From an uncultured Paracoccaceae bacterium (GTDB taxonomy: Bacteria; Pseudomonadota; Alphaproteobacteria; Rhodobacterales; Rhodobacteraceae), in contig CANLQO010000009.1 of NCBI GenBank assembly GCA_947493335.1, positions 1 through 64,000 on the forward strand: a DNA stretch of 64,000 bases. The letters run 5' to 3'. Each line of letters starts with the position of its first letter. Position 1 is the stretch's first letter. The position numbers were made by a program, and so were the translations under genes. This document shows, piece by piece, positions 1-64,000 of the stretch. The notes under the pieces are model-generated. The model ran no database searches. It saw nothing but the letters and a program-made list of their open reading frames with translations, and had not been told where the DNA came from.

Positions 1-319
1 TGTGTGAGTTCGTCCATCATCTGGTTTTGCGGGTGCAGCGAATGTCGACAATACGGGCTGCGATCGCAGCATAGCCGTGGGCTGGTCAAAGTCCGCAATG
101 GGCTCCTTGCGGTCGTCGGAGCATGCGCGGCATCTGCAGTTGTTTGAAATAGTGGCTCATCGAGGACGGCGCAAAGCGGACCTTCAACGCAATCATTTTA
201 CGCTGTGAACGCAGCCCGCATTGCTGCCATTCGCTGCGCATGCCCGATTTGTACCGCAGACGAACTCGACCAAGTGTCGTGGGATGCGTCGTGGACGATC
301 CCAAGCCATAAGCATAGTT
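1..319. other. No recognisable gene
   Basis: The only open frames here are short, have no convincing ribosome binding site, and give low-complexity Arg/Ser-rich translations typical of shadow frames. I saw no tRNA fold, palindrome or insertion-sequence end. It may be eroded coding sequence, but no family is recognisable. Confidence 0.4.
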
Positions 320-601
320 CTAGAAGTCTTCAGTATCCGGAACGCTCCCTAGCCTGACAAGGAAGCTGGGTGATCCGACCTCACCACTGTCAGGGTCTTC
401 ACTAATCATATAAGCATCGGCTCCGGCGCATTCTTCGGATTGGGCTTCCCGTTCGGCTCTGCTCAGAGCTTCTGCTGCCGTGGAATACTGAAACTGTTTG
501 CCAATCTTCAGGCTCGCTTGCCCGTCGCGCCCTGGCATCTGTTCCACATATGTCTGGCAGATATAGTGAACTTTTGTTGTGCTCTCGTCTGCGTGCGTCA
601 T
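320..601 (-). CDS. Small hypothetical protein (93 aa)
   Basis: The protein is acidic and soluble, with no signal peptide or membrane segment. Its central stretch is rich in Ala and Glu (AEALSRAEREAQSEE) and looks helical, followed by a Gly/Pro-containing tail. A ribosome binding site (AAAGGAA) sits about 8 bases before the ATG, which supports translation from 601. The neighbour upstream on the same strand is another small charged protein, and the two may be co-transcribed. I do not recognise the family and assign no function. An overlapping longer frame at 402-635 has no ribosome binding site of this quality. Confidence 0.6.
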   Translation of the reverse strand: MTHADESTTKVHYICQTYVEQMPGRDGQASLKIGKQFQYSTAAEALSRAEREAQSEECAGADAYMISEDPDSGEVGSPSFLVRLGSVPDTEDF

Positions 602-706
602 TGGAAAATTCCTTTTGGTGTGTTCGGTCGGTCAAGCAGATTGCAGACGCAGGCGAAAGATGGGTTGTTGCGATGTGGTCGCCTTGGTCGAACCTTTCCT
701 ACGCCC

Positions 707-898
707 CTAGCGCGACGGCTTTGTCGGAGTGTTGGCCTCCCGTTCAAGGCGCGCGTTGCGAAGACGGTCGTTCTTGGCTTGGCGCTGCTCGGCCTCTTCT
801 TCGACCATCTTGCGAACGATGCGGGTTGTCTTGTCCAATGGTGTTTCGGCATTGGGAGCTTGAGCCTTGAACACGCTTATTCTTGTTTGTTTTGCCAA
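707..898 (-). CDS. Small charged hypothetical protein (63 aa, TTG start)
   Basis: I chose the TTG at 898 because GGAA lies 8 bases before it and because the translation from that point is coherent: a basic, strongly charged helical protein (KMVEEEAEQRQAKNDRLR). Longer versions starting upstream add an implausible Trp/Cys-rich leader. It has no Cys, signal peptide or membrane helix. It could be a small nucleic-acid-binding or regulatory protein, but no motif says so. It shares orientation and spacing with the 93-residue gene downstream. Confidence 0.5.
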   Translation of the reverse strand: MAKQTRISVFKAQAPNAETPLDKTTRIVRKMVEEEAEQRQAKNDRLRNARLEREANTPTKPSR

Positions 899-947
899 GT
901 GATAATTTCCTTTTTGAATTCTCTTTGCCGGGCCCCAACACTGTCGG

Positions 948-2069
948 TCAAACCAACACCAGGTGTTTCTTTGGACCATAGGCATCGTTTACCTGTGACC
1001 GAGGCCGATCATTTTTTAGAAGTGTCCGAATGTCCGGCGCGGCCATGGCGCGCATCAATGCGCTATAGTTCATCCGGAACCGCATTTCCGATCCAACGCA
1101 GAGTTTCTGATCTGTCGTGCCAATGACGAGATGATCGCTTGTCGCACCGACAAGTGTACCGCCAGCAGGCATCGTAAGCCCCGCGACATCCACGTCCTGG
1201 TTTCCAAGGGCAAGAATGATCCGTGTCGTTTCTGAGGTGGCAGGAACGAGCTGAATTATTCCCAAGCTGAGATCGGCGCTGTCCGCAAGTGGACGCACTA
1301 ATTTGGCGTCTTTTTCGATCACTTCAGCAACAAGCGTAAAGGCGTCCCGATACAGGCCACCAATCTGATCCCCTGTGACGGGGTCCACGCCAAGCAGTAT
1401 GGCTTCGCCAATGCGCAGATCGTTGACCCGGCCGGTGGTGCGCACGCTGAACGCCCAAGGCAAATTTGCAGAGTTGCCGCCAGATACCTTCTCAAGAAAT
1501 GGACCACACTGCCCCTCAACTTCATTGGCAAGCGCAGTCAGTGCCTGCATTTTTGCCGCGCTAGGTGCCATGCCGCTCAGGCAGGCGAAGTTGGCACCGA
1601 TGCCTTTCAGCGCCACACCGGGCATGTCCACGACTAGCTGTCCAATTTGTCCAATGTCTTGTGGCATGATCCCTTCGCGCAGGTCCCCCATTTCGACCAT
1701 CAGGATGATGCCGTGAGACGTGTTTTGCCGGAGTGCAGCAGCGGCTAATGCTGCGATCATCGATTTTTCAGTGTTGTAGCTCGCGTCACAGAATTGCACG
1801 ACGTCATCGACCTGACTCAGCATTGGCGTCCGGATCAATGTGATTGGGCATGTCATGCCGGTTTGGCGTAACCGCTTCACATTGCTCAACCGCGCCTCAG
1901 CCAAGCCCGTGGCACCACTGTCTAGCATGGCCTTTGCAATAGCTGGATGCCCACAGACCGCTTTGGTCACCGCATTCACCCGAATGCCACGCCCTTTCAA
2001 TCGCCCGACAACGGTTCGTGTGTTGTGGCGTATCTTGCGCAGATCAATATCTATCCGTGGGCAGCTCAA
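948..2069 (-). CDS. Alanine-racemase-like PLP enzyme (fold type III)
   Basis: This is a PLP-dependent TIM-barrel protein of the alanine/ornithine racemase type. The PLP lysine is probably K36 in VNAVTKAVCG, and barrel strands with Gly/Ser-rich phosphate-binding loops follow (for example GGNSANLP). At 373 residues it has a normal family length. It starts at a TTG that overlaps the TGA of the DUF1611 gene by four bases, so the two are translationally coupled. DUF1611 proteins include DgcN, a D-glutamate N-acetyltransferase of marine bacteria. The pair therefore suggests D-amino-acid interconversion or catabolism; which amino acid cannot be told from sequence. Confidence 0.8.
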   Translation of the reverse strand: MSCPRIDIDLRKIRHNTRTVVGRLKGRGIRVNAVTKAVCGHPAIAKAMLDSGATGLAEARLSNVKRLRQTGMTCPITLIRTPMLSQVDDVVQFCDASYNTEKSMIAALAAAALRQNTSHGIILMVEMGDLREGIMPQDIGQIGQLVVDMPGVALKGIGANFACLSGMAPSAAKMQALTALANEVEGQCGPFLEKVSGGNSANLPWAFSVRTTGRVNDLRIGEAILLGVDPVTGDQIGGLYRDAFTLVAEVIEKDAKLVRPLADSADLSLGIIQLVPATSETTRIILALGNQDVDVAGLTMPAGGTLVGATSDHLVIGTTDQKLCVGSEMRFRMNYSALMRAMAAPDIRTLLKNDRPRSQVNDAYGPKKHLVLV

Positions 2070-3256
2070 ATCGCGGCCATGGGGTTTCGTTGCTGCAGGC
2101 CGGGATATGCCGCAGCAACCATCGCCAGCAATTGTGCCGCTGGTCTACTGAGCGCGTCGGTGACAGGCAGCCCCAGTTTTTCGCCTTGGGCTGCAATCGT
2201 GTTCGTGATCTCGGCTTCCGACATGCCCTCGTGGTTGAGCGTGACGCCAATGACCTTCGTATCGGCGAACGCCTCGATCAAGGCAATCTCGCTTGCCGGG
2301 GTTGGCATTGGCATATTGGGAAAATCGCAGCGATGGCTGCGTTTAGGGGCGTGCTGAAGTATCACGGCGTCAGGTTGGCTGCCGCGCAAGATAAAAGCCG
2401 ATGTACAGAACGCCGGATGGCTGAGCGCACCCTGGCCCTCGATCAAAATGACATCGGGCTGTTCCGCCTCTGAGGCCGCGACAATCGCACCCTCAAGTTC
2501 GCCGCAGCAGAATTGGGGCGGGACGGCGTCCATGGCCACGCCATATTTTGCGCCCTGCATCAGTCCCGTCTGACCCGTGCCAACCAGTACAGTCTTGATG
2601 CCCTTTGCGTTGAGGGCGCGTGCCAAGACCGTCGCAGTGGTTCGTTTTCCGATCGCGCAATCGGTCCCCAGTACTGCGATGCGTAGCGCATGTACATTCG
2701 CGACGCTGCCGTTGAACAAGCGCATGTCTTTGCTGGCTTTGGGTCTGCGGATATCGCGGATGGTGACCTGTCTATCCGATGCCGCTCGCGCGATTTCAAC
2801 ATCATCGCTCAGATATTCATGCAAGCCACTGACGATGTTCATACCGTGTGCGATCGCATCGAGCAGGACGCCACGATCAGCTGTTGAAAGCCGCCCTGTA
2901 GAGGGGGCCATGCCATAGATGAAGGTATCAGGCATGGACGTTTCGCGGGCGATAGCGGTTTTCAGACTCTCGACGATTGGTATATCGTTGATTACGTCAT
3001 CAAGAACCAGCCCGGTGTTCTCGCCGCTATGGGTGCTGTCGATGACCGAAACAATCCTGTAGGCCTCTGAATGACGTACAAGACCATTGGCCGTCTTACC
3101 GTCAATTTTGGCAAAGTTGCCTTCGCAGTAGACCACTCCAGTTGGAATTTGGGTAAGTGAAGACGATTGTGCTGTTGTGTTAAGGATCACGGGGGGCGCT
3201 TGCGCGCCTCTTGCGGGAAGACGAACGGTATCTATCGTCTGGATTTCGGAATTCAT
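2066..3256 (-). CDS. DUF1611 family protein (DgcN-like)
   Basis: This 396-residue protein has the DUF1611 layout: an N-terminal Rossmann-like domain, then a P-loop NTPase-like domain with a Walker-A-type motif GTDCAIGKRT at about 197-206 and a following stretch (VILIEGQGALSHP) resembling a Walker B region. Characterised members (DgcN) acetylate D-glutamate at the start of a marine D-glutamate catabolic route. The N-terminus is about 40 residues longer than expected. It overlaps the racemase-like gene by four bases. No DgcA-type oxidoreductase is adjacent, so the pathway here may be partial or different. Confidence 0.8.
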   Translation of the reverse strand: MNSEIQTIDTVRLPARGAQAPPVILNTTAQSSSLTQIPTGVVYCEGNFAKIDGKTANGLVRHSEAYRIVSVIDSTHSGENTGLVLDDVINDIPIVESLKTAIARETSMPDTFIYGMAPSTGRLSTADRGVLLDAIAHGMNIVSGLHEYLSDDVEIARAASDRQVTIRDIRRPKASKDMRLFNGSVANVHALRIAVLGTDCAIGKRTTATVLARALNAKGIKTVLVGTGQTGLMQGAKYGVAMDAVPPQFCCGELEGAIVAASEAEQPDVILIEGQGALSHPAFCTSAFILRGSQPDAVILQHAPKRSHRCDFPNMPMPTPASEIALIEAFADTKVIGVTLNHEGMSEAEITNTIAAQGEKLGLPVTDALSRPAAQLLAMVAAAYPGLQQRNPMAAI

Positions 3257-3326
3257 TTTGTATTCCTCTTGATGCTAAGACTCTCGTTCGACGAGGTGTT
3301 GAAGCGGATGTCGCGGGGCGCGGCGT

Positions 3327-4097
3327 TCAATTCCTGAGAACGCACAGCCCCTTGGACTTTTGGAAGTTCCGGTTGCAATCCCAACGGTTCCCCGACCTGT
3401 CGAGATGGGCATTGGCGGGCAAGTTAATCGCTTCGCATCCTTCACCTGAAACTTCATACCCCCGCTGGCATTTCCATCCCTCGCCGTAAGATGCACCGTC
3501 GAAATATGCGAAATCCGGGATATCGACGGCCTCGCAAATACCATCTTGTTCGAAAAACCCACGTTCGCATGACCAAGGTTGACCGTATCGGGACCCGTTT
3601 AGGTATCCGTTGACCGGGACCACGATTGCGGAGCAACTGTCATCCACCTGCTCGAACCCGCGTTCGCACACCCAAACGGACCCATAAGTTCCATCCACCA
3701 GATAGGCATTTTCAGGCACGACGACCTCTTGGCAAGCATCGTCGACTTTGAGAAATCCGCGCAAGCAGCGCCAGCGTTCGCCTGAAGGGTCCAGAAACCC
3801 ACCATCAGGGACGACCACAGCAACGCAGGCTGTTTCATCGACCTTGCGAAAACCGTGATGACATTCCCATCCGGATCCGTAAGTGCGGTTTGTCTCATAG
3901 GCGTTCTCGGGAACCACAATTGCTGCACAGGTCTCATTCGTGAGGCGATACCCGATATTGCATTCCCAACCCTCGCCGTATCTCTCTGCGTTGGCGTTTT
4001 CCGGCATGCTTTGGGCTATGACTGGCACCGCATAGAGAAGCAGCGCAAAGACGGTGCCCGTGAAAAGGACCCTAAGAATATGCGACTCCTTCAACAT
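3327..4097 (-). CDS. Secreted cysteine-repeat protein
   Basis: I start this at the ATG at 4097, because the signal peptide (hydrophobic FTGTVFALLLYAVPVIAQ) follows directly; the longer frame to 4205 adds junk. The mature part consists of about seven repeats of 31-34 residues. Each has the pattern VP-x-NA-Y, then YG-x2-W-x-C, then G-[FY], then a second Cys before the next VP. Two Cys per repeat suggest one disulfide per unit and an extracytoplasmic location. The repeat number and even spacing suggest growth by tandem duplication. I do not know the function; a structural or surface role is plausible. Confidence 0.75.
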   Translation of the reverse strand: MLKESHILRVLFTGTVFALLLYAVPVIAQSMPENANAERYGEGWECNIGYRLTNETCAAIVVPENAYETNRTYGSGWECHHGFRKVDETACVAVVVPDGGFLDPSGERWRCLRGFLKVDDACQEVVVPENAYLVDGTYGSVWVCERGFEQVDDSCSAIVVPVNGYLNGSRYGQPWSCERGFFEQDGICEAVDIPDFAYFDGASYGEGWKCQRGYEVSGEGCEAINLPANAHLDRSGNRWDCNRNFQKSKGLCVLRN

Positions 4098-4143
4098 TGG
4101 CGTCGCACAAGCTGATTGCAGCGATTGCAGCGCGGCTTTTGAT

Positions 4144-4497
4144 CTATGATCCATCCAACTCGAGCTCCGCGAGGCAAGCGCCGGCAAGATCACGGTCAGG
4201 CGCATCTGTGCCCGGGCGGGTCGCCCAGCCCGTTTCCATCATTGCAGTTCGGCGGCCGAAGCCTGAAACTTCTTGTAGAATCGCGAGCTTCGTTGTGCGT
4301 TCTGGATCAACCGCTGACATGTTGAGGCAGACCGGAACCATTGCCAAAGTCACTTCTTCAGTTGCCAAGTTCTGCGCCATGACGGCGGCGCTGCCACTTG
4401 TAGTCCAACCACCCCAAGTGAAGCCAAGTACAGAAACCGCAATCGCGCCACCCAAAGCACCGTAGAGGCCGGGTTTCGTCCATTCAGGAAACGTCAT
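4144..4497 (-). CDS. Membrane-anchored hypothetical protein (117 aa)
   Basis: The N-terminus holds one membrane helix (residues about 10-28, rich in Gly/Ala with an FTWGGW patch). The remaining 90 residues are soluble, with two Cys (VCLNMS and GACLAE). The arrangement resembles a conserved alphaproteobacterial family of unknown function. The soluble part is probably periplasmic. It lies 46 bases upstream of the secreted cysteine-repeat gene on the same strand, so the two may be expressed together. Confidence 0.65.
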   Translation of the reverse strand: MTFPEWTKPGLYGALGGAIAVSVLGFTWGGWTTSGSAAVMAQNLATEEVTLAMVPVCLNMSAVDPERTTKLAILQEVSGFGRRTAMMETGWATRPGTDAPDRDLAGACLAELELDGS

Positions 4498-4909
4498 TTA
4501 GTAGTCCTTTGACGGAGAATGCGCCGCCACGCTGTTTTTGCACTCACAAATCATTTTGTCAGAGCCGTTTCGAGGCCGTTTGATCGAAAACGCGCAATCA
4601 ACTGCCGGTCGCAATTCGTGGCACGCCCGGCCGACAGGTCGGAACAAAATGACGCTTGGGCCATGCGGTCGTTCGCAATCAGTCGGCAAACCTACCAAGC
4701 GCCAAATCCCTATTCCGGCACCTGGCAATCGAATTTTTGTGATAGATAATTGCAGTTGGCTCTCGCAGGCGCTGCGCCTTTGCAGAAGATAACCACAACT
4801 TTGTATGACCAAGGTAGTCGCTTAGCGAATAATTTACAATGCTAGCTGACGTAACCCATCTCCAAAAATGAGCCGGTGGTTTCTAGCACTTGACCTTTTC
4901 GAGCCGCCT
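4498..4909. other. Intergenic, nothing recognised
   Basis: There is an open frame at 4498-4812 on the minus strand, but it has no homology I recognise, no ribosome binding site and an odd composition. The segment near 4790-4900 is AT-richer and may carry the promoter of the membrane-anchored protein gene downstream on the minus strand. Confidence 0.4.
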
Positions 4910-5473
4910 TTAGCGAAACTGAGGGCCATGCGCCCAGACGGTTAGCGAACGCCGAATGCCCCGCATGATCGGCGTTACTTGATGCAGGGCGAAGCTCGGA
5001 AACACACTGACAGATCCCTGCGCACGATTGGCCAAAAGAACGTGAGCACTTGGCCTGATTTCCAAGTCACCCCCGTCGTAGGTGTCCGGGTTGCTCAATT
5101 GAAGCACAAGTGTGAGCTTTCTCTTACCGGCAGCAGGACCATGACCAATGTCAGAGTGCCAGGCAAAATGGCCGCCTTTGGCCGCATCATAGCATGCAAT
5201 TTGCGGGCTTTCTGCAAATTCGCGCACATCGAAATCAAATTGTTGGTTGTTGGAGAGACTAGCAACCTCGATCAATCGGGTCATCACCCAGCTCAGATCT
5301 CCGACATCGTCCATCCAGACAAGTTCCGCATTGCGCAAATTGTGATCCCGATTGCGGCCCACAAGCAGCGCCTCATCGGCAGGAATTTTGGCGATTGCCG
5401 CAACAATGCGATCACATTCCCAAGTCGTGAACGCATCGGGCACTGAGTGCACACCCATCATTCCGCCCTTCAT
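4910..5473 (-). CDS. 2OG-Fe(II) oxygenase (prolyl-4-hydroxylase/PKHD type)
   Basis: The iron-binding triad is visible: H106-x-D108 (AWHSDIG) and H164 (FALHQV), with R174 (RGIRRSL) positioned to bind the 2-oxoglutarate carboxylate. The surrounding strands (RKLTLVLQLS, GGDLEIR, GSVSVFPS) match the double-stranded beta-helix of the prolyl 4-hydroxylase/PKHD family. At 187 residues it is a compact single domain with no signal peptide, so it is cytoplasmic. AGGA lies 7 bases before the ATG. Such proteins hydroxylate peptidyl or free amino acids using O2 and 2-oxoglutarate; the substrate here is unknown. Confidence 0.85.
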   Translation of the reverse strand: MKGGMMGVHSVPDAFTTWECDRIVAAIAKIPADEALLVGRNRDHNLRNAELVWMDDVGDLSWVMTRLIEVASLSNNQQFDFDVREFAESPQIACYDAAKGGHFAWHSDIGHGPAAGKRKLTLVLQLSNPDTYDGGDLEIRPSAHVLLANRAQGSVSVFPSFALHQVTPIMRGIRRSLTVWAHGPQFR

Positions 5474-5519
5474 TTACAGATCCTGGTTCGCGTCTGCGTC
5501 GATGCGAGAAGGGTCTGCA

Positions 5520-5936
5520 TCAATGCACAGCCGGTTTCCCGGATCGATCCGATAGATCTTTGAATACTTTTATGATTTCTGCAGGTTCTGCGCGATCAAG
5601 TGCGGCATTTGCGATCTCTTCTTCCGTCCAAATCCAAGTCTTCGCAGGATCATGAAGCATCGCCCAACTTGCAAACAATCGGGTTTGTATCTTGCGATTC
5701 AGGAGTTCTTTGACCCCAGCATGACGGTCATCGCGACAAATCCGAGCATAGGCTGCGCGCACTGCATCTTCCGGACCTTCCAGCAGTTGGAGGTAGATGT
5801 CGTGTCGACAAACCAGCGCACCGGTCACGTCATCCCGCTTATTACAGCGTCTGGCATCGATCAAAATGCCTGCCAGTGTTGGCTCGTCGTATCCAAACGG
5901 CTGTGACGCATAAACGATCTGAATGAGATTTGTGAT
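5520..5936 (-). CDS. BLUF-domain blue-light sensor with a non-standard start codon
   Basis: The encoded domain is a complete BLUF fold: flavin-site Tyr9 (IQIVYASQ), Gln50 (IYLQLLEG), and the Trp91/Met93 pair (FASWAML). It is a stand-alone sensor of 138 residues with no output domain. A TAG lies in frame upstream, and no ATG, GTG or TTG occurs before the flavin-site Tyr. The best start is an ATC at 5936-5934, preceded 7 bases away by AGGGAG. The nearest TTG start (5864) would delete the first strand and the Tyr. Either the gene uses ATC or its ATG has mutated. Confidence 0.75.
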   Translation of the reverse strand: MTNLIQIVYASQPFGYDEPTLAGILIDARRCNKRDDVTGALVCRHDIYLQLLEGPEDAVRAAYARICRDDRHAGVKELLNRKIQTRLFASWAMLHDPAKTWIWTEEEIANAALDRAEPAEIIKVFKDLSDRSGKPAVH

Positions 5937-5949
5937 GAGTTGGCTCCCT

Positions 5950-6316
5950 GCGGGGTTGAGCGATGCATGAAAGTACTATGGTAGAGGCACGATCAAATCG
6001 CTTCAGATGAAGACCGTACGACCTCGGCGACGCTGAGTCTCGACTAAAGTTAACGAACGGCCAATTTGGACAAAAAACTCTCAATGTTGAGGGACTTGTC
6101 CTGTGAACGCACTGTTCTCTGCTTGAGCAATTGCGCCAAAGAGACAAAGTGGTTTTGAATGGAGGATCAGAGCCCGCCGGATGGGTCTCGATTTATTTTT
6201 GCCAAATCGTCGGCCAGATGGACATTCCTTGTAGCGCTCCGGAAGAGCAAGAGTTTCGGATCAAGTCGCGTGCTCTGTGCCACTGGTGTCTCAGAGCCCG
6301 TGCATACCTTGTTGCT
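5950..6316. other. Intergenic, nothing recognised
   Basis: Frames in this stretch are short and lack family resemblance. It separates the Crp-type regulator gene from the BLUF gene, and may hold the promoter of the latter near its left end. Confidence 0.35.
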
Positions 6317-6880
6317 TCAGGATGGCGCGTTTCTGCTCTTCCTTCGTCGCCTTGCCAGTTCTCGATACAGCGCAGGGGGTGTCACACCGATCCAATCCGC
6401 GACCCGTACCCATCCGCCTTCCTCTGGGGGACTGAACAGTTCGAGATAGGCGTTCACCCGATCTGCCACCTTGCGCAAACGCATAATCTCAATGCGGGTC
6501 CGCAAGGTCTGTAACTCTGTCGCTGTTCGTTCGAACGCTTTGATCGACAAATGATCTGATGAAGCAGCACTTTCCAAATGTGTCATCAATTTAGTTCTCG
6601 GCAGCCAAACGACCGTCGTCGCCGTGTCCGCCACTGCATCGCAGTGATACCAGTCCGCAAAGACGGATGCTTCGGCGACCAGATCACCAACACTGGTGCT
6701 GTGAAGGGTCAAAAGCCCGCCATCTTGGAGCGCCCGCCGAAGGGAAATACGCCCCTTCCGGACTAGGAATGCCCAGTCAACTTTATCGCCTCGCCGAAAT
6801 AGCGTTTCGCCTTCCGCCAGATTTCGCTCTGGCGCGCCGTCAAAACAATGAAACCAATGACCATACATGATTTCTATCAT
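6317..6880 (-). CDS. Crp/Fnr-family transcription regulator
   Basis: The N-terminal half is a cyclic-nucleotide-binding-type jelly roll (LAEGETLFRRGDKVDWAFLV, then GDLVAEASVF). A long dimerisation helix follows, and then a short helix-turn-helix (VRVADWIGVTPPALYRELARR). At 187 residues it is shorter than typical Crp proteins. Cys ligands for an FNR iron-sulfur cluster are absent. It is divergent from the copper island that starts at 6946, with only about 65 bases between them, so it probably controls that promoter or is controlled with it. The effector is unknown. Confidence 0.8.
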   Translation of the reverse strand: MIEIMYGHWFHCFDGAPERNLAEGETLFRRGDKVDWAFLVRKGRISLRRALQDGGLLTLHSTSVGDLVAEASVFADWYHCDAVADTATTVVWLPRTKLMTHLESAASSDHLSIKAFERTATELQTLRTRIEIMRLRKVADRVNAYLELFSPPEEGGWVRVADWIGVTPPALYRELARRRRKSRNAPS

Positions 6881-6945
6881 GTTCTGTACTGCTCACTCTA
6901 TGCAATCCCTTTGCGCCAACGCCTGATCATTCAAGGATTCGAATT

Positions 6946-7530
6946 ATGACAACCAAGCGCTTTGCAATTATCATGGTGCTCTTGCCCACCATCGCCATCG
7001 CGCAGAGTCATGGCACTTTGCCCTCGGATTACGTGGGCGAAGAAACGCGCCTGATCAAATCCCTGTCCGAACAGGATTTGGAAGAAATCGCGCGAGGTGG
7101 AGGATGGGGTCTTGCCCGAGCGGCGGAGCTAAACGGCGTCCCGGGACCAACGCATCTGCTTGAGCTTGCCGAAGAGATCGCTCTGACTGAGCAACAGCGC
7201 GACAACATCGAAGCGATCCGAGCGCAGATGCAGGCAGACGCCATAACGGCCGGAGAGCGGTTCGTCGCGGCGGAACAGGAACTGGACGCGGCTTTTCAAC
7301 ATGGCGCGCCAAATCCCGACGCACTTGAACGGCTAGTTACCGAAGCAGGTCAAGCGCGAGCAGCTCTCCGCCTTGTTCATCTGAATGCCCATCTGTTGAC
7401 CTTGCCATTGCTGACCGACACCCAGGTCAGCCGTTACTCGGTTTTGCGCGGTTATGCAGATGATCCATGCGCCTCTGTGCCAGACGGGCATGACCTGAGC
7501 ATGTGGCGTAGCCATAACGGATGCAACTAG
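6946..7530 (+). CDS. Periplasmic Spy/CpxP-like metal-sensor protein
   Basis: A cleavable signal peptide (FAIIMVLLPTIAIAQS) leads into an all-helical domain with the pattern seen in Spy/CpxP and 'periplasmic heavy metal sensor' proteins, including a diverged LTxxQ element (EIALTEQQRDNI) and a second one (LPLLTDTQVSRY). Such proteins are chaperones or metal-stress sensors. The C-terminus has two Cys and several His that may bind metal. AAGGA precedes the ATG. It is the first gene of a copper-related run that continues to DUF411 and cytochrome c. Confidence 0.75.
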   Translation: MTTKRFAIIMVLLPTIAIAQSHGTLPSDYVGEETRLIKSLSEQDLEEIARGGGWGLARAAELNGVPGPTHLLELAEEIALTEQQRDNIEAIRAQMQADAITAGERFVAAEQELDAAFQHGAPNPDALERLVTEAGQARAALRLVHLNAHLLTLPLLTDTQVSRYSVLRGYADDPCASVPDGHDLSMWRSHNGCN

Positions 7531-7570
7531 GCGCGACTAAGGCGACACATCCTCGTGACTTGTCAAAGCC

Positions 7571-7590
7571 ATATACCCCCAGTAGGTATT
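7571..7590. promoter_or_regulatory. Putative CsoR operator upstream of the small membrane protein gene
   Basis: The inverted repeat ATACC-N7-GGTAT with a C-rich left half matches the general CsoR/FrmR operator pattern. It lies 4 bases before the ATG at 7595, so bound repressor would block the ribosome binding site. It resembles the stronger site at 9506-9528. Confidence 0.5.
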
Positions 7591-7594
7591 GGGC

Positions 7595-7930
7595 ATGTTT
7601 CGCTTAGTGCTGTCGATCGTTCTTGTTGTTGCATTCGTCGGTGCATCCACCGCGTCCGTTATGCATGGCTTGAACCACGGATCGGATCACGCGGGCCGTC
7701 ATGCTGAAATGACGGAAAACGATCCGCTGGCCAATGCTGAGAAAGCACTTGCGGGCTGTTGCGACACGACGAGCGGCATGGGATCAACCCCCTGTTTTGG
7801 CGATCTTGCGGCCACGTCGGCGATTTCGCCGGTTCGTCCCGCGAGCGGAGCGATCATTGGTGTTCAGAACGCTGACTGCGATTTTGCCAACCTGACGCTG
7901 GCTGTCCCAACCGGTCCTCCGAAAGTCTGA
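7595..7930 (+). CDS. Small membrane/exported protein of the copper island
   Basis: An N-terminal hydrophobic segment (LVLSIVLVVAFVGAS) is followed by a His-rich patch (MHGLNHGSDHAGRH), a Cys-Cys pair (AGCCDTT) and two further Cys. The ligand-rich tail suggests metal binding on the periplasmic side. I prefer the ATG at 7595 over a TTG six bases earlier. Both the residues and the adjacent CsoR-type operator point to copper handling. I do not recognise a named family. Confidence 0.6.
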   Translation: MFRLVLSIVLVVAFVGASTASVMHGLNHGSDHAGRHAEMTENDPLANAEKALAGCCDTTSGMGSTPCFGDLAATSAISPVRPASGAIIGVQNADCDFANLTLAVPTGPPKV

Positions 7931-7988
7931 AGGGCAACGGGCGCTTGCCCGCCATCCATTCAACTTTCACATCAAAGGACCGACAAAC

Positions 7989-8456
7989 ATGATCACGCGT
8001 CGTCACTTCACCACCCTATCCACAACTGCTCTTGTCATGGCTGCCCTGCCCGCCCGTGCTGGAACACCAATGCGCGTTCTCGCCTCACCGGGCTGCGGAT
8101 GCTGTCGCGCATGGGCCAACTTGGCCCGCGCGCGCGGCTACGCCGTCACCGTCGAGGAGCTGACCAACCCCGAGGCACAAAAGTCAGAGCGCGGCATTCC
8201 GCTGGAGCTCGCCTCATGTCACACCATTGAAGCGGATGGATATGTCTTCGAAGGGCATGTGCCCTTCGAAGCATTGGAAGCCGTGTTGCAGGATCGCCCA
8301 GACATCACCGGGCTCGCTGTTCCCGGTATGCCGATGGGCTCTCCTGGCATGGGGGATGACCCGTCCGCCCGCTTCGATGTGATTGCGTTTGGTGGAGAGG
8401 CTGGCACCGGCAAGGTGTACTACCGTGCTGGTACAGCACAGCCGTTCGACATCTGA
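7989..8456 (+). CDS. DUF411 copper-associated periplasmic protein
   Basis: The export signal begins with an Arg pair and a hydrophobic stretch (TTALVMAALPARAG), possibly Tat-like. The domain that follows is DUF411: Cys36-x-Cys38-Cys39 (SPGCGCC), an absolutely conserved Cys in ASCHTIE, and GHVPFEA. Family members sit in copper-resistance loci and are thought to bind or traffic copper in the periplasm. The stop codon overlaps the start of the cytochrome c gene by one base, so the two are coupled. Confidence 0.85.
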   Translation: MITRRHFTTLSTTALVMAALPARAGTPMRVLASPGCGCCRAWANLARARGYAVTVEELTNPEAQKSERGIPLELASCHTIEADGYVFEGHVPFEALEAVLQDRPDITGLAVPGMPMGSPGMGDDPSARFDVIAFGGEAGTGKVYYRAGTAQPFDI

Positions 8457-8920
8457 TGTTAAATCGCAAGGCTTTTTTGCTGACCGGCGGGCTCGCGCTC
8501 GCCGGAATAACCGCGGCAATCGTTGTGGCCCAACCGTCCGAAGCTGTCGGTCTCCTGACGCCGGACGACGCCGAAGTGGTCGCCATGGGTAAAAACATCT
8601 ACGCCGACCAATGTGCTGCCTGCCATGGCACGCGCCTGGAGGGGCAACCGAATTGGCGCACACGTGGCAAGGATGGTTTGCTTCCAGCGCCACCACATGA
8701 CGCCACGGGGCACACTTGGCACCACGAAGACGAAACGCTTTTCACCCTGACCAAATATGGGCTTGCCGGTCTGATGGAGAACGCACCGCCATCGGGAATG
8801 CCTGTCTATGAGGGCGTGCTCAGCGATGAAGAGATCATCGCGGTGCTGTCCTTCATCAAATCAACGTGGCCTAATGACCTGCGTGAGTATCACGACAAAC
8901 TGAATGCACGGTCCGAATAG
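8456..8920 (+). CDS. Monoheme c-type cytochrome
   Basis: A signal or anchor segment (LLTGGLALAGITAAIVV) precedes a class I cytochrome c domain with the heme motif C53-AA-C56-H57. A probable axial Met lies in PPSGMPVYEG, followed by the typical final helix (DEEIIAVLSFIKSTWP). The heme faces the periplasm. It overlaps the DUF411 gene by one base. Cytochromes in this position are common in roseobacter copper loci and may pass electrons during copper oxidation, but this is inference from context. Confidence 0.85.
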   Translation: MLNRKAFLLTGGLALAGITAAIVVAQPSEAVGLLTPDDAEVVAMGKNIYADQCAACHGTRLEGQPNWRTRGKDGLLPAPPHDATGHTWHHEDETLFTLTKYGLAGLMENAPPSGMPVYEGVLSDEEIIAVLSFIKSTWPNDLREYHDKLNARSE

Positions 8921-8932
8921 AGGAAAATTCAG

Positions 8933-9169
8933 ACGATCAAACACACTTTTCTCTGCTCGGTCGTTGCAATCGCGCCCGCTCTTGCTTTCGCGCATTCGAA
9001 GTCTGAGACAACAACACCCGCCGACGGTGCGGCAGCTACGGACGTGTCGGAGCTTTCGATGCGGTTCGATGATCCGATGCGCATCATTTCAGTCACGTTT
9101 GCCTCTCCCTGCTTTGCGGGCGGAGAAATCGGGCTCAATAACTGCGCTCCGTCAATATTTGAGACTTAG
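8933..9169 (+). pseudogene. Degraded copC-like gene
   Basis: The frame encodes a CopC-like start: a signal peptide (CSVVAIAPALAFAHS) and a mature N-terminus ending in a MRFDDPMR-type motif. The N-terminal His ligand after the signal (AFAHSK) is present. The position expected for ATG, 8 bases after AGGAA, is ACG. After about 60 residues the CopC sequence is lost and the frame soon ends at a TAG that overlaps the 3' end of csoR. The C-terminal half of CopC, with its other copper ligands, is missing. Confidence 0.65.
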
Positions 9170-9438
9170 CCGCGCGCTTTGTCGAGAAGTTCCAATAGTT
9201 CTGTAAACTTCGCCCGCTGATCCGCCCGATCACCCGAGGCAAGTGCATCTTCGATACAATGCGACGCGTGATCATCGATCACCAGCTTTTCGACGCCTTT
9301 CAGCGCCGCGCGTACTGCCGCAATCTGTGTCAGAACATCGACGCAATAGCGGTCCTCTTCCACCATCCGGGCGATCCCGCGGACCTGACCCTCAAGGCGT
9401 TTCAGACGTTTCAAAGTGGCTTCGCGGTTTTCGTGCAT
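9166..9438 (-). CDS. csoR: CsoR-type copper-sensing repressor
   Basis: The sequence is a CsoR/RcnR family four-helix protein (RLKRLEGQVRGIARMVEED) with the Cu(I) ligand set Cys32 (RYCVDVL), His57 (IDDHASH) and Cys61, numbered from the ATG at 9438. That start has an AAAGAGA ribosome binding site and gives a typical length of 90 residues; upstream starts are also possible. The C-H-C ligand set favours copper over nickel or formaldehyde sensing. A large palindrome lies just upstream, and the divergent neighbour is a membrane redox protein. Confidence 0.85.
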   Translation of the reverse strand: MHENREATLKRLKRLEGQVRGIARMVEEDRYCVDVLTQIAAVRAALKGVEKLVIDDHASHCIEDALASGDRADQRAKFTELLELLDKARG

Positions 9439-9505
9439 GGTCTCTTTTCGCATGGTGGCAGACAGAAAGTCGAGTGAGTGCGGAACCAAAGCTCGCACTC
9501 TTGAT

Positions 9506-9528
9506 TATATACCCTAGGGGGGTATATA
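9506..9528. promoter_or_regulatory. CsoR operator between csoR and the divergent membrane gene
   Basis: TATATACC and GGTATATA form a near-perfect inverted repeat around a G/C-rich centre (CTAGGG). This is the classic appearance of a CsoR operator. It lies in the csoR/9571 intergenic region and could repress both directions. Confidence 0.7.
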
Positions 9529-9570
9529 GAAATGAGAAATGCCCACGCAAACAAATCGTCGGAGAAGCCA

Positions 9571-10356
9571 ATGCCCAAAGACACACGTGACGTCACAGAC
9601 ATTGATACAAGTCCGACCGAAGTGGCGGTTGGCAAAACGGCCGTGCTTTACCGAATGGCCTTGCCAGATCATCTGTGTCCGTCCGGCCAAAAGGCCCGCT
9701 GGCTACTGAGGCGTCAAGGGTATGATGTTGATGACCGGCTTTTCCGAACACGCGCCGAAGTTGACGCATTCAAAGCCGAGTTTGACGTGAAGACAACACC
9801 GCAAGCTTGGATCGAAGGCGAACGCGTTGGCGGCTACACAGACTTGCGCGAAAAGCTGACCGGCTGGGACCCGAAGGCAACCACCTACCGGCCGGTGCTT
9901 TATCTCTTCGCCGTGGCAGCTCTGACCGCAATCGCGCTCTCCATCGGGTTCCTTGGCGCAATCACTTGGCAGACCCTTGGTTGGTTCATATCGGTCTCAA
10001 TGATCCTTCTCGGCATGCAGAAACTACGCGATGTCGAGGGCTTCTCCACGATGTTCCTCAACTACGACCTTCTTGCTCGCAAGTGGGTGCCTTACGCCTA
10101 TATCTACCCCTTCGTGGAAACAGGTGCGGGTATCCTCATGACCGGCATGATCCTGACCTGGGTATCGGCCCCTGCTGCGCTCTTTATCGCGAGCATCGGG
10201 GCTATCAGCGTCTTCAAGGCCGTCTACATCGACAAACGTGAGCTCAAATGCGCCTGCGTTGGTGGAAATTCGAACGTCCCGCTTGGATTTGTGAGCCTCA
10301 CCGAAAACTTGATGATGGTGGGAATGGCCGTCGTCATGCTTTGGCTGATGGCTTGA
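9571..10356 (+). CDS. Glutaredoxin-like domain fused to a MauE/DoxX-like membrane domain
   Basis: Residues about 20-100 (counted from 9571) resemble a glutaredoxin domain. Its active site reads LCPSGQKA, with only the first Cys, and the TTPQAWIEGERVGGYTDL segment is the glutathione-binding region. The C-terminal part has about four membrane helices and a CACVGG motif near the end, as in MauE/DoxX-type redox-associated membrane proteins. The ATG at 9571 has GGAGAAG upstream; the earlier ATG at 9532 would sit inside the operator region. Placement behind a CsoR operator implies copper-induced expression. A role in periplasmic thiol/disulfide exchange is inferred. Confidence 0.75.
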   Translation: MPKDTRDVTDIDTSPTEVAVGKTAVLYRMALPDHLCPSGQKARWLLRRQGYDVDDRLFRTRAEVDAFKAEFDVKTTPQAWIEGERVGGYTDLREKLTGWDPKATTYRPVLYLFAVAALTAIALSIGFLGAITWQTLGWFISVSMILLGMQKLRDVEGFSTMFLNYDLLARKWVPYAYIYPFVETGAGILMTGMILTWVSAPAALFIASIGAISVFKAVYIDKRELKCACVGGNSNVPLGFVSLTENLMMVGMAVVMLWLMA

Positions 10357-10482
10357 GCCAAAGCGCCTCATCTTTCTGACTGGCCATCCAAGCGCAAAGA
10401 TGGAAATTGGAGCTCTGTGTTATCCTTCCATGTCAATAATGGGTTGTCGTTTTTGGGGGCATGGCAGATCGGAGGATTAGTC

Positions 10483-10899
10483 ATGGAAACACCAAACCTA
10501 GCAGCCATTCGCGCGGTTCGCCCGGCCTGGAACAAAGGCCGCATCGTCGGTCAATAGCGACCGCTGAAGCCAAAGCATGTCTGGGCAATCCGGGTTCGAC
10601 TTGAACTGGCCGAAAACCATAGAGACCTCGCTCTGTTCAATATGCCGATCGACAGCAAGCTGCGAGGCTGTGATCTGGTGAAGGTGAAAGTCGTCGACGT
10701 CATGGCGTCTGGTCAGATCAAGGAACGGGCATCGGTGCTGCAAAGCAAGACACAGAAACCCATGCGATTTGAAATATCCGAAGGCACACGCGTCTCGGTC
10801 GACCATCAAGATGTTGCGCTAGAAGCCCGCAAAACTGCCATGCGTCGCGCGTGCAGAATCAAAGCCGGCGCGAACTCACAGCCGACGGGACGGATTTAG
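10483..10899 (+). pseudogene. Broken tyrosine-recombinase-like gene
   Basis: The translation begins METPNLAAIRAVRP and continues with a run (LKPKHVWAIRVRLELAENH..DLALFN) I recognise from a widespread short integrase-like family. Codon 25 is TAG, and the same frame resumes without a shift. After about residue 108 the family sequence is lost and a basic unrelated tail follows, so the catalytic Arg-His-Arg-Tyr region is missing. An ORF at 10642-10899 is simply its in-frame remnant. It marks past insertion or rearrangement between the copper island and the downstream genes. Confidence 0.7.
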
Positions 10900-10968
10900 C
10901 TCTTTCTACAAATGCTCCGAAGGCTGCTTTTTCGTTTTGCTCCAAAGTTCGATAAATGGTGACCTGGC

Positions 10969-11988
10969 TTAGATGCTTTGGCTCAAGTCGGGATGCCGAT
11001 ACGCTTCGGGATAGCTCATCGGCATTTGCGGCCCCAACGGCACCACGCCATTCCACGACCGTCCAAAATAGCCCTGGCGGCAATGTATCAGTGACCCGGC
11101 TTCAGAAACACCACCGAGCGCATAGACTCGGCAAAGCCATCGCCACAAATGCGGGTAGTCCAATACTCGCGCGCCGTTTAGCTTCATGCGGAGATAATAC
11201 ACAGGATCGTGCCGATAAAGCGTTGGGAAAAGCCGCAGATCCACCTCAGTAAATGCCTCACCAGTCAGAAATGCACGACCATCCGACAACAAGTCTTCGA
11301 GAAACAAGAGGGTTTCGAAATAGGCTTTATATGCTTCAGCATAGATCGCCTGATCCGACGAGAACCCAGCTTTGTAGGCACCATTGTTGATCGTCACATA
11401 GATTCGCTCATTCAGAGCCTCTATTTCGCTCTGCAGCGCCAGATCATCCGGCACGAGGATCGGACGATGAACGACCCCACCAAGGGCTCCGGCGTGTTCG
11501 TCCAGCATCCGAATAATCTCGGCGCTTTCATTATTCACGATACGGCCCGCGATTTTATCATAGAGGATCGGAACCGATTGCTCTTCCGACCCTTCGCGCT
11601 GATAGATTTCCTTGGCCAAGCGCAACCCTTCGCCCGTGCCGGTTTCCAACGTGCATTCCGGCAAGGTTGCGCCGGTGAGCGATGCAACGCGGGATGGCGC
11701 AAATTCCCATAGGTTCGGGCCAACGGGGTCGGCGTCATTCGTGCGATTGGGAAAGGCCACATCCATTGTGATGCTGTTTTGCAGCCCCAGCACGGCGCGC
11801 GCCAAGGTCACCCTGTGGCACCACGGGCAATTTAGCGCCACAAACACGTGATAGCGTCCCGGCTCCGGTGGGAAGTCCGGGTCGCCGATGCGGTGGCGAA
11901 ATCCGCTGACACCGCGCACGAATTCACCTCGCGCGCGGCGTTCTTTTGCTTTGGTTTGGTCTTCTTCAGTCGCGGTGTTTTTGGTCAT
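10969..11988 (-). CDS. Glutathionyl-hydroquinone reductase (Xi-class GST)
   Basis: The thioredoxin-like domain carries the family motif with catalytic Cys54 (ALNCPWCHR). An all-helical GST C-terminal domain follows. The whole 339-residue length and the PxLYD and NNESAEIIRML stretches fit the YqjG/PcpF family. These enzymes reduce glutathionyl-hydroquinones back to hydroquinone and glutathione in the cytoplasm. The gene lies 10 bases downstream of the hemerythrin gene on the same strand, so the two are probably one transcript. Confidence 0.88.
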   Translation of the reverse strand: MTKNTATEEDQTKAKERRARGEFVRGVSGFRHRIGDPDFPPEPGRYHVFVALNCPWCHRVTLARAVLGLQNSITMDVAFPNRTNDADPVGPNLWEFAPSRVASLTGATLPECTLETGTGEGLRLAKEIYQREGSEEQSVPILYDKIAGRIVNNESAEIIRMLDEHAGALGGVVHRPILVPDDLALQSEIEALNERIYVTINNGAYKAGFSSDQAIYAEAYKAYFETLLFLEDLLSDGRAFLTGEAFTEVDLRLFPTLYRHDPVYYLRMKLNGARVLDYPHLWRWLCRVYALGGVSEAGSLIHCRQGYFGRSWNGVVPLGPQMPMSYPEAYRHPDLSQSI

Positions 11989-11998
11989 GCGAGACCCT

Positions 11999-12565
11999 TC
12001 ACCCTCTCAGCCGGTGATGCAAGATGATTGGCACAGCCAGTTCTTCTTCATCGCCAAGATGCCGTTTCAAAAAGGCTTCGATCACCGCACTGGTTTGATG
12101 CACGTCAACCACTTCTTTACGCGCCTGCGTCTCGTCCAGATGCGCAAGTTTGATGACACGGTTCGCTTGCCTGGTGAAATCATCCAGTACGCGGTCAAGA
12201 TCCGCATGATCCTTTTCCAGCACCTCTAACCCCGCATCGAAACGCGGGTCGGCGGCGGATAATTCTGGAAAGTAACTGTGATCTTCCCAGCCATGATGCC
12301 CATGCAAATTCCCGACCAGATTGCCACCATAGTAGGATAACCGACCGGCATAGTCGTCGAGAGCCATATCCTTGTTCAACAGCGCTTCTGCATCCAGACG
12401 CACCCGCTCAGAGACGCGGCGGAACATCTGATGCGCGCCAAGCCAATGACGGGTTTTTTCTTTGAAGCCGGGATGCGCGTCCCAGGCATCGCGCGGGTAC
12501 TGATCCAAAAGAAACCGCATCTCTTGGGGCATTTCATCTTGGCGGATGGTGTGTGTATCAAGCAT
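11999..12565 (-). CDS. Hemerythrin-domain protein
   Basis: The helical protein has the scattered His/Glu/Asp ligands of a hemerythrin HHE domain: LGAHQMF, LHGHHGWEDHSYFP, LEKDHADLD, and KRHLGDEEELAVP. That set can build a di-iron site. It is 188 residues long with no signal peptide, so it is cytoplasmic. A GAAAGGAGAAA stretch precedes the ATG. Its role may be O2, NO or iron handling; coupling to the quinone reductase downstream suggests oxidative or electrophile stress. Confidence 0.82.
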   Translation of the reverse strand: MLDTHTIRQDEMPQEMRFLLDQYPRDAWDAHPGFKEKTRHWLGAHQMFRRVSERVRLDAEALLNKDMALDDYAGRLSYYGGNLVGNLHGHHGWEDHSYFPELSAADPRFDAGLEVLEKDHADLDRVLDDFTRQANRVIKLAHLDETQARKEVVDVHQTSAVIEAFLKRHLGDEEELAVPIILHHRLRG

Positions 12566-12601
12566 TTGATTTCTCCTTTCCTTTCCTATCTGGGGGTGCC
12601 G

Positions 12602-12904
12602 TTATCCATGCACCAGATGGGACTTCGGCAGGCCGGGTATGCGTCTAGGACACGTCAGCGAAGAGAATATCGCTCGGCTCCCTGTCACAGTTGTTGGTAC
12701 GGCAGCGGCATTGCTCACTTGGAGGGGCGTGGCAGGCATTAGGTACCCCAGGCAGGGGCGGCGTAATTGATTGGCAACGTTGAACGTCAGCTTCCGAATG
12801 GTCAGACGCAGTAGTTTGACCTCGAACCCTGAAAGCGCCGCCACCTGAGCGATGCCGGTCCCGATTTGGCCTGCACCAACAATACCAATCGTTTCAATGC
12901 GCAC
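12602..12904 (-). pseudogene. Truncated 3-hydroxyacyl-CoA dehydrogenase remnant
   Basis: The first 32 residues are an intact NAD-binding start of a 3-hydroxybutyryl-CoA dehydrogenase (IGIVGAGQIGTGIAQVAAL with the GxGxxG motif). From residue 33 onward (codons below about 12808) the sequence is unrelated and resembles no dehydrogenase. The gene has therefore been cut at the end of the second beta-strand, most likely by recombination. No active enzyme can result. Confidence 0.65.
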
Positions 12905-12956
12905 AGAATGTTCCGGTCTTGTTGCGGGTCAATTCAAGTCAGCACGAAATGTCGCC

Positions 12957-13868
12957 CTATTCCCGGAACGCCTCTTGTGCGGCACGGGGGCCTTTGGCGC
13001 GGCGCAGTTCCGGGCCGGCCAACATCAACAGAACGAAGACACCCGTGGCAATCTTGAGATCACTTGGCGGCAAGCCCGCAGCCAGACAGAGCGAAATTAG
13101 CTGGTAATAGGCAAAGGCACCGACGAATGGCGCGGCCAGTTGGCGTGTGATCGTTTGCTTGCCAACGAGGGCCTCGCCGATCATCAAAGCGGCAAGCGCG
13201 TTGATCAAAATGCCCAAGCCCATATTGGCATCCGAGAACCCCTGCGATTGCACCATCAATCCGCCGCCGATGGCCGCGAATGCGCCCGCCATGCCGACCC
13301 CGCCAATTGTGGCTTTCCAGACGCTGATGCCTTGGGCCTCTGACATGTCCGGGTTTGACCCGACAGCCCGCATGGCGATGCCACGTTCGGTGCGAAACCA
13401 CAGGTTCAGCATGACAAAGACCAGCAAGGCAAAGAGACCAGCGATGATGATTTTGGTGTAGTTGATCGAGCCAAGGTCGAATGGGAAGAAATCATAGATT
13501 TTCGCCTCGCCAAAGATGGGCAGGTTGGCTTTGCCCATTACCCGCAGGTTAATGCTGTAGAGCATCGTCGTGACCAAGATACCTGCCAACAGTGTGTGGA
13601 TGCGAAAGCGCAAATGGATCACGGCTGTAACAACGCCCGCCAGAAACCCGGCAGCGGCAGCAAGGGCCAGTGCCAGCAGCGGTGGTATGCCGGCCAAAAG
13701 GGCGACAGCGCAGACGCACCCGCCCAAGGGATAGCTGCCCTCGGATGTCAGGTCGGGGAAGCTGAGGATGCGAAACGGGATCATGACTGCGAGAACCACG
13801 AAGCTCAGGATCAGGCTTTGCGCTAGCGTCACGGGGACAAGCGACAAGAAGAGGTTGAAGACGTCCAT
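12957..13868 (-). CDS. ABC importer permease (TrpY-like)
   Basis: The 303-residue protein has about eight hydrophobic helices and the layout of the branched-chain/sugar-type permeases that pair with ABC_sub_bind proteins. A Gly/Ala-rich cytoplasmic loop (MRAVGSNPDMSEAQGIS) is the contact with the ATPase. It follows the ATPase gene by 4 bases. Similar three-gene systems (TrpXYZ) have been predicted to import tryptophan. Placement next to the tryptophan/kynurenine genes fits import of tryptophan, kynurenine or anthranilate; the substrate is inferred from context only. Confidence 0.82.
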   Translation of the reverse strand: MDVFNLFLSLVPVTLAQSLILSFVVLAVMIPFRILSFPDLTSEGSYPLGGCVCAVALLAGIPPLLALALAAAAGFLAGVVTAVIHLRFRIHTLLAGILVTTMLYSINLRVMGKANLPIFGEAKIYDFFPFDLGSINYTKIIIAGLFALLVFVMLNLWFRTERGIAMRAVGSNPDMSEAQGISVWKATIGGVGMAGAFAAIGGGLMVQSQGFSDANMGLGILINALAALMIGEALVGKQTITRQLAAPFVGAFAYYQLISLCLAAGLPPSDLKIATGVFVLLMLAGPELRRAKGPRAAQEAFRE

Positions 13869-13872
13869 CGTG

Positions 13873-14664
13873 TCAGGCTCCTAACAGCATGTGATCAGAT
13901 TTATGCGCGAATTGATCGACAAGGCTTTGCACGGTGCATTTCGCCTTGGCTGCGCCAGAGATGTCGGACTTCACCCGCCCGGCATCCAGCATGATGATCC
14001 GGGTTCCATAGTCGATGGCGTGTTGCATGTTGTGGGTCACCATCAAGGTAGTCAGCTTCAACGCCTCGACCGCCCGCATGGTCGCGTCCAAAACAATCGC
14101 GGCGGTGCGCGGGTCCAGTGCGGCGGTGTGTTCATCCAGTAGCAGCAGATCAGGTTCGCCTGACACCGCCATTACAAGTGACAGCGATTGTCGTTGCCCG
14201 CCCGACAACAGCGACACCTGCGTTTCCAACCGGTCCTCAAGCCCCAGATGAAGCTGGGCAAGCAGATCACGGTATCTGTCGCGGCGCGCTTTGGTCAGTC
14301 CTTTGTGCAGGGTTGCTGGCGACTGGCGCATTTCGGCCAACAGCATGTTTTCGGCTATGGTCATCGAGGCGGCTGTGCCCTTCATCGGGTCCTGAAATAC
14401 CCGTGCCACGTGCTTGGCACGGCGATCAACCGATGTTCGGGTGACGTCTTGTCCGTTGATCAGAACCTGACCGCTGTCGAGTGGCAATGCACCTGAAATG
14501 GCGTTCAACATCGTGCTTTTGCCAGCGCCATTGCTGCCAATGATGATGCCAAAATCACCAGCCGCGAGGGAGAGGCTCAGATCATTCAGCGCAATTTTTT
14601 CGTCTGCGGTTCCCGGAAAGAACGTTTTCCTCGCCGCGATGACGTTAAGTGCATGTTCGGTCAT
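13873..14664 (-). CDS. ABC importer ATPase (TrpZ-like)
   Basis: All ABC motifs are present: Walker A GSNGAGKST, signature LLSGGQRQS, Walker B LLLLDEHTAALD, and the switch His in MVTHNMQ. At 263 residues it is a single nucleotide-binding domain. It sits between the binding-protein gene (63 bases upstream) and the permease gene (4 bases downstream). It powers the importer at the inner membrane. A standard homodimer is expected because only one ATPase and one permease gene are present. Confidence 0.88.
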   Translation of the reverse strand: MTEHALNVIAARKTFFPGTADEKIALNDLSLSLAAGDFGIIIGSNGAGKSTMLNAISGALPLDSGQVLINGQDVTRTSVDRRAKHVARVFQDPMKGTAASMTIAENMLLAEMRQSPATLHKGLTKARRDRYRDLLAQLHLGLEDRLETQVSLLSGGQRQSLSLVMAVSGEPDLLLLDEHTAALDPRTAAIVLDATMRAVEALKLTTLMVTHNMQHAIDYGTRIIMLDAGRVKSDISGAAKAKCTVQSLVDQFAHKSDHMLLGA

Positions 14665-14727
14665 GTCGCCGTTCCCTGAAACAAGAAGTCAGCGGGCCGC
14701 ACACTTGCGCGCGCGGCCCATGAAGCG

Positions 14728-15699
14728 TTAGTCAACAATGCAGCCGCAGTCGGCGAGGCTGTCAGGAATGGACAGGCCCAAGGCCGCCATCGCTGACGCC
14801 GAAATAACCGGCTGGTGGTCATCATAGCTTGGGCGGGACGGGGCAATGTCGCTCATGGCGGTGCCATCAATGGAGGCAAGCGCGACCTGCGCTGCAAGAC
14901 GTCCGATTTTGTCATATGAGACAGTGAAACCCGCAGCGATCACACCGTCATTGACGAGGCCCGCATCGGAATTGATCACCGGTACGCCCGCCTCGTTTGC
15001 GGCGGATGCAACGGCTGCAATCGCCGGTTGGATCAGGTTGGAAGACGGGCCATAGATGACGTCGGCACGTCCGCTCAGCGCTGTGATCCGCGCCTGAATT
15101 TCATTGACGTTATCAATACCGATTTCGACAATCTCAAACCCATGTGCGCCTGCATTTTCTTTGAACACTGCAAGTGTTGCCAGGTCGTTTGCCTCAGCCG
15201 GGTTATAGGGCACGCCAAAGGTTTTGGCATCCGGCAGCAAGGCGCGCGCAAATTGCAGTGTCGCGGCAATATCTAATGCATCGCTGGCGCCAGACATCAT
15301 TGTATCGCCCATGTCCCATGACGGAACCAGTTCAGCCGCCACCGGATCGGTGACCGCCGAGAACACAATCGGCACACCGCTGTCGGCCAGCAGGTTCTTG
15401 GCGATCTGCGACACGGGCGTCGTGACGGTCAGCACCACGTCAGGGTTTTGCGCCGAGATCTTTTCCAGCATCTGCGGCAGCAATGTCGTGTCAAAGTTCA
15501 CGTGATCGACCGAAAAGGCAATCGCGCGGTCCGTGCTTTCAACCCGCTCTGTCAGCTCTGCCATGAAACCTTCAACAAGCGCGTTCAGCTGGGGATGCTC
15601 GCCAAAGTTTGCGACGGCGACATTTATAGTTTCATCTGCTGCGGCCTGTAGCGTGCCAGAGGCTGCAAATACGGCACTTAGTAGGACGTTCTTGAACAT
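14728..15699 (-). CDS. ABC importer substrate-binding protein (ABC_sub_bind family, TrpX-like)
   Basis: I start at the ATG at 15699, which begins directly with a signal peptide (VLLSAVFAASGTLQAAADE); the longer frame adds a polar leader. The mature protein has the two-lobe layout of the PF04392-type binding proteins (FSAVTDPVAAELV, IYGPSSNLIQPAI, VINSDAGLVNDG). It acts in the periplasm. A palindrome-like site lies about 110 bases upstream. The family includes predicted tryptophan/tyrosine binders, consistent with the kynurenine genes upstream. Confidence 0.85.
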   Translation of the reverse strand: MFKNVLLSAVFAASGTLQAAADETINVAVANFGEHPQLNALVEGFMAELTERVESTDRAIAFSVDHVNFDTTLLPQMLEKISAQNPDVVLTVTTPVSQIAKNLLADSGVPIVFSAVTDPVAAELVPSWDMGDTMMSGASDALDIAATLQFARALLPDAKTFGVPYNPAEANDLATLAVFKENAGAHGFEIVEIGIDNVNEIQARITALSGRADVIYGPSSNLIQPAIAAVASAANEAGVPVINSDAGLVNDGVIAAGFTVSYDKIGRLAAQVALASIDGTAMSDIAPSRPSYDDHQPVISASAMAALGLSIPDSLADCGCIVD

Positions 15700-15812
15700 T
15701 ATTTTCTCCCTGTGTGGTGCGCACCAAGACCCTGTCAAAGGGACCCGATCGCAAGGCGCGTCGAATCTTTGGTTCATGCGACGGTGGTAATTTTGTATCT
15801 TCTTAACTTAAT

Positions 15813-15828
15813 GATTCAAGCTTAAAAT
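15813..15828. promoter_or_regulatory. Putative MarR-type operator before the ABC importer genes
   Basis: The 16-base site (GATTCAAGCTTAAAAT) matches 13 of 16 bases of the perfect palindrome at 27041-27056 in the other promoter of this catabolic block. It lies between the thiolase gene and the importer genes in an AT-rich stretch, so the importer probably has its own promoter under the same regulator. Confidence 0.5.
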
Positions 15829-15862
15829 ATATGAACATGAAGAATCGTATGGCTCTGTTTCC

Positions 15863-17065
15863 TTAAGCCCGTTCCAGAAGGATCGCAGTCCCCTGCCCAA
15901 CCCCGACACACATGGCACACAGCGCGTATCTTGCGCCGTTGCGGTTCAATTGATGCGCAGCTGATGCCACGATACGTGCGCCGGTCATGCCCAAAGGGTG
16001 GCCCATGGCGATGGCACCGCCCAACGGATTGACGCGTGGGTCATCATCGACAAGTCCAAGGTCACGCAGACTGGCAAGCGCTTGGCTCGCGAAAGCTTCG
16101 TTTATTTCAATGACATCCATTTGATCCAACGACAGCCCTGTGCGCCTGAGCAATTTTCGGATCGCAGGCACCGGCCCGATCCCCATCACACGCGGCAACA
16201 CGCCAACGGATGCACTGGCCACCACGCGGGCCAAGGGGGCGTGTCCGCAACGTTCCACCACGTCTTCGCCAGCCAGCAACAAGGCTGCGCTGCCATCGTT
16301 AACGCCAGAAGCATTTCCGGCGGTGACTGTCAGATCAGGGCCGTTAATGCCGCGCAGCTTGGCCAAACCGTCAAGGTCCGTCTGCGGGCGCGGATGTTCG
16401 TCAGTTGCAAAAGCGGTCGCCTCGCCACATTTGTCGGGTAGCGTGACGCTGATCAGCTCATCAGCGAAACGTCCGTCTTTGTGCGCCTGCGCCCAGTTTT
16501 GCTGAGACCGCAACGCGAATTGATCCTGATCGGCGCGCGAGATGTCCCATTCTTCGGCCACATTGTCGGCGGTTTGCGGCATTGCGTCTGTGCCATAGGC
16601 AGCGGCCATTGCGGGGTTCACAAACCGCCATCCGATTGTTGTATCAAAGATTTCAGGGGCGCGATCAAAGGCACGGGCCGCCTTGGGCATCACATAGGGT
16701 GCGCGGCTCATGCTTTCGACGCCACCGGCAATCACCATCCGGTAGTCGCCCGACTGAATGCTGCGCGCTGCCGCGCTCACCGCATCCATGCCACTGGCGC
16801 ACAACCGGTTCACGGTCATCCCCGCGACCGTTTCCGGCAGGCCCGCCAAAAGGGTCGCCATCCGCGCAACATTGCGATTGTCTTCGCCCGCCTGATTGGC
16901 ACAACCCAGAATGACCTCGTCCAGTTCGGACCACTCAATCTCGGGGTGGCGATCCATTAAAGCCCTGAGCGGTAATGCCGCCAGATCATCGGTGCGTATC
17001 GTTGAAAGCGCGCCACCATAGCGCCCGATTGGGGTGCGCAAACCGTCCAGAATATATGCATGCAT
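15863..17065 (-). CDS. Thiolase, 3-oxoadipyl-CoA type (PcaF-like)
   Basis: This is a complete thiolase: the nucleophilic Cys in [11 protein letters not shown], the His in [14 protein letters not shown], and the second Cys in [12 protein letters not shown]. The overall sequence (400 residues) is closest to the PcaF/PaaJ group that splits 3-oxoadipyl-CoA into succinyl-CoA and acetyl-CoA. It is the last enzyme of the tightly packed minus-strand operon, so it probably releases the final CoA esters of the 2-aminobenzoyl-CoA route. Broader acyl-CoA specificity is possible. Confidence 0.85.
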
Positions 17066-17069
17066 GGCG

Positions 17070-17477
17070 TCAGTCTTTGGCTGATGCGATAAAGGCGGTT
17101 GCTTCGATCTCGATCATGGCGTCGTCTTCGACCAGCTCAAGGATCACAAGCATGGACATCGCCGGAAAATGGCGGCCAAAGACGCGTCGATAGGCCTCGC
17201 CCACACCCTTTTGATTGGCCAGATAGTCTTTCTTGCTGGTCACATACCATGTCAGACGGCCAATATCAGACACGTCGCCGCCCGCCGCTTCGACAATGGC
17301 GCGAATGTTGGACAGGGCTTGTTCCATCTGCGGGATGAACCCGCCGGGGCGCATGACCTTGTCCTTGTCCCAGCCAATTTGGCCCCCGATGTGCAATGTG
17401 CCGTCTGCCATCAACATGCCGTTCGCATAACCCGATGCCGGGGCCCAGCCTTCTGGATGAATTGTCTTGCTGCTCAT
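17070..17477 (-). CDS. RidA/YjgF/UK114-family imine deaminase
   Basis: The 135-residue protein has the RidA fold markers: GGQIGWDKDKV, MEQALSNIRAIVEAAGG, and a C-terminal LELVEDDAMIEIEATAF. The usual Arg that binds the carboxylate appears as RLTWYVTSK-type sequence, a variant seen in several catabolic RidA groups. Its ATG overlaps the thioesterase stop (ATGA). RidA proteins hydrolyse reactive enamines and imines to ketones and ammonia. In this operon a plausible job is to remove nitrogen after dearomatisation of 2-aminobenzoyl-CoA; that is inference. Confidence 0.8.
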   Translation of the reverse strand: MSSKTIHPEGWAPASGYANGMLMADGTLHIGGQIGWDKDKVMRPGGFIPQMEQALSNIRAIVEAAGGDVSDIGRLTWYVTSKKDYLANQKGVGEAYRRVFGRHFPAMSMLVILELVEDDAMIEIEATAFIASAKD

Positions 17478-17884
17478 TCTTGTCTCTCCAAAAGTGATGT
17501 GACGCGCTGGCGCACATTTTCGGGCCATGCGGTTGGTGGCCCGTCTGCGTTAAGGCAAACCAACGTCTGGTCCGTCTCAAACCGTGTCTCATTGCCGACT
17601 GCACAACGCGTCGCAAGCGAAAGGCTGCTGCGGCCGATATGGGTCGGGCTGACCGCGAGGGTCAGTGTCTCGCCCAGGCGGCAAGGAACCTTGAACCGGG
17701 TTGAAATTTCAACTGTAGGTACGGCCCATTCAGGATGTATCTCGTGAAATGACCACCCGAGTTCACGGTCAAAAAAGCTCTCAACAGCGTCGTTGACCAC
17801 TTCCAACATCCGCGGGAAAAACATGATCCGAGCGGGGTCGCAATGCCGGAACAGCACGGTTTGTTCGTAACGAAAGGCCGTCAT
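17474..17884 (-). CDS. Hot-dog acyl-CoA thioesterase
   Basis: The 136-residue single hot-dog domain has the 4-hydroxybenzoyl-CoA thioesterase type start (VLFRHCDPARIMFFPRMLEVVNDAVE), with the catalytic Asp in HCDPA. I use the ATG at 17884, 12 bases after the kynureninase gene ends. The stop overlaps the RidA start. It likely hydrolyses an aromatic or alicyclic CoA ester, perhaps relieving CoA trapping during anthranilate breakdown. Confidence 0.8.
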   Translation of the reverse strand: MTAFRYEQTVLFRHCDPARIMFFPRMLEVVNDAVESFFDRELGWSFHEIHPEWAVPTVEISTRFKVPCRLGETLTLAVSPTHIGRSSLSLATRCAVGNETRFETDQTLVCLNADGPPTAWPENVRQRVTSLLERQE

Positions 17885-17895
17885 CTGGGTGTCCT

Positions 17896-19080
17896 TTACG
17901 TCACGCGTAATTTTTGCTGATACTTCGGGCCGCGCCAAACCGCGTCGTTCACAATATGTGCTATGATTTCAACAGCTTTGGTCACATCCGTCGCGTCCAG
18001 ATACAGCGGCGTGAATCCAAACCGCATCACGTTGGGCGCGCGAAAATCACCGATGACACCGTGCTCGATGCAGGCCTGCATGGCCGCGTAGCCATGCTCA
18101 AATCCGAACGACACCTGACTGCCACGCACACCGCTGTCGCGGGGCGAGATCAGTTGCAACGCGGGGCACGTCTCAGCGATCTGTTGGATAAATTGCTCTG
18201 ACAAGGCGATCGAGGCCGTGCGCAAGGCGTGCATATCCACGTCGTCCCATGCATCCAAAGCTGCGTCCAGTGTCGCCAGTTGCAAAATCGGCGGCGTTCC
18301 GACGCGCATCCGTTCTGTCGACAACGCGGGGCGGTAGGATAGGTCAAAGTCAAACGGCGCATCATGGCCCAACCAGCCCGACAGCGACGGGCGCGTGGCT
18401 TCGACCAGATCAGGGCGGATATAGATAAACGCAGGCGCGCCCGGCCCGCCGTTGAGGTATTTATAGGTGCACCCCACCGCAAATTCGGCCTGACAGTCCA
18501 GCATTTCGACAGGAACGGCGCCTGCACTGTGGGCCAGATCCCAGATCATCACAGCGCCCGCGGCATGAGCGATCTTGGTGATTTTGGTCATGTCGTGCAT
18601 CCGGCCTGTGCGGTAATCCACCTGGGTCAGCATCACCACGGCAACCTCTTCGTTGATGTGGTGCAGCACATCTTCGGGGGCGGGTGTGCGCAATTCATGG
18701 CCAGCGTCAATTGTGCCAATCAGCCCTTCGGCGATGTAAAGATCGGAGGGGAAGTTGCCGTTGTCCGACAGAATAACCTTGCGGTCGGGGCGCATTTTCA
18801 ACGCCGCCGCCAGCGCCTGAAACACCTTGATAGACAAGGTATCCCCCATCGCAACCGACCCCGCAGGCGCGCCGATCAATCGTGCGACACGGTCACCAAC
18901 CTTGCGCGGCAGGTCCATCCATCCGGCCGTGTTCCACGCGCGGATCAACTGGTCGCCCCACTCATCCTCGATTACCTTTTGGGCGCGGGCTGCGGCCCCT
19001 TTGGGCAACGGGCCAAGCGAGTTTCCGTCCAGATAGATTACCCCATCAGGCAGCAAGAAGTGGTCTTTCTTCGGCAGCAT
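17896..19080 (-). CDS. kynU: Kynureninase
   Basis: The protein cleaves kynurenine to anthranilate and alanine using PLP. The fold-I aminotransferase motifs of KynU are clear: YLDGNSLGPLP at the N-terminus, DLAHSAGAVP with Asp181, and the PLP lysine K207 in TYKYLNGGPG. The real start at 19080 overlaps the TGA of the dioxygenase gene by one base (TGATG). Length (394 residues) is normal. With no kynurenine monooxygenase in the window, flux should go to anthranilate rather than to quinolinate. Confidence 0.95.
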   Translation of the reverse strand: MLPKKDHFLLPDGVIYLDGNSLGPLPKGAAARAQKVIEDEWGDQLIRAWNTAGWMDLPRKVGDRVARLIGAPAGSVAMGDTLSIKVFQALAAALKMRPDRKVILSDNGNFPSDLYIAEGLIGTIDAGHELRTPAPEDVLHHINEEVAVVMLTQVDYRTGRMHDMTKITKIAHAAGAVMIWDLAHSAGAVPVEMLDCQAEFAVGCTYKYLNGGPGAPAFIYIRPDLVEATRPSLSGWLGHDAPFDFDLSYRPALSTERMRVGTPPILQLATLDAALDAWDDVDMHALRTASIALSEQFIQQIAETCPALQLISPRDSGVRGSQVSFGFEHGYAAMQACIEHGVIGDFRAPNVMRFGFTPLYLDATDVTKAVEIIAHIVNDAVWRGPKYQQKLRVT

Positions 19081-19919
19081 CAAAGGGCCCCCCGTACATT
19101 CCAAAGTTCCGGAAACAGTTCCACACTGAGCATGCGGCGCAGGTATTGCACGCCAGAAGTTCCACCTGTGCCGCGTTTGAACCCGATGACCCGTTCGACG
19201 GTTGTCACGTGGTTAAAGCGCCAGCGGCGGAAGTAGTCTTCGATATCCATCAGCTTTTCCGCAAGCTCATAGAGCGCCCAATGGGTGTCGATGTCTTCAT
19301 AGACGATTTGCCAGCGGTCCTGAATGACGTCGAGGGCCTCGTGGGGGGTGCTCAGTTGCGGTTCGGGCATAGCATCAAGATTGCCGTCCAATGTTCGGAA
19401 AAGATGGGCGACCACCTCGTCGTAGAAGCTGGGCACCGCAAGTTCATCTTCAAGCGCAGCCATCGATTCCGCGACATGGGCGTGCGGTTTCAACATGTTG
19501 TCGTTGCGATTGCCGAGGACAAATTCGATCATCCGGTATTGAAAAGATTGAAACCCCGATGACGGCCCAAGGGCATCTCGAAAGGCGGTGTAATCCGCAG
19601 GTGTCATCGTGCGCAGAACGTCCCATTGGTTGTTCAACTGCTCAAAGACGCGGCTGACGCGGGCCAGCATCTTGGACATGCCCGACAGGTTTCCCGCCTT
19701 CAATGCCACCCGCGCCGAGGACATCTCATGCAGGATCAGTTTCATCCACAACTCGGACGTTTGATGTTGAATGATGAACAGAAGCTCGTCATGGGCATCA
19801 GATCGCGTGTTCTGGATCGAAAGTAATTGATCGGTGCACAGGTAGTCACCATAGGACATTGCGTCCTGAAAATCCATTGTTGCACCGTCGGATTTGGGAT
19901 CATAGGGGCAGGACATCAT
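19080..19919 (-). CDS. kynA: Tryptophan 2,3-dioxygenase
   Basis: This heme enzyme opens the indole ring of tryptophan to N-formylkynurenine. The family signatures are easy to see: HDELLFIIQHQTSELWMKL (distal-side His), SSGFQSFQYR, and HVTTVERVIGFKRGTGGTSG with the proximal His. At 279 residues it is a full bacterial TDO. Its start overlaps the CoA-ligase stop, and its stop overlaps kynU, so expression is coupled through the first steps of the pathway. Confidence 0.96.
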   Translation of the reverse strand: MMSCPYDPKSDGATMDFQDAMSYGDYLCTDQLLSIQNTRSDAHDELLFIIQHQTSELWMKLILHEMSSARVALKAGNLSGMSKMLARVSRVFEQLNNQWDVLRTMTPADYTAFRDALGPSSGFQSFQYRMIEFVLGNRNDNMLKPHAHVAESMAALEDELAVPSFYDEVVAHLFRTLDGNLDAMPEPQLSTPHEALDVIQDRWQIVYEDIDTHWALYELAEKLMDIEDYFRRWRFNHVTTVERVIGFKRGTGGTSGVQYLRRMLSVELFPELWNVRGAL

Positions 19920-21532
19920 GTGACCTCCTTCAGGCGGAACCGCTGGATTTTTCCGGTGGCGGTCTTTGGCAAATCTGCGCAGAAAACGATGCTGCGCGGG
20001 TATTTGTAGGGTGCGATTGACGCCTTTACGTGGTCTTGCAACGCTTTGATTTGGGCTTGGCCCGTTTCAGTGCGCGGCTCCAACACAACATGCGCCTGCA
20101 CGATCTGTCCGCGCTCGGGGTCGGGCACTCCGATCACGCCGCATTCCACCACGTCCGGGTGGCTCAGCAAGGCGGCCTCGACCTCGGGCCCAGCAATATT
20201 GTAGCCAGCCGAGATGATCATATCGTCATTGCGCGCGGCAAAATGGAAATAGCCATCAGCGTCTTTGACAAAACTATCGCCCGTGATGTTCCAGCCGTCA
20301 GCGACATAATTTTCCTGCCGGTCCCCTTTGAGGTAGCGGCACCCCGTTGGCCCGCGCACGGCCAAACGCCCGACTTCACCTATGTCGGCCTCGGTCCCGT
20401 CTTCGCGCAGAACCTTTGCTTTATATCCGGTGACTGGCTTGCCCGTGCAGGCGGGGCGGTGATCATCAAAACGGTTCGAGATGAAGATATGCAGCATCTC
20501 GGTTGCGCCGATCCCGTCCAGCATCGGCTTGCCGGTCTTTTCGATCCATTCCTGATAGACGGGTTCGGGCAGGGTTTCCCCCGCCGAAACAGCCGCGCGC
20601 AGGCTGGACAGATCAGCGCCCTCTTCCATGGCGCGCAGCATCACGCGGTAGGCCGTGGGGGCGGTGAAGCACACGGTCGCTTTGTGCTTTTGAATGATCT
20701 CGATCATGTTGGGCGGCGTGGCTTGCTCCAGCAATGTGGCCGTCGCGCCAAACCGCAAGGGAAACACCGCCAAACCGCCCAGGCCAAAGGTAAAGGCCAG
20801 CGGGGGCGAGCCGACAAAAACATCGTCTTCCGTGACGCCCAGTACCTCTTTGGCATACCCATCGGCGATGATCATGATATCGCGGTGATAGTGCATTGTC
20901 GCCTTGGGCGTGCCTGTTGATCCGGATGTAAACCCCAGCAAGGCCACGTCATCGGACCGTGTCTGCGCGCCCTCAAAACGCACCGATTTTTCCAAGGCCA
21001 TGCGATCAAGCTCGGCGTCGTGGTTGGACGTGCCGTCAAAACCGACAACTTTTTTCAGGTAGGTGCTGGTTTCGGCGCAGGTGGTCAATTCGTCCATCAT
21101 GCGCGAGTCACACAGCGCAAACTGCACCTCGGCCAGATCAATATATTTTTCCAACTCAACCGCGCGCAGCATGGGCATGGTGTTGACCACGACCGCGCCA
21201 GCCTTGGTTGCGGCCAGCCAACAGGCCAGCATCGCAGGGTTATTAGCAGACCGGATCAGAACGCGGTTTCCGGGTTTGACGCCGAAATCATCGACCAGCA
21301 CATTGGCCAGCCTGTTGGTCCAATCGGTCAGTTCCTTGTAGGTGCGCAAGCGCCCATTCCCGATCAACGCGGTGTGGTCACCAAACCCCTTTGCAACCAT
21401 CGCATCTGTCAGCTCGTAGCCCGCATTCAAGTGCTCGGGGTAGTCAAACCCATCCAAAAGGAAGTCGGGCATCTGGTGGTCCGGCGGCAGGTTGTCACGC
21501 GCGAAACTGTCGGTATGAGCGGTCGCTTGCAT
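19916..21532 (-). CDS. 2-aminobenzoate-CoA ligase (benzoate-CoA ligase family)
   Basis: An ANL-superfamily enzyme: ATP motif FTSGSTGTPKATMH, IGATEM, the hinge region GWNITGDSF, and the C-terminal catalytic lysine in PKTATGKIQR. The sequence is of the benzoate/2-aminobenzoate-CoA ligase type, and at 538 residues has a full N- and C-domain. It converts anthranilate, the kynureninase product, to 2-aminobenzoyl-CoA at the cost of ATP to AMP. Both ends overlap neighbouring genes by one to four bases. Anthranilate specificity comes from context with kynU and the fused monooxygenase. Confidence 0.92.
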   Translation of the reverse strand: MQATAHTDSFARDNLPPDHQMPDFLLDGFDYPEHLNAGYELTDAMVAKGFGDHTALIGNGRLRTYKELTDWTNRLANVLVDDFGVKPGNRVLIRSANNPAMLACWLAATKAGAVVVNTMPMLRAVELEKYIDLAEVQFALCDSRMMDELTTCAETSTYLKKVVGFDGTSNHDAELDRMALEKSVRFEGAQTRSDDVALLGFTSGSTGTPKATMHYHRDIMIIADGYAKEVLGVTEDDVFVGSPPLAFTFGLGGLAVFPLRFGATATLLEQATPPNMIEIIQKHKATVCFTAPTAYRVMLRAMEEGADLSSLRAAVSAGETLPEPVYQEWIEKTGKPMLDGIGATEMLHIFISNRFDDHRPACTGKPVTGYKAKVLREDGTEADIGEVGRLAVRGPTGCRYLKGDRQENYVADGWNITGDSFVKDADGYFHFAARNDDMIISAGYNIAGPEVEAALLSHPDVVECGVIGVPDPERGQIVQAHVVLEPRTETGQAQIKALQDHVKASIAPYKYPRSIVFCADLPKTATGKIQRFRLKEVT

Positions 21533-22689
21533 CAGTTTTCTCCTTTTGAGCGTTCCAGCGCCTGTCGGGCGATGATGACTTTCTGCACGTCCGACGCGCC
21601 CTCATAGATGCGCAACGCCCTGATCTCTCGGTAGAGTTTTTCAACCATATTGCCGGACCTGACCCCGTCGCCGCCAAACAGTTGCACTGCTTTGTCGATG
21701 ACAATCTGGGCGTGATCTGTTGCAAAGAGTTTCGCCATCGCAGCCTCGCGCGTGACGCGGGGCGCACCGCTGTCTTTGGTCCAGGCGGCGCGGTAGACCA
21801 GCAACGCACTTGCATCGACGTCCAGCGCCATATCCGCGATGTGTCCCTGCACCATCTGCAAATCAAAAAGCGGCGCACCTTGAATGTGGCGCGTCGTGGT
21901 GCGCTGGATGGCTGCGTCGAGTGCGCGGCGGGCAAAGCCCAAGGCAGCGGCAGCGACCGTGGTGCGAAACACGTCCAGAACAGACATGGCAATCTTGAAC
22001 CCCTGTCCCGGCGCCCCGATCATCGCCGATGCGGGCACGCGGCAGTCGGCAAATTCCAGTGTGGCCAATGGGTGCGGCGAGATGGTTTCCAGCCGCTCTT
22101 TGACGGAAAAACCGGGCAAATCCGGGGTGACGATGAAGGCGGACAATCCCTTGGCCCCCGGCGCGTCCTCGCTGCGGGCGAACAGGGTGTAGACATCTGC
22201 TATCCCGCCGTTCGAGATCCACGTCTTTTCGCCGTTCAAGATATAATGGTCGCCGTCCCGTGTCGCCGTCATCGTGGAATTGGCTACGTCAGAGCCGGAG
22301 GCAGGTTCCGTTAACGCAAAGGCAGAAATCGCGCGGCCCGTTCGGGTTAGTGGCAACCAATGCGCCTTTTGTTCTGCGGTCCCAAATAGCGATATGGCCC
22401 CCGTGCCCAGCCCCTGCATCGCAAAGGAGAAATCGGCCAACCCGTCATGGCGGGCCAAGGTTTCTCGCAGGATGCACAGGCTGCGCACATCCAAATTTCC
22501 CTCGGTGCTGGCGGAATGTTCCAACAATCCGGCATCCCCCAACATCGCCACCAACTGACGGCAGGTCTGATCGGTGTCGCTGTGATCCAGATCGCCGAGA
22601 TTGGCACTGCACCACTCTTCCAGCCGCGCCGAAAGGGTACGGTGGCGATCGTCAAGAAACGGCCAGTTGAGGAAACTTTTATCTGCCAT
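21532..22689 (-). CDS. Acyl-CoA dehydrogenase
   Basis: A 385-residue flavoprotein with standard ACAD motifs: FALTEPASGSDVAN, WISNGG, and a C-terminal IYEGASDVQKVIIARQAL. The catalytic Glu usually lies in that last segment (YEGAS). The start at 22689 overlaps the enoyl-CoA hydratase stop (TGATG). It probably oxidises a ring-derived acyl-CoA intermediate in the lower 2-aminobenzoyl-CoA pathway, where the enzymes have not been fully established. Confidence 0.88.
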   Translation of the reverse strand: MADKSFLNWPFLDDRHRTLSARLEEWCSANLGDLDHSDTDQTCRQLVAMLGDAGLLEHSASTEGNLDVRSLCILRETLARHDGLADFSFAMQGLGTGAISLFGTAEQKAHWLPLTRTGRAISAFALTEPASGSDVANSTMTATRDGDHYILNGEKTWISNGGIADVYTLFARSEDAPGAKGLSAFIVTPDLPGFSVKERLETISPHPLATLEFADCRVPASAMIGAPGQGFKIAMSVLDVFRTTVAAAALGFARRALDAAIQRTTTRHIQGAPLFDLQMVQGHIADMALDVDASALLVYRAAWTKDSGAPRVTREAAMAKLFATDHAQIVIDKAVQLFGGDGVRSGNMVEKLYREIRALRIYEGASDVQKVIIARQALERSKGEN

Positions 22690-23486
22690 CAATCGCCCTC
22701 AAACACGGGTTTTTCTTTGGCCACAAATGCATGGTAGGCGCGGTGAAAATCCTGACCCTGCATGCAAATCGCTTGCGCCTGTGCCTCGGCCTCGATGGCC
22801 TGTTCGATGGACATCGCCCATTCCTGCGCCAGCATGGTCTTAGTCATCATGTTGGCGAAATTCGGCCCCGCGGCGATCTGTTTGGCCATGGCGACGGCGG
22901 CGTTCATCAGCGTGTCCTCGGTCACGACCTGATTGTAAAAACCCCACGCATGACCCTCGATGGCGGTCATTGACCGCCCCAGATACAACAGTTCCGCCGC
23001 GCGGCCCTGCCCGATGATCCGAGGCAAGATTGCGCAGGCCCCCATATCGCAACCAGCCAGCCCCACGCGGTTGAACAGGAACGCGGTCTTTGCGCGATCC
23101 GTCGCGATCCGCAGATCAGAGGCCATGGCAATAATCGCGCCCGCGCCCGCGCAAACACCGTCAACCGCTGCAATGATTGGCCTGCCGCAATTGACCATCG
23201 CCTTGACCAGATCACCTGTCATTCGGGTGAACGCCAGCAGCTCTTTCATAGTCATCTTGGTCAGTGGTCCGATGATATCGTGCACATCCCCGCCCGAGCT
23301 GAAGTTGCCGCCGTTCGGGGCAAACACAACCGCCTTGATCGTGTCGTCATAGCTTAGGTTGCGGAACCAGTCGCACAGCTCGGCATAGCTGTCGAACGTC
23401 AGGGGGTTCTTGCGATCCGGGCGGTTCAACCGAAGGATTGCAATGCCCGCGTCAACCTCGCAAAGAAAATGCTCGGGGGGACGCAT
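22689..23486 (-). CDS. Enoyl-CoA hydratase/isomerase family protein
   Basis: A 265-residue crotonase: the first oxyanion-hole loop is [14 protein letters not shown] and the second is [20 protein letters not shown]. The active-site Glu positions fall in the segment with [18 protein letters not shown], which lacks the usual Glu pair of typical hydratases, so hydrolase or isomerase activity (for example ring opening) is possible. It starts directly after the MarR gene's stop codon, with no spacer. Confidence 0.85.
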
Positions 23487-23960
23487 CTAGTGATCCTCGA
23501 GCGACGTGGTTAAGTGGTCCAGACGCTGGATCATGCCAAGGACATCGTCCAAATCCAGACCGCCCAATATCTCGTCAATCCAACTTTCGTGGGCGGCAGC
23601 AAGATCGGCAAATGCGGCCTTGCCCCGTTCGGTCAGACAGACCTGATGGGCACGGCGATCACCGGGGACGGACACGCGCAGGGCAAACCCCTCTTCTGTC
23701 AGCTTGTCGACAATTCCCGTGATGTTGCCGTTTGAGACGCGCAAGAGTTTGGAAATCTCGCTCATCTTCAAACCCTCCGGCGCGCGTGAAAGCGCCGACA
23801 TGACATCAAAGCGCGGCAAGGTAGAGGCATGTTGTGCCCGCAACCTGCGGCGGATTTCTTCTTCGACCAGATTGCTGGCCTTCAGCAGCTTGAGCCAGAG
23901 CCGCAGCCGCTCTTTTGAGAGCGGTTCATCTGGTTTGGCATTGGCGGGTTTGATATTCAT
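23487..23960 (-). CDS. MarR-family regulator inside the anthranilate operon
   Basis: The 157-residue protein has the MarR winged helix: MSEISKLLRVSNGNITGIVDKLTEEGFALRV followed by the wing GDRRAHQVCLTERG. I chose the ATG at 23960, which overlaps the SDR stop (ATGA) and has GGAGGAGAG before it. Such regulators of aromatic-CoA operons often respond to the CoA thioester. It sits within the operon it probably controls, and palindromes before 27109 and before the importer genes are candidate binding sites. Confidence 0.88.
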   Translation of the reverse strand: MNIKPANAKPDEPLSKERLRLWLKLLKASNLVEEEIRRRLRAQHASTLPRFDVMSALSRAPEGLKMSEISKLLRVSNGNITGIVDKLTEEGFALRVSVPGDRRAHQVCLTERGKAAFADLAAAHESWIDEILGGLDLDDVLGMIQRLDHLTTSLEDH

Positions 23961-24697
23961 ATCTCTCCTCCGGAAATGGAAATGGCTTGTCCGTTCACTG
24001 AACGCGCAGCGTCCGACAATAGCCAGAGAATTGTACCCGCAATCTCGTCGGTTTGGATGAACCGTTTTTGCGGGTTGCCAGCGCAAAGGGACGCGCGGGC
24101 CTTGTCTTCGGACATGCCCGTTTTATCGATGATATTGGCGACCGAGCGATCCAGCATCGGTGTCTCGATAAAGCCGGGGCAAATGGCGTTGACCGTGATC
24201 CCCGTTGACGCCAGCTCCAACCCCAGCGCGCGCGTCAGGCCAACGACGCCATGTTTGGCCGCGCAATAGGCCGAAACATAGGGAAACCCCTTTAGCCCCG
24301 CCGTGGATGCAATCGCGATCATGCGACCTGCGCCAGCCGCCTTCATATCCGGCAATGCCGCCTGCCAGACGTTGCTGACGCCCACAAGATTGACCGCCAA
24401 CATCGCGTTCAGCACATCGGCGGACATCTTGGCAAAGGGCACGCTTTCCGCCGCACCCGCGTTTGCGACAACACCTGTGATCGGGCCATGAGTGTCGCGG
24501 GCCTTTTGAAACGCCTCTGCGACGCTGTCAGGTAGCGTTACATCACAAAGGGCATAGGACAACCCCTGCGCGGCGAGCGTTTCCTTGGTCCGGCCAAGAA
24601 TGGTGACGTCATAGCCTTGCCCCGCCAAGGTCTGCGCCACGGTTGCGCCGACGCCCGTGCCACCGCCCGTTACAATGATATGTTTGCCAGTTGTCAT
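23957..24697 (-). CDS. Short-chain dehydrogenase/reductase (3-hydroxyacyl-CoA type)
   Basis: A classic SDR: coenzyme motif [10 protein letters not shown] near the N-terminus, NAG (VVANAGAA), catalytic Ser in IASTAG, and YCAAKHG as the YxxxK box. A PGFIETPM segment follows. The ATG at 24697 overlaps the stop of the fused monooxygenase gene (ATGA). It probably reduces or oxidises a hydroxyacyl-CoA made from the dearomatised ring. Confidence 0.88.
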
Positions 24698-26985
24698 ACG
24701 CGCAATGCCTCTGCTTCCCGCTCGGCCAAACGCCAAGCCTGATCACGACCTGGTCTATACGGCAGTGGCCAAGCCGCCTGCCGGTCCCCGATCTTGGCGG
24801 CCTCGTGCAGCGTCCAATAGGGATCGGCCAGATGGGGCCTGCCCACAGCCACCAAATCCGCACGTCCCGCCATCAGAATCGAATTGGCATGGTCCGCTTC
24901 ATAGATATTGCCAACGGCCATTGTCTTGATCCCCGCCTCATTGCGGATGCGGTCACTAAAGGGCGTCTGGAACATCCGGCCATAGACTGGCTTGGCCTCT
25001 GTCGTAGTCTGACCTGCCGAGACGTCGATCAGGTCAGCGCCCGCCGCGGTAAACGCCTTGGCGACTTCAACCGCGTCCTGTGGCGTGATGCCGTCCGCCC
25101 CGACCCAATCATTGGCCGAAATGCGAACCGACATCGGTTTATGTGCAGGCCAAACCGCCCGCATTGCGGTGAAAACCTCTAACGGATAGCGCAGCCGGTT
25201 TTCCAAACTGCCGCCATAGGCATCGCGGCGCTGGTTCGACACGGGCGAGATGAACGACGACAGCAAATAGCCATGTGCCGCGTGCAGCTCGATCATGTCA
25301 AAATCAGCGGCCTCGGCCATTTGCGCCGATGCAACGAATTCATCCTTGATCGCCTGCATCTCGTCGACGGTGATTTCGCGCGGTGTCGCGTTGTTGTCTG
25401 ACCACGCGACTGCCGAGGCCGAGACCAAATCCCAATTGTCTGACACCAGCGGCATATCCATACCTTCCCAGCCAATCCGTGTTGACCCTTTGCGCCCGGA
25501 ATGGCCAATTTGGCAGCAGATTTTGGCCTCTGTTTCTTGGTGTACAAAATCCGTCAATCGGCGCCATGCGGCCTGATGTTCCGGCGCATAAAGACCGGGA
25601 CACCCCGGCGTAATCCGGCCCGTTTCGCTCACACAGGTCATCTCGGTAAAGACCAGCCCTGCCCCACCCTTGGCGCGTTCGCCATAATGGATGAGGTGCC
25701 AATCCGTGGGGCAGCCCTCCATGGCTTTATATTGCGCCATGGGCGAGACAACGACGCGGTTTTCCAACGTCATGTCGCGCATCGCAAAGGGTGCAAACAT
25801 CGGTGCGCGCAATCGGTCAGACGCCGCGACGCCGGATTGATCAAGAAACCACCGCTCTGCGCTTTCCAGCCACGCCTTGTCGCGCAAACGCAGGTTTTCG
25901 TGCGAAATCCGCTGACTGCGGGTCAGCATGGAATAATTCAACTGAACCGGGTCAAGTCCAAGGTAACGCTCGACATCCTCAAACCATTCCAGCGAATTGC
26001 GCGCGGCCGATTGTAGGCGCAGAACCTCCAGTCGTCGCTCTTCCTGATAGCGTTTGAATGCATCCTCAGGGCTGGCCTCGCTGTGGATCAATTCAGCCAA
26101 AGACACTGCACTTTCAAGCGCCAGTTTTGTCCCCGATCCGATGGAAAAATGCGCCGTCGCCGAAGCATCGCCCAACAGCACAACATTCTCGTGGTGCCAA
26201 GTTTCACACAGGACCCGCGGGAACCTGATCCATGCAGACCCACGGATGTGATGGGCGTTTGTGATGAGGGCGTGGCCATCCAAGTGATCTTTGAATATCT
26301 CTTGGCAAATCGCGATGCTGTCTTGCTGCGACATATCCGCAAAGCCGAAATTGTCGAACGTGTCCTGCGCGCATTCCACAATGAATGTCGCGGTCTCGTC
26401 ATCGAATTGATAGGCATGGGCCCAGACCCAGCCGTGTTCGGTTTCCTCAAAGATAAAGGTGAACGCGTCCGAGAATTTCTGCTTGGTGCCCAGCCAGACA
26501 AACTGGCACAAACGCTCGTCAACTTCAGGTTTGAAAGTGTCGGCATAAAGCGTGCGTGTGCGCGAATTCAATCCATCCGCCGCCACAACGATATCAAAGT
26601 CTTGGCGGTAGTCTTCGGCGCTTTTCACATCTGTTTCAAATCGAAGCTCAACCCCCAATTCTTTTGCGCGATCTTGCAAGAGCAACAGCAATTTCTTGCG
26701 CCCAATGCCGCAGAAACCATGGCCGGATGACACATGCGTCTCACCACCGTAATGCAACGCGATGTCATCCCAATAGGCAAAGTTGTCGCCGATTGCCTTG
26801 GCGCTTTGCGGATCATTCGCCGCAAGATTTCCAAGGGTTTCGTCCGACAACACCACGCCCCATCCGAATGTATCATCAAAGCGGTTTCGCTCGAATATGA
26901 CCACGTCAACTGATTGGTCGCGCAACTTCATTGAGATGCCAAAGTACAATCCAGCAGGACCGCCTCCCAAACATGCTATGCGCAT
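24694..26985 (-). CDS. 2-aminobenzoyl-CoA monooxygenase/reductase (fused)
   Basis: This 763-residue flavoenzyme is a natural fusion. The N-terminal half (about 1-390) is a salicylate-hydroxylase-like FAD monooxygenase: [10 protein letters not shown] at the start, the [14 protein letters not shown] dinucleotide motif later. The C-terminal half (about 395-763) is an Old Yellow Enzyme barrel ([39 protein letters not shown]). The combination is diagnostic of 2-aminobenzoyl-CoA monooxygenase/reductase and its salicylyl-CoA relatives, which hydroxylate and then dearomatise the ring. It is the first gene of the minus-strand operon. Confidence 0.93.
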
Positions 26986-27040
26986 TTGACTTCTCCGGAA
27001 TGATCTTCGTTGACCGGCAACGTAGCGGGGGTTCCTTTTT

Positions 27041-27070
27041 ATTTCAAGCTTGAAATTTCATACTTATAAT
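27041..27070 (+). promoter_or_regulatory. Palindromic operator and promoter of the divergent catabolic operons
   Basis: ATTTCAAGCTTGAAAT (27041-27056) is a perfect palindrome. A -10-like TATAAT lies at 27065-27070, and a weak -35 (TTTCAA) 17 bases before it sits inside the palindrome. This arrangement would let the MarR protein block transcription toward the plus-strand genes and possibly toward the monooxygenase operon too. Confidence 0.65.
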
Positions 27071-27108
27071 ATTAATGCTGTGCGAAACTAGCCGCGTTAG
27101 GAAAAAAC

Positions 27109-28347
27109 ATGCTTCAACCAATGATCGCAGATGCCCACCAAATCTCCCCTGAAAGCGCACGCGCAAAGCCCGCCGCGATGCCATGGGAAGACCCGTTTTT
27201 GATGGACAGCCTGCTGACCGAAGAAGAACGGATGATTCAAAAGACAGCCCAAGCCTATTGTCAGGAAAAGCTGGCTCCGCGCGTTCTTGAGGCCAACCGG
27301 CATGAACATTTCGACCCTGAGATTATGGCCGAGATGGGTGAACTTGGCCTGCTAGGCAGCACTCTGCCCGAAGACTATGGCTGCGTCGAAGCGTCTTATG
27401 TGGCCTACGGTTTGGTCGCGCGTGAGGTTGAGCGCGTCGACAGCGGCTACCGCTCTGCCATGTCGGTGCAGTCCTCTTTGGTGATGCACCCGATCTTTGC
27501 CTATGGCACCGAAGAGCAGCGCACGAAATTCCTACCCAAACTGGCCACGGGCGAATGGATCGGCTGTTTCGGCCTGACCGAACCTGACCATGGCTCCGAC
27601 CCCGGTTCAATGATCACGCGCGCCACCAAAGTTGACGGCGGCTTTGAGTTGAGTGGCGCAAAGAACTGGATCACCAACAGCCCGATCGCGGATGTGTTCA
27701 TCGTTTGGGCCAAGTCCGACGCCCATGAAGGCAAAATCAAAGGTTTTGTCCTTGAAAAGGGCATGAAGGGGCTGGCGGCGCCCACGATCGACGGCAAATT
27801 CTCGCTGCGCGCGTCCATCACTGGCATGATCCAGATGGATGAGGTCTTTGTGCCGGATGAAAACCTTTTGCCCAATGTGGCAGGCTTGGCGGGGCCATTC
27901 GGCTGCCTGAACCGCGCGCGATACGGTATCTCTTGGGGGGCAATGGGTGCGGCAGAGGCCTGCTGGCACGCTGCACGGCAATACACGATGGATCGCAAGC
28001 AATTCGGCAAACCCCTCGCCGCAACCCAATTGATTCAAAAGAAACTGGCGGACATGCAGACCGACATCTCCCTTGGCCTTCTCGGGTCGCTGCAACTGGG
28101 CCGCTTGATGGATGCACACAACAATTCCGCCGAGCTGATCAGCCTGATGAAGCGCAACAACTGCGGCAAGGCCTTGGCCATCGCCCGTGAATCGCGTGAC
28201 ATGCATGGCGGCAATGGTGTGAGCGACGAATACGGCGTCATACGTCACGTCATGAACCTCGAAGCCGTCAATACCTATGAGGGGACCCATGATGTGCACG
28301 CCCTGATCCTTGGGCGGGCTCAGACCGGTTTGCAGGCGTTTCAGTAA
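27109..28347 (+). CDS. Glutaryl-CoA dehydrogenase (GcdH-like)
   Basis: The 412-residue protein matches GcdH more than general ACADs: a long N-terminal segment, [44 protein letters not shown], and the catalytic Glu in [15 protein letters not shown] with the conserved Arg upstream. It would oxidise and decarboxylate glutaryl-CoA to crotonyl-CoA. It heads a plus-strand operon with the KynB-like hydrolase and the FadJ-like enzyme, so glutaryl-CoA or a close analogue may be an intermediate of this block. Confidence 0.88.
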
Positions 28348-29159
28348 TGGAAAGCAGCGGGATTGATTGGGAAGACGCCTTTGCCAACATGGCCTATATC
28401 GACGGCGGCGCGAACTTTCCCGACATTTGGGCGGCACGGGCGGCGGCGTTTCGGGCAAAGACAAACGGGCAACTTGATCTGAGCTACGGCGCAGACCCGC
28501 GCCTGACCTTTGATCTGTTCCTGCCCGATACCCCGCCAAAAGGCTTGTCGGTCTTTATCCACGGCGGCTTTTGGCTGGCCTTTGGCAAATCCGATTGGAG
28601 CGATCTGGCGCAGGGCGCGGTTGATCGTGGTTGGGCCGTCGCGATCCCGCAATACAGCTTGGCTCCAGCCGTACGCATAGCCGAGATCACCACTCAGGTC
28701 GCTGCCGCCATCGAGCAAGCCGCATCGCGTGTTGCGGGGCCAATTCATATATCGGGGCATTCGGCAGGCGGGCATCTGGCCAGCCGGATGATTTGCACGG
28801 AGAGCCCGCTGCCCGCGCCGGTTTTGTCGCGTGTGAAAAACGTCGTTTCGATCAGCGGCGTCCACGACCTGCGCCCGTTGCGGTTACACAGTATGAACGA
28901 AACGCTCAGGCTTGATGCGGAGGACGCGATCAGCGAAAGCCCGGCCTTGCGCGGCCGACAGTCGGGGCCAAAGTTCACCGCTTGGGTGGGCGAAAACGAA
29001 CGACCCGAATTCCTGCGCCAATCCGCCTTGATATGCGAAGCATGGGGGGGCTTTGGCCAAACCCGGCTGGCGCTTGATCCCGGGCGGCACCACTTTGACG
29101 TCATCGACGGCCTGACGTCGGCCAATAGCCCCCTGACCCAAGCCCTGTTGGACGCATAA
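28347..29159 (+). CDS. Alpha/beta hydrolase, probable kynurenine formamidase
   Basis: The HGGFW oxyanion motif (FIHGGFWLAFG), the nucleophile elbow GHSAGGH, and a C-terminal His in RHHFDVIDGL make up a carboxylesterase-like hydrolase of arylformamidase type. It is 270 residues with no signal peptide. It would hydrolyse N-formylkynurenine to kynurenine, the one step missing from the minus-strand tryptophan genes. It overlaps the GcdH stop by one base and abuts the next gene. It is not the cyclase-type bacterial KynB but a hydrolase-fold equivalent. Confidence 0.75.
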   Translation: MESSGIDWEDAFANMAYIDGGANFPDIWAARAAAFRAKTNGQLDLSYGADPRLTFDLFLPDTPPKGLSVFIHGGFWLAFGKSDWSDLAQGAVDRGWAVAIPQYSLAPAVRIAEITTQVAAAIEQAASRVAGPIHISGHSAGGHLASRMICTESPLPAPVLSRVKNVVSISGVHDLRPLRLHSMNETLRLDAEDAISESPALRGRQSGPKFTAWVGENERPEFLRQSALICEAWGGFGQTRLALDPGRHHFDVIDGLTSANSPLTQALLDA

Positions 29160-31118
29160 ATGGCCGTTTCAATCCAGATGCGTGGCCAGATTGCCGTTGT
29201 CACGATCGACAACCCGCCTGTGAATGCGACGTCACACGCCGAGCGCCTTGGGCTGCACAACGCGCTGCATCAAACGACACAGGATGAGGCCGTAAAGGCG
29301 GTGGTTTTGCACTGCGCGGGACGCACGTTTATCGCAGGCGCCGACATCACCGAATTTGGCGCACCACCAAAAGACCCCAACCTGCCCGATCTGCTGGCCC
29401 AAATCGAAGCTGCGCCCAAACCTTGGGTCGCCGCAATCCACGGCACGGCCCTTGGTGGTGGTCTGGAAACCGCGCTGGTCTGTCATTATCGCATTGCTGA
29501 TGGTGCCGCGAAACTTGGCCTGCCGGAGGTCACCCTTGGCCTGATCCCCGGCGCGGGTGGGACGGTCCGCTTGCCACGGCTGATTGCGCCGGACCACGCG
29601 CTCGAAATGATCGCAGGTGGCAAACCGATTGCAGCCGCACACGCGCTGGACCTTGGTCTGATCGACAAAATCGCACAGGGCAATCTTTTGGACGAGGCTA
29701 TCAGCTTGGCAGAAGAAGCCACAAAGCGACCAACTCCACCAGCGCTTATTGAGCGCCCAGTCCTCGCGGTGACGTCACAGGACACGTGGGACAGCGCAGC
29801 TCGCAAGATCACGGCTAGGGCCCGCGGACAGACATCCCCTATCGCTGCAATCACTGCGCTGAAAAATGCCTTGAAACTGGACGCCCCCACAGCCCTTGCT
29901 GCCGAACGCGCCCTGTTTCTGGAACTGCGCGAAAGCGACCAGTGCAAAGCCCTGCGGCACATCTTTTTTGCAGAACGCGCCGCGGCGCAAGGCGGCAAGA
30001 TCAAAGGGGTCACGGCGGGTCCGCTGTCGCATATTGGTGTTGTTGGTGGTGGCACGATGGGTGCGGGGATCGCTGTGGCCTGCTTGCTGGCCGGTTACCG
30101 CGTGACACTGATCGAGCGCAACACCGAGGCTGCCGATGCGGGCCGTGACCGTGTGCATTCGACCTTGGATCAAAGCCTAAAACGCGGCGTGTTGACGGGC
30201 GTCGCGCACCTGCACACCGTTGAAAACTTCCAAATTTCCACCAGCTATTCCGCCATTTCTGACGCGGATCTGGTGATCGAAGCGGTGTTTGAGGACATGC
30301 AGGTCAAGATCGACGTTCTCACAGCGCTTGAAGCCGCAGTGCGCCCCGATGCGATCCTTGCGACAAACACATCCTATCTGGACATCAACGTCATGGCGGC
30401 GGCGCTCATGCGGCCATCGCGCGTGATCGGGCTGCATTTCTTTTCGCCCGCGCACATCATGAAACTGCTTGAAATTGTCGTGACCGATAGTGTCGATGAC
30501 CAAACCACCGCAACCGCCTTTGCCTTTGCCATGCGGCTGAAAAAGATCGCAGTGCGCGCAAAAGTGGGCGAGGGATTCATCGCCAACCGGATCATGTCCG
30601 CCTACAGGCGCGAGGCGGAATATATGCTGGAAGATGGCGCGATGCCCTGGGACATTGACACCGCCATGCGCGAGTTCGGCTTCCCCTTGGGCATCTTCGA
30701 GATGCAGGATCTTGCGGGCCTTGATATTTCATGGGCCATGCGCAAACGGCTGAACGCGACCCGTGACCGAACCCAACGATACGTCGATATTGGCGACAAA
30801 CTGTGCGAGGCCGGCCATTTCGGCCGCAAGACTGGACGCGGCTATTATGACTATTCCGACAATGGCAATGCCCGCCCGTCTGCAGGGACACGCGCGCTGA
30901 TTATGGCCGAGTCCCAGCGCAAAGGTATCACGCGCGTGCAGATTTCAGACAAGGCCATCATGGTCCGCATCCTTGGCCGTATCAGGTCTGAGGCGGCGAT
31001 GCTTCTTTATGAAGGCATCGCAAGATGCGCGGACGACATTGATGTGGTGATGGTCAACGCGTTTGGGTTCCCACGATGGACCGGCGGCCCCATGTTTCAT
31101 GCATCCGGCCAAGACTGA
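29160..31118 (+). CDS. Bifunctional enoyl-CoA hydratase/3-hydroxyacyl-CoA dehydrogenase (FadJ-type)
   Basis: Residues about 1-190 are a crotonase domain (AGRTFIAGADITEFG, HGTALGGGLETALVCHYR, GLPEVTLGLIPGAGGT with both catalytic Glu). Residues about 290-470 form the NAD domain (GVVGGGTMGAGIA), followed by two C-terminal helical dehydrogenase domains (FSPAHIMKLLEIV, GEGFIANRIM). At 652 residues it is slightly short of FadJ. It performs two consecutive beta-oxidation steps for the acyl-CoA chain produced from the ring. The start codon follows the previous stop directly. Confidence 0.9.
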   Translation: MAVSIQMRGQIAVVTIDNPPVNATSHAERLGLHNALHQTTQDEAVKAVVLHCAGRTFIAGADITEFGAPPKDPNLPDLLAQIEAAPKPWVAAIHGTALGGGLETALVCHYRIADGAAKLGLPEVTLGLIPGAGGTVRLPRLIAPDHALEMIAGGKPIAAAHALDLGLIDKIAQGNLLDEAISLAEEATKRPTPPALIERPVLAVTSQDTWDSAARKITARARGQTSPIAAITALKNALKLDAPTALAAERALFLELRESDQCKALRHIFFAERAAAQGGKIKGVTAGPLSHIGVVGGGTMGAGIAVACLLAGYRVTLIERNTEAADAGRDRVHSTLDQSLKRGVLTGVAHLHTVENFQISTSYSAISDADLVIEAVFEDMQVKIDVLTALEAAVRPDAILATNTSYLDINVMAAALMRPSRVIGLHFFSPAHIMKLLEIVVTDSVDDQTTATAFAFAMRLKKIAVRAKVGEGFIANRIMSAYRREAEYMLEDGAMPWDIDTAMREFGFPLGIFEMQDLAGLDISWAMRKRLNATRDRTQRYVDIGDKLCEAGHFGRKTGRGYYDYSDNGNARPSAGTRALIMAESQRKGITRVQISDKAIMVRILGRIRSEAAMLLYEGIARCADDIDVVMVNAFGFPRWTGGPMFHASGQD

Positions 31119-31130
31119 TCACAGACTGCC

Positions 31131-31835
31131 TTAGCCAACGCTGCCGGGGCCATCCAACCGGCTGGATGTGTCCTCGCGCAAATGCCTTGCGATCATTTTG
31201 GCAAAGGCCGCGCGCCATCCGTCGGCCAGTTGAGGCATCGCAGCCAATTGGGCGGCATCGTCTGGGTCGATGCGCTTAGTCAACCGCGCTTGGGTCACGC
31301 GGCGCACGGTCCAATTCGGCTGTGGGCGATCAATCAGGCCAATGGTGTCCCCCACCGCAACCGCGCCACCGTCCAACACGCGATAATACCACCCCGTGCG
31401 CCCCGTCTTTTGAAACAGGTAAGGCATCTTGTCTTGCCCCGTATGCAGCCCCAGTTTCCAACAGGGTTGGCGTCCCTGCAATATCTGCACCGTGGCACTG
31501 CCAAGACGCAGAATGTCACCGATGCACAGGGTGTCTTCGGTCATCCCAACGGTCGAGATATTTTCACCAAAAGCCGCCGCGGCTGTCCCAAGCGTCATAA
31601 GACCTTCTGCCTGCCACGCCGCGTAGTGATCAAAGGCATAGTGATGGATGGCCTTGTCTGCGCCGCCATGCACCGCAAGATCAGCTTGGGCATCGCGGAC
31701 AAAGCCGTGTGGGCCGATGTCTTGCGCGCCAGCAACGAGATCTTTCTGGATGGCCGACGGGGGCTTGCCCGGACAGCGGTCCTGGACCGCTCCGACAAAC
31801 ACACCATCAATCCGCGCCATCAATTGTGGGATCAT
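31131..31835 (-). CDS. MOSC-domain protein (YiiM-like)
   Basis: The 234-residue protein carries a MOSC domain with the conserved Cys in GRQPCWKLGLHTG, as well as the YiiM-type elements HGGADKAIHHYAFDHY and TGWYYRVLDGG. YiiM proteins use molybdenum cofactor to detoxify N-hydroxylated bases. Its start overlaps the MarR gene stop by four bases, so the regulator probably controls it. It is convergent with the FadJ-type gene. Confidence 0.82.
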   Translation of the reverse strand: MIPQLMARIDGVFVGAVQDRCPGKPPSAIQKDLVAGAQDIGPHGFVRDAQADLAVHGGADKAIHHYAFDHYAAWQAEGLMTLGTAAAAFGENISTVGMTEDTLCIGDILRLGSATVQILQGRQPCWKLGLHTGQDKMPYLFQKTGRTGWYYRVLDGGAVAVGDTIGLIDRPQPNWTVRRVTQARLTKRIDPDDAAQLAAMPQLADGWRAAFAKMIARHLREDTSSRLDGPGSVG

Positions 31836-32383
31836 GCGGTCTGCCTATCTTGATGTTCGACACATATCTGCATCGTCTCTGACGGGGCCAAGGGCAGTGA
31901 AAGAAGCTGACAAAACGCGGTGTCACCTTTGGTTTGATGAAACCGGCAGCTGCGGCATTGCCCGAATGTCTTTGCACCATTCAACGCAAGAGCTTGCCGC
32001 AAGGTCTCGCGCAATCCGCTTTCCAAGGCATCTGCCGCAGGGCCCGTCAATTTCGCCAACGCTACAGCTACAACTCCATCATCGCCCAACACAGCCTGAC
32101 CCGCATTGCTCAACGCGTAAGAGATCGAGCGTTTATCGCTATCAGACCGCACCTCTTCCACATAGCCCTTGCGCAGCAACGCCTTGAGGGTCTGCGACAT
32201 GGTTCCCCGTGTGGTCCCTAGAAACTCGGCAACATGCGAGGGCGAGCGCGAGAACCGGTTGGCATCGCGCAGGTATTCAAGCGCCGCTCGCTGCACAGGA
32301 TTAAGATCACCTGCCCAGCTGCTGGCGCTGTCCAGTCTTGCCAATCTGTTCATCAAGGCGCGGATGTTTTGATCTGTTGTCAT
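31832..32383 (-). CDS. MarR-family regulator
   Basis: The 183-residue protein has a winged helix (SPSHVAEFLGTTRGTMSQTLKALLRKGYVEEVRSDSDKRSISYALS). A C-terminal cysteine pair and a nearby His (GQCRSCRFHQTKGDTAFCQLLSLPL) may bind metal or react with oxidants, unusual among MarR proteins. It is followed by the MOSC gene with a four-base overlap and is divergent from the secreted protein at 32475, so it may regulate both. Confidence 0.85.
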   Translation of the reverse strand: MTTDQNIRALMNRLARLDSASSWAGDLNPVQRAALEYLRDANRFSRSPSHVAEFLGTTRGTMSQTLKALLRKGYVEEVRSDSDKRSISYALSNAGQAVLGDDGVVAVALAKLTGPAADALESGLRETLRQALALNGAKTFGQCRSCRFHQTKGDTAFCQLLSLPLAPSETMQICVEHQDRQTA

Positions 32384-32474
32384 GTCATTTAAGTATCGAG
32401 TCGAAATTACTATTGCAATCCCAATTTGAGATATGTTAGCGAATCGCTATTAAATCACACCAAGGAGACTCGCA

Positions 32475-33227
32475 ATGACCAACCTGATATCAATCACAAC
32501 CGCCGCAATTGCGCTTGCCGCTGGCGCAGCCTTTGCCGGCGGGGATCACGCCGCCGACATGCACGACGTGGTTCAATCGCCCGCAGATTCCAGCAAGGTC
32601 GCCGCCTTTGACATTCTGGCCGCCCACGCACATCGCACTGGCAACACTGTGACGTTTCACATGACCACAAACGGAACCGCCGGGTCACAGATCCCGGCCA
32701 CAAAGGGCGCTGTTGGCGGGGCCGACGTCTGGTCCTATGTCTGGCCCACGTCGCTTTCCCCGTCTGCCGCTGGCTTTGAGGGCGGCACCGGCATTCTGGC
32801 CATGGCGGCCACCAGCCACCCAGACTTTGATGACACGCCCCTGTTCGACGAAAATGGCGATGGCGATCCTGCGAACGATGGCGTGGAATGGCACAGCCAT
32901 TGGGTTGTCCTGACCCCAACCGAGGCTTGCGGCCCAAGTGCTTTGGCCGTGCGCGACATCCCCGAGGGCAGCGCCCCGAAACTGCCCGCAACATGGCCCG
33001 GCTTTCCGATCTTTCTGGACAGCCCCGGCTTTACGCCCTTGTTTGACGGGCCCGAAATCAGCGTCAATGCTGGCTTTGCCAGTGACGTGGACTTGTCCGG
33101 GGTCACCTATGACGGCGTGACGGCGGCCATGCGTGTAAACGCGAACATCCACGCCCCCCTGTTGTGCGTGACAGATGTTTTTGATGTGGCCTCAGGCGAT
33201 CTTAGCCTGCCGGGTATGTTGAAGTGA
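32475..33227 (+). CDS. Secreted hypothetical protein
   Basis: A clear signal peptide (ITTAAIALAAGAAFAGG) precedes a mature domain of about 230 residues with two Cys and several His/Asp patches (HAHRTGNTVTFHM, FDENGDGDPANDG, EWHSHWVVL). The Asp/Gly stretch could bind calcium. A GGAG ribosome binding site precedes the ATG. It is divergent from the MarR gene by 91 bases. No known enzyme family is recognisable. Confidence 0.75.
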   Translation: MTNLISITTAAIALAAGAAFAGGDHAADMHDVVQSPADSSKVAAFDILAAHAHRTGNTVTFHMTTNGTAGSQIPATKGAVGGADVWSYVWPTSLSPSAAGFEGGTGILAMAATSHPDFDDTPLFDENGDGDPANDGVEWHSHWVVLTPTEACGPSALAVRDIPEGSAPKLPATWPGFPIFLDSPGFTPLFDGPEISVNAGFASDVDLSGVTYDGVTAAMRVNANIHAPLLCVTDVFDVASGDLSLPGMLK

Positions 33228-33236
33228 TAAAGTAAG

Positions 33237-33263
33237 GGCAGCGGCATGTTTCGTGCCGCTGCC
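33237..33263 (+). terminator. Stem-loop after the secreted protein gene
   Basis: GGCAGCGGCA and TGCCGCTGCC form a perfect ten-pair stem around a seven-base loop 10 bases after the stop codon. It has no T-run, so it may be a weak terminator or an mRNA stabiliser separating this gene from the PadR operon. Confidence 0.6.
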
Positions 33264-33316
33264 ATCATCGATGGAACGCTCGCAGAAGGGGTCAAGTAGG
33301 TTCCAACCAAATCCAC

Positions 33317-33339
33317 TTGACGCATCGACCATCGAGGTA
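33317..33339 (+). promoter_or_regulatory. Putative PadR-binding site 1
   Basis: A 23-base stretch just before the PadR gene shares TTGA-N-GC, CATCGA and a final TA, at identical spacing, with the site at 33743-33765 before the GST gene. Its position between -35-like TTGACG and the start codon suits autoregulation. Confidence 0.45.
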
Positions 33340-33351
33340 TAGGTGAGCCGC

Positions 33352-33723
33352 ATGAACAAGATTGCATCCACACCCAACCTGCTCGACCCCGAATACTGGG
33401 GCAACACGATCAAGATGAGCCTGTCAAAGTTCTTTATTCTTTGCGTTCTGCAGGATGAGGAATTGCATGGCTACGACATCGCCAAATCTGTTGAGCGGCG
33501 CACCGATGGCTGCTGCACCCCGCGTGAAGGCACGATCTATCCGGTGCTCAAGCAGTTCACCGAAGGTGGCTATGTCACCTTCAAATCCGAAATCGTCTCG
33601 GGCCGGGAACGCAAAATCTACGCGGTGACCGACAAGGGACGCCAGGCCTTCCAGGTCGCCCTGGCCGAATGGATGAAAATCACACGCTGCCTTCAGGACT
33701 GCTCCTGCGCGGCCTGCCCGTAA
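33352..33723 (+). CDS. PadR-family regulator with cysteine-rich tail
   Basis: The 123-residue protein has the PadR winged helix (FFILCVLQDEELHGYDIAKSVERR, then EGTIYPVLKQFTEGGYV and SGRERKIYAVTDKG). It is unusual in having seven Cys: C31, the vicinal pair C54-C55 next to the recognition helix, and C113, C117, C119 and C122 in a short tail. This pattern resembles thiol metalloid sensors rather than the phenolic-acid PadR proteins. AGGTGAG precedes the ATG at 33352. It heads the operon that follows. Ligand unknown; a soft metal, metalloid or electrophile is likely. Confidence 0.82.
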   Translation: MNKIASTPNLLDPEYWGNTIKMSLSKFFILCVLQDEELHGYDIAKSVERRTDGCCTPREGTIYPVLKQFTEGGYVTFKSEIVSGRERKIYAVTDKGRQAFQVALAEWMKITRCLQDCSCAACP

Positions 33724-33742
33724 AAAAATTTGCCAATACACA

Positions 33743-33765
33743 TTGATGCTCGATGCATCGAACTA
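33743..33765 (+). promoter_or_regulatory. Putative PadR-binding site 2
   Basis: The region contains the perfect palindrome TCGATGCATCGA (33750-33761) and matches site 1 at TTGA-N-GC, CATCGA and TA. It lies 17 bases before the GST start codon, so the enzyme genes may have their own regulated promoter in addition to read-through from the PadR gene. Confidence 0.5.
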
Positions 33766-33781
33766 CCACAAAGGACCCATC

Positions 33782-34483
33782 ATGAAAATTGTCAGCTTCA
33801 AGATCTGCCCGTTTGTCCAGCGCGTCACCGCGCTGCTGGAGGCCAAGGGCATCGACTATGATCTGGAATTCATCAGCCTTAGCAATAAACCCCAGTGGTT
33901 TCTCGACATCTCGCCCAATGCGCAGGTGCCGCTCTTGATCACCGACGAGGGCGAGGCGCTTTTTGAAAGCGACGCGATCGTGGAATACATCGAAGAAGCC
34001 TACGCTCCTTTGCGCGCGAACCTAACGCCCGTTGAAAAGGCGCGCGAACGCGCCTGGAGCTATCTGGCCACCAAGCACTACCTGCCCCAATGTGGCGCGC
34101 AGCGCAGTGCCGATCCGGACATCCTGACCGAACGCAGCCAAAAGCTGGACAAAGCCTTTGACACGATTGAGGCACAGCTGGACGACACCAAATTCTTTGC
34201 TGGTGACGACATCGGCATGGTCGACGTGGCTTGGCTTGTGCTGTTGCACCGTGCCTGCATCATTGAACAGAAAAGCGGTCATGACTTCCTTGGCAATCGA
34301 CCCAAGCTGAAGGCATGGCAGACCAACATCATGCAATCCGGCCTACCCGCCAAATCCGTCGCACCTGACTTCGTCGCGGAATTCTCGGACTTCTACCTGT
34401 CCGATCAGACCTATCTGGGCCGCGGCGCTGCCGCCAAAAGCCGCGAATTCAGCGACAGTGCGCCGCTGGAAATGTGCTGCTGA
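33782..34483 (+). CDS. Omega-like glutathione S-transferase with a Cys-Cys tail
   Basis: The thioredoxin-like domain has an active-site Cys9 in FKICPFVQR, the arrangement of Omega-class GSTs and dehydroascorbate reductases, with a PLLITDEGEALFESDAIVEYIEE glutathione-binding segment. A helical C-domain follows. The protein ends in EMCC after a flexible stretch of about 18 residues. Omega GSTs do thiol transfer and reductions rather than simple conjugation; the human enzyme also reduces methylarsonate. AAGGA precedes the ATG. It is second in the PadR operon. Confidence 0.85.
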   Translation: MKIVSFKICPFVQRVTALLEAKGIDYDLEFISLSNKPQWFLDISPNAQVPLLITDEGEALFESDAIVEYIEEAYAPLRANLTPVEKARERAWSYLATKHYLPQCGAQRSADPDILTERSQKLDKAFDTIEAQLDDTKFFAGDDIGMVDVAWLVLLHRACIIEQKSGHDFLGNRPKLKAWQTNIMQSGLPAKSVAPDFVAEFSDFYLSDQTYLGRGAAAKSREFSDSAPLEMCC

Positions 34484-34504
34484 ACACTGGGACAGGACAA
34501 AGAC

Positions 34505-35725
34505 ATGAGCATATTTGACACCGCCCCCGCAAAAACCGGGGACACATTCGTCCGGCACAATCCGAACTATCTCAAGATGTTCTACGGCACCGATCAGGTC
34601 ACCCCGTTCTGGGTGGCCGATATGGACCTGCCCATCGCCGACCCGATCAAAGAGGCCCTGAAATACGTCGCCGAACGTGGCCAATTTGCCTATGAATTCA
34701 ACTCTGAAGGCATCTTTGCCTCCATCTCTGGCTGGTTCGCCCGCCGTCACGATCTGACGCTGAACCCCAAGAACTTCGTGCCCTTCCCCGGCGTGTTGAC
34801 GGCGATTTCCCTGCTGATCCGAGAGCTGTCAGACCAGGGCGATGGCGTCCTGATCCAGATTCCCGCCTACCATCAGTTTGGCAAGATCATCAGCTCTGCC
34901 GGACGTGAGGTTATCAAGTCATCGTTGATCAACGACGACGGCCACTACCGGATGGACTATGCCGATCTTGAGGCCAAGCTGACCCCCGACAACGTCAAGC
35001 TGATGTTGCTTTGCAACCCGCACAATCCGGTTGGTCGGGTCTGGACGGCCAGGGAACTCGCACAGGTTGTTGAGATTGCCGAACGTCACGGCGTCACCAT
35101 CATCAGTGACGAAATCCATGCTGACATCCTTTACGGCGACAACCGCTTTACCAGCCTCTCCTCGCTGGAAAACCAGCGACATGTCGCGGTGCTGGGATCG
35201 CCCGCCAAAACCTTTGGCATGCAAAGCATCTCGAACGGCTACATCTACACCGAAAACGAGGACATCCTGAAACGGATGAAACATGTCGAGGATTCCATGT
35301 ATCTAGGCCACGGCAATGCCTTCACAACATTTGCCACCATCGCGGCCTATGAAAAGGGCGACGCATGGGTCGATGAGCTGCTGAGCTATCTGCAAGGCAC
35401 CGTCGACTGGATCGGTGCGTTTTTGGCCCGTGATTTGCCTTGCGTGAAAATGTCACCGGTCGAAGGCACCTATCAGGTCTGGCTGGATTGCACGGATACC
35501 GGGATCGAGGGCGAGGCGCTTAAAGCCAAACTGGGCGAGGCAGGCTTCGGTGCCACACCGGGCACATGGTTCGATGATACGGCCACCCGGTTCATCCGCA
35601 TCAACATCGCCGCCCCGCGCGCGGATATCCAAGACGCGCTCAAACGGTTCAAGGCGGTGCTGGATGAAGCCTCCTCGCAAGACCCTGGGTCTTCTACCGA
35701 CGCCTCAACAAACACCTGCTGCTAG
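34505..35725 (+). CDS. MalY/PatB-type C-S lyase with a Cys-Cys tail
   Basis: This fold-I PLP enzyme has the MalY/PatB motifs: FWVADMDLPIADPI at the start, CNPHNPVGRVW, ISDEIHADILYG, and the PLP lysine in GSPAKTFGM. It would cleave the C-S bond of cysteine conjugates or cystathionine to a thiol, pyruvate and ammonia. The last 17 residues are a Ser/Thr/Asp-rich linker ending in TNTCC, absent from ordinary family members. That echoes the Cys-Cys end of the GST upstream. A GST followed by a C-S lyase suggests a mercapturate-like detoxification sequence. Confidence 0.88.
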   Translation: MSIFDTAPAKTGDTFVRHNPNYLKMFYGTDQVTPFWVADMDLPIADPIKEALKYVAERGQFAYEFNSEGIFASISGWFARRHDLTLNPKNFVPFPGVLTAISLLIRELSDQGDGVLIQIPAYHQFGKIISSAGREVIKSSLINDDGHYRMDYADLEAKLTPDNVKLMLLCNPHNPVGRVWTARELAQVVEIAERHGVTIISDEIHADILYGDNRFTSLSSLENQRHVAVLGSPAKTFGMQSISNGYIYTENEDILKRMKHVEDSMYLGHGNAFTTFATIAAYEKGDAWVDELLSYLQGTVDWIGAFLARDLPCVKMSPVEGTYQVWLDCTDTGIEGEALKAKLGEAGFGATPGTWFDDTATRFIRINIAAPRADIQDALKRFKAVLDEASSQDPGSSTDASTNTCC

Positions 35726-35782
35726 GCAGCAATCAGCGTGGCCGTCCCAGCAGGGGCGGCCACATTCGCAAAGGAAAACACC

Positions 35783-36526
35783 ATGCTTGACGGCAAAACA
35801 GCGCTGGTGACCGGCGGGTCCAGCGGCATCGGCTTTGAAACAGCCAGGGTTCTGCGGGAAAACGGTGCGCGCATCGCGATGACCGGAAGGGACGCCACCA
35901 AACTTGAAGCAGCACGCAAGACGCTGGGCGGTGATACCATCGCCATCCAAGCGGACGTCAGCAAGCTGGATGATCTGGACCGGATGCAATCTGAGATCGG
36001 CGCATCCTTTGGAACATTGGATATACTGTTTGCCAATGCGGGCGTTGCATTCAACACGCCGCTGGGGAAGACCGATGAGGCGATGTATCATCGGCTGATG
36101 GACGTGAACGTGAAAGGCACGTTTTTCTCGGTCCAAACGGTACTTCCGTTGTTGAACAATGGCGCGTCGATCATCCTCAACACATCCTGGCTGAACCAGA
36201 TCGGCACCCCAAAGAAGGCCCTGCTATCGGCGTCAAAAGCGGCGGTGCGGTCTTTCGCGCGTGTCATGTCTGCAGAGCTTGTGGAACGCGCGATCCGCGT
36301 GAACTGCGTGAGCCCCGGCACGATCGAGACGCCGATCCACCGGGGGCCGGATGAAACCGATGAACACTTCCGCGCCTACGTGGCCCGTATCGGTGAACAA
36401 GTGCCCATAGGCCGCATGGGAAACCCCGGCGATATTGCCGCCGCCGTTCTTTTTCTGGCAAGTGACGCATCAAACTACATGCTGGGGGCCGAGATGGTCA
36501 TCGATGGCGGGCGCGCCGAACTTTGA
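35783..36526 (+). CDS. Short-chain dehydrogenase/reductase
   Basis: A 247-residue classical SDR: TGGSSGIGFE at the N-terminus, NAGVAF, catalytic Ser in ILNTSWLNQ. The usual YxxxK Tyr position reads LLSASKAAVR, so the Tyr seems to be replaced by Ser while the Lys is kept. This is a departure that could reduce or change activity. It starts at 35783 after AAAGGA, 57 bases after the C-S lyase, in the same operon. Substrate unknown. Confidence 0.82.
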   Translation: MLDGKTALVTGGSSGIGFETARVLRENGARIAMTGRDATKLEAARKTLGGDTIAIQADVSKLDDLDRMQSEIGASFGTLDILFANAGVAFNTPLGKTDEAMYHRLMDVNVKGTFFSVQTVLPLLNNGASIILNTSWLNQIGTPKKALLSASKAAVRSFARVMSAELVERAIRVNCVSPGTIETPIHRGPDETDEHFRAYVARIGEQVPIGRMGNPGDIAAAVLFLASDASNYMLGAEMVIDGGRAEL

Positions 36527-36569
36527 CCTCCCGCGGAATGACCCACTGACCTCGATTGGACCAACAGGC

Positions 36570-37634
36570 ATGACGGACAAGTCGTTGGATATTATCATCA
36601 TCGGCGGGGGACAGGCTGGACTGTCCGTCGCCTATTTCCTGCGCCGAACCGAACTGCGTTTCGTGATCCTTGACGACAGTGACAAACCGGGTGGGTCCTG
36701 GACCAGGACCTGGGACTCGCTGCGCCTGTTTTCGCCAGTGGACTACAGCTCCATCGCTGGATGGCAAATGCCGCAGGGCAAGGATGAATACCCACATAAG
36801 GATGAATTCATCCGCTATCTGGCGGCCTATGAAGCCCGCTACGATCTGCCCATCGAACGACCCGTCCGCGTGGGACAGGTCAGCAAAACGGATGACGGCT
36901 TTGCGGTCCAGACCGACAAAGGAACCTATTCGGCCCGCGTGGTCGTCAGCGCCACAGGCACAGCCCAGTCGCCGTTCCAGCCGGACTATGATGGTGCTAG
37001 CACCTTTGAAGGCGTCCAAATCCACTCGGTGGACTATCGCAATCCTGCACCGTTTGTTGGCCGCCGCGTGGCCATCGTCGGGGCAGGCAATTCCGCTGCA
37101 CAGATCCTCGCCGAAGTCTCGCAAACGGCAGACACGCTCTGGATCACGCCCGATGAGCCGCGCTTTAATCCCGATGATGTCGACGGGCGACACATCTTTG
37201 GCGTCGCCACGCAACGGTTCACGCAGACGCAATCCGGTGACAAACCCACGGTGGACACATCGCGGTTCTCACTCGGCAGCATTGTGATGGTCGAAAGCGT
37301 CCGTGATGCGCGTGCGCGAGGTGACGTTTTGCAAGCTGTGCGCCCGTTCACCCGGCTGACCGCATCTGGTGGTGTCTGGCCTGACGGCTCAACGCGCGAT
37401 TTTGACGCGATCATCTGGTGCACCGGCTTTCAGCCCAATCTTGCGCATCTGCAACCCATGTTGCCGGTGCAGGATGGCAAGGCGCGCACCGACGGCGGGC
37501 CGCGTGCGCTCGACGTCGCCGGGCTTTGGCTGGTTGGCTATGGCGGCTGGACCGGCTATGCCTCGGCCACGACCTATGGCGTGACCAAAACCGCGCGTAA
37601 GGCCGTGCGCGAGATCACCGCATACCTGACCTGA
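36570..37634 (+). CDS. ArsO-like flavin-containing monooxygenase
   Basis: The 354-residue protein has two dinucleotide-binding motifs, GGGQAGLSVAYFL for FAD near the N-terminus and GAGNSAAQIL for NAD(P)H in the middle, plus the group features WDSLRLFSPVDYSSIAGW and a C-terminal LWLVGYGGWTGYASAT. It closely resembles the ArsO group found in arsenic-resistance operons, and also related sulfur/nitrogen oxygenases. It begins 43 bases after the SDR. It could oxidise an organo-arsenical, thiol or sulfide generated by the upstream enzymes. Confidence 0.82.
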   Translation: MTDKSLDIIIIGGGQAGLSVAYFLRRTELRFVILDDSDKPGGSWTRTWDSLRLFSPVDYSSIAGWQMPQGKDEYPHKDEFIRYLAAYEARYDLPIERPVRVGQVSKTDDGFAVQTDKGTYSARVVVSATGTAQSPFQPDYDGASTFEGVQIHSVDYRNPAPFVGRRVAIVGAGNSAAQILAEVSQTADTLWITPDEPRFNPDDVDGRHIFGVATQRFTQTQSGDKPTVDTSRFSLGSIVMVESVRDARARGDVLQAVRPFTRLTASGGVWPDGSTRDFDAIIWCTGFQPNLAHLQPMLPVQDGKARTDGGPRALDVAGLWLVGYGGWTGYASATTYGVTKTARKAVREITAYLT

Positions 37635-37666
37635 TCCAACCTGCGCCACCACAGACAGGAGCCACC

Positions 37667-38020
37667 ATGGCCGACACCATCCTTTACCTGTTGAAGTCGA
37701 AATTCGCCGACCCCAAGCACGGCGAACAGCTCTTCTTTTGCCCGCATTGCTCCCCGATCGAAGGGTTGCTGGCGATGTTCCCCGATGTGCGCCAAAACCT
37801 CGATGTGCGTTACGTCGATTTTGCGCGACCGCGTGGGGACATGGCCGATCACGTGGGCGACGACCAATCCTGCCCGCAGATCGTCTTGCCGGATGGCGAT
37901 GACGCACATTCCAAAGGACTTAGCGAAGCGGGTATCGTTGCAACGCGACGTATCGAAGCGCCCGCAGACATTCAGCGGTATTTAATTGACCGGTTCGGGC
38001 TGTCGCGCCCTCACCCCTGA
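37667..38020 (+). CDS. DUF3088 family protein
   Basis: The 117-residue protein has the thioredoxin-like start of DUF3088 with a CxxC motif (FFCPHCSPIEGLL) and a further Cys in DQSCPQIVL. This looks like a small redox or metal-binding thioredoxin-fold protein in the cytoplasm. It is the last gene of the PadR operon, 32 bases after the monooxygenase, and adds another cysteine-bearing product. Biochemical function of the family is unknown to me. Confidence 0.75.
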   Translation: MADTILYLLKSKFADPKHGEQLFFCPHCSPIEGLLAMFPDVRQNLDVRYVDFARPRGDMADHVGDDQSCPQIVLPDGDDAHSKGLSEAGIVATRRIEAPADIQRYLIDRFGLSRPHP

Positions 38021-38119
38021 TTCAACGCCCAAAAGTCTTGATGGGTAAGCTTGTTCTGCGGCGTTCTGAGGGACGGCGCCCAATACAATGGGCATCAGCC
38101 CCGCTCACCAAAGGAAACT

Positions 38120-40459
38120 TCACGCAAAACGCCTGCGCAGTGTCTCGGCATATTCGGTCCACACGCCAAGCGCGTGTGTCGTCCGGAAAACAGCATTGAT
38201 AAGATGCAGGTCCCGTAGCTCATCGAGCCTAATGAACAACTGCCGCAAAGAAACGAAGTTGTAGTCAGAAGCCACGGGGTCGATGGCGTCGGTGCTTGCA
38301 AAGGGAAATATCCGGTTGGGCATAACGCCAAGGCTTGGAAAATACCCCTCACCCAGTCTTTTCATAGATTCTGCGGATAGACCGGTCTGCCCCGAGATCC
38401 ACGCTGGAACGTCCTGGATATGCTCAACCGTCGTCGGCAATCTGTACCCGGGCAGCGCAATCAGGCCGCTGTGCCCTTCCCGCAATTGCGCTGCAGCGAA
38501 CTGAGACTGAGACGCAGAGAGCTTTTGTGTTCCAATGAGGATCTCACCACTCTCGGGATCTCGGGCGAGGCATGCCAGAATGACCGAATTCGTCGATACG
38601 TTTTGGGTGGGCAGAATAAATTCTAGCTCTGACGCGGCGACGACATGTTCGCTCCCATCTGCCAACGCAACTTCGTGAAACTGCGATCGCTGAATCCTGA
38701 GCCAATGCGACCGTTGATCGACCTCTTCATAGACCGCGTAATCCTTTTGCAGGGCCAGGAGGTCATCAATGGTCCGAACTTGACCAGCAAAGGTGTTTTC
38801 AACGCTGATATTTTGCCCCAGCCAGTTGCCTGGCGTGATGCCACGCTCGCGCATCAGGGCGTAGATGTTTGTCTCCAACCTCGCTTCGGGCAGCATGCCG
38901 GTTTGTGTCGCCTGTAGCAGGCTTTGCGCGTCGAAAGGGCGAAAGACCCCGTCATTGCTGAACCCCGAAAACCGGCCCGAAAGCGCGCGTTCAACCTCGG
39001 GCGGGTTCATAATTTCGACGCGCGTCGCGGTGACCCGTTCGTTCAAATCAGATGGTGCGGGATAATAGTGCAGCGCCTCGGCCTGATCCAAAAGGAGCGT
39101 ATCAGCCTGCAAACCCGCCCGGTCACTCAGGACTGCTCGGATTGCGTCGTTGATGGTCCCTTCGATGTTCGCAGCCGAGAGCGGCTCAATCATATGCCCC
39201 GACCACCGCTTATCATCGAGATTGGGGCTGATCATGCGTGGTTTTGTATTGGCGATCGGCCTTGGGTAGCGATCCTTGGCAAGGACGAAAAGCTTGCCAT
39301 CTTTCTCGAAAAACGGAAGGACATCGACAACATCTCCGCCCGGGCGGCTGACCAGATCGTAAAGGGCGCCGGTTTGGGTGTTCCGATAGGCTTTGACCTC
39401 TAGGTAAGTCGGCTTGGTGTCCGCCACACGATGTTCGCGCAATGCGATTGAATCGCCATCAGGGATTTTCTGATAGACCGAGATGAAGTTCGATGGCGGC
39501 AGCGGCAGTTGTTCCCAAAGCCGATTGAAGAGTTTGGCGTTTGGCTGATACCAGTTTTCCATGATCCACGGGTTTTCGTAGGGCGCGGAATAAAGCACGC
39601 GGGCACCCAGCTTTTCCGGCTCTGCGCGGTGTTCATCATGTGTCCAAAAGGCATACCTCTCGCGCGCCTCATCAAGAAACCGGTCCCGATATTGCATGCG
39701 CCAGATGAACTCGCGTGCATATTTTTCCTGGACAGCAAAGACGCGCCACCCCTCAGGAACAGGGCTCTGCTCGGGTATCAGCCTCTCCGTGTATTCCTCA
39801 GCGAAGAAGCCCTTGATCCGGTGGGTCGCCTCGGGTGTTTCGCCTGACCGCATGGCTTCTTTCGCATACCGCAAAAAGAATGCGGCGACAGAGAGATCGG
39901 CGTAGTTATCGCCTGTCGCCGCCCCGTCGTTCGGCAAGGCAAGAAACACCATCTCATCCGGTCGATCCGACTTGTTGAAGTCCCTGTTCATGATGAGGCC
40001 ATAGTCGCGGGTATGGCCAAGTTGGCTTTGCAGAACTTCGATGACGGTTTGCGTCCTGTAGCCCGTGAACGACTGAAATTCGTGATGGACACTCAGGTTC
40101 AGCGTCACATCCAGCGACGTTGCGCCGATATCAAAATCCCGCAGATCAGCCTGAATAAAATCGGCGTTTTCGACCTCGTCGAACTTGGTCTTTGCCGCAT
40201 TGATGAAATCACTGTCATAGTCCACGCCGATAATACGGGCCTGTGGGTATTTCATGGCAAAATACGCCGTCGTTTCACCATTGGCGCAGCCGGCATCCAG
40301 AACAACGCTGCCGGGTGAAAGCATCATATGAGCGGCGCAAAACCCCACTTTCAGCGGAATGGTCTTTTCCATCTCATCAAGAAGCGCCTCGCCTTGCAAA
40401 TGCATGGACTGCGGGTCTGTCATGTCGCTGGCCTTTGGTGGGACACATCGTTCCGTCAT
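38120..40459 (-). CDS. SAM methyltransferase fused to Nudix-like regions
   Basis: Residues about 45-165 form a class I methyltransferase: motif I VVLDAGCANGETTAYF, motif II IIGVDYDSD, and NLSVHHEF. The rest, to residue 779, is unusual. Residues about 350-480 look Nudix-like (VDVLPFFEKDGKLFVLAKDRYPRP), with a degenerate Nudix box at 439-450 (AIRAVLSDRAGL). A second, weaker such region lies at about 610-779. The degenerate box closely matches that of the NrtR regulator at the other end of this cluster. AGAAGG precedes the ATG. Substrate unknown; a nucleotide-derived molecule is a guess. Confidence 0.7.
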   Translation of the reverse strand: MTERCVPPKASDMTDPQSMHLQGEALLDEMEKTIPLKVGFCAAHMMLSPGSVVLDAGCANGETTAYFAMKYPQARIIGVDYDSDFINAAKTKFDEVENADFIQADLRDFDIGATSLDVTLNLSVHHEFQSFTGYRTQTVIEVLQSQLGHTRDYGLIMNRDFNKSDRPDEMVFLALPNDGAATGDNYADLSVAAFFLRYAKEAMRSGETPEATHRIKGFFAEEYTERLIPEQSPVPEGWRVFAVQEKYAREFIWRMQYRDRFLDEARERYAFWTHDEHRAEPEKLGARVLYSAPYENPWIMENWYQPNAKLFNRLWEQLPLPPSNFISVYQKIPDGDSIALREHRVADTKPTYLEVKAYRNTQTGALYDLVSRPGGDVVDVLPFFEKDGKLFVLAKDRYPRPIANTKPRMISPNLDDKRWSGHMIEPLSAANIEGTINDAIRAVLSDRAGLQADTLLLDQAEALHYYPAPSDLNERVTATRVEIMNPPEVERALSGRFSGFSNDGVFRPFDAQSLLQATQTGMLPEARLETNIYALMRERGITPGNWLGQNISVENTFAGQVRTIDDLLALQKDYAVYEEVDQRSHWLRIQRSQFHEVALADGSEHVVAASELEFILPTQNVSTNSVILACLARDPESGEILIGTQKLSASQSQFAAAQLREGHSGLIALPGYRLPTTVEHIQDVPAWISGQTGLSAESMKRLGEGYFPSLGVMPNRIFPFASTDAIDPVASDYNFVSLRQLFIRLDELRDLHLINAVFRTTHALGVWTEYAETLRRRFA

Positions 40460-40485
40460 GACAGACCTTCTGATCTGGCAAATGT

Positions 40486-41769
40486 CTAACTGTTTTTGCC
40501 GCCCTGCCCCGGGTTTTCTCCGGGTATCGATGCCTCATTCAAGGCAATCGCGGCCGACGAACGCGTCGGCCCTTTTGAGATCAGATTGATCGGCAGGCCA
40601 ACAAAGTCTGCAATCACATCGGGCAGGTCCTCTGCCGTCACGGATCGCGCGACGCCGTCAAGATAGACTGTCGCCGCGCCACGCAATTGGTCAAGACAGG
40701 TCAGCCCCAGCCCAGCTTTAACCTTCACCGGGGCCCCTTTTGCCAGCCCAAGGTCGCGGGTGATCGTGTCGCGCAACAAGGACAGATCGAGCGGTGCTTC
40801 CCTGATCACGCCCTGCCACGTGTTCTGCGCGTTGGTCAGGTCAACGATGTCGGCCCAGTCAATCTTGCCCACCCCATCTGGTCCGGGCATTTCGTAAGGC
40901 AACGGGCCTGCGCCATGACGTGTTGCATAGGCGCGCGTCATGTAGATCGCCTTGATTTCGCGGATCTGCGCCTCTTCTGCGATCGTCAGCATGTTTCTGA
41001 TGCCGGTATGGGACCGGGTCACATGGGGAAAGACGCCCCAGGCCATATCGAGCTGCAGTCCTTGCGCGCCCTCAAACACGACAACCTCACAATCTTCGAG
41101 TTCTGTATCCGGCCGAAGGGACACCTTGGCCGTGAATTCGGCACAGTTGCGCAGATAGGGTGCGATCAGATCGGCTTTGCCTGTCAGGACATCGCGCAGT
41201 GGCGAAGCCTGAACGTCGAGACCCAACGCCGCTAGCCGTTTGGGAACCCAGGTGTCCCGTATCTGTTCAAGACGCTGGCGAAGGTCGTCTGACCACAGGT
41301 CTTCTGCACACAGCGCTGGCCCTTTTTCCTGCCGCTCGATCGTTTCGCCAATTCCCAACCCGCAAGAGCCGTGGCGCCCGGCATCCCGCTGCGATTCAAT
41401 CGCCTGGTTGATTGCCATATCCCAGGGGGTTGTCACAGCGGCACGGGGATCAATCGTGATCCCAAGCGGTGTTGCACCCAACAACGCCAGATCGGCGAGT
41501 TCCTGTTGCAACATCATAGGATGCGCGATGAAAAACTGGCTGAGGTGGGTTTCAGCACCCGCAAAAGTGCCCGATCCGATGTGGTGAAAGACGTGCCGCC
41601 CACCATCGGGCCTTTGCACACCGTGCCCGGCCTGTGCACCGCCGTTTGAACGGACGACGGTGACACGCTTTCCCTCGGTCATCAGACGGTACGCAAGGGC
41701 ATCAACGGCAAGCCCCTTGCCCTCGTCGCCCCAATTCGCACCGATCACGGCATAAGATGTCTGTGGCAT
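40486..41769 (-). CDS. Divergent adenylosuccinate synthetase (PurA) paralogue
   Basis: The PurA framework is retained: GDEGKG at 14-19 with catalytic Asp15, GGAQAGH at 43-49 with catalytic His49, FEGAQG at 232-237, TRHGAGP at 283-289, and the C-terminal ISKGPTRS. Departures from PurA are the Asn of GGNNAGH (Gln here), TTGRGIGP reduced to SCGLGIGE, and complete loss of the TTGRRRR aspartate-binding loop. It may therefore couple a nucleotide to a different amine or carry out a different GTP-driven ligation. A housekeeping purA role is unlikely. Length 427 residues. Confidence 0.8.
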   Translation of the reverse strand: MPQTSYAVIGANWGDEGKGLAVDALAYRLMTEGKRVTVVRSNGGAQAGHGVQRPDGGRHVFHHIGSGTFAGAETHLSQFFIAHPMMLQQELADLALLGATPLGITIDPRAAVTTPWDMAINQAIESQRDAGRHGSCGLGIGETIERQEKGPALCAEDLWSDDLRQRLEQIRDTWVPKRLAALGLDVQASPLRDVLTGKADLIAPYLRNCAEFTAKVSLRPDTELEDCEVVVFEGAQGLQLDMAWGVFPHVTRSHTGIRNMLTIAEEAQIREIKAIYMTRAYATRHGAGPLPYEMPGPDGVGKIDWADIVDLTNAQNTWQGVIREAPLDLSLLRDTITRDLGLAKGAPVKVKAGLGLTCLDQLRGAATVYLDGVARSVTAEDLPDVIADFVGLPINLISKGPTRSSAAIALNEASIPGENPGQGGKNS

Positions 41770-41824
41770 GGTCTTTGCCTCTGTTTTGGGAATGGCGGGG
41801 CCCGGTTGGGCCCCGCGCGTTGGG

Positions 41825-42745
41825 TCAGTCCAGAAACTGGACGCCACCATTGCCTGCCCCTGTTGCGGGCAGGTTTTTCAAAGCCTCTGCCACCACCAAA
41901 GCGGTGGACCCCGACCAGCTGGCCGCAACATCGGCGGTTCTTGCGCCTTCATTCACCTGAATGAGCGACACAACCGTTTCTGCCAGCGCATCGATCGATT
42001 GCAGCTCGATTGTCCGCTCTGGCAAAAGGGCTTTCCAGCTGCGCAAAACGTCATCCGACCGGTAACTGGCAAATCCTTCGTTCATCAGGACGATGTGGTA
42101 GACGTCCCAATTCCGCTGCGCCATCGCAAGGATTTCCTTGCCGGTCAGATCACGCTCCGCCGGGATGTCGAGGAATTTCCTGATCTGATCCTTGGTCGCA
42201 CCATCAAGGACGGGTTCATCACCAATGGTGAAAAGGTATCCTTTCTGCCCGCGCTTTTCGATGGCATCCGCCGAAACTTTGGTGGCGGCAAAAAGGTGGG
42301 GCAGCAAATAGGATTCACCACTGTTGCCACCGCCACCACCCTCAAGCCATAGCTCGCGCGCTTGTTTTGCCACGCGGATGTCGGCCTCAAACTGCGTAAC
42401 CTGGAGCGGCGCCCTGTCGTAATAGGCGTCCCCAATGGCCATCATCATGATGTGCGGATCGGTCACCGGCTTGCGGTCGTAGATTTCCGTGGCAAGCGTG
42501 TTCAGACCATCGCGCATCAACTGCTCTGCGACCATGCCCATCGACCCGGTCACATCACCCGCAAGAATGATTGGGGTCGATTGGGGGTTGTCGGCACTAT
42601 CCCGGCTTTCACGCATTTTGATTTTTGCCGGATCAAATTCATCCTTCATCGACGATGAGGAGAAGATCGTCCGACGGCTTTTGCCCGAAATCGTTGCGCT
42701 GCTGTAGCTGGCCCATGCGCCAGCGTCCCATCTTCCATTTCCCAT
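41825..42745 (-). CDS. VWA-domain protein
   Basis: The von Willebrand A fold shows its metal-site motif DVTGSMG at the start, with a Thr/Asp in later loops (GGGGGNSGESY, TIGDEPVL). The N-terminus has a conserved Gly/Ser-rich stretch (GRWDAGAWASYSSATISGKS) probably involved in regulation. AAAGGAGG lies 6 bases before the ATG at 42745, and a copy of the 29-base motif lies further upstream. VWA and kinase pairs occur in TerY-type stress systems. It is 306 residues and cytoplasmic, with no membrane helix. Confidence 0.85.
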   Translation of the reverse strand: MGNGRWDAGAWASYSSATISGKSRRTIFSSSSMKDEFDPAKIKMRESRDSADNPQSTPIILAGDVTGSMGMVAEQLMRDGLNTLATEIYDRKPVTDPHIMMMAIGDAYYDRAPLQVTQFEADIRVAKQARELWLEGGGGGNSGESYLLPHLFAATKVSADAIEKRGQKGYLFTIGDEPVLDGATKDQIRKFLDIPAERDLTGKEILAMAQRNWDVYHIVLMNEGFASYRSDDVLRSWKALLPERTIELQSIDALAETVVSLIQVNEGARTADVAASWSGSTALVVAEALKNLPATGAGNGGVQFLD

Positions 42746-42793
42746 TGTGGCCTCCTTTGGCTTTGGGTGTTTGAGGGTTAGGTAGTCGATTAA

Positions 42794-42829
42794 CTTGCAC
42801 AATGCAAGTTGCATCTTGCAAATTAATGA
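42794..42829. promoter_or_regulatory. Putative NrtR operator before the VWA gene
   Basis: This contains the palindrome ACTTGCA-CAA-TGCAAGT (42794-42810) and continues into a 29-base block (42801-42829) matching 25 of 29 bases in the block at 43893-43921. Two copies at two promoters of one cluster point to a shared regulator. Confidence 0.65.
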
Positions 42830-42856
42830 GACTGCGTGTTGGCTCCCCTACTCTAC

Positions 42857-43861
42857 TTAGGTGTTTTCGTAGATTTCCCGGGCAGAAACCGGGTATTTTG
42901 CAAAGCGACGCGGGCCCCAGCCAGTTTCGAGCGCGTTTTGCCACCCGGCATAGTCCGCCACTGCGTCCTCAGCTGGCGGCAGGTTGATCCACGCGGCAAT
43001 CGGTTCTGGCAGTGATGAGACATTGCCATTTGTGCCGTGTGGATCACCCAGCGCATCGCGCATAACCTGCCGGACCAGTTCCCGATCAACGACAGATTGG
43101 GCCAACTCTTCGCGATGTGACAGCCGCGGAACAAGATCGAGTGTTCTGCCGGGCAAAGCCGCAGGCCGGGTCCCGATGCGAGTCGCAAAGCCCCAACCGG
43201 CCACAAGCGTGACGGTATGTCTTTCCGGATTGATCAGCATATGCTCGGCCGAAATCGCGCCATGCATGATCCCGGCATAAGACAACCAAGCCGCAATATT
43301 CATCAGGCCAGAACATAGCCACGCCGCGTGCTTATCCGGCATCGGCCCCTTTTTTCGCAAAAGGTCGGCCAACAAGACGTCCTTTGGATCCTTCCTCACA
43401 ATGACGACCGTACTCGCATCAGTAAGGGTTTCGACACGCAAGAGCTCTGGCAAGGAAGCGGCCATTTGCCGTTCCATCTCGGCACCGGCAAAGGTGAAGC
43501 TTTTCAGCACCTCCACTTCCCGCACGGCAAGCCGTTGAAATGTCTGTGGAAAGATCGTTGCCAGTGTATTGCGGTTGACGATGATTTCGCCCTGATCAGC
43601 CTGCAATGTGTACAGTGGTGAGATCCCGAGTTTGCGGCCATCATCCGTCGTCAGTACCCGTCGCGATATCGCGTCGATGCCGCGCAGATTTTTCCGCAAG
43701 GACAGAAGATGCCGGAAGACTTCATGTGACTTCGCGTGATCGCAAATGTCAGGGTGCCAGTGTTTGATCAGGGCCGAGATTTGCTTTTCACCATCCATCG
43801 CAAATCGCGACATGGCATCGTGCCGGGTCATGCCCAGAATTTCGTCCGCTGTCAGTGCCAT
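42857..43861 (-). CDS. J-domain-like protein with a kinase-like (pseudokinase) domain
   Basis: The N-terminal 60 residues resemble a J domain, including HPD at 36-38 (KHWHPDICDH) and EVFRHLLSLRK. The rest is kinase-like, but the catalytic loop reads HGAISAEHMLI (200-210), with no Asp, and the DFG position reads AGWGFA (221-226). Catalysis therefore looks impaired, and a binding or scaffold role is more likely. AAGGAG lies 7 bases before the ATG. It lies upstream of the VWA gene on the same strand with 111 bases between, including the shared motif. Confidence 0.7.
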   Translation of the reverse strand: MALTADEILGMTRHDAMSRFAMDGEKQISALIKHWHPDICDHAKSHEVFRHLLSLRKNLRGIDAISRRVLTTDDGRKLGISPLYTLQADQGEIIVNRNTLATIFPQTFQRLAVREVEVLKSFTFAGAEMERQMAASLPELLRVETLTDASTVVIVRKDPKDVLLADLLRKKGPMPDKHAAWLCSGLMNIAAWLSYAGIMHGAISAEHMLINPERHTVTLVAGWGFATRIGTRPAALPGRTLDLVPRLSHREELAQSVVDRELVRQVMRDALGDPHGTNGNVSSLPEPIAAWINLPPAEDAVADYAGWQNALETGWGPRRFAKYPVSAREIYENT

Positions 43862-43892
43862 TAGGTTGCTCCTTCCGACATCGTCATATTAA

Positions 43893-43921
43893 AATGCAAT
43901 ATGCAACTTGCTAATTAATGA
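43893..43921. promoter_or_regulatory. Putative NrtR operator between the kinase-like and NrtR genes
   Basis: The 29-base block (AATGCAATATGCAACTTGCT... ending AATTAATGA) is repeated with four differences at 42801-42829. It lies in the 101-base divergent intergenic region, so a repressor there could control both the regulator gene and the kinase-like gene. Confidence 0.65.
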
Positions 43922-43962
43922 TATAAGGGCGCTGAGACAAGCAAAATCCTGGAGGCCACGGA

Positions 43963-44622
43963 TTGCAGTTGCAAATCATCGCGACGGTTGACGCCGTCAT
44001 CCTGACCATTGACGGCGGCGCGCTCAAAGTTGTGCTTCACGAACGCCCAAACGACCCGTTTCAAGGTATGGCCGCACTGCCGGGCGGCTATATCAGGGAG
44101 GACGAAGACAAAAACGCCGAAGATGCCATGCGCCGTGTGCTCAGCGACAAGGCGGGATTGTCAGGCTTCTACCTCGAACAGCTTGCAACGTATTCCGGGC
44201 CGGATCGCGACCCTCGGGGCTGGTCGATCTCGGTCGCCTATCTGGCGCTGGTCCCTGCCGATCAGTTGAAGATTGACAAGAGCAAGGCCGCTCTTTTCCC
44301 AGTCGATGACCTGCCTGCTCTGCCGTTTGACCATGGCCGGATTCTACATGATGCGGTTCAACGACTACGTGGCAAAGGTGCCTATTCAACCTTGCCAGCA
44401 TCCTTACTGAGCAAGACGTTCACATTGTCCGAAATGCATGCCGCCTATGAAGTGGCGCTTGGGATGCAAATTGACGCAAGCTCTTTCCGGCGCAAGGTGT
44501 TGGCGCTGAACATCCTCAAGGATCGTGCGGAAATGCGACAGGACGGCAATAAGCGCCCTGCCAAGACCTATGCGCTCAAAGAAGGGGTGACGACGTTCAA
44601 TCGCACACTTGGGGCGACATAG
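43963..44622 (+). CDS. NrtR-type Nudix regulator
   Basis: The start is a TTG with GGAGG 7 bases upstream. Residues about 1-140 form a Nudix domain whose box is degenerate: GGYIREDEDKNAEDAMRRVLSDKAGL has lost the catalytic Glu residues, as in NrtR regulators that bind but do not cleave nucleotides. The C-terminal 80 residues are a winged-helix DNA-binding region (ASSFRRKVLALNILKDRAE). It is divergent from the cluster on the minus strand. Ligand probably NAD-related or another nucleotide made or consumed by the cluster. Confidence 0.82.
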   Translation: MQLQIIATVDAVILTIDGGALKVVLHERPNDPFQGMAALPGGYIREDEDKNAEDAMRRVLSDKAGLSGFYLEQLATYSGPDRDPRGWSISVAYLALVPADQLKIDKSKAALFPVDDLPALPFDHGRILHDAVQRLRGKGAYSTLPASLLSKTFTLSEMHAAYEVALGMQIDASSFRRKVLALNILKDRAEMRQDGNKRPAKTYALKEGVTTFNRTLGAT

Positions 44623-44748
44623 TGATGGCTCGATGGTCGGCGATTCAATTTCGCTGGGCGGTGACGCAAGAAGAGTAAGCCAAATGCAACAATGCTTGCT
44701 TTTTTGGGGCACGTATTACATAAGTATTCCGGCGAGAAGGAACAGATC

Positions 44749-44973
44749 ATGATGCAACTCAAACTCCGCTCCGTTGGAAATTCGGTTGGGACAACGATCC
44801 CAAAATCCTTGCTGGAGCGGATGCAGGTCAGCGAGGGTGACACGCTTTATGTGCAGGAAAACGCCGACGGATCGTTTACACTGTCGGCCTATGACCCTGA
44901 CGTTGTGGCGCAGATCAATGCCGCGCAAGAGGTGATGAACCGGGATCGCGAAATCATGAAAGCGCTCGTATGA
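44749..44973 (+). CDS. AbrB/MazE-type antitoxin
   Basis: The 74-residue protein has the swapped-hairpin AbrB DNA-binding start (QLKLRSVGNSVGTTIPKSLLERMQVSEGDTLYV) and a helical tail that would neutralise the toxin. I chose the first of two tandem ATGs at 44749, with GAAGGA upstream. Its stop overlaps the toxin start by four bases. Doc toxins more often pair with Phd; this AbrB pairing is a known but less common variant. Confidence 0.85.
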   Translation: MMQLKLRSVGNSVGTTIPKSLLERMQVSEGDTLYVQENADGSFTLSAYDPDVVAQINAAQEVMNRDREIMKALV

Positions 44974-45365
44974 CGGACCCGGCTTGGGTTTTGTCTCAGA
45001 CGGTATTCCTCGCCCAAGATCAATCAATTCGGACTTTTGGCGGAACGCCGGGCGTGCGTGACGCGTCACTGGTGGAAAGTGCGCTGGCCGCGCCGCAGCA
45101 GCGCTGGGGCTATGAGGACCCAAAGCCGGACCTTTTCGATCTGGCCGCGACCTATGCCGCATCCCTGTCACAGAACCATGGGTTCATCGATGGGAACAAG
45201 CGCGCCGGGCATATCGCCGCGCACAGCTTTCTGATCCTGAATGGGGTGAAGGTTACTGCACCCGACCCCACAACGGCGGTTTTGCAAATCGAGGCGCTTG
45301 CGACCCGTCAGATCACCCGAGATGCCTATGCCACCTACTTGCGCAGCCTGACAGAAGGGGACTGA
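44970..45365 (+). CDS. Doc (Fic-fold) toxin
   Basis: The 131-residue protein has the Fic/Doc active site NHGFIDGNKRAGH with catalytic His and the Asn-Lys-Arg that bind phosphate. The rest is the compact Doc helical bundle. Doc phosphorylates EF-Tu and stops translation. It overlaps the antitoxin gene (ATGA) and sits just before the plasmid replication genes, where it likely helps replicon maintenance. Confidence 0.9.
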   Translation: MTDPAWVLSQTVFLAQDQSIRTFGGTPGVRDASLVESALAAPQQRWGYEDPKPDLFDLAATYAASLSQNHGFIDGNKRAGHIAAHSFLILNGVKVTAPDPTTAVLQIEALATRQITRDAYATYLRSLTEGD

Positions 45366-45418
45366 CCGCCCTGCCCTATTGGGGCTAAGGCCCCTGCCCT
45401 TTCCCCCAATGCGCCTGT

Positions 45419-45434
45419 GTTGACAGCTGTCAAC
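45419..45434. promoter_or_regulatory. parS-like palindrome 1
   Basis: GTTGACAGCTGTCAAC is a perfect 16-base palindrome and fits the known repABC partition-site pattern GTTNNNNGCNNNNAAC. It lies downstream of repC in the stretch between the Doc gene and repC. RepB would bind it. Confidence 0.8.
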
Positions 45435-45572
45435 TGCGACATCTGCAAGGGTTAACGCGCTGCGTACGGTGAAAAGTGGCATGTGAATCCCATACGCATT
45501 CCGTACACAACCCATGCATACGCGGGTGTTAACCGGGATTAGTCAATGCACCGCGCGGAGGCCCGGCCCGGA

Positions 45573-45588
45573 GTTGACAGTTGTCAAC
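45573..45588. promoter_or_regulatory. parS-like palindrome 2 overlapping the repC stop
   Basis: GTTGACAGTTGTCAAC differs by one base from the perfect parS-like palindrome. It overlaps the TGA stop of repC. Confidence 0.7.
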
Positions 45589-46780
45589 TTGCCCGCAAGA
45601 GCGCCATGACCATTGGCGCCGGTGAGAAGCCCCCTGCCCCGGCCTTTTCGGTCAATGACCGCAGGTAGCCGCCGGGCGAGCGGATGTCATCGACCCTCTG
45701 CAGGATCGCCGCAACCGTCACAGCCGCCGCCTCTGGCCCCATGGCGCGGCCCGCCGCGGTCCAGGCGTCTTGGCTGATCCCCATCATCCCCCGTACCTCG
45801 CTGGCTGTGGCGACCAATTCGTGCCAATGGCGGATGTCATGGCGCGCATAGGGCGCGATATCCGGGCAAGCCTTCATGACCAGCCCAAGGGGGAGCGGTG
45901 GTGCGCCTTGCCGGTCCGGTTCAGATGGCGCACAGGTTTCGCCCCCTGCTTTTTCTAAGCAAGGTTCAAGATCAGAAGAGTCTTCTTTTGAATTATGAAT
46001 GTGCCGCTCAATTTGGCGGTGGCTGCCGCTCATTTCTTCTGTTTTGAGAAGCTCACGCAAACCCGCCAGCATATGTTCCAGCTGCCCTTTCACCACATCA
46101 AGCGCATCAGCATCAAGCACGCGGCGTGTCTGGCGGTGAAGGTCAAGCATCTGGCCGTCAATTCGGTCCCAATCGGCTGACACGCCGCTGTCGCGGCCAT
46201 AGAGCGCCATCTGGAGCGCGTCACGCTTCATCAAGCTGATTGCCTCTCTCAGCCGCTTGATGCGCTCTGCGGCCTCCTGCGCGGCTGTGGCGGCCTGTGC
46301 GATCTCGGCCGCGCGGACGAGCAAGGGACGCAGATCAAAGCCGAAGGCGTGGGCAATCGCGCCCCCTGCCCCGCGTGCGGCGTAGCGTTTGCCATTTGGG
46401 CTGTCGTGGCGCTGGATCAACCCGGCGTGCCCCAGGGCCGCCAGATGACGCCGCAACGTGCTTTCAGCCATGCCATGGGCCCTTGTGGAAAGCGCCCGGT
46501 TTGACGGAAAGACCACAAGCTGCGCTTCAGCGTCTAGCACCTGGCCCTTGTGGAATGACAAGAGGGCGTTCAGGACGGTCAGTGCCCGGTCAGAAAGCCC
46601 AAAGGCGGCACGTGCGGTGCAGATATCCCGGAACAAGGCCCACTTGTCGATCTGGTCGACGGCAACGGGCGCTTGCGCCTCTTCCGCGCGTTTCATCAGG
46701 GTAGCCGTCAGCGGCCGCCCGAAAGGCGTTTTGGTCATGACGTTCATTAATGCTTCACGAGACAAAAGTTTTTCGTCCAC
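45584..46780 (-). CDS. repC: RepC replication initiator
   Basis: The 398-residue protein fits RepC: LFRDICTARAAFGLSDRALTVLNALLSFH and FPSNRALSTRAHGMAESTLRRHLAALGHAGLIQRHDSPNGKRY in the N-terminal DNA-binding half, then a variable middle, and a C-terminal domain ending in DDIRSPGGYLRSLTEKAGAGGFSPAPMVMALL. The origin of repABC replicons usually lies inside repC. The marked start is GTG at 46780; a later ATG (46747) is possible. RepC is limiting for copy number, and its translation is normally held back by the antisense RNA encoded just upstream. Confidence 0.92.
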   Translation of the reverse strand: MDEKLLSREALMNVMTKTPFGRPLTATLMKRAEEAQAPVAVDQIDKWALFRDICTARAAFGLSDRALTVLNALLSFHKGQVLDAEAQLVVFPSNRALSTRAHGMAESTLRRHLAALGHAGLIQRHDSPNGKRYAARGAGGAIAHAFGFDLRPLLVRAAEIAQAATAAQEAAERIKRLREAISLMKRDALQMALYGRDSGVSADWDRIDGQMLDLHRQTRRVLDADALDVVKGQLEHMLAGLRELLKTEEMSGSHRQIERHIHNSKEDSSDLEPCLEKAGGETCAPSEPDRQGAPPLPLGLVMKACPDIAPYARHDIRHWHELVATASEVRGMMGISQDAWTAAGRAMGPEAAAVTVAAILQRVDDIRSPGGYLRSLTEKAGAGGFSPAPMVMALLRAS

Positions 46781-46794
46781 CGGACTCGGTGCCT

Positions 46795-46810
46795 GTTGAC
46801 AGCTGTCAAC
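46795..46810. promoter_or_regulatory. parS-like palindrome 3 overlapping the antisense RNA promoter
   Basis: A perfect GTTGACAGCTGTCAAC. Its TTGACA (46796-46801) is also the -35 box of the predicted antisense RNA promoter on the plus strand, so RepB bound here would compete with RNA polymerase. Confidence 0.75.
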
Positions 46811-46824
46811 TATCAGCCTTAGAT
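46796..46824 (+). promoter_or_regulatory. Promoter of the antisense RNA
   Basis: Perfect -35 TTGACA (46796-46801), 17-base spacer, and -10 TTAGAT (46819-46824). It points into the repB-repC intergenic region, opposite to the rep genes. Confidence 0.7.
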
Positions 46825-46830
46825 TCGGAA

Positions 46831-46884
46831 GTGCTAAGAACGAACCAAAGGCCTCTCGGGATCTATTCCGGGGGGCTTTTTCTT
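46831..46884 (+). ncRNA. Antisense counter-transcribed RNA (ctRNA) controlling repC
   Basis: Between the promoter above and a strong terminator lies a transcript of about 54 bases, antisense to the repB-repC leader. The size, position and orientation match the ctRNAs of repABC plasmids, which limit RepC synthesis and cause incompatibility. The exact start is inferred as about 7 bases after the -10 box. Confidence 0.75.
46851..46883 (+). terminator. Intrinsic terminator of the ctRNA
   Basis: GCCTCTCGG pairs fully (with two G-U pairs) with CCGGGGGGC around an 8-base loop, followed by TTTTTCT. This is a standard intrinsic terminator on the plus strand. Confidence 0.8.
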
Positions 46885-46926
46885 ATGCTTCTGTCGGTGT
46901 CGTGCCTCCTGTTGTGACTGCTCTGG

Positions 46927-47838
46927 TTATGCGTCGGACCGGTTGATCCAGTCGCGGTGCATGGCGGGCAGTTGGTCCGTGACCCACTGCGCGAAATCGG
47001 GATCGTCAAGCGTGAGGACGGTCCGTTTGCCTTTGGTTGACATTTGCCCCAATGCGGTGCCGTCCGCGCCGGTAACGGGTGCTGGTGGACGGGCAGGGGG
47101 CTTGGGCGTTTTGAGAGCGGACATGACGGCGTCAAAGCGCGCGTCAGAATTTTCACCTGTCGCGTGTGCGACCAGATCCTTGCGACCAATCTTGTCCGCC
47201 AGCGCCAGCCAGCGGTCACGGCCGACGCCGGGGGCAGAGCCGATCGCCTCAATCAGGTTGACCGGAATGCGGTCGGCCACCGAGAGCAGACGCGAGATCA
47301 GCGTCTTGTCCATCGACAGGGCGTCACAGATCACTTTGCGGTCATAGCCCGCATCCCGCATCTGCCGGGCAAAATTGGCCCGTTCAATGAACGACAGATC
47401 CCGCCGGGCAGAGTTCTCTTGCCCCTGCGCCATGATCAAGGCTTTGTCGTCCAGGTCCCGGATCAGGGCTTTGACGGGCATCCCCAGATCCAACATGGCC
47501 GCAACACGACGTCTGCCATAGACGATCTGGTAGCGTTCAGGGTCATTCGGGTTGACCCGGAGCATGACCGGAACTTGCTGTCCGTATGACTCTATTGATA
47601 CCTTCAGAGACAGAAAATCTGGGTCAACGGGATCAAGCCGGTCGCGCAGACCTGCGGGGTCAATCAGACGGGGATCAACCTCTACGATGGCGCGGCGCTT
47701 GAGATCGTCAATCGAACGGCTGACAGCACCAATTGCGCCGGTCTGATACCGCGGCTTGGCGGTATCGACGCGGGCAGGGGGGTCAACCGGGGTTTCGGCA
47801 GGGTCCATCAACCCCTTGAGCAGGTCCTTACGTGCCAT
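46927..47838 (-). CDS. repB: RepB partition protein (ParB family)
   Basis: The protein has the ParB box pattern (VDPDFLSLKVSIESYGQQVPVMLRVNPND, then ERYQIVYGRRRVAAM) followed by a helix-turn-helix (DRKVICDALSMDKTLISRLLSVADRI) that would bind parS. I start it at the ATG at 47838, which overlaps the repA end by 11 bases. Length is 303 residues. Three parS-like palindromes lie around repC. Together with RepA it segregates the replicon and autoregulates the operon. Confidence 0.93.
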   Translation of the reverse strand: MARKDLLKGLMDPAETPVDPPARVDTAKPRYQTGAIGAVSRSIDDLKRRAIVEVDPRLIDPAGLRDRLDPVDPDFLSLKVSIESYGQQVPVMLRVNPNDPERYQIVYGRRRVAAMLDLGMPVKALIRDLDDKALIMAQGQENSARRDLSFIERANFARQMRDAGYDRKVICDALSMDKTLISRLLSVADRIPVNLIEAIGSAPGVGRDRWLALADKIGRKDLVAHATGENSDARFDAVMSALKTPKPPARPPAPVTGADGTALGQMSTKGKRTVLTLDDPDFAQWVTDQLPAMHRDWINRSDA

Positions 47839-49027
47839 GACTGCGCCCCCATGCCGATTGCACCAGATCCTCAATCTCGCCGTTCACCGCGTTGAGGCTT
47901 TCCATCGCACGTTCATAGGTGGCACGGGTGAATTGACCCTTTTCCACCTCATACAGAGTCTGTTTCGTGATCCCGGCGTCGGAAATCGCGGTTGATTTCA
48001 GCACCGTGTGGTTGAGCACGTGATCCCCGAACATGTTGCGCATGAAACCCACCATCTGGTTTTGCGGCCCGTCGCCGGGTTCATACCGGGTCACGACATA
48101 GCGCAGCCAGTCATAGGACATATCGCCGCCTGCATCGGCTACAACGCCTAAGAGGTTGGAAACCATCAACAAAAACTGGCACATCGACATAACATCCAGC
48201 ATCTGGGGATGGACCGTCACCAGCACAGCGGTGGCCGCGGAAAGCGCCGACATGGTCAGATAGCCAAGCTGCGGCGGGCAATCGATGACGACGACGTCAT
48301 AGTCCTGTTCTACCGTCGCAAGCGCGTCGCCGACCCTTGTAAAAAAGAGGTTTCCGTCGCGCTGCATCAGGGCCCGGGGGGTGTCGTGTTCGAACTCCAT
48401 CAAATCCAGATTGCCGGGGATGATGTCGAGGTTGGTGAAATAGCTTTTCTGGATCACATCCCGGAGGGGCAGGGGGTCATCATAGCGGATCGCATCATAA
48501 AGCGTGCCGCCATCAAGCAGGTCAAATTCGGGCTGAAACCCATGCAGGGCAGAAAGGCTGGCCTGGGGATCAAGATCAATCGCCAGCACCCGATAGCCAT
48601 CAAGCGCCATCTTCTGCGCCAGATGCGCGGCGGTGGTGGTTTTGCCCGATCCGCCCTTGAAATTGATGACGGTGATCACCTGAAGATGATCACCGTCGCG
48701 GCGCCCTGGCAGATAGGCACCGGGTGATTTCGTTCCAGACTCTAGCAGTACCCTTAGAGCCTGAATGTCGGCCGGAGAGTAGTATCTACGACCACCTGTC
48801 CGCACCTCGGGAGAGGGGCCACGTCCATCGAGATGCAACTTGCGCAGATAGGCGTCCTTGACGCCCAGCAGATCGGCCGCTTCACCGGATGTGAACTTGC
48901 GCAATTCGCGCCGCGCATCCGGCGGGAACAATTGCGCGCGATGCGCTTGCAAACGCGCCGACAACCGTTCAGCGTGATGTCCGACCAATGCGTCGATCCG
49001 TCTGCGATCCGTCATCTGTCTGCCCAT
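47828..49027 (-). CDS. repA: RepA partition ATPase (ParA family)
   Basis: A ParA-type Walker ATPase with an N-terminal helix-turn-helix (KFTSGEAADLLGVKDAYLRKLHLDG), the deviant Walker A KGGSGKTTT, Walker A-prime-like DLDPQAS, and VVVIDCPPQLG. This organisation is the RepA of repABC operons, where the N-terminus binds its own operator. I prefer the ATG at 49027; a GTG at 49066 would run through the inverted repeats just upstream. It is first in the repABC operon. Confidence 0.93.
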   Translation of the reverse strand: MGRQMTDRRRIDALVGHHAERLSARLQAHRAQLFPPDARRELRKFTSGEAADLLGVKDAYLRKLHLDGRGPSPEVRTGGRRYYSPADIQALRVLLESGTKSPGAYLPGRRDGDHLQVITVINFKGGSGKTTTAAHLAQKMALDGYRVLAIDLDPQASLSALHGFQPEFDLLDGGTLYDAIRYDDPLPLRDVIQKSYFTNLDIIPGNLDLMEFEHDTPRALMQRDGNLFFTRVGDALATVEQDYDVVVIDCPPQLGYLTMSALSAATAVLVTVHPQMLDVMSMCQFLLMVSNLLGVVADAGGDMSYDWLRYVVTRYEPGDGPQNQMVGFMRNMFGDHVLNHTVLKSTAISDAGITKQTLYEVEKGQFTRATYERAMESLNAVNGEIEDLVQSAWGRSHGT

Positions 49028-49063
49028 GTTCAAACCGTTTGTTACGGTTTTTATCGTTTGAAC
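49028..49063. promoter_or_regulatory. Inverted repeats before repA, probable autoregulation site
   Basis: GTTCAAAC (49028-49035) and GTTTGAAC (49056-49063) form a perfect eight-base inverted repeat. AAACCGT/ACGGTTT (49032-49050) is nested within it. This sits directly before the repA ATG, where RepA is known to repress its operon in other repABC plasmids. No Shine-Dalgarno sequence is visible. Confidence 0.65.
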
Positions 49064-49272
49064 CACCTCTTAGCGTATATGAATGGCAAGGAAAGGGGAT
49101 TCGGGCAAGCGAATTGTGCAGATGTTGCGCCGTCAGCGGCCCCACACACAAGAGGGGCGTCAAGATCGCACCGATAACTTGCAGAGATTTATCCAAAACT
49201 TCGCCTAAAAATTGACAACTATTGCGGGTATGCGCATGTTGACTAAGGGTATGTGCGGAAACGGGTTATTTC

Positions 49273-51327
49273 ATGAATGCGCCTTTCAAACAGGACGCCA
49301 GGATGGGCGTACTGACGACTATTTTGGGCAAGGACACACTGAACCTTGTGCGCTTCCAGGGCAGCGAACACCTAAACGACCTGTTCTGCTATCGCGTCGA
49401 GGCATTGGCCGCACGCAATGATGTGGATTTTGATGGGCTGATTGGCACGCACGCCACGGTGACGCTCTCGTCTTTTGATCAACCCGACACGCCATTTGAC
49501 GGCATTGTCACCGAGGCGCAGCTGCTGGGCCCGGGCGAGAACGGATGGCGCCATGAGCTGACACTGCGGCCGTGGTTCTGGATGCTGGGGCTGCGCCGCA
49601 AGCAACAGATTTATCACGAAATGACCGTCGTGCAGATCCTGCAAGAGGTCTTTGCGCCCTATACCGGGCTGGGCGAGCCTGCCTTTGAGGTCAGGCTGGC
49701 GGGCGACTATCCGGTGCTGGAATATACCGTACAATACCGCGAGAGCGATTTGGCCTTTGCCTGCCGGATGATGGAGCGGTTTGGCATCAGCTATCACTTT
49801 GCCCATGACGCAGGCAGCCACACGCTGGTGCTGACCGACAGCAGCACCGCCCATGATGATCTGCCGGGCAAGTCCCGCAAATACATCAGCACAGGGGAGG
49901 GGCACCGCGCCAATGAGGAACATTTCTGGCTGATGCGCCCGACGCGCCGGATGACAACGGGGGCAATCCGGCTGACGGACTACAACTTTAAGATGCCAAC
50001 CGCCGCGATGGAGGCAGACCGTACGGGTGACGCCCAATACGAAGAGGGGCAGATCGAAAGCTACGACTATCCCGGCGACTATCTGGATCAGGCCACCGGC
50101 AAGAAGGTGGCCCGGATGCGGGTCGATCAGGAGCGCGGGCAGGATCCGCGGCACCAGGCCACCGGCGATTGTGCCAGCCTGCGGGCCGGGCAGATCGTGG
50201 ACATCAAGGGCGACAAGGTGCCCGGTGTGGGCAAATCGCTGTGCCTTTCGGCGCAACATAGCTATGTCGCGGGCGGCTATGGCAGTGACAGTGACAGCGG
50301 CGCGCCGATGTATGAGGGCACTTATCTGCTGATGCCCAGCACTGCGCCGTTGCGTCCCGAACGCAAGACGCCGCGCGCGTTGGTACAGGGGCCGCAAACG
50401 GCCACGGTGGTGGGTGAGGGCGAGATCGACTGCGATGAATACGGGCGCATTCTGGTGCATTTTCACTGGGACCTCGACAAGCGCTATTCGATGCGATGCC
50501 GGGTCAGCCAGAACTGGGCTTCAAAAGGGTGGGGCGGCATGGTCATTCCACGGATCGGGATGGAGGTCGTGGTCGAATTCCTTGAAGGCGACCCCGACAA
50601 GCCGCTGGTGACGGGCTGCGTTTACAACGGCAAGAACGATGTGCCGTATCCGCTGCCAGAGCATAAGACGCGGTCGGTCTTTCGCAGTGACACGCACAAA
50701 GGGGCGGGCTTTAACGAATTCACGTTCGAGGACGAACGCGGCGACGAGCGCATCTATCTGCATGCGCAGAAGGATCATGAGGTTCATATCCAGAACAACA
50801 GCGCCAAGCGCGTTGACGTCAGCGAGGTTGAATCCATCGGCAACAGCAAGTTTTCGGAGATCGGCAAGGACTTCAATTTTCAGATTGGAGGCAATGCCGT
50901 GACCGCGATTGGTGTGCCTGACGTCAGTGTGCATGCGCCAAAGCCGATGGAAGCCTATGACGACGGGCCATTGCAACTGGCCTATAAAACGACGATCCAC
51001 GGAAAGCCGGATGCCGGACGCGGCCATTACAAACTGATGGTGGCGCAATCCATGACCGAAGTGATTGGTACGCAGTCCAATACCCGGATCGGGTCGAGCA
51101 GCACGATGGCGATCGGCACCAGTTTGCAGATGAATGTTGGCGCGCAAAAGAATGAAACTGTAGGTGACGGATCCTATGAGACCGTGGGCGGTGGTCGCTA
51201 CATGCATGTCGGCAAGGAAATCGACCTGCGCTGCGGCGCGTCACGGTTCATCATGAAACGGTCTGGCGAGATTGAGCTGGTGGGGACCCACATCAAGCTG
51301 CGCGCCAAGAAGATTGATCTGAACTAG
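49273..51327 (+). CDS. vgrG: Type VI secretion spike protein VgrG
   Basis: The 684-residue protein has the gp27-like N-domain (RFQGSEHLNDLFCYRVEAL), the gp5-like OB region (DEYGRILVHFHWD..MRCRVSQNWASKGWGG), and the repeat-rich beta-helix spike near the C-terminus (repeats such as HVGKEIDLR, TVGDGSYETVGG). It has no fused effector domain. It would trimerise at the tip of the T6SS tube. It begins a plus-strand operon with PAAR and DUF4123 genes, but no T6SS sheath or baseplate genes are in the window. Confidence 0.95.
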   Translation: MNAPFKQDARMGVLTTILGKDTLNLVRFQGSEHLNDLFCYRVEALAARNDVDFDGLIGTHATVTLSSFDQPDTPFDGIVTEAQLLGPGENGWRHELTLRPWFWMLGLRRKQQIYHEMTVVQILQEVFAPYTGLGEPAFEVRLAGDYPVLEYTVQYRESDLAFACRMMERFGISYHFAHDAGSHTLVLTDSSTAHDDLPGKSRKYISTGEGHRANEEHFWLMRPTRRMTTGAIRLTDYNFKMPTAAMEADRTGDAQYEEGQIESYDYPGDYLDQATGKKVARMRVDQERGQDPRHQATGDCASLRAGQIVDIKGDKVPGVGKSLCLSAQHSYVAGGYGSDSDSGAPMYEGTYLLMPSTAPLRPERKTPRALVQGPQTATVVGEGEIDCDEYGRILVHFHWDLDKRYSMRCRVSQNWASKGWGGMVIPRIGMEVVVEFLEGDPDKPLVTGCVYNGKNDVPYPLPEHKTRSVFRSDTHKGAGFNEFTFEDERGDERIYLHAQKDHEVHIQNNSAKRVDVSEVESIGNSKFSEIGKDFNFQIGGNAVTAIGVPDVSVHAPKPMEAYDDGPLQLAYKTTIHGKPDAGRGHYKLMVAQSMTEVIGTQSNTRIGSSSTMAIGTSLQMNVGAQKNETVGDGSYETVGGGRYMHVGKEIDLRCGASRFIMKRSGEIELVGTHIKLRAKKIDLN

Positions 51328-51338
51328 GAGCCAGCCAG

Positions 51339-52217
51339 ATGAAGGCAATCATTGGAATCAGTGTACTGGTACTGGCCGGGGTCGCAGCCTGGGCTGTTTG
51401 GCCAAAGGGGACGGATGTCACAACGGCCTGCGCGCCTGCAGTCGCAGCAATCGGCACAGGTGCCCCCGAAGAATTGGCGGCCATGCTGGATCAGACCTGC
51501 GCGGCGGCCTTGGTGGCCGAGAAGGGGCCGGCCTTGGCGTTTGATCTGGGCTACCCATCTCTGGCACTTGCCACAGGCGATCGGGACGAGGTTCTTGCGG
51601 TCATTGATGCCACGATAGGCGAGGGGGACCGCGGGTTCTTTGCCGCTGATCCAGATCTGCCCGCTGCGCTGCCTGCCGGGCCAACGGCTGACTTCGTAAG
51701 CGCAGCGATGGACCCCGCAAAGGCGCTGTCACAAGCTGACGACATCGCAGCGGTGTTGCGCGCGATCCCGATCTGGGGGGCTGACAGCAACCTTGAAATC
51801 ATCGCGCGTGGCTGCGGAGATTATGATTGCACGGGTGATATCAGCGAGTGTGCCGGTTACGTGGGGCTGGCTGACAAGTTGGCCATCGCGGAAGGCACCA
51901 CGACCTTGGCCGAAGTGCAATCAGCCTGCCCGATCAGTCCGGGTTGGATCTTGGGACTGCGGCGTGCAGGGCTTGTGGACACGGCCTGCACCAGCACATT
52001 GGCTGTGAACCGTGCGATGGCGGACCCCGCAAGTCTTGGGACCGCCTGCTATCCTGCCGACTTCGACGCCAGCAGTTTGCCCGGCATCGCCTCTGCCGAC
52101 TATCCACGCCTTTTGCGGGCCCATGGGGTTGCAGACCTGTCATCAGGCACATTGGATGCAATGCAATCCGCATTCCCGGAAGCCGCTGCATTTCTGATCG
52201 CCACCGGGGATAGCTAA
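51339..52217 (+). CDS. Exported hypothetical protein of the VgrG island
   Basis: An N-terminal hydrophobic segment (IIGISVLVLAGVAAWAVW) serves as a signal or anchor. The remaining domain is Ala-rich, with about eight Cys that could form disulfides (for example CGDYDCTGDISEC), consistent with a periplasmic protein. AGGAG precedes the ATG and the stop abuts the next gene. In an effector cluster a periplasmic Cys-rich protein could be an immunity protein, but nothing in the sequence proves it. Confidence 0.65.
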   Translation: MKAIIGISVLVLAGVAAWAVWPKGTDVTTACAPAVAAIGTGAPEELAAMLDQTCAAALVAEKGPALAFDLGYPSLALATGDRDEVLAVIDATIGEGDRGFFAADPDLPAALPAGPTADFVSAAMDPAKALSQADDIAAVLRAIPIWGADSNLEIIARGCGDYDCTGDISECAGYVGLADKLAIAEGTTTLAEVQSACPISPGWILGLRRAGLVDTACTSTLAVNRAMADPASLGTACYPADFDASSLPGIASADYPRLLRAHGVADLSSGTLDAMQSAFPEAAAFLIATGDS

Positions 52218-52889
52218 ATGGTTGAATTTACAAGAGAAGACCTGGATGCCTTTCTGTCCAAGACGGATTTCGATTTTTCCCAGACCGCGGATTGGGAAGA
52301 ATTTCTGGAAGAGCGCCGCCAGGGCGGGGCAGGGCGGGATGCTGATGGCATCCAGCTAAGAGACATCAAGAACTACGCCGTCGGCACAGCGACCGTGATC
52401 ACCAGAGGCGGGACGGTGACGGCGCGCTTTAACGTGCGCACGCTGGGCAGCGGGCTCGCACTGCCGCCGGGGATCCTTTACGTCTATCACAACGACAGCC
52501 CCGGCCCGAAGAAAGTGTCCAGTTTCTATGTCGGGCCACCAACCTCGTCGGCGACGTTCGAGCTTGAGGTCAGCAGTGGCGGACCAGATGGCGAGGAAGG
52601 GTGGGGCGCGCTTTACTACGTCATCATCAAGTCAGGAAACCTGCCGGGGCAGGGGCTGGCCGAAATGGCAGGCAAGCGGGCGTTGCGACAGGCCATTCGC
52701 TCCGCAGGATGGTTGACACGCGGCGGGTTCCGCCTGCTGTCGATGGGCGAAGCGGGATATGATGTCACGGTGCAGGTGGGTTACGGCGCACCAACCCGGG
52801 ACTTCATGCCGCAGGAAATCATCTCTGACGCCGGGATGGAACAGATCGAGGAAACCGCGCGCAATGCGTGGGATGCCTTGACCGACTAG
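52218..52889 (+). CDS. Hypothetical protein of the VgrG island (223 aa)
   Basis: The N-terminus is acidic (REDLDAFLSKTDFDF) and the rest is a Gly/Ser/Thr-rich soluble domain with several predicted beta strands. It lacks a signal peptide, so it is cytoplasmic before any secretion. It starts directly after the upstream stop codon and lies 11 bases before the PAAR gene. I recognise no enzyme motif. An effector or effector-chaperone role is possible by position. Confidence 0.6.
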   Translation: MVEFTREDLDAFLSKTDFDFSQTADWEEFLEERRQGGAGRDADGIQLRDIKNYAVGTATVITRGGTVTARFNVRTLGSGLALPPGILYVYHNDSPGPKKVSSFYVGPPTSSATFELEVSSGGPDGEEGWGALYYVIIKSGNLPGQGLAEMAGKRALRQAIRSAGWLTRGGFRLLSMGEAGYDVTVQVGYGAPTRDFMPQEIISDAGMEQIEETARNAWDALTD

Positions 52890-52900
52890 GGGAGCTGCCG

Positions 52901-53302
52901 ATGCCTGCCGCATCCCGCAAGGGCGATATCTGTGTCGGACATGGGTGCTTTCCCCCGACACCAGCCACCGTCGGCAGCCCCAACGTGTCCTTTGACGGCA
53001 TCCCTGCGTTGCGCAAGGGGGATGCGGTGGCGCCCCATGGCTGCGGCAACTGCCCACCACATGGCCGCGCGGTTTCGGCCGGATCACCCACCGTCTTTGT
53101 CAATGGCAGGCCGCTGGCCCGGGTGGGCGATGGCGTCGACTGCGGCGGATCGGTGGCCGCCGGTTCCGGCACTGTAACGGCGGACATCCAGCCCTTGCCG
53201 CTTTTGTCGCCAGTGCGGCTGGCCCAAGGCGCACCCTGCGTGCGCGAATGTATGCGCGAGGCCAACCGCAAGGGGCAGGCGTTTGTGACCCGCCGCGCAT
53301 GA
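52901..53302 (+). CDS. PAAR-domain T6SS tip protein
   Basis: The 133-residue protein has tandem PAAR-type motifs: RKGDICVGHGCF, FDGIPALRKGDAVAPHGCGNCPPHGRAV, FVNGRPLARVGDGVDCGGSV. The Cys/His residues bind the zinc that caps the VgrG spike. GGGGAG precedes the ATG at 52901. Its stop overlaps the DUF4123 start (ATGA). A short basic tail follows the PAAR repeats with no fused toxin. Confidence 0.9.
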   Translation: MPAASRKGDICVGHGCFPPTPATVGSPNVSFDGIPALRKGDAVAPHGCGNCPPHGRAVSAGSPTVFVNGRPLARVGDGVDCGGSVAAGSGTVTADIQPLPLLSPVRLAQGAPCVRECMREANRKGQAFVTRRA

Positions 53303-54276
53303 GTATTGCAAAGCCGATATCACGAAAGGACCTGTTTGGTCTGCGACGCGCCTTTCGCGCGGGGCAGCTTTATGCGGTTCTGGATGCCACCGGCTATCAA
53401 AACCTGTTGGCCAGTCTGGGCACATCTGGCCTACCATTTGAGAGCCTGTTTTCCGGCGAAGATGCGATTATGCTGTCAGGAGAGGCACCCTATGTGGTGG
53501 CTCTTGATCCGGCGCGGCCACGTGCGGTGCGCGACGTGATCCAGAAAGCGGCGAACCATCACGCGGGCTTTGTCGCGCAAAGCGACGCATCATTGGACGA
53601 TCTGCGCCGACATTTTGCCGGGCAACTGCACGTCACCATCAACGAGGGTCAAGATATGGCGCTATTCCGATTTTACGACACCCGCATTCTGCTGGCCTTT
53701 CTGGGAACCTTGACCGGGTCCGAGGTGGCGGCGTTCTGGGGTCCGGTGGATCAGGCCTATGTGGCGGGCAGGGCAGGGGCCTCTCGTCTGAGTATGCCGT
53801 TGCTGCCGGATATGGGCGATCAAACCCGGACAGAGGCCGTTGGCGCGATCCGACCCCCTGATCTGCACCATATCAACAGCAACCAGATGGAACAGTTCAG
53901 CAAAGTCACCGATCGCGTTTTTCGCGCCCGGTTAGAGGCCTATCTTGCCACCGAATGGGCCGACGACCTGGGTGGCCGCACGTCAGAGGATTTGCAGGAG
54001 CTGATCGGGACCTCAATCGGGGATTGTCCGCGGCTTGAGGTTTGCCGCGAGATGGACATCGTGATCCTCTCGATTGCGCGGTTGCGGGTTCCCGAACTGG
54101 TAAATTCGGATGAATTCTGGCGCATCCTGCTGGAACAGAAGCCAAACCCCAATCAACGCGCAGGCACCTTCCTGAGCGCGATGATGCTGGACATGGAACC
54201 CGCCGACAAGAACGTCTTTTACCAGCGCGTGAATGGCTGGTGGTCGTTTGAAGTAAACGCGGAGGCGGCGGAATGA
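53299..54276 (+). CDS. DUF4123 T6SS effector adaptor
   Basis: The N-terminal region shows the DUF4123 pattern: LYAVLDATGYQNLL, VVALDPARPRAVRDV, DLRRHFAGQLHVTINEGQDMALFRFYDTRILLAFLGTL. These proteins load effectors onto VgrG (Tap/TEC adaptors). The C-terminal 130 residues are extra helical sequence, perhaps for cargo binding. It overlaps both neighbours by four bases. The likely cargo is the protein encoded immediately downstream. Confidence 0.85.
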   Translation: MSIAKPISRKDLFGLRRAFRAGQLYAVLDATGYQNLLASLGTSGLPFESLFSGEDAIMLSGEAPYVVALDPARPRAVRDVIQKAANHHAGFVAQSDASLDDLRRHFAGQLHVTINEGQDMALFRFYDTRILLAFLGTLTGSEVAAFWGPVDQAYVAGRAGASRLSMPLLPDMGDQTRTEAVGAIRPPDLHHINSNQMEQFSKVTDRVFRARLEAYLATEWADDLGGRTSEDLQELIGTSIGDCPRLEVCREMDIVILSIARLRVPELVNSDEFWRILLEQKPNPNQRAGTFLSAMMLDMEPADKNVFYQRVNGWWSFEVNAEAAE

Positions 54277-54890
54277 TCTTTCCTTCGCAACGACAGTCGG
54301 AACTTTATGGCGAGGTTGGGCGCGAGATTGCGCGCTATGGCGAAGGGGCCGCGCGGCGTGAGGCGCTGGACCCGGCAACGCGCCCTTTGCCAGCCTATGA
54401 TTGCCCGACCGGCACCTGCGCCACCGACAAGGTTTGCGAAGAGGTGAAGGATGGTGACACCATCGCGCCGGACAGCCGTGAACATGTGGAACGCAACGCC
54501 TGCAACCGCTGTCCCGGCACCAATCCCGATCCGGTGATGCACACGGTTGAGCGCCTGTTTGGCCTTACCGAACGCGAGGAGCTGTCACACTACGAGGATG
54601 CCGAGGGCAACCACTGGCAGCACGACAACTGGCTGACCGCGCCGCGTTATCATGGCGACGCCGGGATCGGTGCGCGTGACGCGCAGAACATGACCTTTCG
54701 GGTGGTTCTGGCCGCAGGAGGCGGGCGCGGCTGGCAATGCCGTTACTATGGCGGTGCGCTGGACGACACGAGCCTGGATCTTGGCACGTTCGATTACGCC
54801 GACGGCGGCACCTCGATGCATATGAGCATGGATGTGACCCCCCATAACGGCAATCCGAACTATGCCCCCAACATGACCGAGACATTCTAG
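54273..54890 (+). CDS. Candidate T6SS effector (205 aa)
   Basis: The protein overlaps the DUF4123 gene by four bases, the typical place of an effector. It has two close Cys clusters (DCPTGTCATDKVC and RNACNRCPG), which may bind zinc, and a His-rich distal part (HTVERLFGL, SHYEDAEGNHWQHD, and MHMSMDVTPHNG) ending in a beta-rich tail. I do not recognise a toxin family. It lacks a signal peptide, as expected for a T6SS cargo. Residues to examine are His/Asp in the distal half. Confidence 0.6.
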   Translation: MIFPSQRQSELYGEVGREIARYGEGAARREALDPATRPLPAYDCPTGTCATDKVCEEVKDGDTIAPDSREHVERNACNRCPGTNPDPVMHTVERLFGLTEREELSHYEDAEGNHWQHDNWLTAPRYHGDAGIGARDAQNMTFRVVLAAGGGRGWQCRYYGGALDDTSLDLGTFDYADGGTSMHMSMDVTPHNGNPNYAPNMTETF

Positions 54891-54893
54891 ACC

Positions 54894-55490
54894 ATGCCAA
54901 AGCCTCATGACCCGATGAAAGGTGTTTTTCACCTTGGCCAGGACCTGAGCCTTGCCGATATCTGGACCGGCCTGCACAGCGATGCGCATCTGTGGCAACG
55001 CGCGGCCCTTGCGCCCGATACAGCGCGCCAGCGCGCGGGCATTGCCGACAACACCAGAGCGCTTCTGGTGCCGCTCACCGACTGCCCGGCGCCACGCTGG
55101 CAGGCCTTTATCGAAGCGCAGGGTGTCACGCAGTTGGGGGCCATTGCCTTATCATGGTGTGATGGCGCCGACCTGCAGACGGTGGCAGATGCATTTTTGC
55201 GGGACGTGGAAGACCCCGCCGCAATTGATGAACGCGCAGTGCGGCTGCTGAACCCCGCGATTTTGCCTGACAACCGGTCATTGATGGCATTGGCTGAGGC
55301 GGTGAAATACGACATCAAGTCGCTTGTCATCGCCACCCTTGGGGACCCCGCACCAATTGTCATGGATGCATCACCCGTCTGGCTGAGCGACTTGCCCTCA
55401 ATGCTGGGCGCGGTGCTGCTGAAACGTTATGACCCCGCGGTCTCGCGACTGGAGCCAGAGATTCTTGAGACCTGGCGCACGGCGGCCTGA
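54894..55490 (+). CDS. Hypothetical protein, possible immunity partner (198 aa)
   Basis: The gene is last in the VgrG operon, 3 bases after the candidate effector. The protein is helical, acidic, rich in Ala/Leu and has no signal peptide or membrane helix, so it is cytoplasmic. Position and acidic composition suit an immunity protein, but the sequence has no recognisable motif. Its ribosome binding site is weak, which suggests translational coupling to the gene before it. Confidence 0.55.
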   Translation: MPKPHDPMKGVFHLGQDLSLADIWTGLHSDAHLWQRAALAPDTARQRAGIADNTRALLVPLTDCPAPRWQAFIEAQGVTQLGAIALSWCDGADLQTVADAFLRDVEDPAAIDERAVRLLNPAILPDNRSLMALAEAVKYDIKSLVIATLGDPAPIVMDASPVWLSDLPSMLGAVLLKRYDPAVSRLEPEILETWRTAA

Positions 55491-55935
55491 ACCTTGGATC
55501 GCTGGTTAATAATATTACATAATCTTGATTATGCGCAAAAACTTGTGTGGGTGGAGCGCGCTACCCTGAAGTGCGACTCCCATTAGAAAACAATGAGTTA
55601 TCTAATGGGAGATCATGGCATGGGAGCCGCTTACATGTTCCTCGCCCCGGAATGTCTGCAGGTTGAGAACGTCCTTGCCAAGCGTCGTGGACAAACGCCC
55701 CATCCGTGCGTCCTGCTTGAAAGGCGCATTCATCAAATCGCTCCGCGGTTAATCAATCTCTCCAGTTCGTTCATCGAACCCCTGCCCCGGAAAGTTGTCA
55801 ATGAATAGGGCAGGCATCATGCTGTGACCAGCTATGAACAGTGCGGAAGGCACGTCATGATCACCATGATCAGACCGCACAGCAAGGTCACTTAACAGGG
55901 CGTCATTGACGCGCCAGACCGACTGACGGCGGAAA
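55491..55935. other. Intergenic region with two inverted repeats, no confirmed gene
   Basis: An ORF at 55593-55808 is not convincing: it starts inside an inverted repeat and has no family. The stretch holds two perfect inverted repeats: CATAATC-TT-GATTATG (55518-55533) and CTCCCATTAGA / TCTAATGGGAG (55577-55587 and 55601-55611, 13-base loop). These could be operator or recombination sites linked to the resolvase-like gene that follows. Confidence 0.5.
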
Positions 55936-56562
55936 TCATCCATCCGCATCCCTGATGCGCAGGACGGTCTGGCGTGAGGTGTGAAAGCGTTTCGCCACTG
56001 CGGACACCTTGATTCCCTTCGCCAGACAGGCACGCACCTGAGCTTTGGTTGCGTCGTCCAATGATGGGGGCCGCCCTACACGCCCACCCCCGACGCCACG
56101 CCCCAGGCTGCCTGCTACATCCCGGATTTTGCCCGTTGCGCGGTCTAGTTCAGCCAGGGCCCCAAGCGTTGTCATCACGTTCTTGTTCGAAGAAATGTCA
56201 TCTCTGTAGATTTCCATACAATAGATTGACGCGCCGCCCGCTTTCACCTTTCGGATCGTCTTGAGAACATCTGCTGCATCCCGACCCAGCGCGTCCAGCT
56301 TCCAGACAATCAGCGCGGTTCCCGGACGCAGCTTGCGCAAGAGATTTACAAATTTTGGCCGACCAGATGCGGCAATCGCAGCACTGACCCGTTCGGTCAC
56401 CGCATCCCGCCTGACGGGATGAAATCCCTCTTGCCGCGCCTTTCGAAGATGGGCCCGCGTTTCGGCAAGGTCGGACTTCTGGAGCTTTGACGGTTTGGCG
56501 GGGTCAGCATCCATCGGCGGCGGGTCCGTGCGGATGTAAACGAAGTCCCGGAACTCAGACAT
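55936..56562 (-). CDS. Resolvase/invertase-like protein lacking the catalytic serine motif
   Basis: The 208-residue protein aligns with small serine recombinases over its central part (LRKLRPGTALIVWKLDALGRDAADVLKTIRKVKAGG, and a C-terminal helix-turn-helix VSAVAKRFHTSRQTVLRI). The usual N-terminal YxRVS motif is replaced by YIRTDPP, so the nucleophilic Ser is missing. A Pro/Asp-rich insertion follows. It may have lost catalysis or work only as a DNA-binding or regulatory protein. Confidence 0.7.
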   Translation of the reverse strand: MSEFRDFVYIRTDPPPMDADPAKPSKLQKSDLAETRAHLRKARQEGFHPVRRDAVTERVSAAIAASGRPKFVNLLRKLRPGTALIVWKLDALGRDAADVLKTIRKVKAGGASIYCMEIYRDDISSNKNVMTTLGALAELDRATGKIRDVAGSLGRGVGGGRVGRPPSLDDATKAQVRACLAKGIKVSAVAKRFHTSRQTVLRIRDADG

Positions 56563-57136
56563 CGGGGCGGTTTATGGGATCAAAATTCATGAGAGCGTTC
56601 ATAATAGATAACGGACACTTACGGAAGGTGGAGTTCCATAATCTTGTATCCAGTATGAGGTCTAATTCATTGCTTATGGATGGAAAAGTACTCTCCCAAT
56701 TGAGGCATTGAAGTGAAGCGCATCCCCTACTCCATTAAGCAGCCTGCAATTCCGCACCGCGTGCCACGTTCCGCCATTCATGTCCAATAATGACCGGAAG
56801 GACCGAACCTTCTGCCAGTCCTTCCATAATTAACTGATTTTATGTAAATATTCCATGTTATGCGTTCAAAAACCATTTCGGACAAAATTATCTATATTTA
56901 TCATAAACTTAAGCTCTTCGCAGATAGCTGCGAGGCGTGTGTAGAAAACTTGAGGTCCTAGGACCGATATTGTGGTAAACTGAGTTTAGGTAAGCCGTTG
57001 TAATGCTTGCCTTTCTCGCCACGGACACGAGCCCACGTGGCGATTGAACGACCTGAGCCATGCTGCTTCCCCGCGTTTCCTGGATGCTTCCCAGCAAACT
57101 GCGTGGGATTTTTCCTGAAGCTCAAGGAGCGGCAGC
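56563..57136. other. Intergenic region, AT-rich
   Basis: No convincing ORF occurs. The part at 56580-56720 is AT-rich with short repeated elements reminiscent of recombination sites (for example CATAATAGATAACGGACAC near 56599). The segment just before 57137 contains AAGGAG, the ribosome binding site of the first integrase gene. I saw no tRNA that would serve as an integration target. Confidence 0.4.
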
Positions 57137-58492
57137 ATGCCCAAATCAAACGTGAACCATGCGCAGAATCAGAACGCGCTGACCACATCCGAATCTGTCG
57201 AATGGGATAGCGATGTCCCGCAACTCGGCCTGCGGACGCGCGGCACGCGATCGACATGGATCGTACAATGGCGCGTCGATGGCAAGTCTCGCAAGAAGAC
57301 GCTCGGCACGATGAATGGAATGTCGCGGGACGCGGCCAGACATTTGGCTCTCGCAATCTTGACTGAGGTCGGAGGGACGCAGAAAGAGCCGGTGCGCCTT
57401 TCCCTGACCATCTCGACCTTCAGCGAGCAGTTTCTTTCGGATGGTGCCGCCACCTGGAAACCGGGCACCATCAAGGCAAATAGCCACGCATTTCGCAGCG
57501 TGATCAATCCGCATCTTGGTGAAAAGAATCTGGCCTCGCTGAGCCGCGAAAACGTGGTCAAATGGACGCGAGAACTTACCTGTGCTGCAGGTACGATCAA
57601 CCGTGCTTTGGCGATGTTGTCGGGCATGATGCGCCACGCAGAATTGAAAGGTTTGCGCGAGCCTGGCAGCAATCCGTGCCAAGGGTTGAGACGGCACAAA
57701 TCTTCCTTTGACGCGACTTATCTGGAAGAAAGCGCGTGGGGACGATTGGGGACTGCCTTGAATGCCCTGAATGCGGACCACCCCCGAGAGATTGGCTGCA
57801 TCAAGTTCCTCGCCTTGACAGGCTGTCGGCGCGGTGAAGCGCTTGGCCTCAAATGGGAGATGATTGACGGCGCGCGTGTGGCGCTTCCCGACGCCAAATC
57901 TGGTCCACGTGCGATCTGGCTCGGTCGGCCTGCAAAACGGCTCTTAGCCTCATTCCCGAAAGCGCAGACTTTTGTCTTTGGCGAAGGCGACGACCCGCTG
58001 CGCTCCTATGACCTGACCAAGGTCTGGTATTTGGTTCGAAGACGTGCACGTCTGGGCAACCTTCGCCTTCACGATCTGCGGCACAGCTTCGCATCGGTCG
58101 CTGTGAATGCGGGTCTGGACCTCAAGGTCGTCGGAGGGTTGCTGGGCCACGCAGCCCTTGGAACAACCCAAGGCTACGCACATCTTGCCGAGAGACCGAT
58201 CCAGGAGGCCAGCAAGCGCGTTGGCATTCATCTCACCAAAGCCCTGACCGGAAAAGATCCAACAGCAAAACGTCTTGGGTCGTCACGATGTTCGTCGGTG
58301 GTGCAACAAGATTCATTCTTCGAGAAACTGCCACAGGTTAATCAAACATCTCCAGAATGCGCCTACCAGAATTTCGCGACATCCTCTCAGACCCTATCAA
58401 CTTATTGTCAGCAAAACGGGCTGAACCCGGAATCCTTCCGCGCAGGCCTGATCCAATGGCGAGCTCACCGCAAGTCAGGCGGTGCCGCATGA
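57137..58492 (+). CDS. Tyrosine integrase 1
   Basis: A 451-residue tyrosine recombinase. The catalytic set is present: Arg in LTGCRRGEALGL, His-x-x-Arg in HDLRHSFA, His in LLGHAALG, and the nucleophilic Tyr in TTQGYAH. After that Tyr an unusual tail of about 95 residues follows. The N-terminal core-binding domain is shorter than in typical phage integrases. AAGGAG precedes the ATG. The stop overlaps the next integrase (ATGA). A tandem pair suggests a two-recombinase mobile module. Confidence 0.88.
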   Translation: MPKSNVNHAQNQNALTTSESVEWDSDVPQLGLRTRGTRSTWIVQWRVDGKSRKKTLGTMNGMSRDAARHLALAILTEVGGTQKEPVRLSLTISTFSEQFLSDGAATWKPGTIKANSHAFRSVINPHLGEKNLASLSRENVVKWTRELTCAAGTINRALAMLSGMMRHAELKGLREPGSNPCQGLRRHKSSFDATYLEESAWGRLGTALNALNADHPREIGCIKFLALTGCRRGEALGLKWEMIDGARVALPDAKSGPRAIWLGRPAKRLLASFPKAQTFVFGEGDDPLRSYDLTKVWYLVRRRARLGNLRLHDLRHSFASVAVNAGLDLKVVGGLLGHAALGTTQGYAHLAERPIQEASKRVGIHLTKALTGKDPTAKRLGSSRCSSVVQQDSFFEKLPQVNQTSPECAYQNFATSSQTLSTYCQQNGLNPESFRAGLIQWRAHRKSGGAA

Positions 58493-59631
58493 AAACGGTC
58501 ACGTTACTCACTCCGCTCATCCTGAACAATCTCAATCCAAAGGAGCGTGAATACGTCCTCTATGATGCGGGTTGTGATGGTCTTGCAATCCGCATCCAAC
58601 CCGGCGGCGCGAAGTCGTGGGTTTGTTGGATCCGAACGCAAGGAAAAACCCACCGTGTGACACTCGGCAATTTTGACAGCATGCCGTTGGACGCGGCACG
58701 TCGAGCGTATCTTCGCGGACAAGGCCATGAAGCCAAACCCCTGCCCCATCCTGGCAAGAACACTGTGACATTCGGTGAACTGGCGACAAAGTTTATGTCA
58801 GCAAAACGCGGCGTCTATAAGGCCGACACCCTGTACTGTTTGCGGGTCTATCTTGATACGCAACTCTTGCTTGTGTTCGGGCGCAAACCGGTGAACCGAA
58901 TTACGACACCTGACATCGCGAGCTGGTTTTTTGACTACTCCGCGCGGCGGGCTGGTGGCGCAAACCAAGCCTTGGGCCACTTCACCACGATCCTCAATTG
59001 GGGCAAAGCTGAGGGGTTGATCCCGCACGATATGCCGAACCCTGCGTCACCAGTTCGGATCAATCGTCGAGCCGCCCGTGGACGTTTGCTCAACACCGAT
59101 CAGCTCCGCGCGTTGGCCACCGTGCTCGACACTCCGACATCGCAACAAAGAGAGGCCGCTGACGCGATCCGACTGATCCTGCTGACAGGTTGCAGGTCCG
59201 GCGAGATCCTGCGTTTGCGTTGGAACGAAGTCAAAAAGGACAAACTCAAACTTGCGCGAACCAAGACGGGTCCACGCGATGTGAACCTGAGCGACGCGGC
59301 AATCGCTGCGTTCGAGAAACTGCGTTTGACCCGTAGTTCGGCGTTCGTCTTCCCGTCGAAGACCGACAATGCCAAGCCGCGAACGTCCATCACGGGTGCA
59401 TGGATCACGATGCGGCGACGCGCTGGCCTACCAAATGACATACGCCTGCATGACTTGCGGCACACTTACGCCAGCCATGCGATCATGTCAGGAGAAACGC
59501 TTTCCATGACCGGGAAGCTGCTTGGTCACAAGTCGATCAAAAGCACCGAACGCTACGCACATCTGGATGCGGCCTTCCTTGAAAAAGCTGCCGACGTGGT
59601 ATCCCAAAAAGTGGCAGCCCTGCTTGGATAG
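58489..59631 (+). CDS. Tyrosine integrase 2
   Basis: A 380-residue tyrosine recombinase with its own full catalytic set: LTGCRSGEILRLRW, HDLRHTYASHAI, LLGHKSIKS, and Tyr in STERYAHLD. The N-terminus resembles the DUF4102/IntS-type arm-binding start (EREYVLYDAGCDGLAIRI). I chose the ATG at 58489 because it overlaps the stop of integrase 1 by four bases. It likely acts with integrase 1 in excision or integration of this region. Confidence 0.88.
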   Translation: MKTVTLLTPLILNNLNPKEREYVLYDAGCDGLAIRIQPGGAKSWVCWIRTQGKTHRVTLGNFDSMPLDAARRAYLRGQGHEAKPLPHPGKNTVTFGELATKFMSAKRGVYKADTLYCLRVYLDTQLLLVFGRKPVNRITTPDIASWFFDYSARRAGGANQALGHFTTILNWGKAEGLIPHDMPNPASPVRINRRAARGRLLNTDQLRALATVLDTPTSQQREAADAIRLILLTGCRSGEILRLRWNEVKKDKLKLARTKTGPRDVNLSDAAIAAFEKLRLTRSSAFVFPSKTDNAKPRTSITGAWITMRRRAGLPNDIRLHDLRHTYASHAIMSGETLSMTGKLLGHKSIKSTERYAHLDAAFLEKAADVVSQKVAALLG

Positions 59632-59646
59632 TTGGTGTCCTCTCCT

Positions 59647-59675
59647 GCCCTACCGGTTCGTGAGGGCCGGTGGGC
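59647..59675. other. GC-rich stem-loop after the integrase pair
   Basis: GCCC-T-ACCGG can pair with CCGGTGGGC, leaving one bulged T. It has no T-run, so it may be a weak terminator of the integrase operon or part of a recombination site. Confidence 0.4.
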
Positions 59676-59745
59676 GGGAAGCCGACCTTCGCTGCGGGCG
59701 CTACATGCCATATCCTCAACAGCAAGAGCTGCCGTTAGCTCTCGG

Positions 59746-61041
59746 TCATTTGTGATGAACAGGCAACGGTTTTTCCATATTCTCGTCAAGCGCCATTTCG
59801 CGGGCATGTATGCCAAGCAGGATCAGCGCAGGCCAAAGAAGATAGGCTTCAATCTCGATGTTTTCGCCAAACGACAGCAGGGTCAGCGTCATCATGATAC
59901 CAAGAGGCAGCCGTCCCCTTTGGCCACGTGCGGCATCGATGAGGCAAAGCATCGTCTGCCAGACGAATGGAACCAGCAGAGCGATCAACCCCACGATGCC
60001 TTTTACAAACAGTAATCCGAACCATGTGTGATGGCTTCCGATTGGCATGTACTCTACAGCGTGACTTCCAGGTTGGACGGTGCCATGGCCAAACCAAAAG
60101 GCCTCATTTTCCCAACGCTCAGTTGCGATCCTTTGCAGTGTGGCGCGGACGCGGGTGCTGTCGGCACGCGCGTTCTTGAACGCTGATATTGCTTGCGATG
60201 CTGAACTGGCGAGCGCGGTTCCAAAGACCGCCATTGATGCCGTCAAGGCCGCCACGATTTGCCATGCCCAACCACGCAGGATCAACGGCAACATCCGTGG
60301 GCCGATGGTGCAAGCCACCAGGCCGACCAAGCCCATGCGCGATTTCGACGCGAAGATCATCAACATACCAGCGGCCACACCGATGTTGCGCCATTTGACT
60401 GATTTTTCTTCGAGGGCAAACAGCACCATGACCACGCCAAGAAGTGCTGCAAATGGTGACCATGGGGCATAGAACTGCCACCGCGGCGTCCAGCTGGCAG
60501 GATCCCACGTATAGAGAAAGACCGAGAAGTATTCGGGTCCAGGGCCGCCAATGGCTTTGAGTGGGGATGTGAAAATCCGTTCAGGCAGGCCAATGTAGGG
60601 CGCAACAAGCAGCATGGGTGCAATAATCAAGGTCCAAAGTCCGACGACACATTGCGCGCGAACAAGCACCTCTCGACGGATGGGAAGGATCGCACCAGCA
60701 AGCGGGAAGAGTGCAAGAAGCGCCCAACCCTTGGCCCATCCGATCGAGGATTTGATCGTTTTCTTGATGCCAAGCCCCCAATCAAGGTGCCCAAGCCACA
60801 AAGCGACCAACATGACGAACATGCCAAGAATCCACGCCCAGACGACTAGGGGGATCGTGCCCGTCGCCCGCATGTCTTCGCGCACTGCTGGGCCAAGGTA
60901 GAGAACCAGCACAGCCAGCCCGCCAAGAACCCATGCGAGTACTGGGCCCACCACGTAAAGAGCACCGACCGCATAAAACGGCCAGGTCAAGACAAGGATC
61001 CGATAGACCAGTCTCTCAGCGGGATTAAGGCTCGCGATCAT
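59746..61041 (-). CDS. O-antigen ligase family membrane protein
   Basis: The 431-residue protein has about ten membrane helices and a long periplasmic loop toward the C-terminus (STRVRATLQRIATERWENEAFWFGHGT, then GSHHTWFGLLFVKGIVG). This is the WaaL/Wzy-type PF04932 layout; SKSRMG fits the family's Arg-rich cytoplasmic turn. It would ligate or polymerise polysaccharide at the periplasmic face. The gene overlaps the Wzz-like gene by four bases. Confidence 0.85.
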   Translation of the reverse strand: MIASLNPAERLVYRILVLTWPFYAVGALYVVGPVLAWVLGGLAVLVLYLGPAVREDMRATGTIPLVVWAWILGMFVMLVALWLGHLDWGLGIKKTIKSSIGWAKGWALLALFPLAGAILPIRREVLVRAQCVVGLWTLIIAPMLLVAPYIGLPERIFTSPLKAIGGPGPEYFSVFLYTWDPASWTPRWQFYAPWSPFAALLGVVMVLFALEEKSVKWRNIGVAAGMLMIFASKSRMGLVGLVACTIGPRMLPLILRGWAWQIVAALTASMAVFGTALASSASQAISAFKNARADSTRVRATLQRIATERWENEAFWFGHGTVQPGSHAVEYMPIGSHHTWFGLLFVKGIVGLIALLVPFVWQTMLCLIDAARGQRGRLPLGIMMTLTLLSFGENIEIEAYLLWPALILLGIHAREMALDENMEKPLPVHHK

Positions 61042-62483
61042 GCGTCGCGCGGCTTGGACATGAGGCGGCTAATCACCGCCAGCCGCACCCAGCCCAACAT
61101 CAGGCTGATCAAAAGCATGAACGTAGCAGCGCCACCTGCGGCGATTGCAAGTTTGCGATTTGGCGACGATGGCTTTTCGGCAAGTGATGGGTTTTCCAGC
61201 ACCTGCACCAGAGGATAGGATGCAAAGACATCCGATTTGCTGGATTGGGCCTTGGCGATCGCAGAGGCAAAGACGGCCTCGGCGACTGTAAAATCCCTTT
61301 CGAGGTCCTGAAGTTGGGCAGCGGCTTTTGCCAAATTGGCAAGCTGTGCGCTGCCTTCATCGAATTGCGCCTTTAGCGTGTCCAGTTGTCGCGAAGCCCC
61401 CTGGCGTGCCGCTTCCATCTGGACAAGTTGGGCTTGCAGGTCGGCCCGCGCACCTTGCGGGGCCAGATCAAGCAATGAGAGCGTCTCGTCGTCAATCCCT
61501 GTCACCGCCTGCGCCATCCGATGGGCTGCCAGAGCAGCAGTGTCACGCGCCTTTCGAGCTTCTTCTACCTTCGGATGGCGGGGGCCATATTGCGAATTGG
61601 CCTGTGCAAGTTCAGCCTCATGGCCTGCAATCTCATCCAGCATGGAGAGGTAAGCTCCGTCCGCAAAAAGCTTGAGGGTCGCTGCGGCTATCTTGGGCGT
61701 CAGGTCAAGCTGATCCGCAAGGGCGTTTACGGATGCCGACGTCTCGCTCAGTTCAGCGGATTGGGTCTGAATCTGTGCCTCCAGTGCAAGGTGCCGGTCC
61801 ATAAGGACCTCGTACTGCTCGACCGAAATCAGGCCCGATTGAGATTGCAGGTTGGCGATTTCAGTCCGCGTCCTACCGACCGAGGCGCGATAGTCGGCAA
61901 TGGCCTGAAGACCGCTGTCTTCGCGTGTGCTGACTTCATCGGCGCGCAAAGCATCAAGTTCAGCAAAGAATGCTGCCAAGATAGCTTCGCCGCGCTGCTG
62001 GGCCCCTTCCGGGCTTCGGCCTGTCATTTCAATATGGATCAGGCTGGTTTGATCAACCAGATCCACACGTGGGCGTCCGAGTTCGGCGCGCGAGATGCCA
62101 AGGTTTTCGGCGGCCTCACTAAGGATGCGATCAGCGCCCAGCAGTCGCTTGTATGTCTCGGTCGGGCTGACCGCGTTGCTGGCAAAGGCCGAATTTGCAT
62201 AGGACGAGGCCTGACCGATCCCATTCAGGTTCAAAGAGGCCGATGCGCCGGATCCCGGCAAGATCAGCGAGGTTGACGAATTGTAGGACAGTGGTGCGGT
62301 TTTCAGATAGCCGGTGATCGGTGCCCAAATCAACGTGCCACCGAGAATGGCAAATGCCAGGTAGCGTGGTAGACGCCCCATATCGCTCAGCCTGCCGCCC
62401 ACCAATGCGCGACGAATCCGCCCGCCATTGCGCGGTGCGGACGTTTCGTCAGCAACAAAGGGCATTGAAGTTTGCAGTGTCAT
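61038..62483 (-). CDS. Polysaccharide co-polymerase/chain-length determinant (Wzz family)
   Basis: Two membrane helices, one near the N-terminus (YLAFAILGGTLIWAPI) and one near the end (AIAAGGAATFMLLISLMLGWV), flank a long coiled-coil periplasmic domain (many Ala/Gln/Leu heptads). This is the Wzz/GNVR layout of exopolysaccharide export. It has no tyrosine kinase fused. Length is 481 residues. It overlaps the O-antigen ligase gene by four bases. Confidence 0.88.
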   Translation of the reverse strand: MTLQTSMPFVADETSAPRNGGRIRRALVGGRLSDMGRLPRYLAFAILGGTLIWAPITGYLKTAPLSYNSSTSLILPGSGASASLNLNGIGQASSYANSAFASNAVSPTETYKRLLGADRILSEAAENLGISRAELGRPRVDLVDQTSLIHIEMTGRSPEGAQQRGEAILAAFFAELDALRADEVSTREDSGLQAIADYRASVGRTRTEIANLQSQSGLISVEQYEVLMDRHLALEAQIQTQSAELSETSASVNALADQLDLTPKIAAATLKLFADGAYLSMLDEIAGHEAELAQANSQYGPRHPKVEEARKARDTAALAAHRMAQAVTGIDDETLSLLDLAPQGARADLQAQLVQMEAARQGASRQLDTLKAQFDEGSAQLANLAKAAAQLQDLERDFTVAEAVFASAIAKAQSSKSDVFASYPLVQVLENPSLAEKPSSPNRKLAIAAGGAATFMLLISLMLGWVRLAVISRLMSKPRDA

Positions 62484-62594
62484 CGGCAGTCTCCTTTGCC
62501 GATGTTCTAGCCTTGAAAACTTACCAATTTCACGCGCCCGGTCGGAGGGGCGAGAGTGTCATTCGGTTATGGTCCTATCCCAAAGGATAGACCG

Positions 62595-63209
62595 TCAATA
62601 AAGGCCCGCCTCGCGCGCGATCATTGCGGCCTGGGTCCGGTTTGCGGCACCGACCTTGCGATAAAGGGTCTTGACATGAAGCTTGACCGTTGGTTCCTGG
62701 ATATCGAGGTCGCGGGCAATTTCCTTGTTCGACTTACCTTCTGTCAGTCCTTTTAGGACCTGCCGTTCTCTTTCCGTCAGTTTTTCGGCCAAGGCATTTA
62801 TGGGCTCTTCTTCCTGCGCTGTCATGAAATCCAGCGGGGCGTATTGCTCACCCATGGCCATGAACTTCACCGCATTGACCAGAGATTTGGCTGGCAGCGA
62901 CTTGGGCACGAAACCAGCGGCCCCTGCTTCGAGCGCGCTTTCTGCGATCTGCTTGGTCGCCTCGCCCGATATCAAGGCGACCCGCTGGCCCTCGCCAATC
63001 GCAAGAGCCGCCTTCAGTCCGTCAAGCCCGTTCATGCCCGGCATGTTGTAGTCAAGAAGGATCAGGTCGAAGGGCCCATCATCTTCAATACGCGCGCAGG
63101 CGTCTGCAAGATTTCCAACGGCGGCGGTTTCCATTTGGCCCTCACCCTCGAGAAACATGACGAGGGTGTCACGCAGCAAGTCGTGATCGTCGGCGATTAA
63201 TACTCTCAT
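62595..63209 (-). CDS. LuxR-type response regulator
   Basis: Residues about 1-125 are a receiver domain with the phospho-acceptor Asp53 (LILLDYNMPG) and acidic residues near DDHD; the Lys near PKSLPA is present. The C-terminal LuxR helix-turn-helix (LTERERQVLKGLTEGKSNKEIARDLDIQEPTVKLHVKTLYRKVGA) completes it. Start at the ATG at 63209. No histidine kinase is adjacent. It is encoded upstream of the Wzz-like gene on the same strand and may control the polysaccharide genes. Confidence 0.9.
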   Translation of the reverse strand: MRVLIADDHDLLRDTLVMFLEGEGQMETAAVGNLADACARIEDDGPFDLILLDYNMPGMNGLDGLKAALAIGEGQRVALISGEATKQIAESALEAGAAGFVPKSLPAKSLVNAVKFMAMGEQYAPLDFMTAQEEEPINALAEKLTERERQVLKGLTEGKSNKEIARDLDIQEPTVKLHVKTLYRKVGAANRTQAAMIAREAGLY

Positions 63210-63460
63210 AGCGTGTCCTATGCGGCTTTCTTGCACTTTATTGTGTGAGTATGGCCAATCCAAGGCCAAAGGAATGGGAAATCTGGGTGGCCATGTCCCC
63301 CCATTCGGATAGGAATTTGATCCCCCTGAACCATTGGGCCTGCTCGCATGGGCAGACGGATTGCCATTTGACCCACTGACCTGTCCGCCCGCTCCGTTGA
63401 GCCAACCCCCTGTTTTCGTTGATCAGAATAGCAACTGAAATCGAACGCAGGACTGACAAC

Positions 63461-64000
63461 ATGAAACACGCAACCTTCAATATCGACACCGCATCAGAAG
63501 CAACAATCCTTAAGACATCGTTTCTGCCTGCACTGGGTTTGTCACTGGCAGATGCCTCTGCCGAAGTGGCAATTGCCTCGCTACTGGCCCCTGGTCGACG
63601 CAAGGCATTCTTCATGAATGCGCATTGCTGCAACGTGATGCACAAGGACCGCCAGTACAAAACGGCCGTTCATTGCGCAGACATCTTGTTGCCGGATGGG
63701 ATCGGCGTGGCAATGGCCGCAAAGATGACCGGCCAAAAACTTGAGGCCAACCTCAACGGTACGGACCTGATCCCGCAGCTTCTGGAAAAGGCGGCCACGA
63801 TGGGAAAATCGGTCTATCTGTTCGGTGGCACGCCCGGGACGGCGGAGAAGGCCGCGATGAACTTGCTGACCAAGATCCCGCAGTTGCGCATCGCCGGCAC
63901 CCGCGACGGGTATGAAGGGGCCACAGACACCGCCGAGGTCATTGCTGACATCAACAACAGTGGCGCCGACATCGTGCTGGTGGCCCTTGGTGTGCCGTTG
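63461..64000 (+). CDS. WecG/TagA/CpsF-family glycosyltransferase (partial)
   Basis: The 180 codons present encode the N-terminal part of the GT26-type fold: FMNAHCCNVMHKDRQYKTAV, DILLPDGIGVAMAAK, NGTDLIPQLLEKA, VYLFGGTPGTAEKAA, and ADIVLVALGVP, which reaches the end of the window. The family transfers ManNAcA-type or similar sugars to lipid-linked intermediates. CAGGA precedes the ATG at 63461. The rest of the gene lies outside the window. It is divergent from the response regulator gene. Confidence 0.85.
   Translation, partial: MKHATFNIDTASEATILKTSFLPALGLSLADASAEVAIASLLAPGRRKAFFMNAHCCNVMHKDRQYKTAVHCADILLPDGIGVAMAAKMTGQKLEANLNGTDLIPQLLEKAATMGKSVYLFGGTPGTAEKAAMNLLTKIPQLRIAGTRDGYEGATDTAEVIADINNSGADIVLVALGVPL

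Follow-up and report, generated by a model that had tools for sequence, protein, structure and literature searches.

Four genes on one strand and a divergent regulator, in a stretch of 64,000 nucleotides from an uncultured Paracoccaceae bacterium (hereafter the window), raise the question of whether they belong together as one system and, if so, what such a system would do. An earlier note, made from the sequence alone, had placed a methyltransferase protein, a PurA-like enzyme, a VWA protein, a J-domain pseudokinase and an NrtR-type regulator here, and all five open reading frames were confirmed at the positions given for them (Table 1). The contig also carries a RepABC replication cassette (RepC, RepB, and RepA, at 45584-49066) and is therefore probably a plasmid or chromid. 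As conservation within the respective families begins at these points, the VWA protein is likely to start at the ATG at 42745 and the PurA-like enzyme at the ATG at 41769. The methyltransferase gene follows the PurA-like gene after a gap of 26 nt, and the two are therefore probably co-transcribed.

Table 1. Features of the locus, with positions in the window
Feature	Position	Strand	Basis or remark
Methyltransferase protein, long C-terminal part of unproven Nudix nature	38120..40459	(-)	26 nt after PurA-like gene
PurA-like enzyme	40486..41769	(-)	Pfam, 151-row conservation, AlphaFold model; ORF extends to 41850
VWA/MIDAS protein	41825..42745	(-)	Conservation, AlphaFold model, MIDAS; ORF extends to 42814
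J-domain + pseudokinase protein, 334 aa, first module gene	42857..43861	(-)	Motifs, Pfam of relatives, PDB profile matches
Operator-like element AGCAAGTTGCATATTGCA in divergent spacer	43895..43912	(-)	Half-form, without exact TTGCAA
NrtR-type regulator, degenerate Nudix sensor + winged helix	43963..44622	(+), divergent	Pfam

Gene set, gene order, and spread

Public collections were queried with the alignment of the VWA protein alone, and co-occurrence with the other genes was therefore not built into the survey. We took the best 80 of 539 confirmed bacterial relatives and the best 80 of 469 viral ones, so that distant copies are under-sampled. Of these bacterial loci, 79 of 80 had a PurA-like gene on the strand of the VWA gene and no more than 3 kb downstream of it, and in 71 the distance was 0.5 kb or less; in the single exception, the sequence ends 2 bp past the VWA gene. 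The viral sample had a downstream PurA-like gene on the same strand within 3 kb in 76 of 80 loci, within 9 kb in 77, and within 0.5 kb in 61, and in its three exceptions 15, 2,026, and 3,290 bp remain after the VWA gene. The earlier note had named a lack of co-occurrence as the finding that would speak against its proposal; over both samples (best 80 of 539 and best 80 of 469), 156 of 160 loci carry the VWA and PurA-like genes on the same strand and no more than 9 kb apart, with the distance being at most 0.5 kb in 132.

A pseudokinase gene was recognised upstream of the VWA gene in 56 of the 80 bacterial and 40 of the 80 viral loci, and every sampled locus with a same-strand copy no more than 3 kb away had it in that upstream position. 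No pseudokinase was recognised within 3 kb in 24 bacterial and 40 viral loci of the sample (64/160), and no NrtR gene was found within 6 kb in half of the bacterial loci (44 of 88). We therefore regard the VWA and PurA-like proteins as the core of the module, with the pseudokinase and NrtR being either optional or missed. The conserved gene set that had been claimed is thus borne out for the J-domain pseudokinase, the VWA protein and the PurA-like enzyme, often in the company of an NrtR-type regulator. The bacterial neighbor cluster next after NrtR (24 loci) consists, where inspected, of antisense shadow ORFs of the module genes, and the widest further cluster covers 12 bacterial loci.

Within the window's class, the VWA protein was found at E 1e-20 in 3 of 385 genomes, one of which is the window's own, and all three have the triad of pseudokinase, VWA and PurA-like genes; within the window's family, it was found in 1 of 198 genomes, again the window's own. 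Judging by these genome counts and by the linkage counts, the module is found rarely and patchily, and where it occurs its genes are tightly linked. Relatives of the VWA protein are present in 206 of 50,697 phage records and on at least 469 viral contig stretches. The Bixzunavirus mycobacteriophage MoMoMixon has an annotated kinase (gp256), the VWA protein (gp257) and the PurA-like enzyme (gp259), Bxz1-like mycobacteriophages grown on M. smegmatis are among the carriers, and the VWA and PurA-like genes adjoin each other in Vibrio and Rhizobium phages. By record title, the carriers comprise Alphaproteobacteria, Competibacter relatives, Desulforapulum, Geomonas, Clostridia, Actinomycetota, and Melainabacteria, as well as phages. 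On a single-gene FastTree of the VWA protein, in which the nearest relatives of the window's copy are alphaproteobacterial, the bacterial/viral label switches 11 times, 6 of these being forced by starred branches. By computation, the same gene set, in the same order, is spread across bacteria, plasmids, and phages.

The PurA-like enzyme and its partners

The identity of the PurA-like protein was borne out by a match to Pfam Adenylsucc_synt (152 bits) and by its AlphaFold model (pLDDT 90.3), a check that the earlier note had proposed, which has the PurA fold over its full length; PurA structures occupy ranks 1-33 and PurZ-type structures ranks 34-43. In PHROG, the protein belongs to phrog_1211. 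Conservation was read from 151 PurA-like rows aligned with four ordinary PurAs, a set that includes near-copies and holds the window sequence twice. Across these 151 rows, each position of the P-loop GDEGKG is retained in 95-100%, both His76 and Gln263, which we take to be the catalytic His and Gln of PurA, in 100%, and the Thr of the VTxS segment in 97%. The TxLD motif, presumably that of the guanine site, is kept at 81-86%, with the lysine of TKLD changed to cysteine (TCLD in the consensus). In contrast, the segment TxTGRxRR, which we assume to be the aspartate-binding loop of PurA, is QGxxR family-wide and retains only its last arginine (Arg350, 98%), so that the earlier description of a PurA paralogue without its aspartate loop holds for the whole family. 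Likewise, GTTGRGIGP, presumably the IMP-phosphate segment, has become HGSCGxGxxET.

In place of what was lost, the 151 rows share near-invariant new residues (Gln73, Asp144, Asn148, His160, Ser162, Glu169, and Arg173; 92-98%) and invariant ones (Arg306, His312, Asn340, and Gln346; 100%). The C-terminal SxGPxR motif persists in only about half of them, and in a set of 60 rows, 20 columns are invariant. The PurA-like enzyme thus keeps the phosphoryl-transfer residues, while the acceptor/aspartate pocket is replaced. As judged from alignment and model, the conservation looks like that of an active enzyme with a changed substrate, which is probably driven by GTP and uses another acceptor or amine. 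Copies of this protein are currently filed as adenylosuccinate synthetase.

The classification of the second core protein as a VWA protein follows from the fold of its AlphaFold model (pLDDT 91.8) and from a family-wide MIDAS, despite the lack of a match between the window protein and the Pfam VWA model. The AlphaFold model resembles VWA/integrin I-like domains, with a TM-score by query length of about 0.32-0.46 among the matches listed. Of 178 rows (near-copies included and the window sequence counted twice), 99-100% carry the MIDAS motif D-x-T-x-S, and the MIDAS residues are among 22 columns that are invariant in a set of 84 rows, a degree of conservation similar to that of the PurA-like enzyme. 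PHROG places the protein in phrog_2971 (3.8e-44). The Pfam VWA model gave a weak match in just one of 84 relatives (E 0.0058), and the family is therefore nearly invisible to Pfam.

Both halves of the J-domain pseudokinase were upheld. The Pfam DnaJ model matches 39 of 54 relatives at E 0.01, and the window copy, which is unmatched, carries the HPD motif. HPD is present in 73 of 98 rows, with 21 further rows having no residue aligned there. In the PDB, profile matches were to DnaJ and to kinases, the latter being modest, and the kinase motifs are mostly lost: of the 98 rows, 77 read GGW where DFG would stand, 13 have the Asp of HRD, and 6, both actinobacterial rows among them, show a VAIK-like lysine by a rough pattern. 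The window protein has HGA for HRD, AGW for DFG, and no VAIK-like lysine. Judging by the 13 rows with the HRD Asp and the 6 with the lysine, the family may not be uniformly dead as a kinase.

The methyltransferase protein was rejected as a core part, since the relatives found cover only part of it. In the fetched bacterial, plasmid, and viral loci, no relative was found at E 1e-3. Within the window's family, 38 of 198 genomes gave matches, the window's own included, and those listed for the other 37 are confined to residues 9-179, the methyltransferase end. Matches in two Bacillus plasmid records extend over about 40% of the protein (residues 20-331), and viral contigs gave no match in a search reaching close relatives only. 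PADLOC 2.0.0 matched it to methyltransferase models. The Nudix-like regions that the earlier note had seen here were not confirmed, as no Pfam Nudix match was obtained even at E 10; the best one-to-one profile alignment to the Nudix domain of NrtR, over roughly residues 374-500, gave E 0.12 and is suggestive of Nudix character in the middle part of the protein only. The methyltransferase-Nudix fusion likewise did not hold up as part of the system, its fused form having no relative in the loci, 198 family genomes, plasmids, and viral contigs searched, and as far as these searches reach the protein appears to be an addition private to the window's locus.

The regulator and the NAD/ADP-ribose neighborhood

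The divergent gene had been called an NrtR-type regulator, and Pfam agrees (NrtR_WHD, 4e-17; NUDIX, 2e-8), with a score against the NCBIfam NrtR model of 141 versus a cut-off of 400. No second NrtR_WHD match was found in this genome. We searched for NrtR-like genes within 6 kb of the VWA gene in 88 bacterial loci, a set in which the best 80 of 539 were joined by the window itself, by six plasmid loci reached via the PurA-like protein and by one reached via the VWA protein. Such a gene was found in 44 loci, the window included and several phyla being represented, and not in the other half. By eye, the Nudix box of these NrtR-like proteins is mostly degenerate, and looks intact in two Clostridia (L055 and L086).

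We then counted TTGCAA in the 34 spacers beside a minus-strand NrtR gene, two near-copies having been left out. The hexamer occurs 43 times, versus 1.3 expected from random stretches and 1.4 from shuffles, an enrichment that is not an independent test because the motif was picked after viewing the spacers and many of the loci are from related Rhizobiaceae. At least one copy is present in 19 of the 34 spacers and none in the other 15; the window's own spacer, 101 bp long, has the half-form listed in Table 1. NrtR proteins have been described as sensors of ADP-ribose (PMC9503650). The presence of NrtR does not necessarily point to NAD, since NrtR-family regulators also serve sugar genes, an example being AraR (PMC4666351). 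In the window, no NAD gene was recognised in the operon among its ORFs and the Pfam matches at the locus.

In the best 80 of 469 viral loci, NAMPT-type NadV, NADAR, a calcineurin-type phosphoesterase, DNA and RNA ligases, Thg1, Band 7, and a protein with a zinc-ribbon-like end recur as neighbors in 5-8 loci each. Over the whole length of these 80 records, NADAR and the NAPRTase family are each present in 14 and absent from 66, many of which are fragments. Of the 13 records with NADAR that remain once G214, a near-copy of G213, is taken out, 8 have it within 10 kb of the VWA gene, where 2.4 would be expected (P 0.00015); for the NAPRTase family, the count is 8 out of 14 against an expectation of 2.6 (P 0.0002). 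The test behind these values sets module positions by hand, treats related phages as independent, draws on records shared between both families, and has no control phages. Restricting the test to records of at least 100 kb left 3 NADAR cases out of 7 (P 0.005) and, for the NAPRTase family, 2 out of 8 (P 0.08), and the same test on a hand-picked set of 50 viral records was weaker (4 of 9, P 0.027, and 4 of 8, P 0.008, respectively). In an annotated Rhizobium phage, genes of phosphoribosyltransferase-like and of NMN adenylyltransferase/Nudix type lie some 3-4 kb upstream. Because the positional test is without control phages, the link of the module to NAD/ADP-ribose remains a hint.

Possible function and comparison with known systems

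We tentatively favor the reading of a mobile accessory module that has a PurA-family enzyme and a MIDAS-type VWA protein as its core, to which a J-domain pseudokinase would mostly be added as an adaptor and, in many bacteria, an NrtR-type switch of its own, and whose likeliest setting would be NAD/ADP-ribose-linked nucleotide metabolism during phage-host conflict or some other stress. With GTP, the PurA-like enzyme would activate an oxo group on a purine-type nucleotide that is not free IMP, and the activated nucleotide would be joined to an amine other than aspartate, or else hydrolysed or exchanged. The VWA protein and the pseudokinase may form a complex with this enzyme and control or deliver its substrate, with the J-domain calling in Hsp70. 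NrtR would keep the operon repressed from TTGCAA-type sites and would release it once ADP-ribose or some related nucleotide, as a Nudix-type ligand, has accumulated. We count the earlier guess that a nucleotide is involved as supported. A bolder version, which we consider improbable, is that of a GTP-driven complex in which a VWA/J-domain pair would select clients for the PurA-family enzyme, and the enzyme would attach a nucleotide, either a purine one or one derived from NAD, to a protein or to some other large amine; if true, it would represent a new kind of nucleotide modification common to phages and bacteria.

Four other explanations were weighed against the favored reading. It is unlikely that the module is a PurZ-like pathway supplying phage DNA or RNA with a modified purine (deoxy)nucleotide, with the bacterial copies being captured phage genes. 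PurZ does have the same fold, and VWA relatives are spread over phage records and viral contig stretches (206 of 50,697 and at least 469, respectively, as noted above), with 11 label switches on the tree. However, with the NCBIfam PurZ model the enzyme reaches 34.8 where the cut-off is 300, less than with the PurA models, no Lyase_1 (adenylosuccinate-lyase-family) gene was found in the 80 viral records (which are in many cases fragments, and the host might supply a lyase), and the bacterial copies are often accompanied by their own regulator and operator-like repeats. We give little credence to a protein-modifying complex, in which the VWA protein and J-domain pseudokinase would pick clients and the PurA-like enzyme would join a purine nucleotide via C6 to a protein amine. 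It would account for why chaperone-type partners go with an enzyme of a ligase family that has had its site for a small-molecule amine replaced, but the pseudokinase was unrecognised in 64 of 160 sampled loci, and we know of no precedent for such a complex.

That the enzyme is simply an extra PurA for ordinary purine synthesis is very unlikely. Although the P-loop and catalytic residues are retained, the aspartate loop is replaced throughout the family, the NCBIfam purA model gives 118.6 against a cut-off of 395.55, and the genome already encodes an ordinary PurA on another contig, to which the PurA-like enzyme is 25% identical (31% over the matched region). The earlier note had also pointed to Ter-type stress systems, in which VWA and kinase-like proteins occur together. 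That link was not sustained, and we rejected a Ter system as hardly credible, given that TerD is absent from the entire genome and that neither a phosphatase partner nor a Ter gene was found among the eight locus proteins scanned.

How, then, does the module compare with known systems? With PurA, the PurA-like enzyme shares the fold, the P-loop, the presumed catalytic His/Gln pair, the VTxS Thr and, in part, TxLD, and it differs in the QGxxR and HGSCGxGxxET segments and in the changed TKLD lysine. Phage PurZ (succino-aminodeoxyadenylate synthase) is of the same superfamily and also occurs in phages, whereas the PurA-like enzyme is nearer PurA by the models and travels with a VWA protein, a J-domain pseudokinase, and NrtR. 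With the NrtR regulators of NAD metabolism, the window's regulator has in common a Nudix-like sensor joined to an NrtR winged helix, the divergent orientation, and repeats in the spacer, but it sits on this module, beside no recognised NAD genes, and falls well short of the NrtR cut-off. ADP-ribosylglycohydrolase-centred systems carry Nudix or WYL regulators and vWA chaperones (PMC9503650) and thus share a Nudix-sensor regulator, a VWA protein and the conflict setting; the window's operon has no ADP-ribosylglycohydrolase or phosphatase domain by Pfam, and the main text of that paper mentions neither PurA/adenylosuccinate terms nor DnaJ. Similarly, in the vWA-MoxR ternary systems with effector kinases (PMC7159879), VWA proteins occur together with kinases that are catalytically dead, whereas no MoxR ATPase was found in the window's operon and PurA goes unmentioned in that text.

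The PADLOC 2.0.0 defence models gave no match for the PurA-like, VWA, or NrtR proteins, and E 0.035 for the pseudokinase. In the open literature (preprints lie outside it, and it takes in few subscription journals), no published description of the gene set was recognised, in agreement with the earlier statement that no published system of this composition was known. To our knowledge, no system shares the composition of the module, and since none was met in the literature searches either, we rate it as a new gene system, although its chemistry may yet prove to be that of a PurA variant. The set forms a real module with a wide distribution, and the open literature, by these searches, does not describe it. 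Should its reaction also prove new, it would extend the chemistry of the PurA family beyond PurA and PurZ, and might represent a novel nucleotide weapon or shield between phage and host.

The ~244-aa family and residual kinase motifs

Immediately ahead of the VWA gene in seven viral loci (L122, L135, L140, L151, L158, L161, and L167), we found members of a protein family of ~244 aa, one of which gave a weak zinc-ribbon match; in an eighth locus, L168, the family member is separated from the VWA gene by one gene. As no recognised pseudokinase was found in any of these eight loci, the ~244-aa family may substitute for the pseudokinase there.

Some members of the J-domain pseudokinase family (those of loci L003 and L006, and a few others) retain the VAIK-like lysine or the HRD aspartate. 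Judged from these sequences, kinase activity may therefore have been lost on more than one occasion.

VWA genes and neighbouring functions

Two consecutive VWA genes followed by the PurA-like gene occur in eight clostridial loci (L065, L067, L070, L075, L076, L082, L084, and L088). The putative tryptophan/anthranilate breakdown genes of the window comprise, as read by eye, kynureninase-like, tryptophan 2,3-dioxygenase-like, CoA ligase-like, and aminobenzoyl-CoA monooxygenase/reductase-like genes. The antidote and toxin genes beside the NrtR-type regulator constitute a plasmid addiction module.

Features in the window and in the Allorhizobium locus L001
Feature	Coordinates	Remark
Putative tryptophan/anthranilate breakdown genes	17896-26985	
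MazE/AbrB-type antidote and Doc/Fic toxin pair	44692-45365	Immediately past NrtR, adjoining replication genes
RepABC cassette, replication and partition	45584-49066	Window
VgrG-like type VI secretion tip protein, small genes downstream	49273-51327	Read by eye
Second VWA-type set: AAA ATPase, DUF5682, DUF4132, VWA, and SWIM genes	L001:10473-19152	Adjoins Allorhizobium module copy
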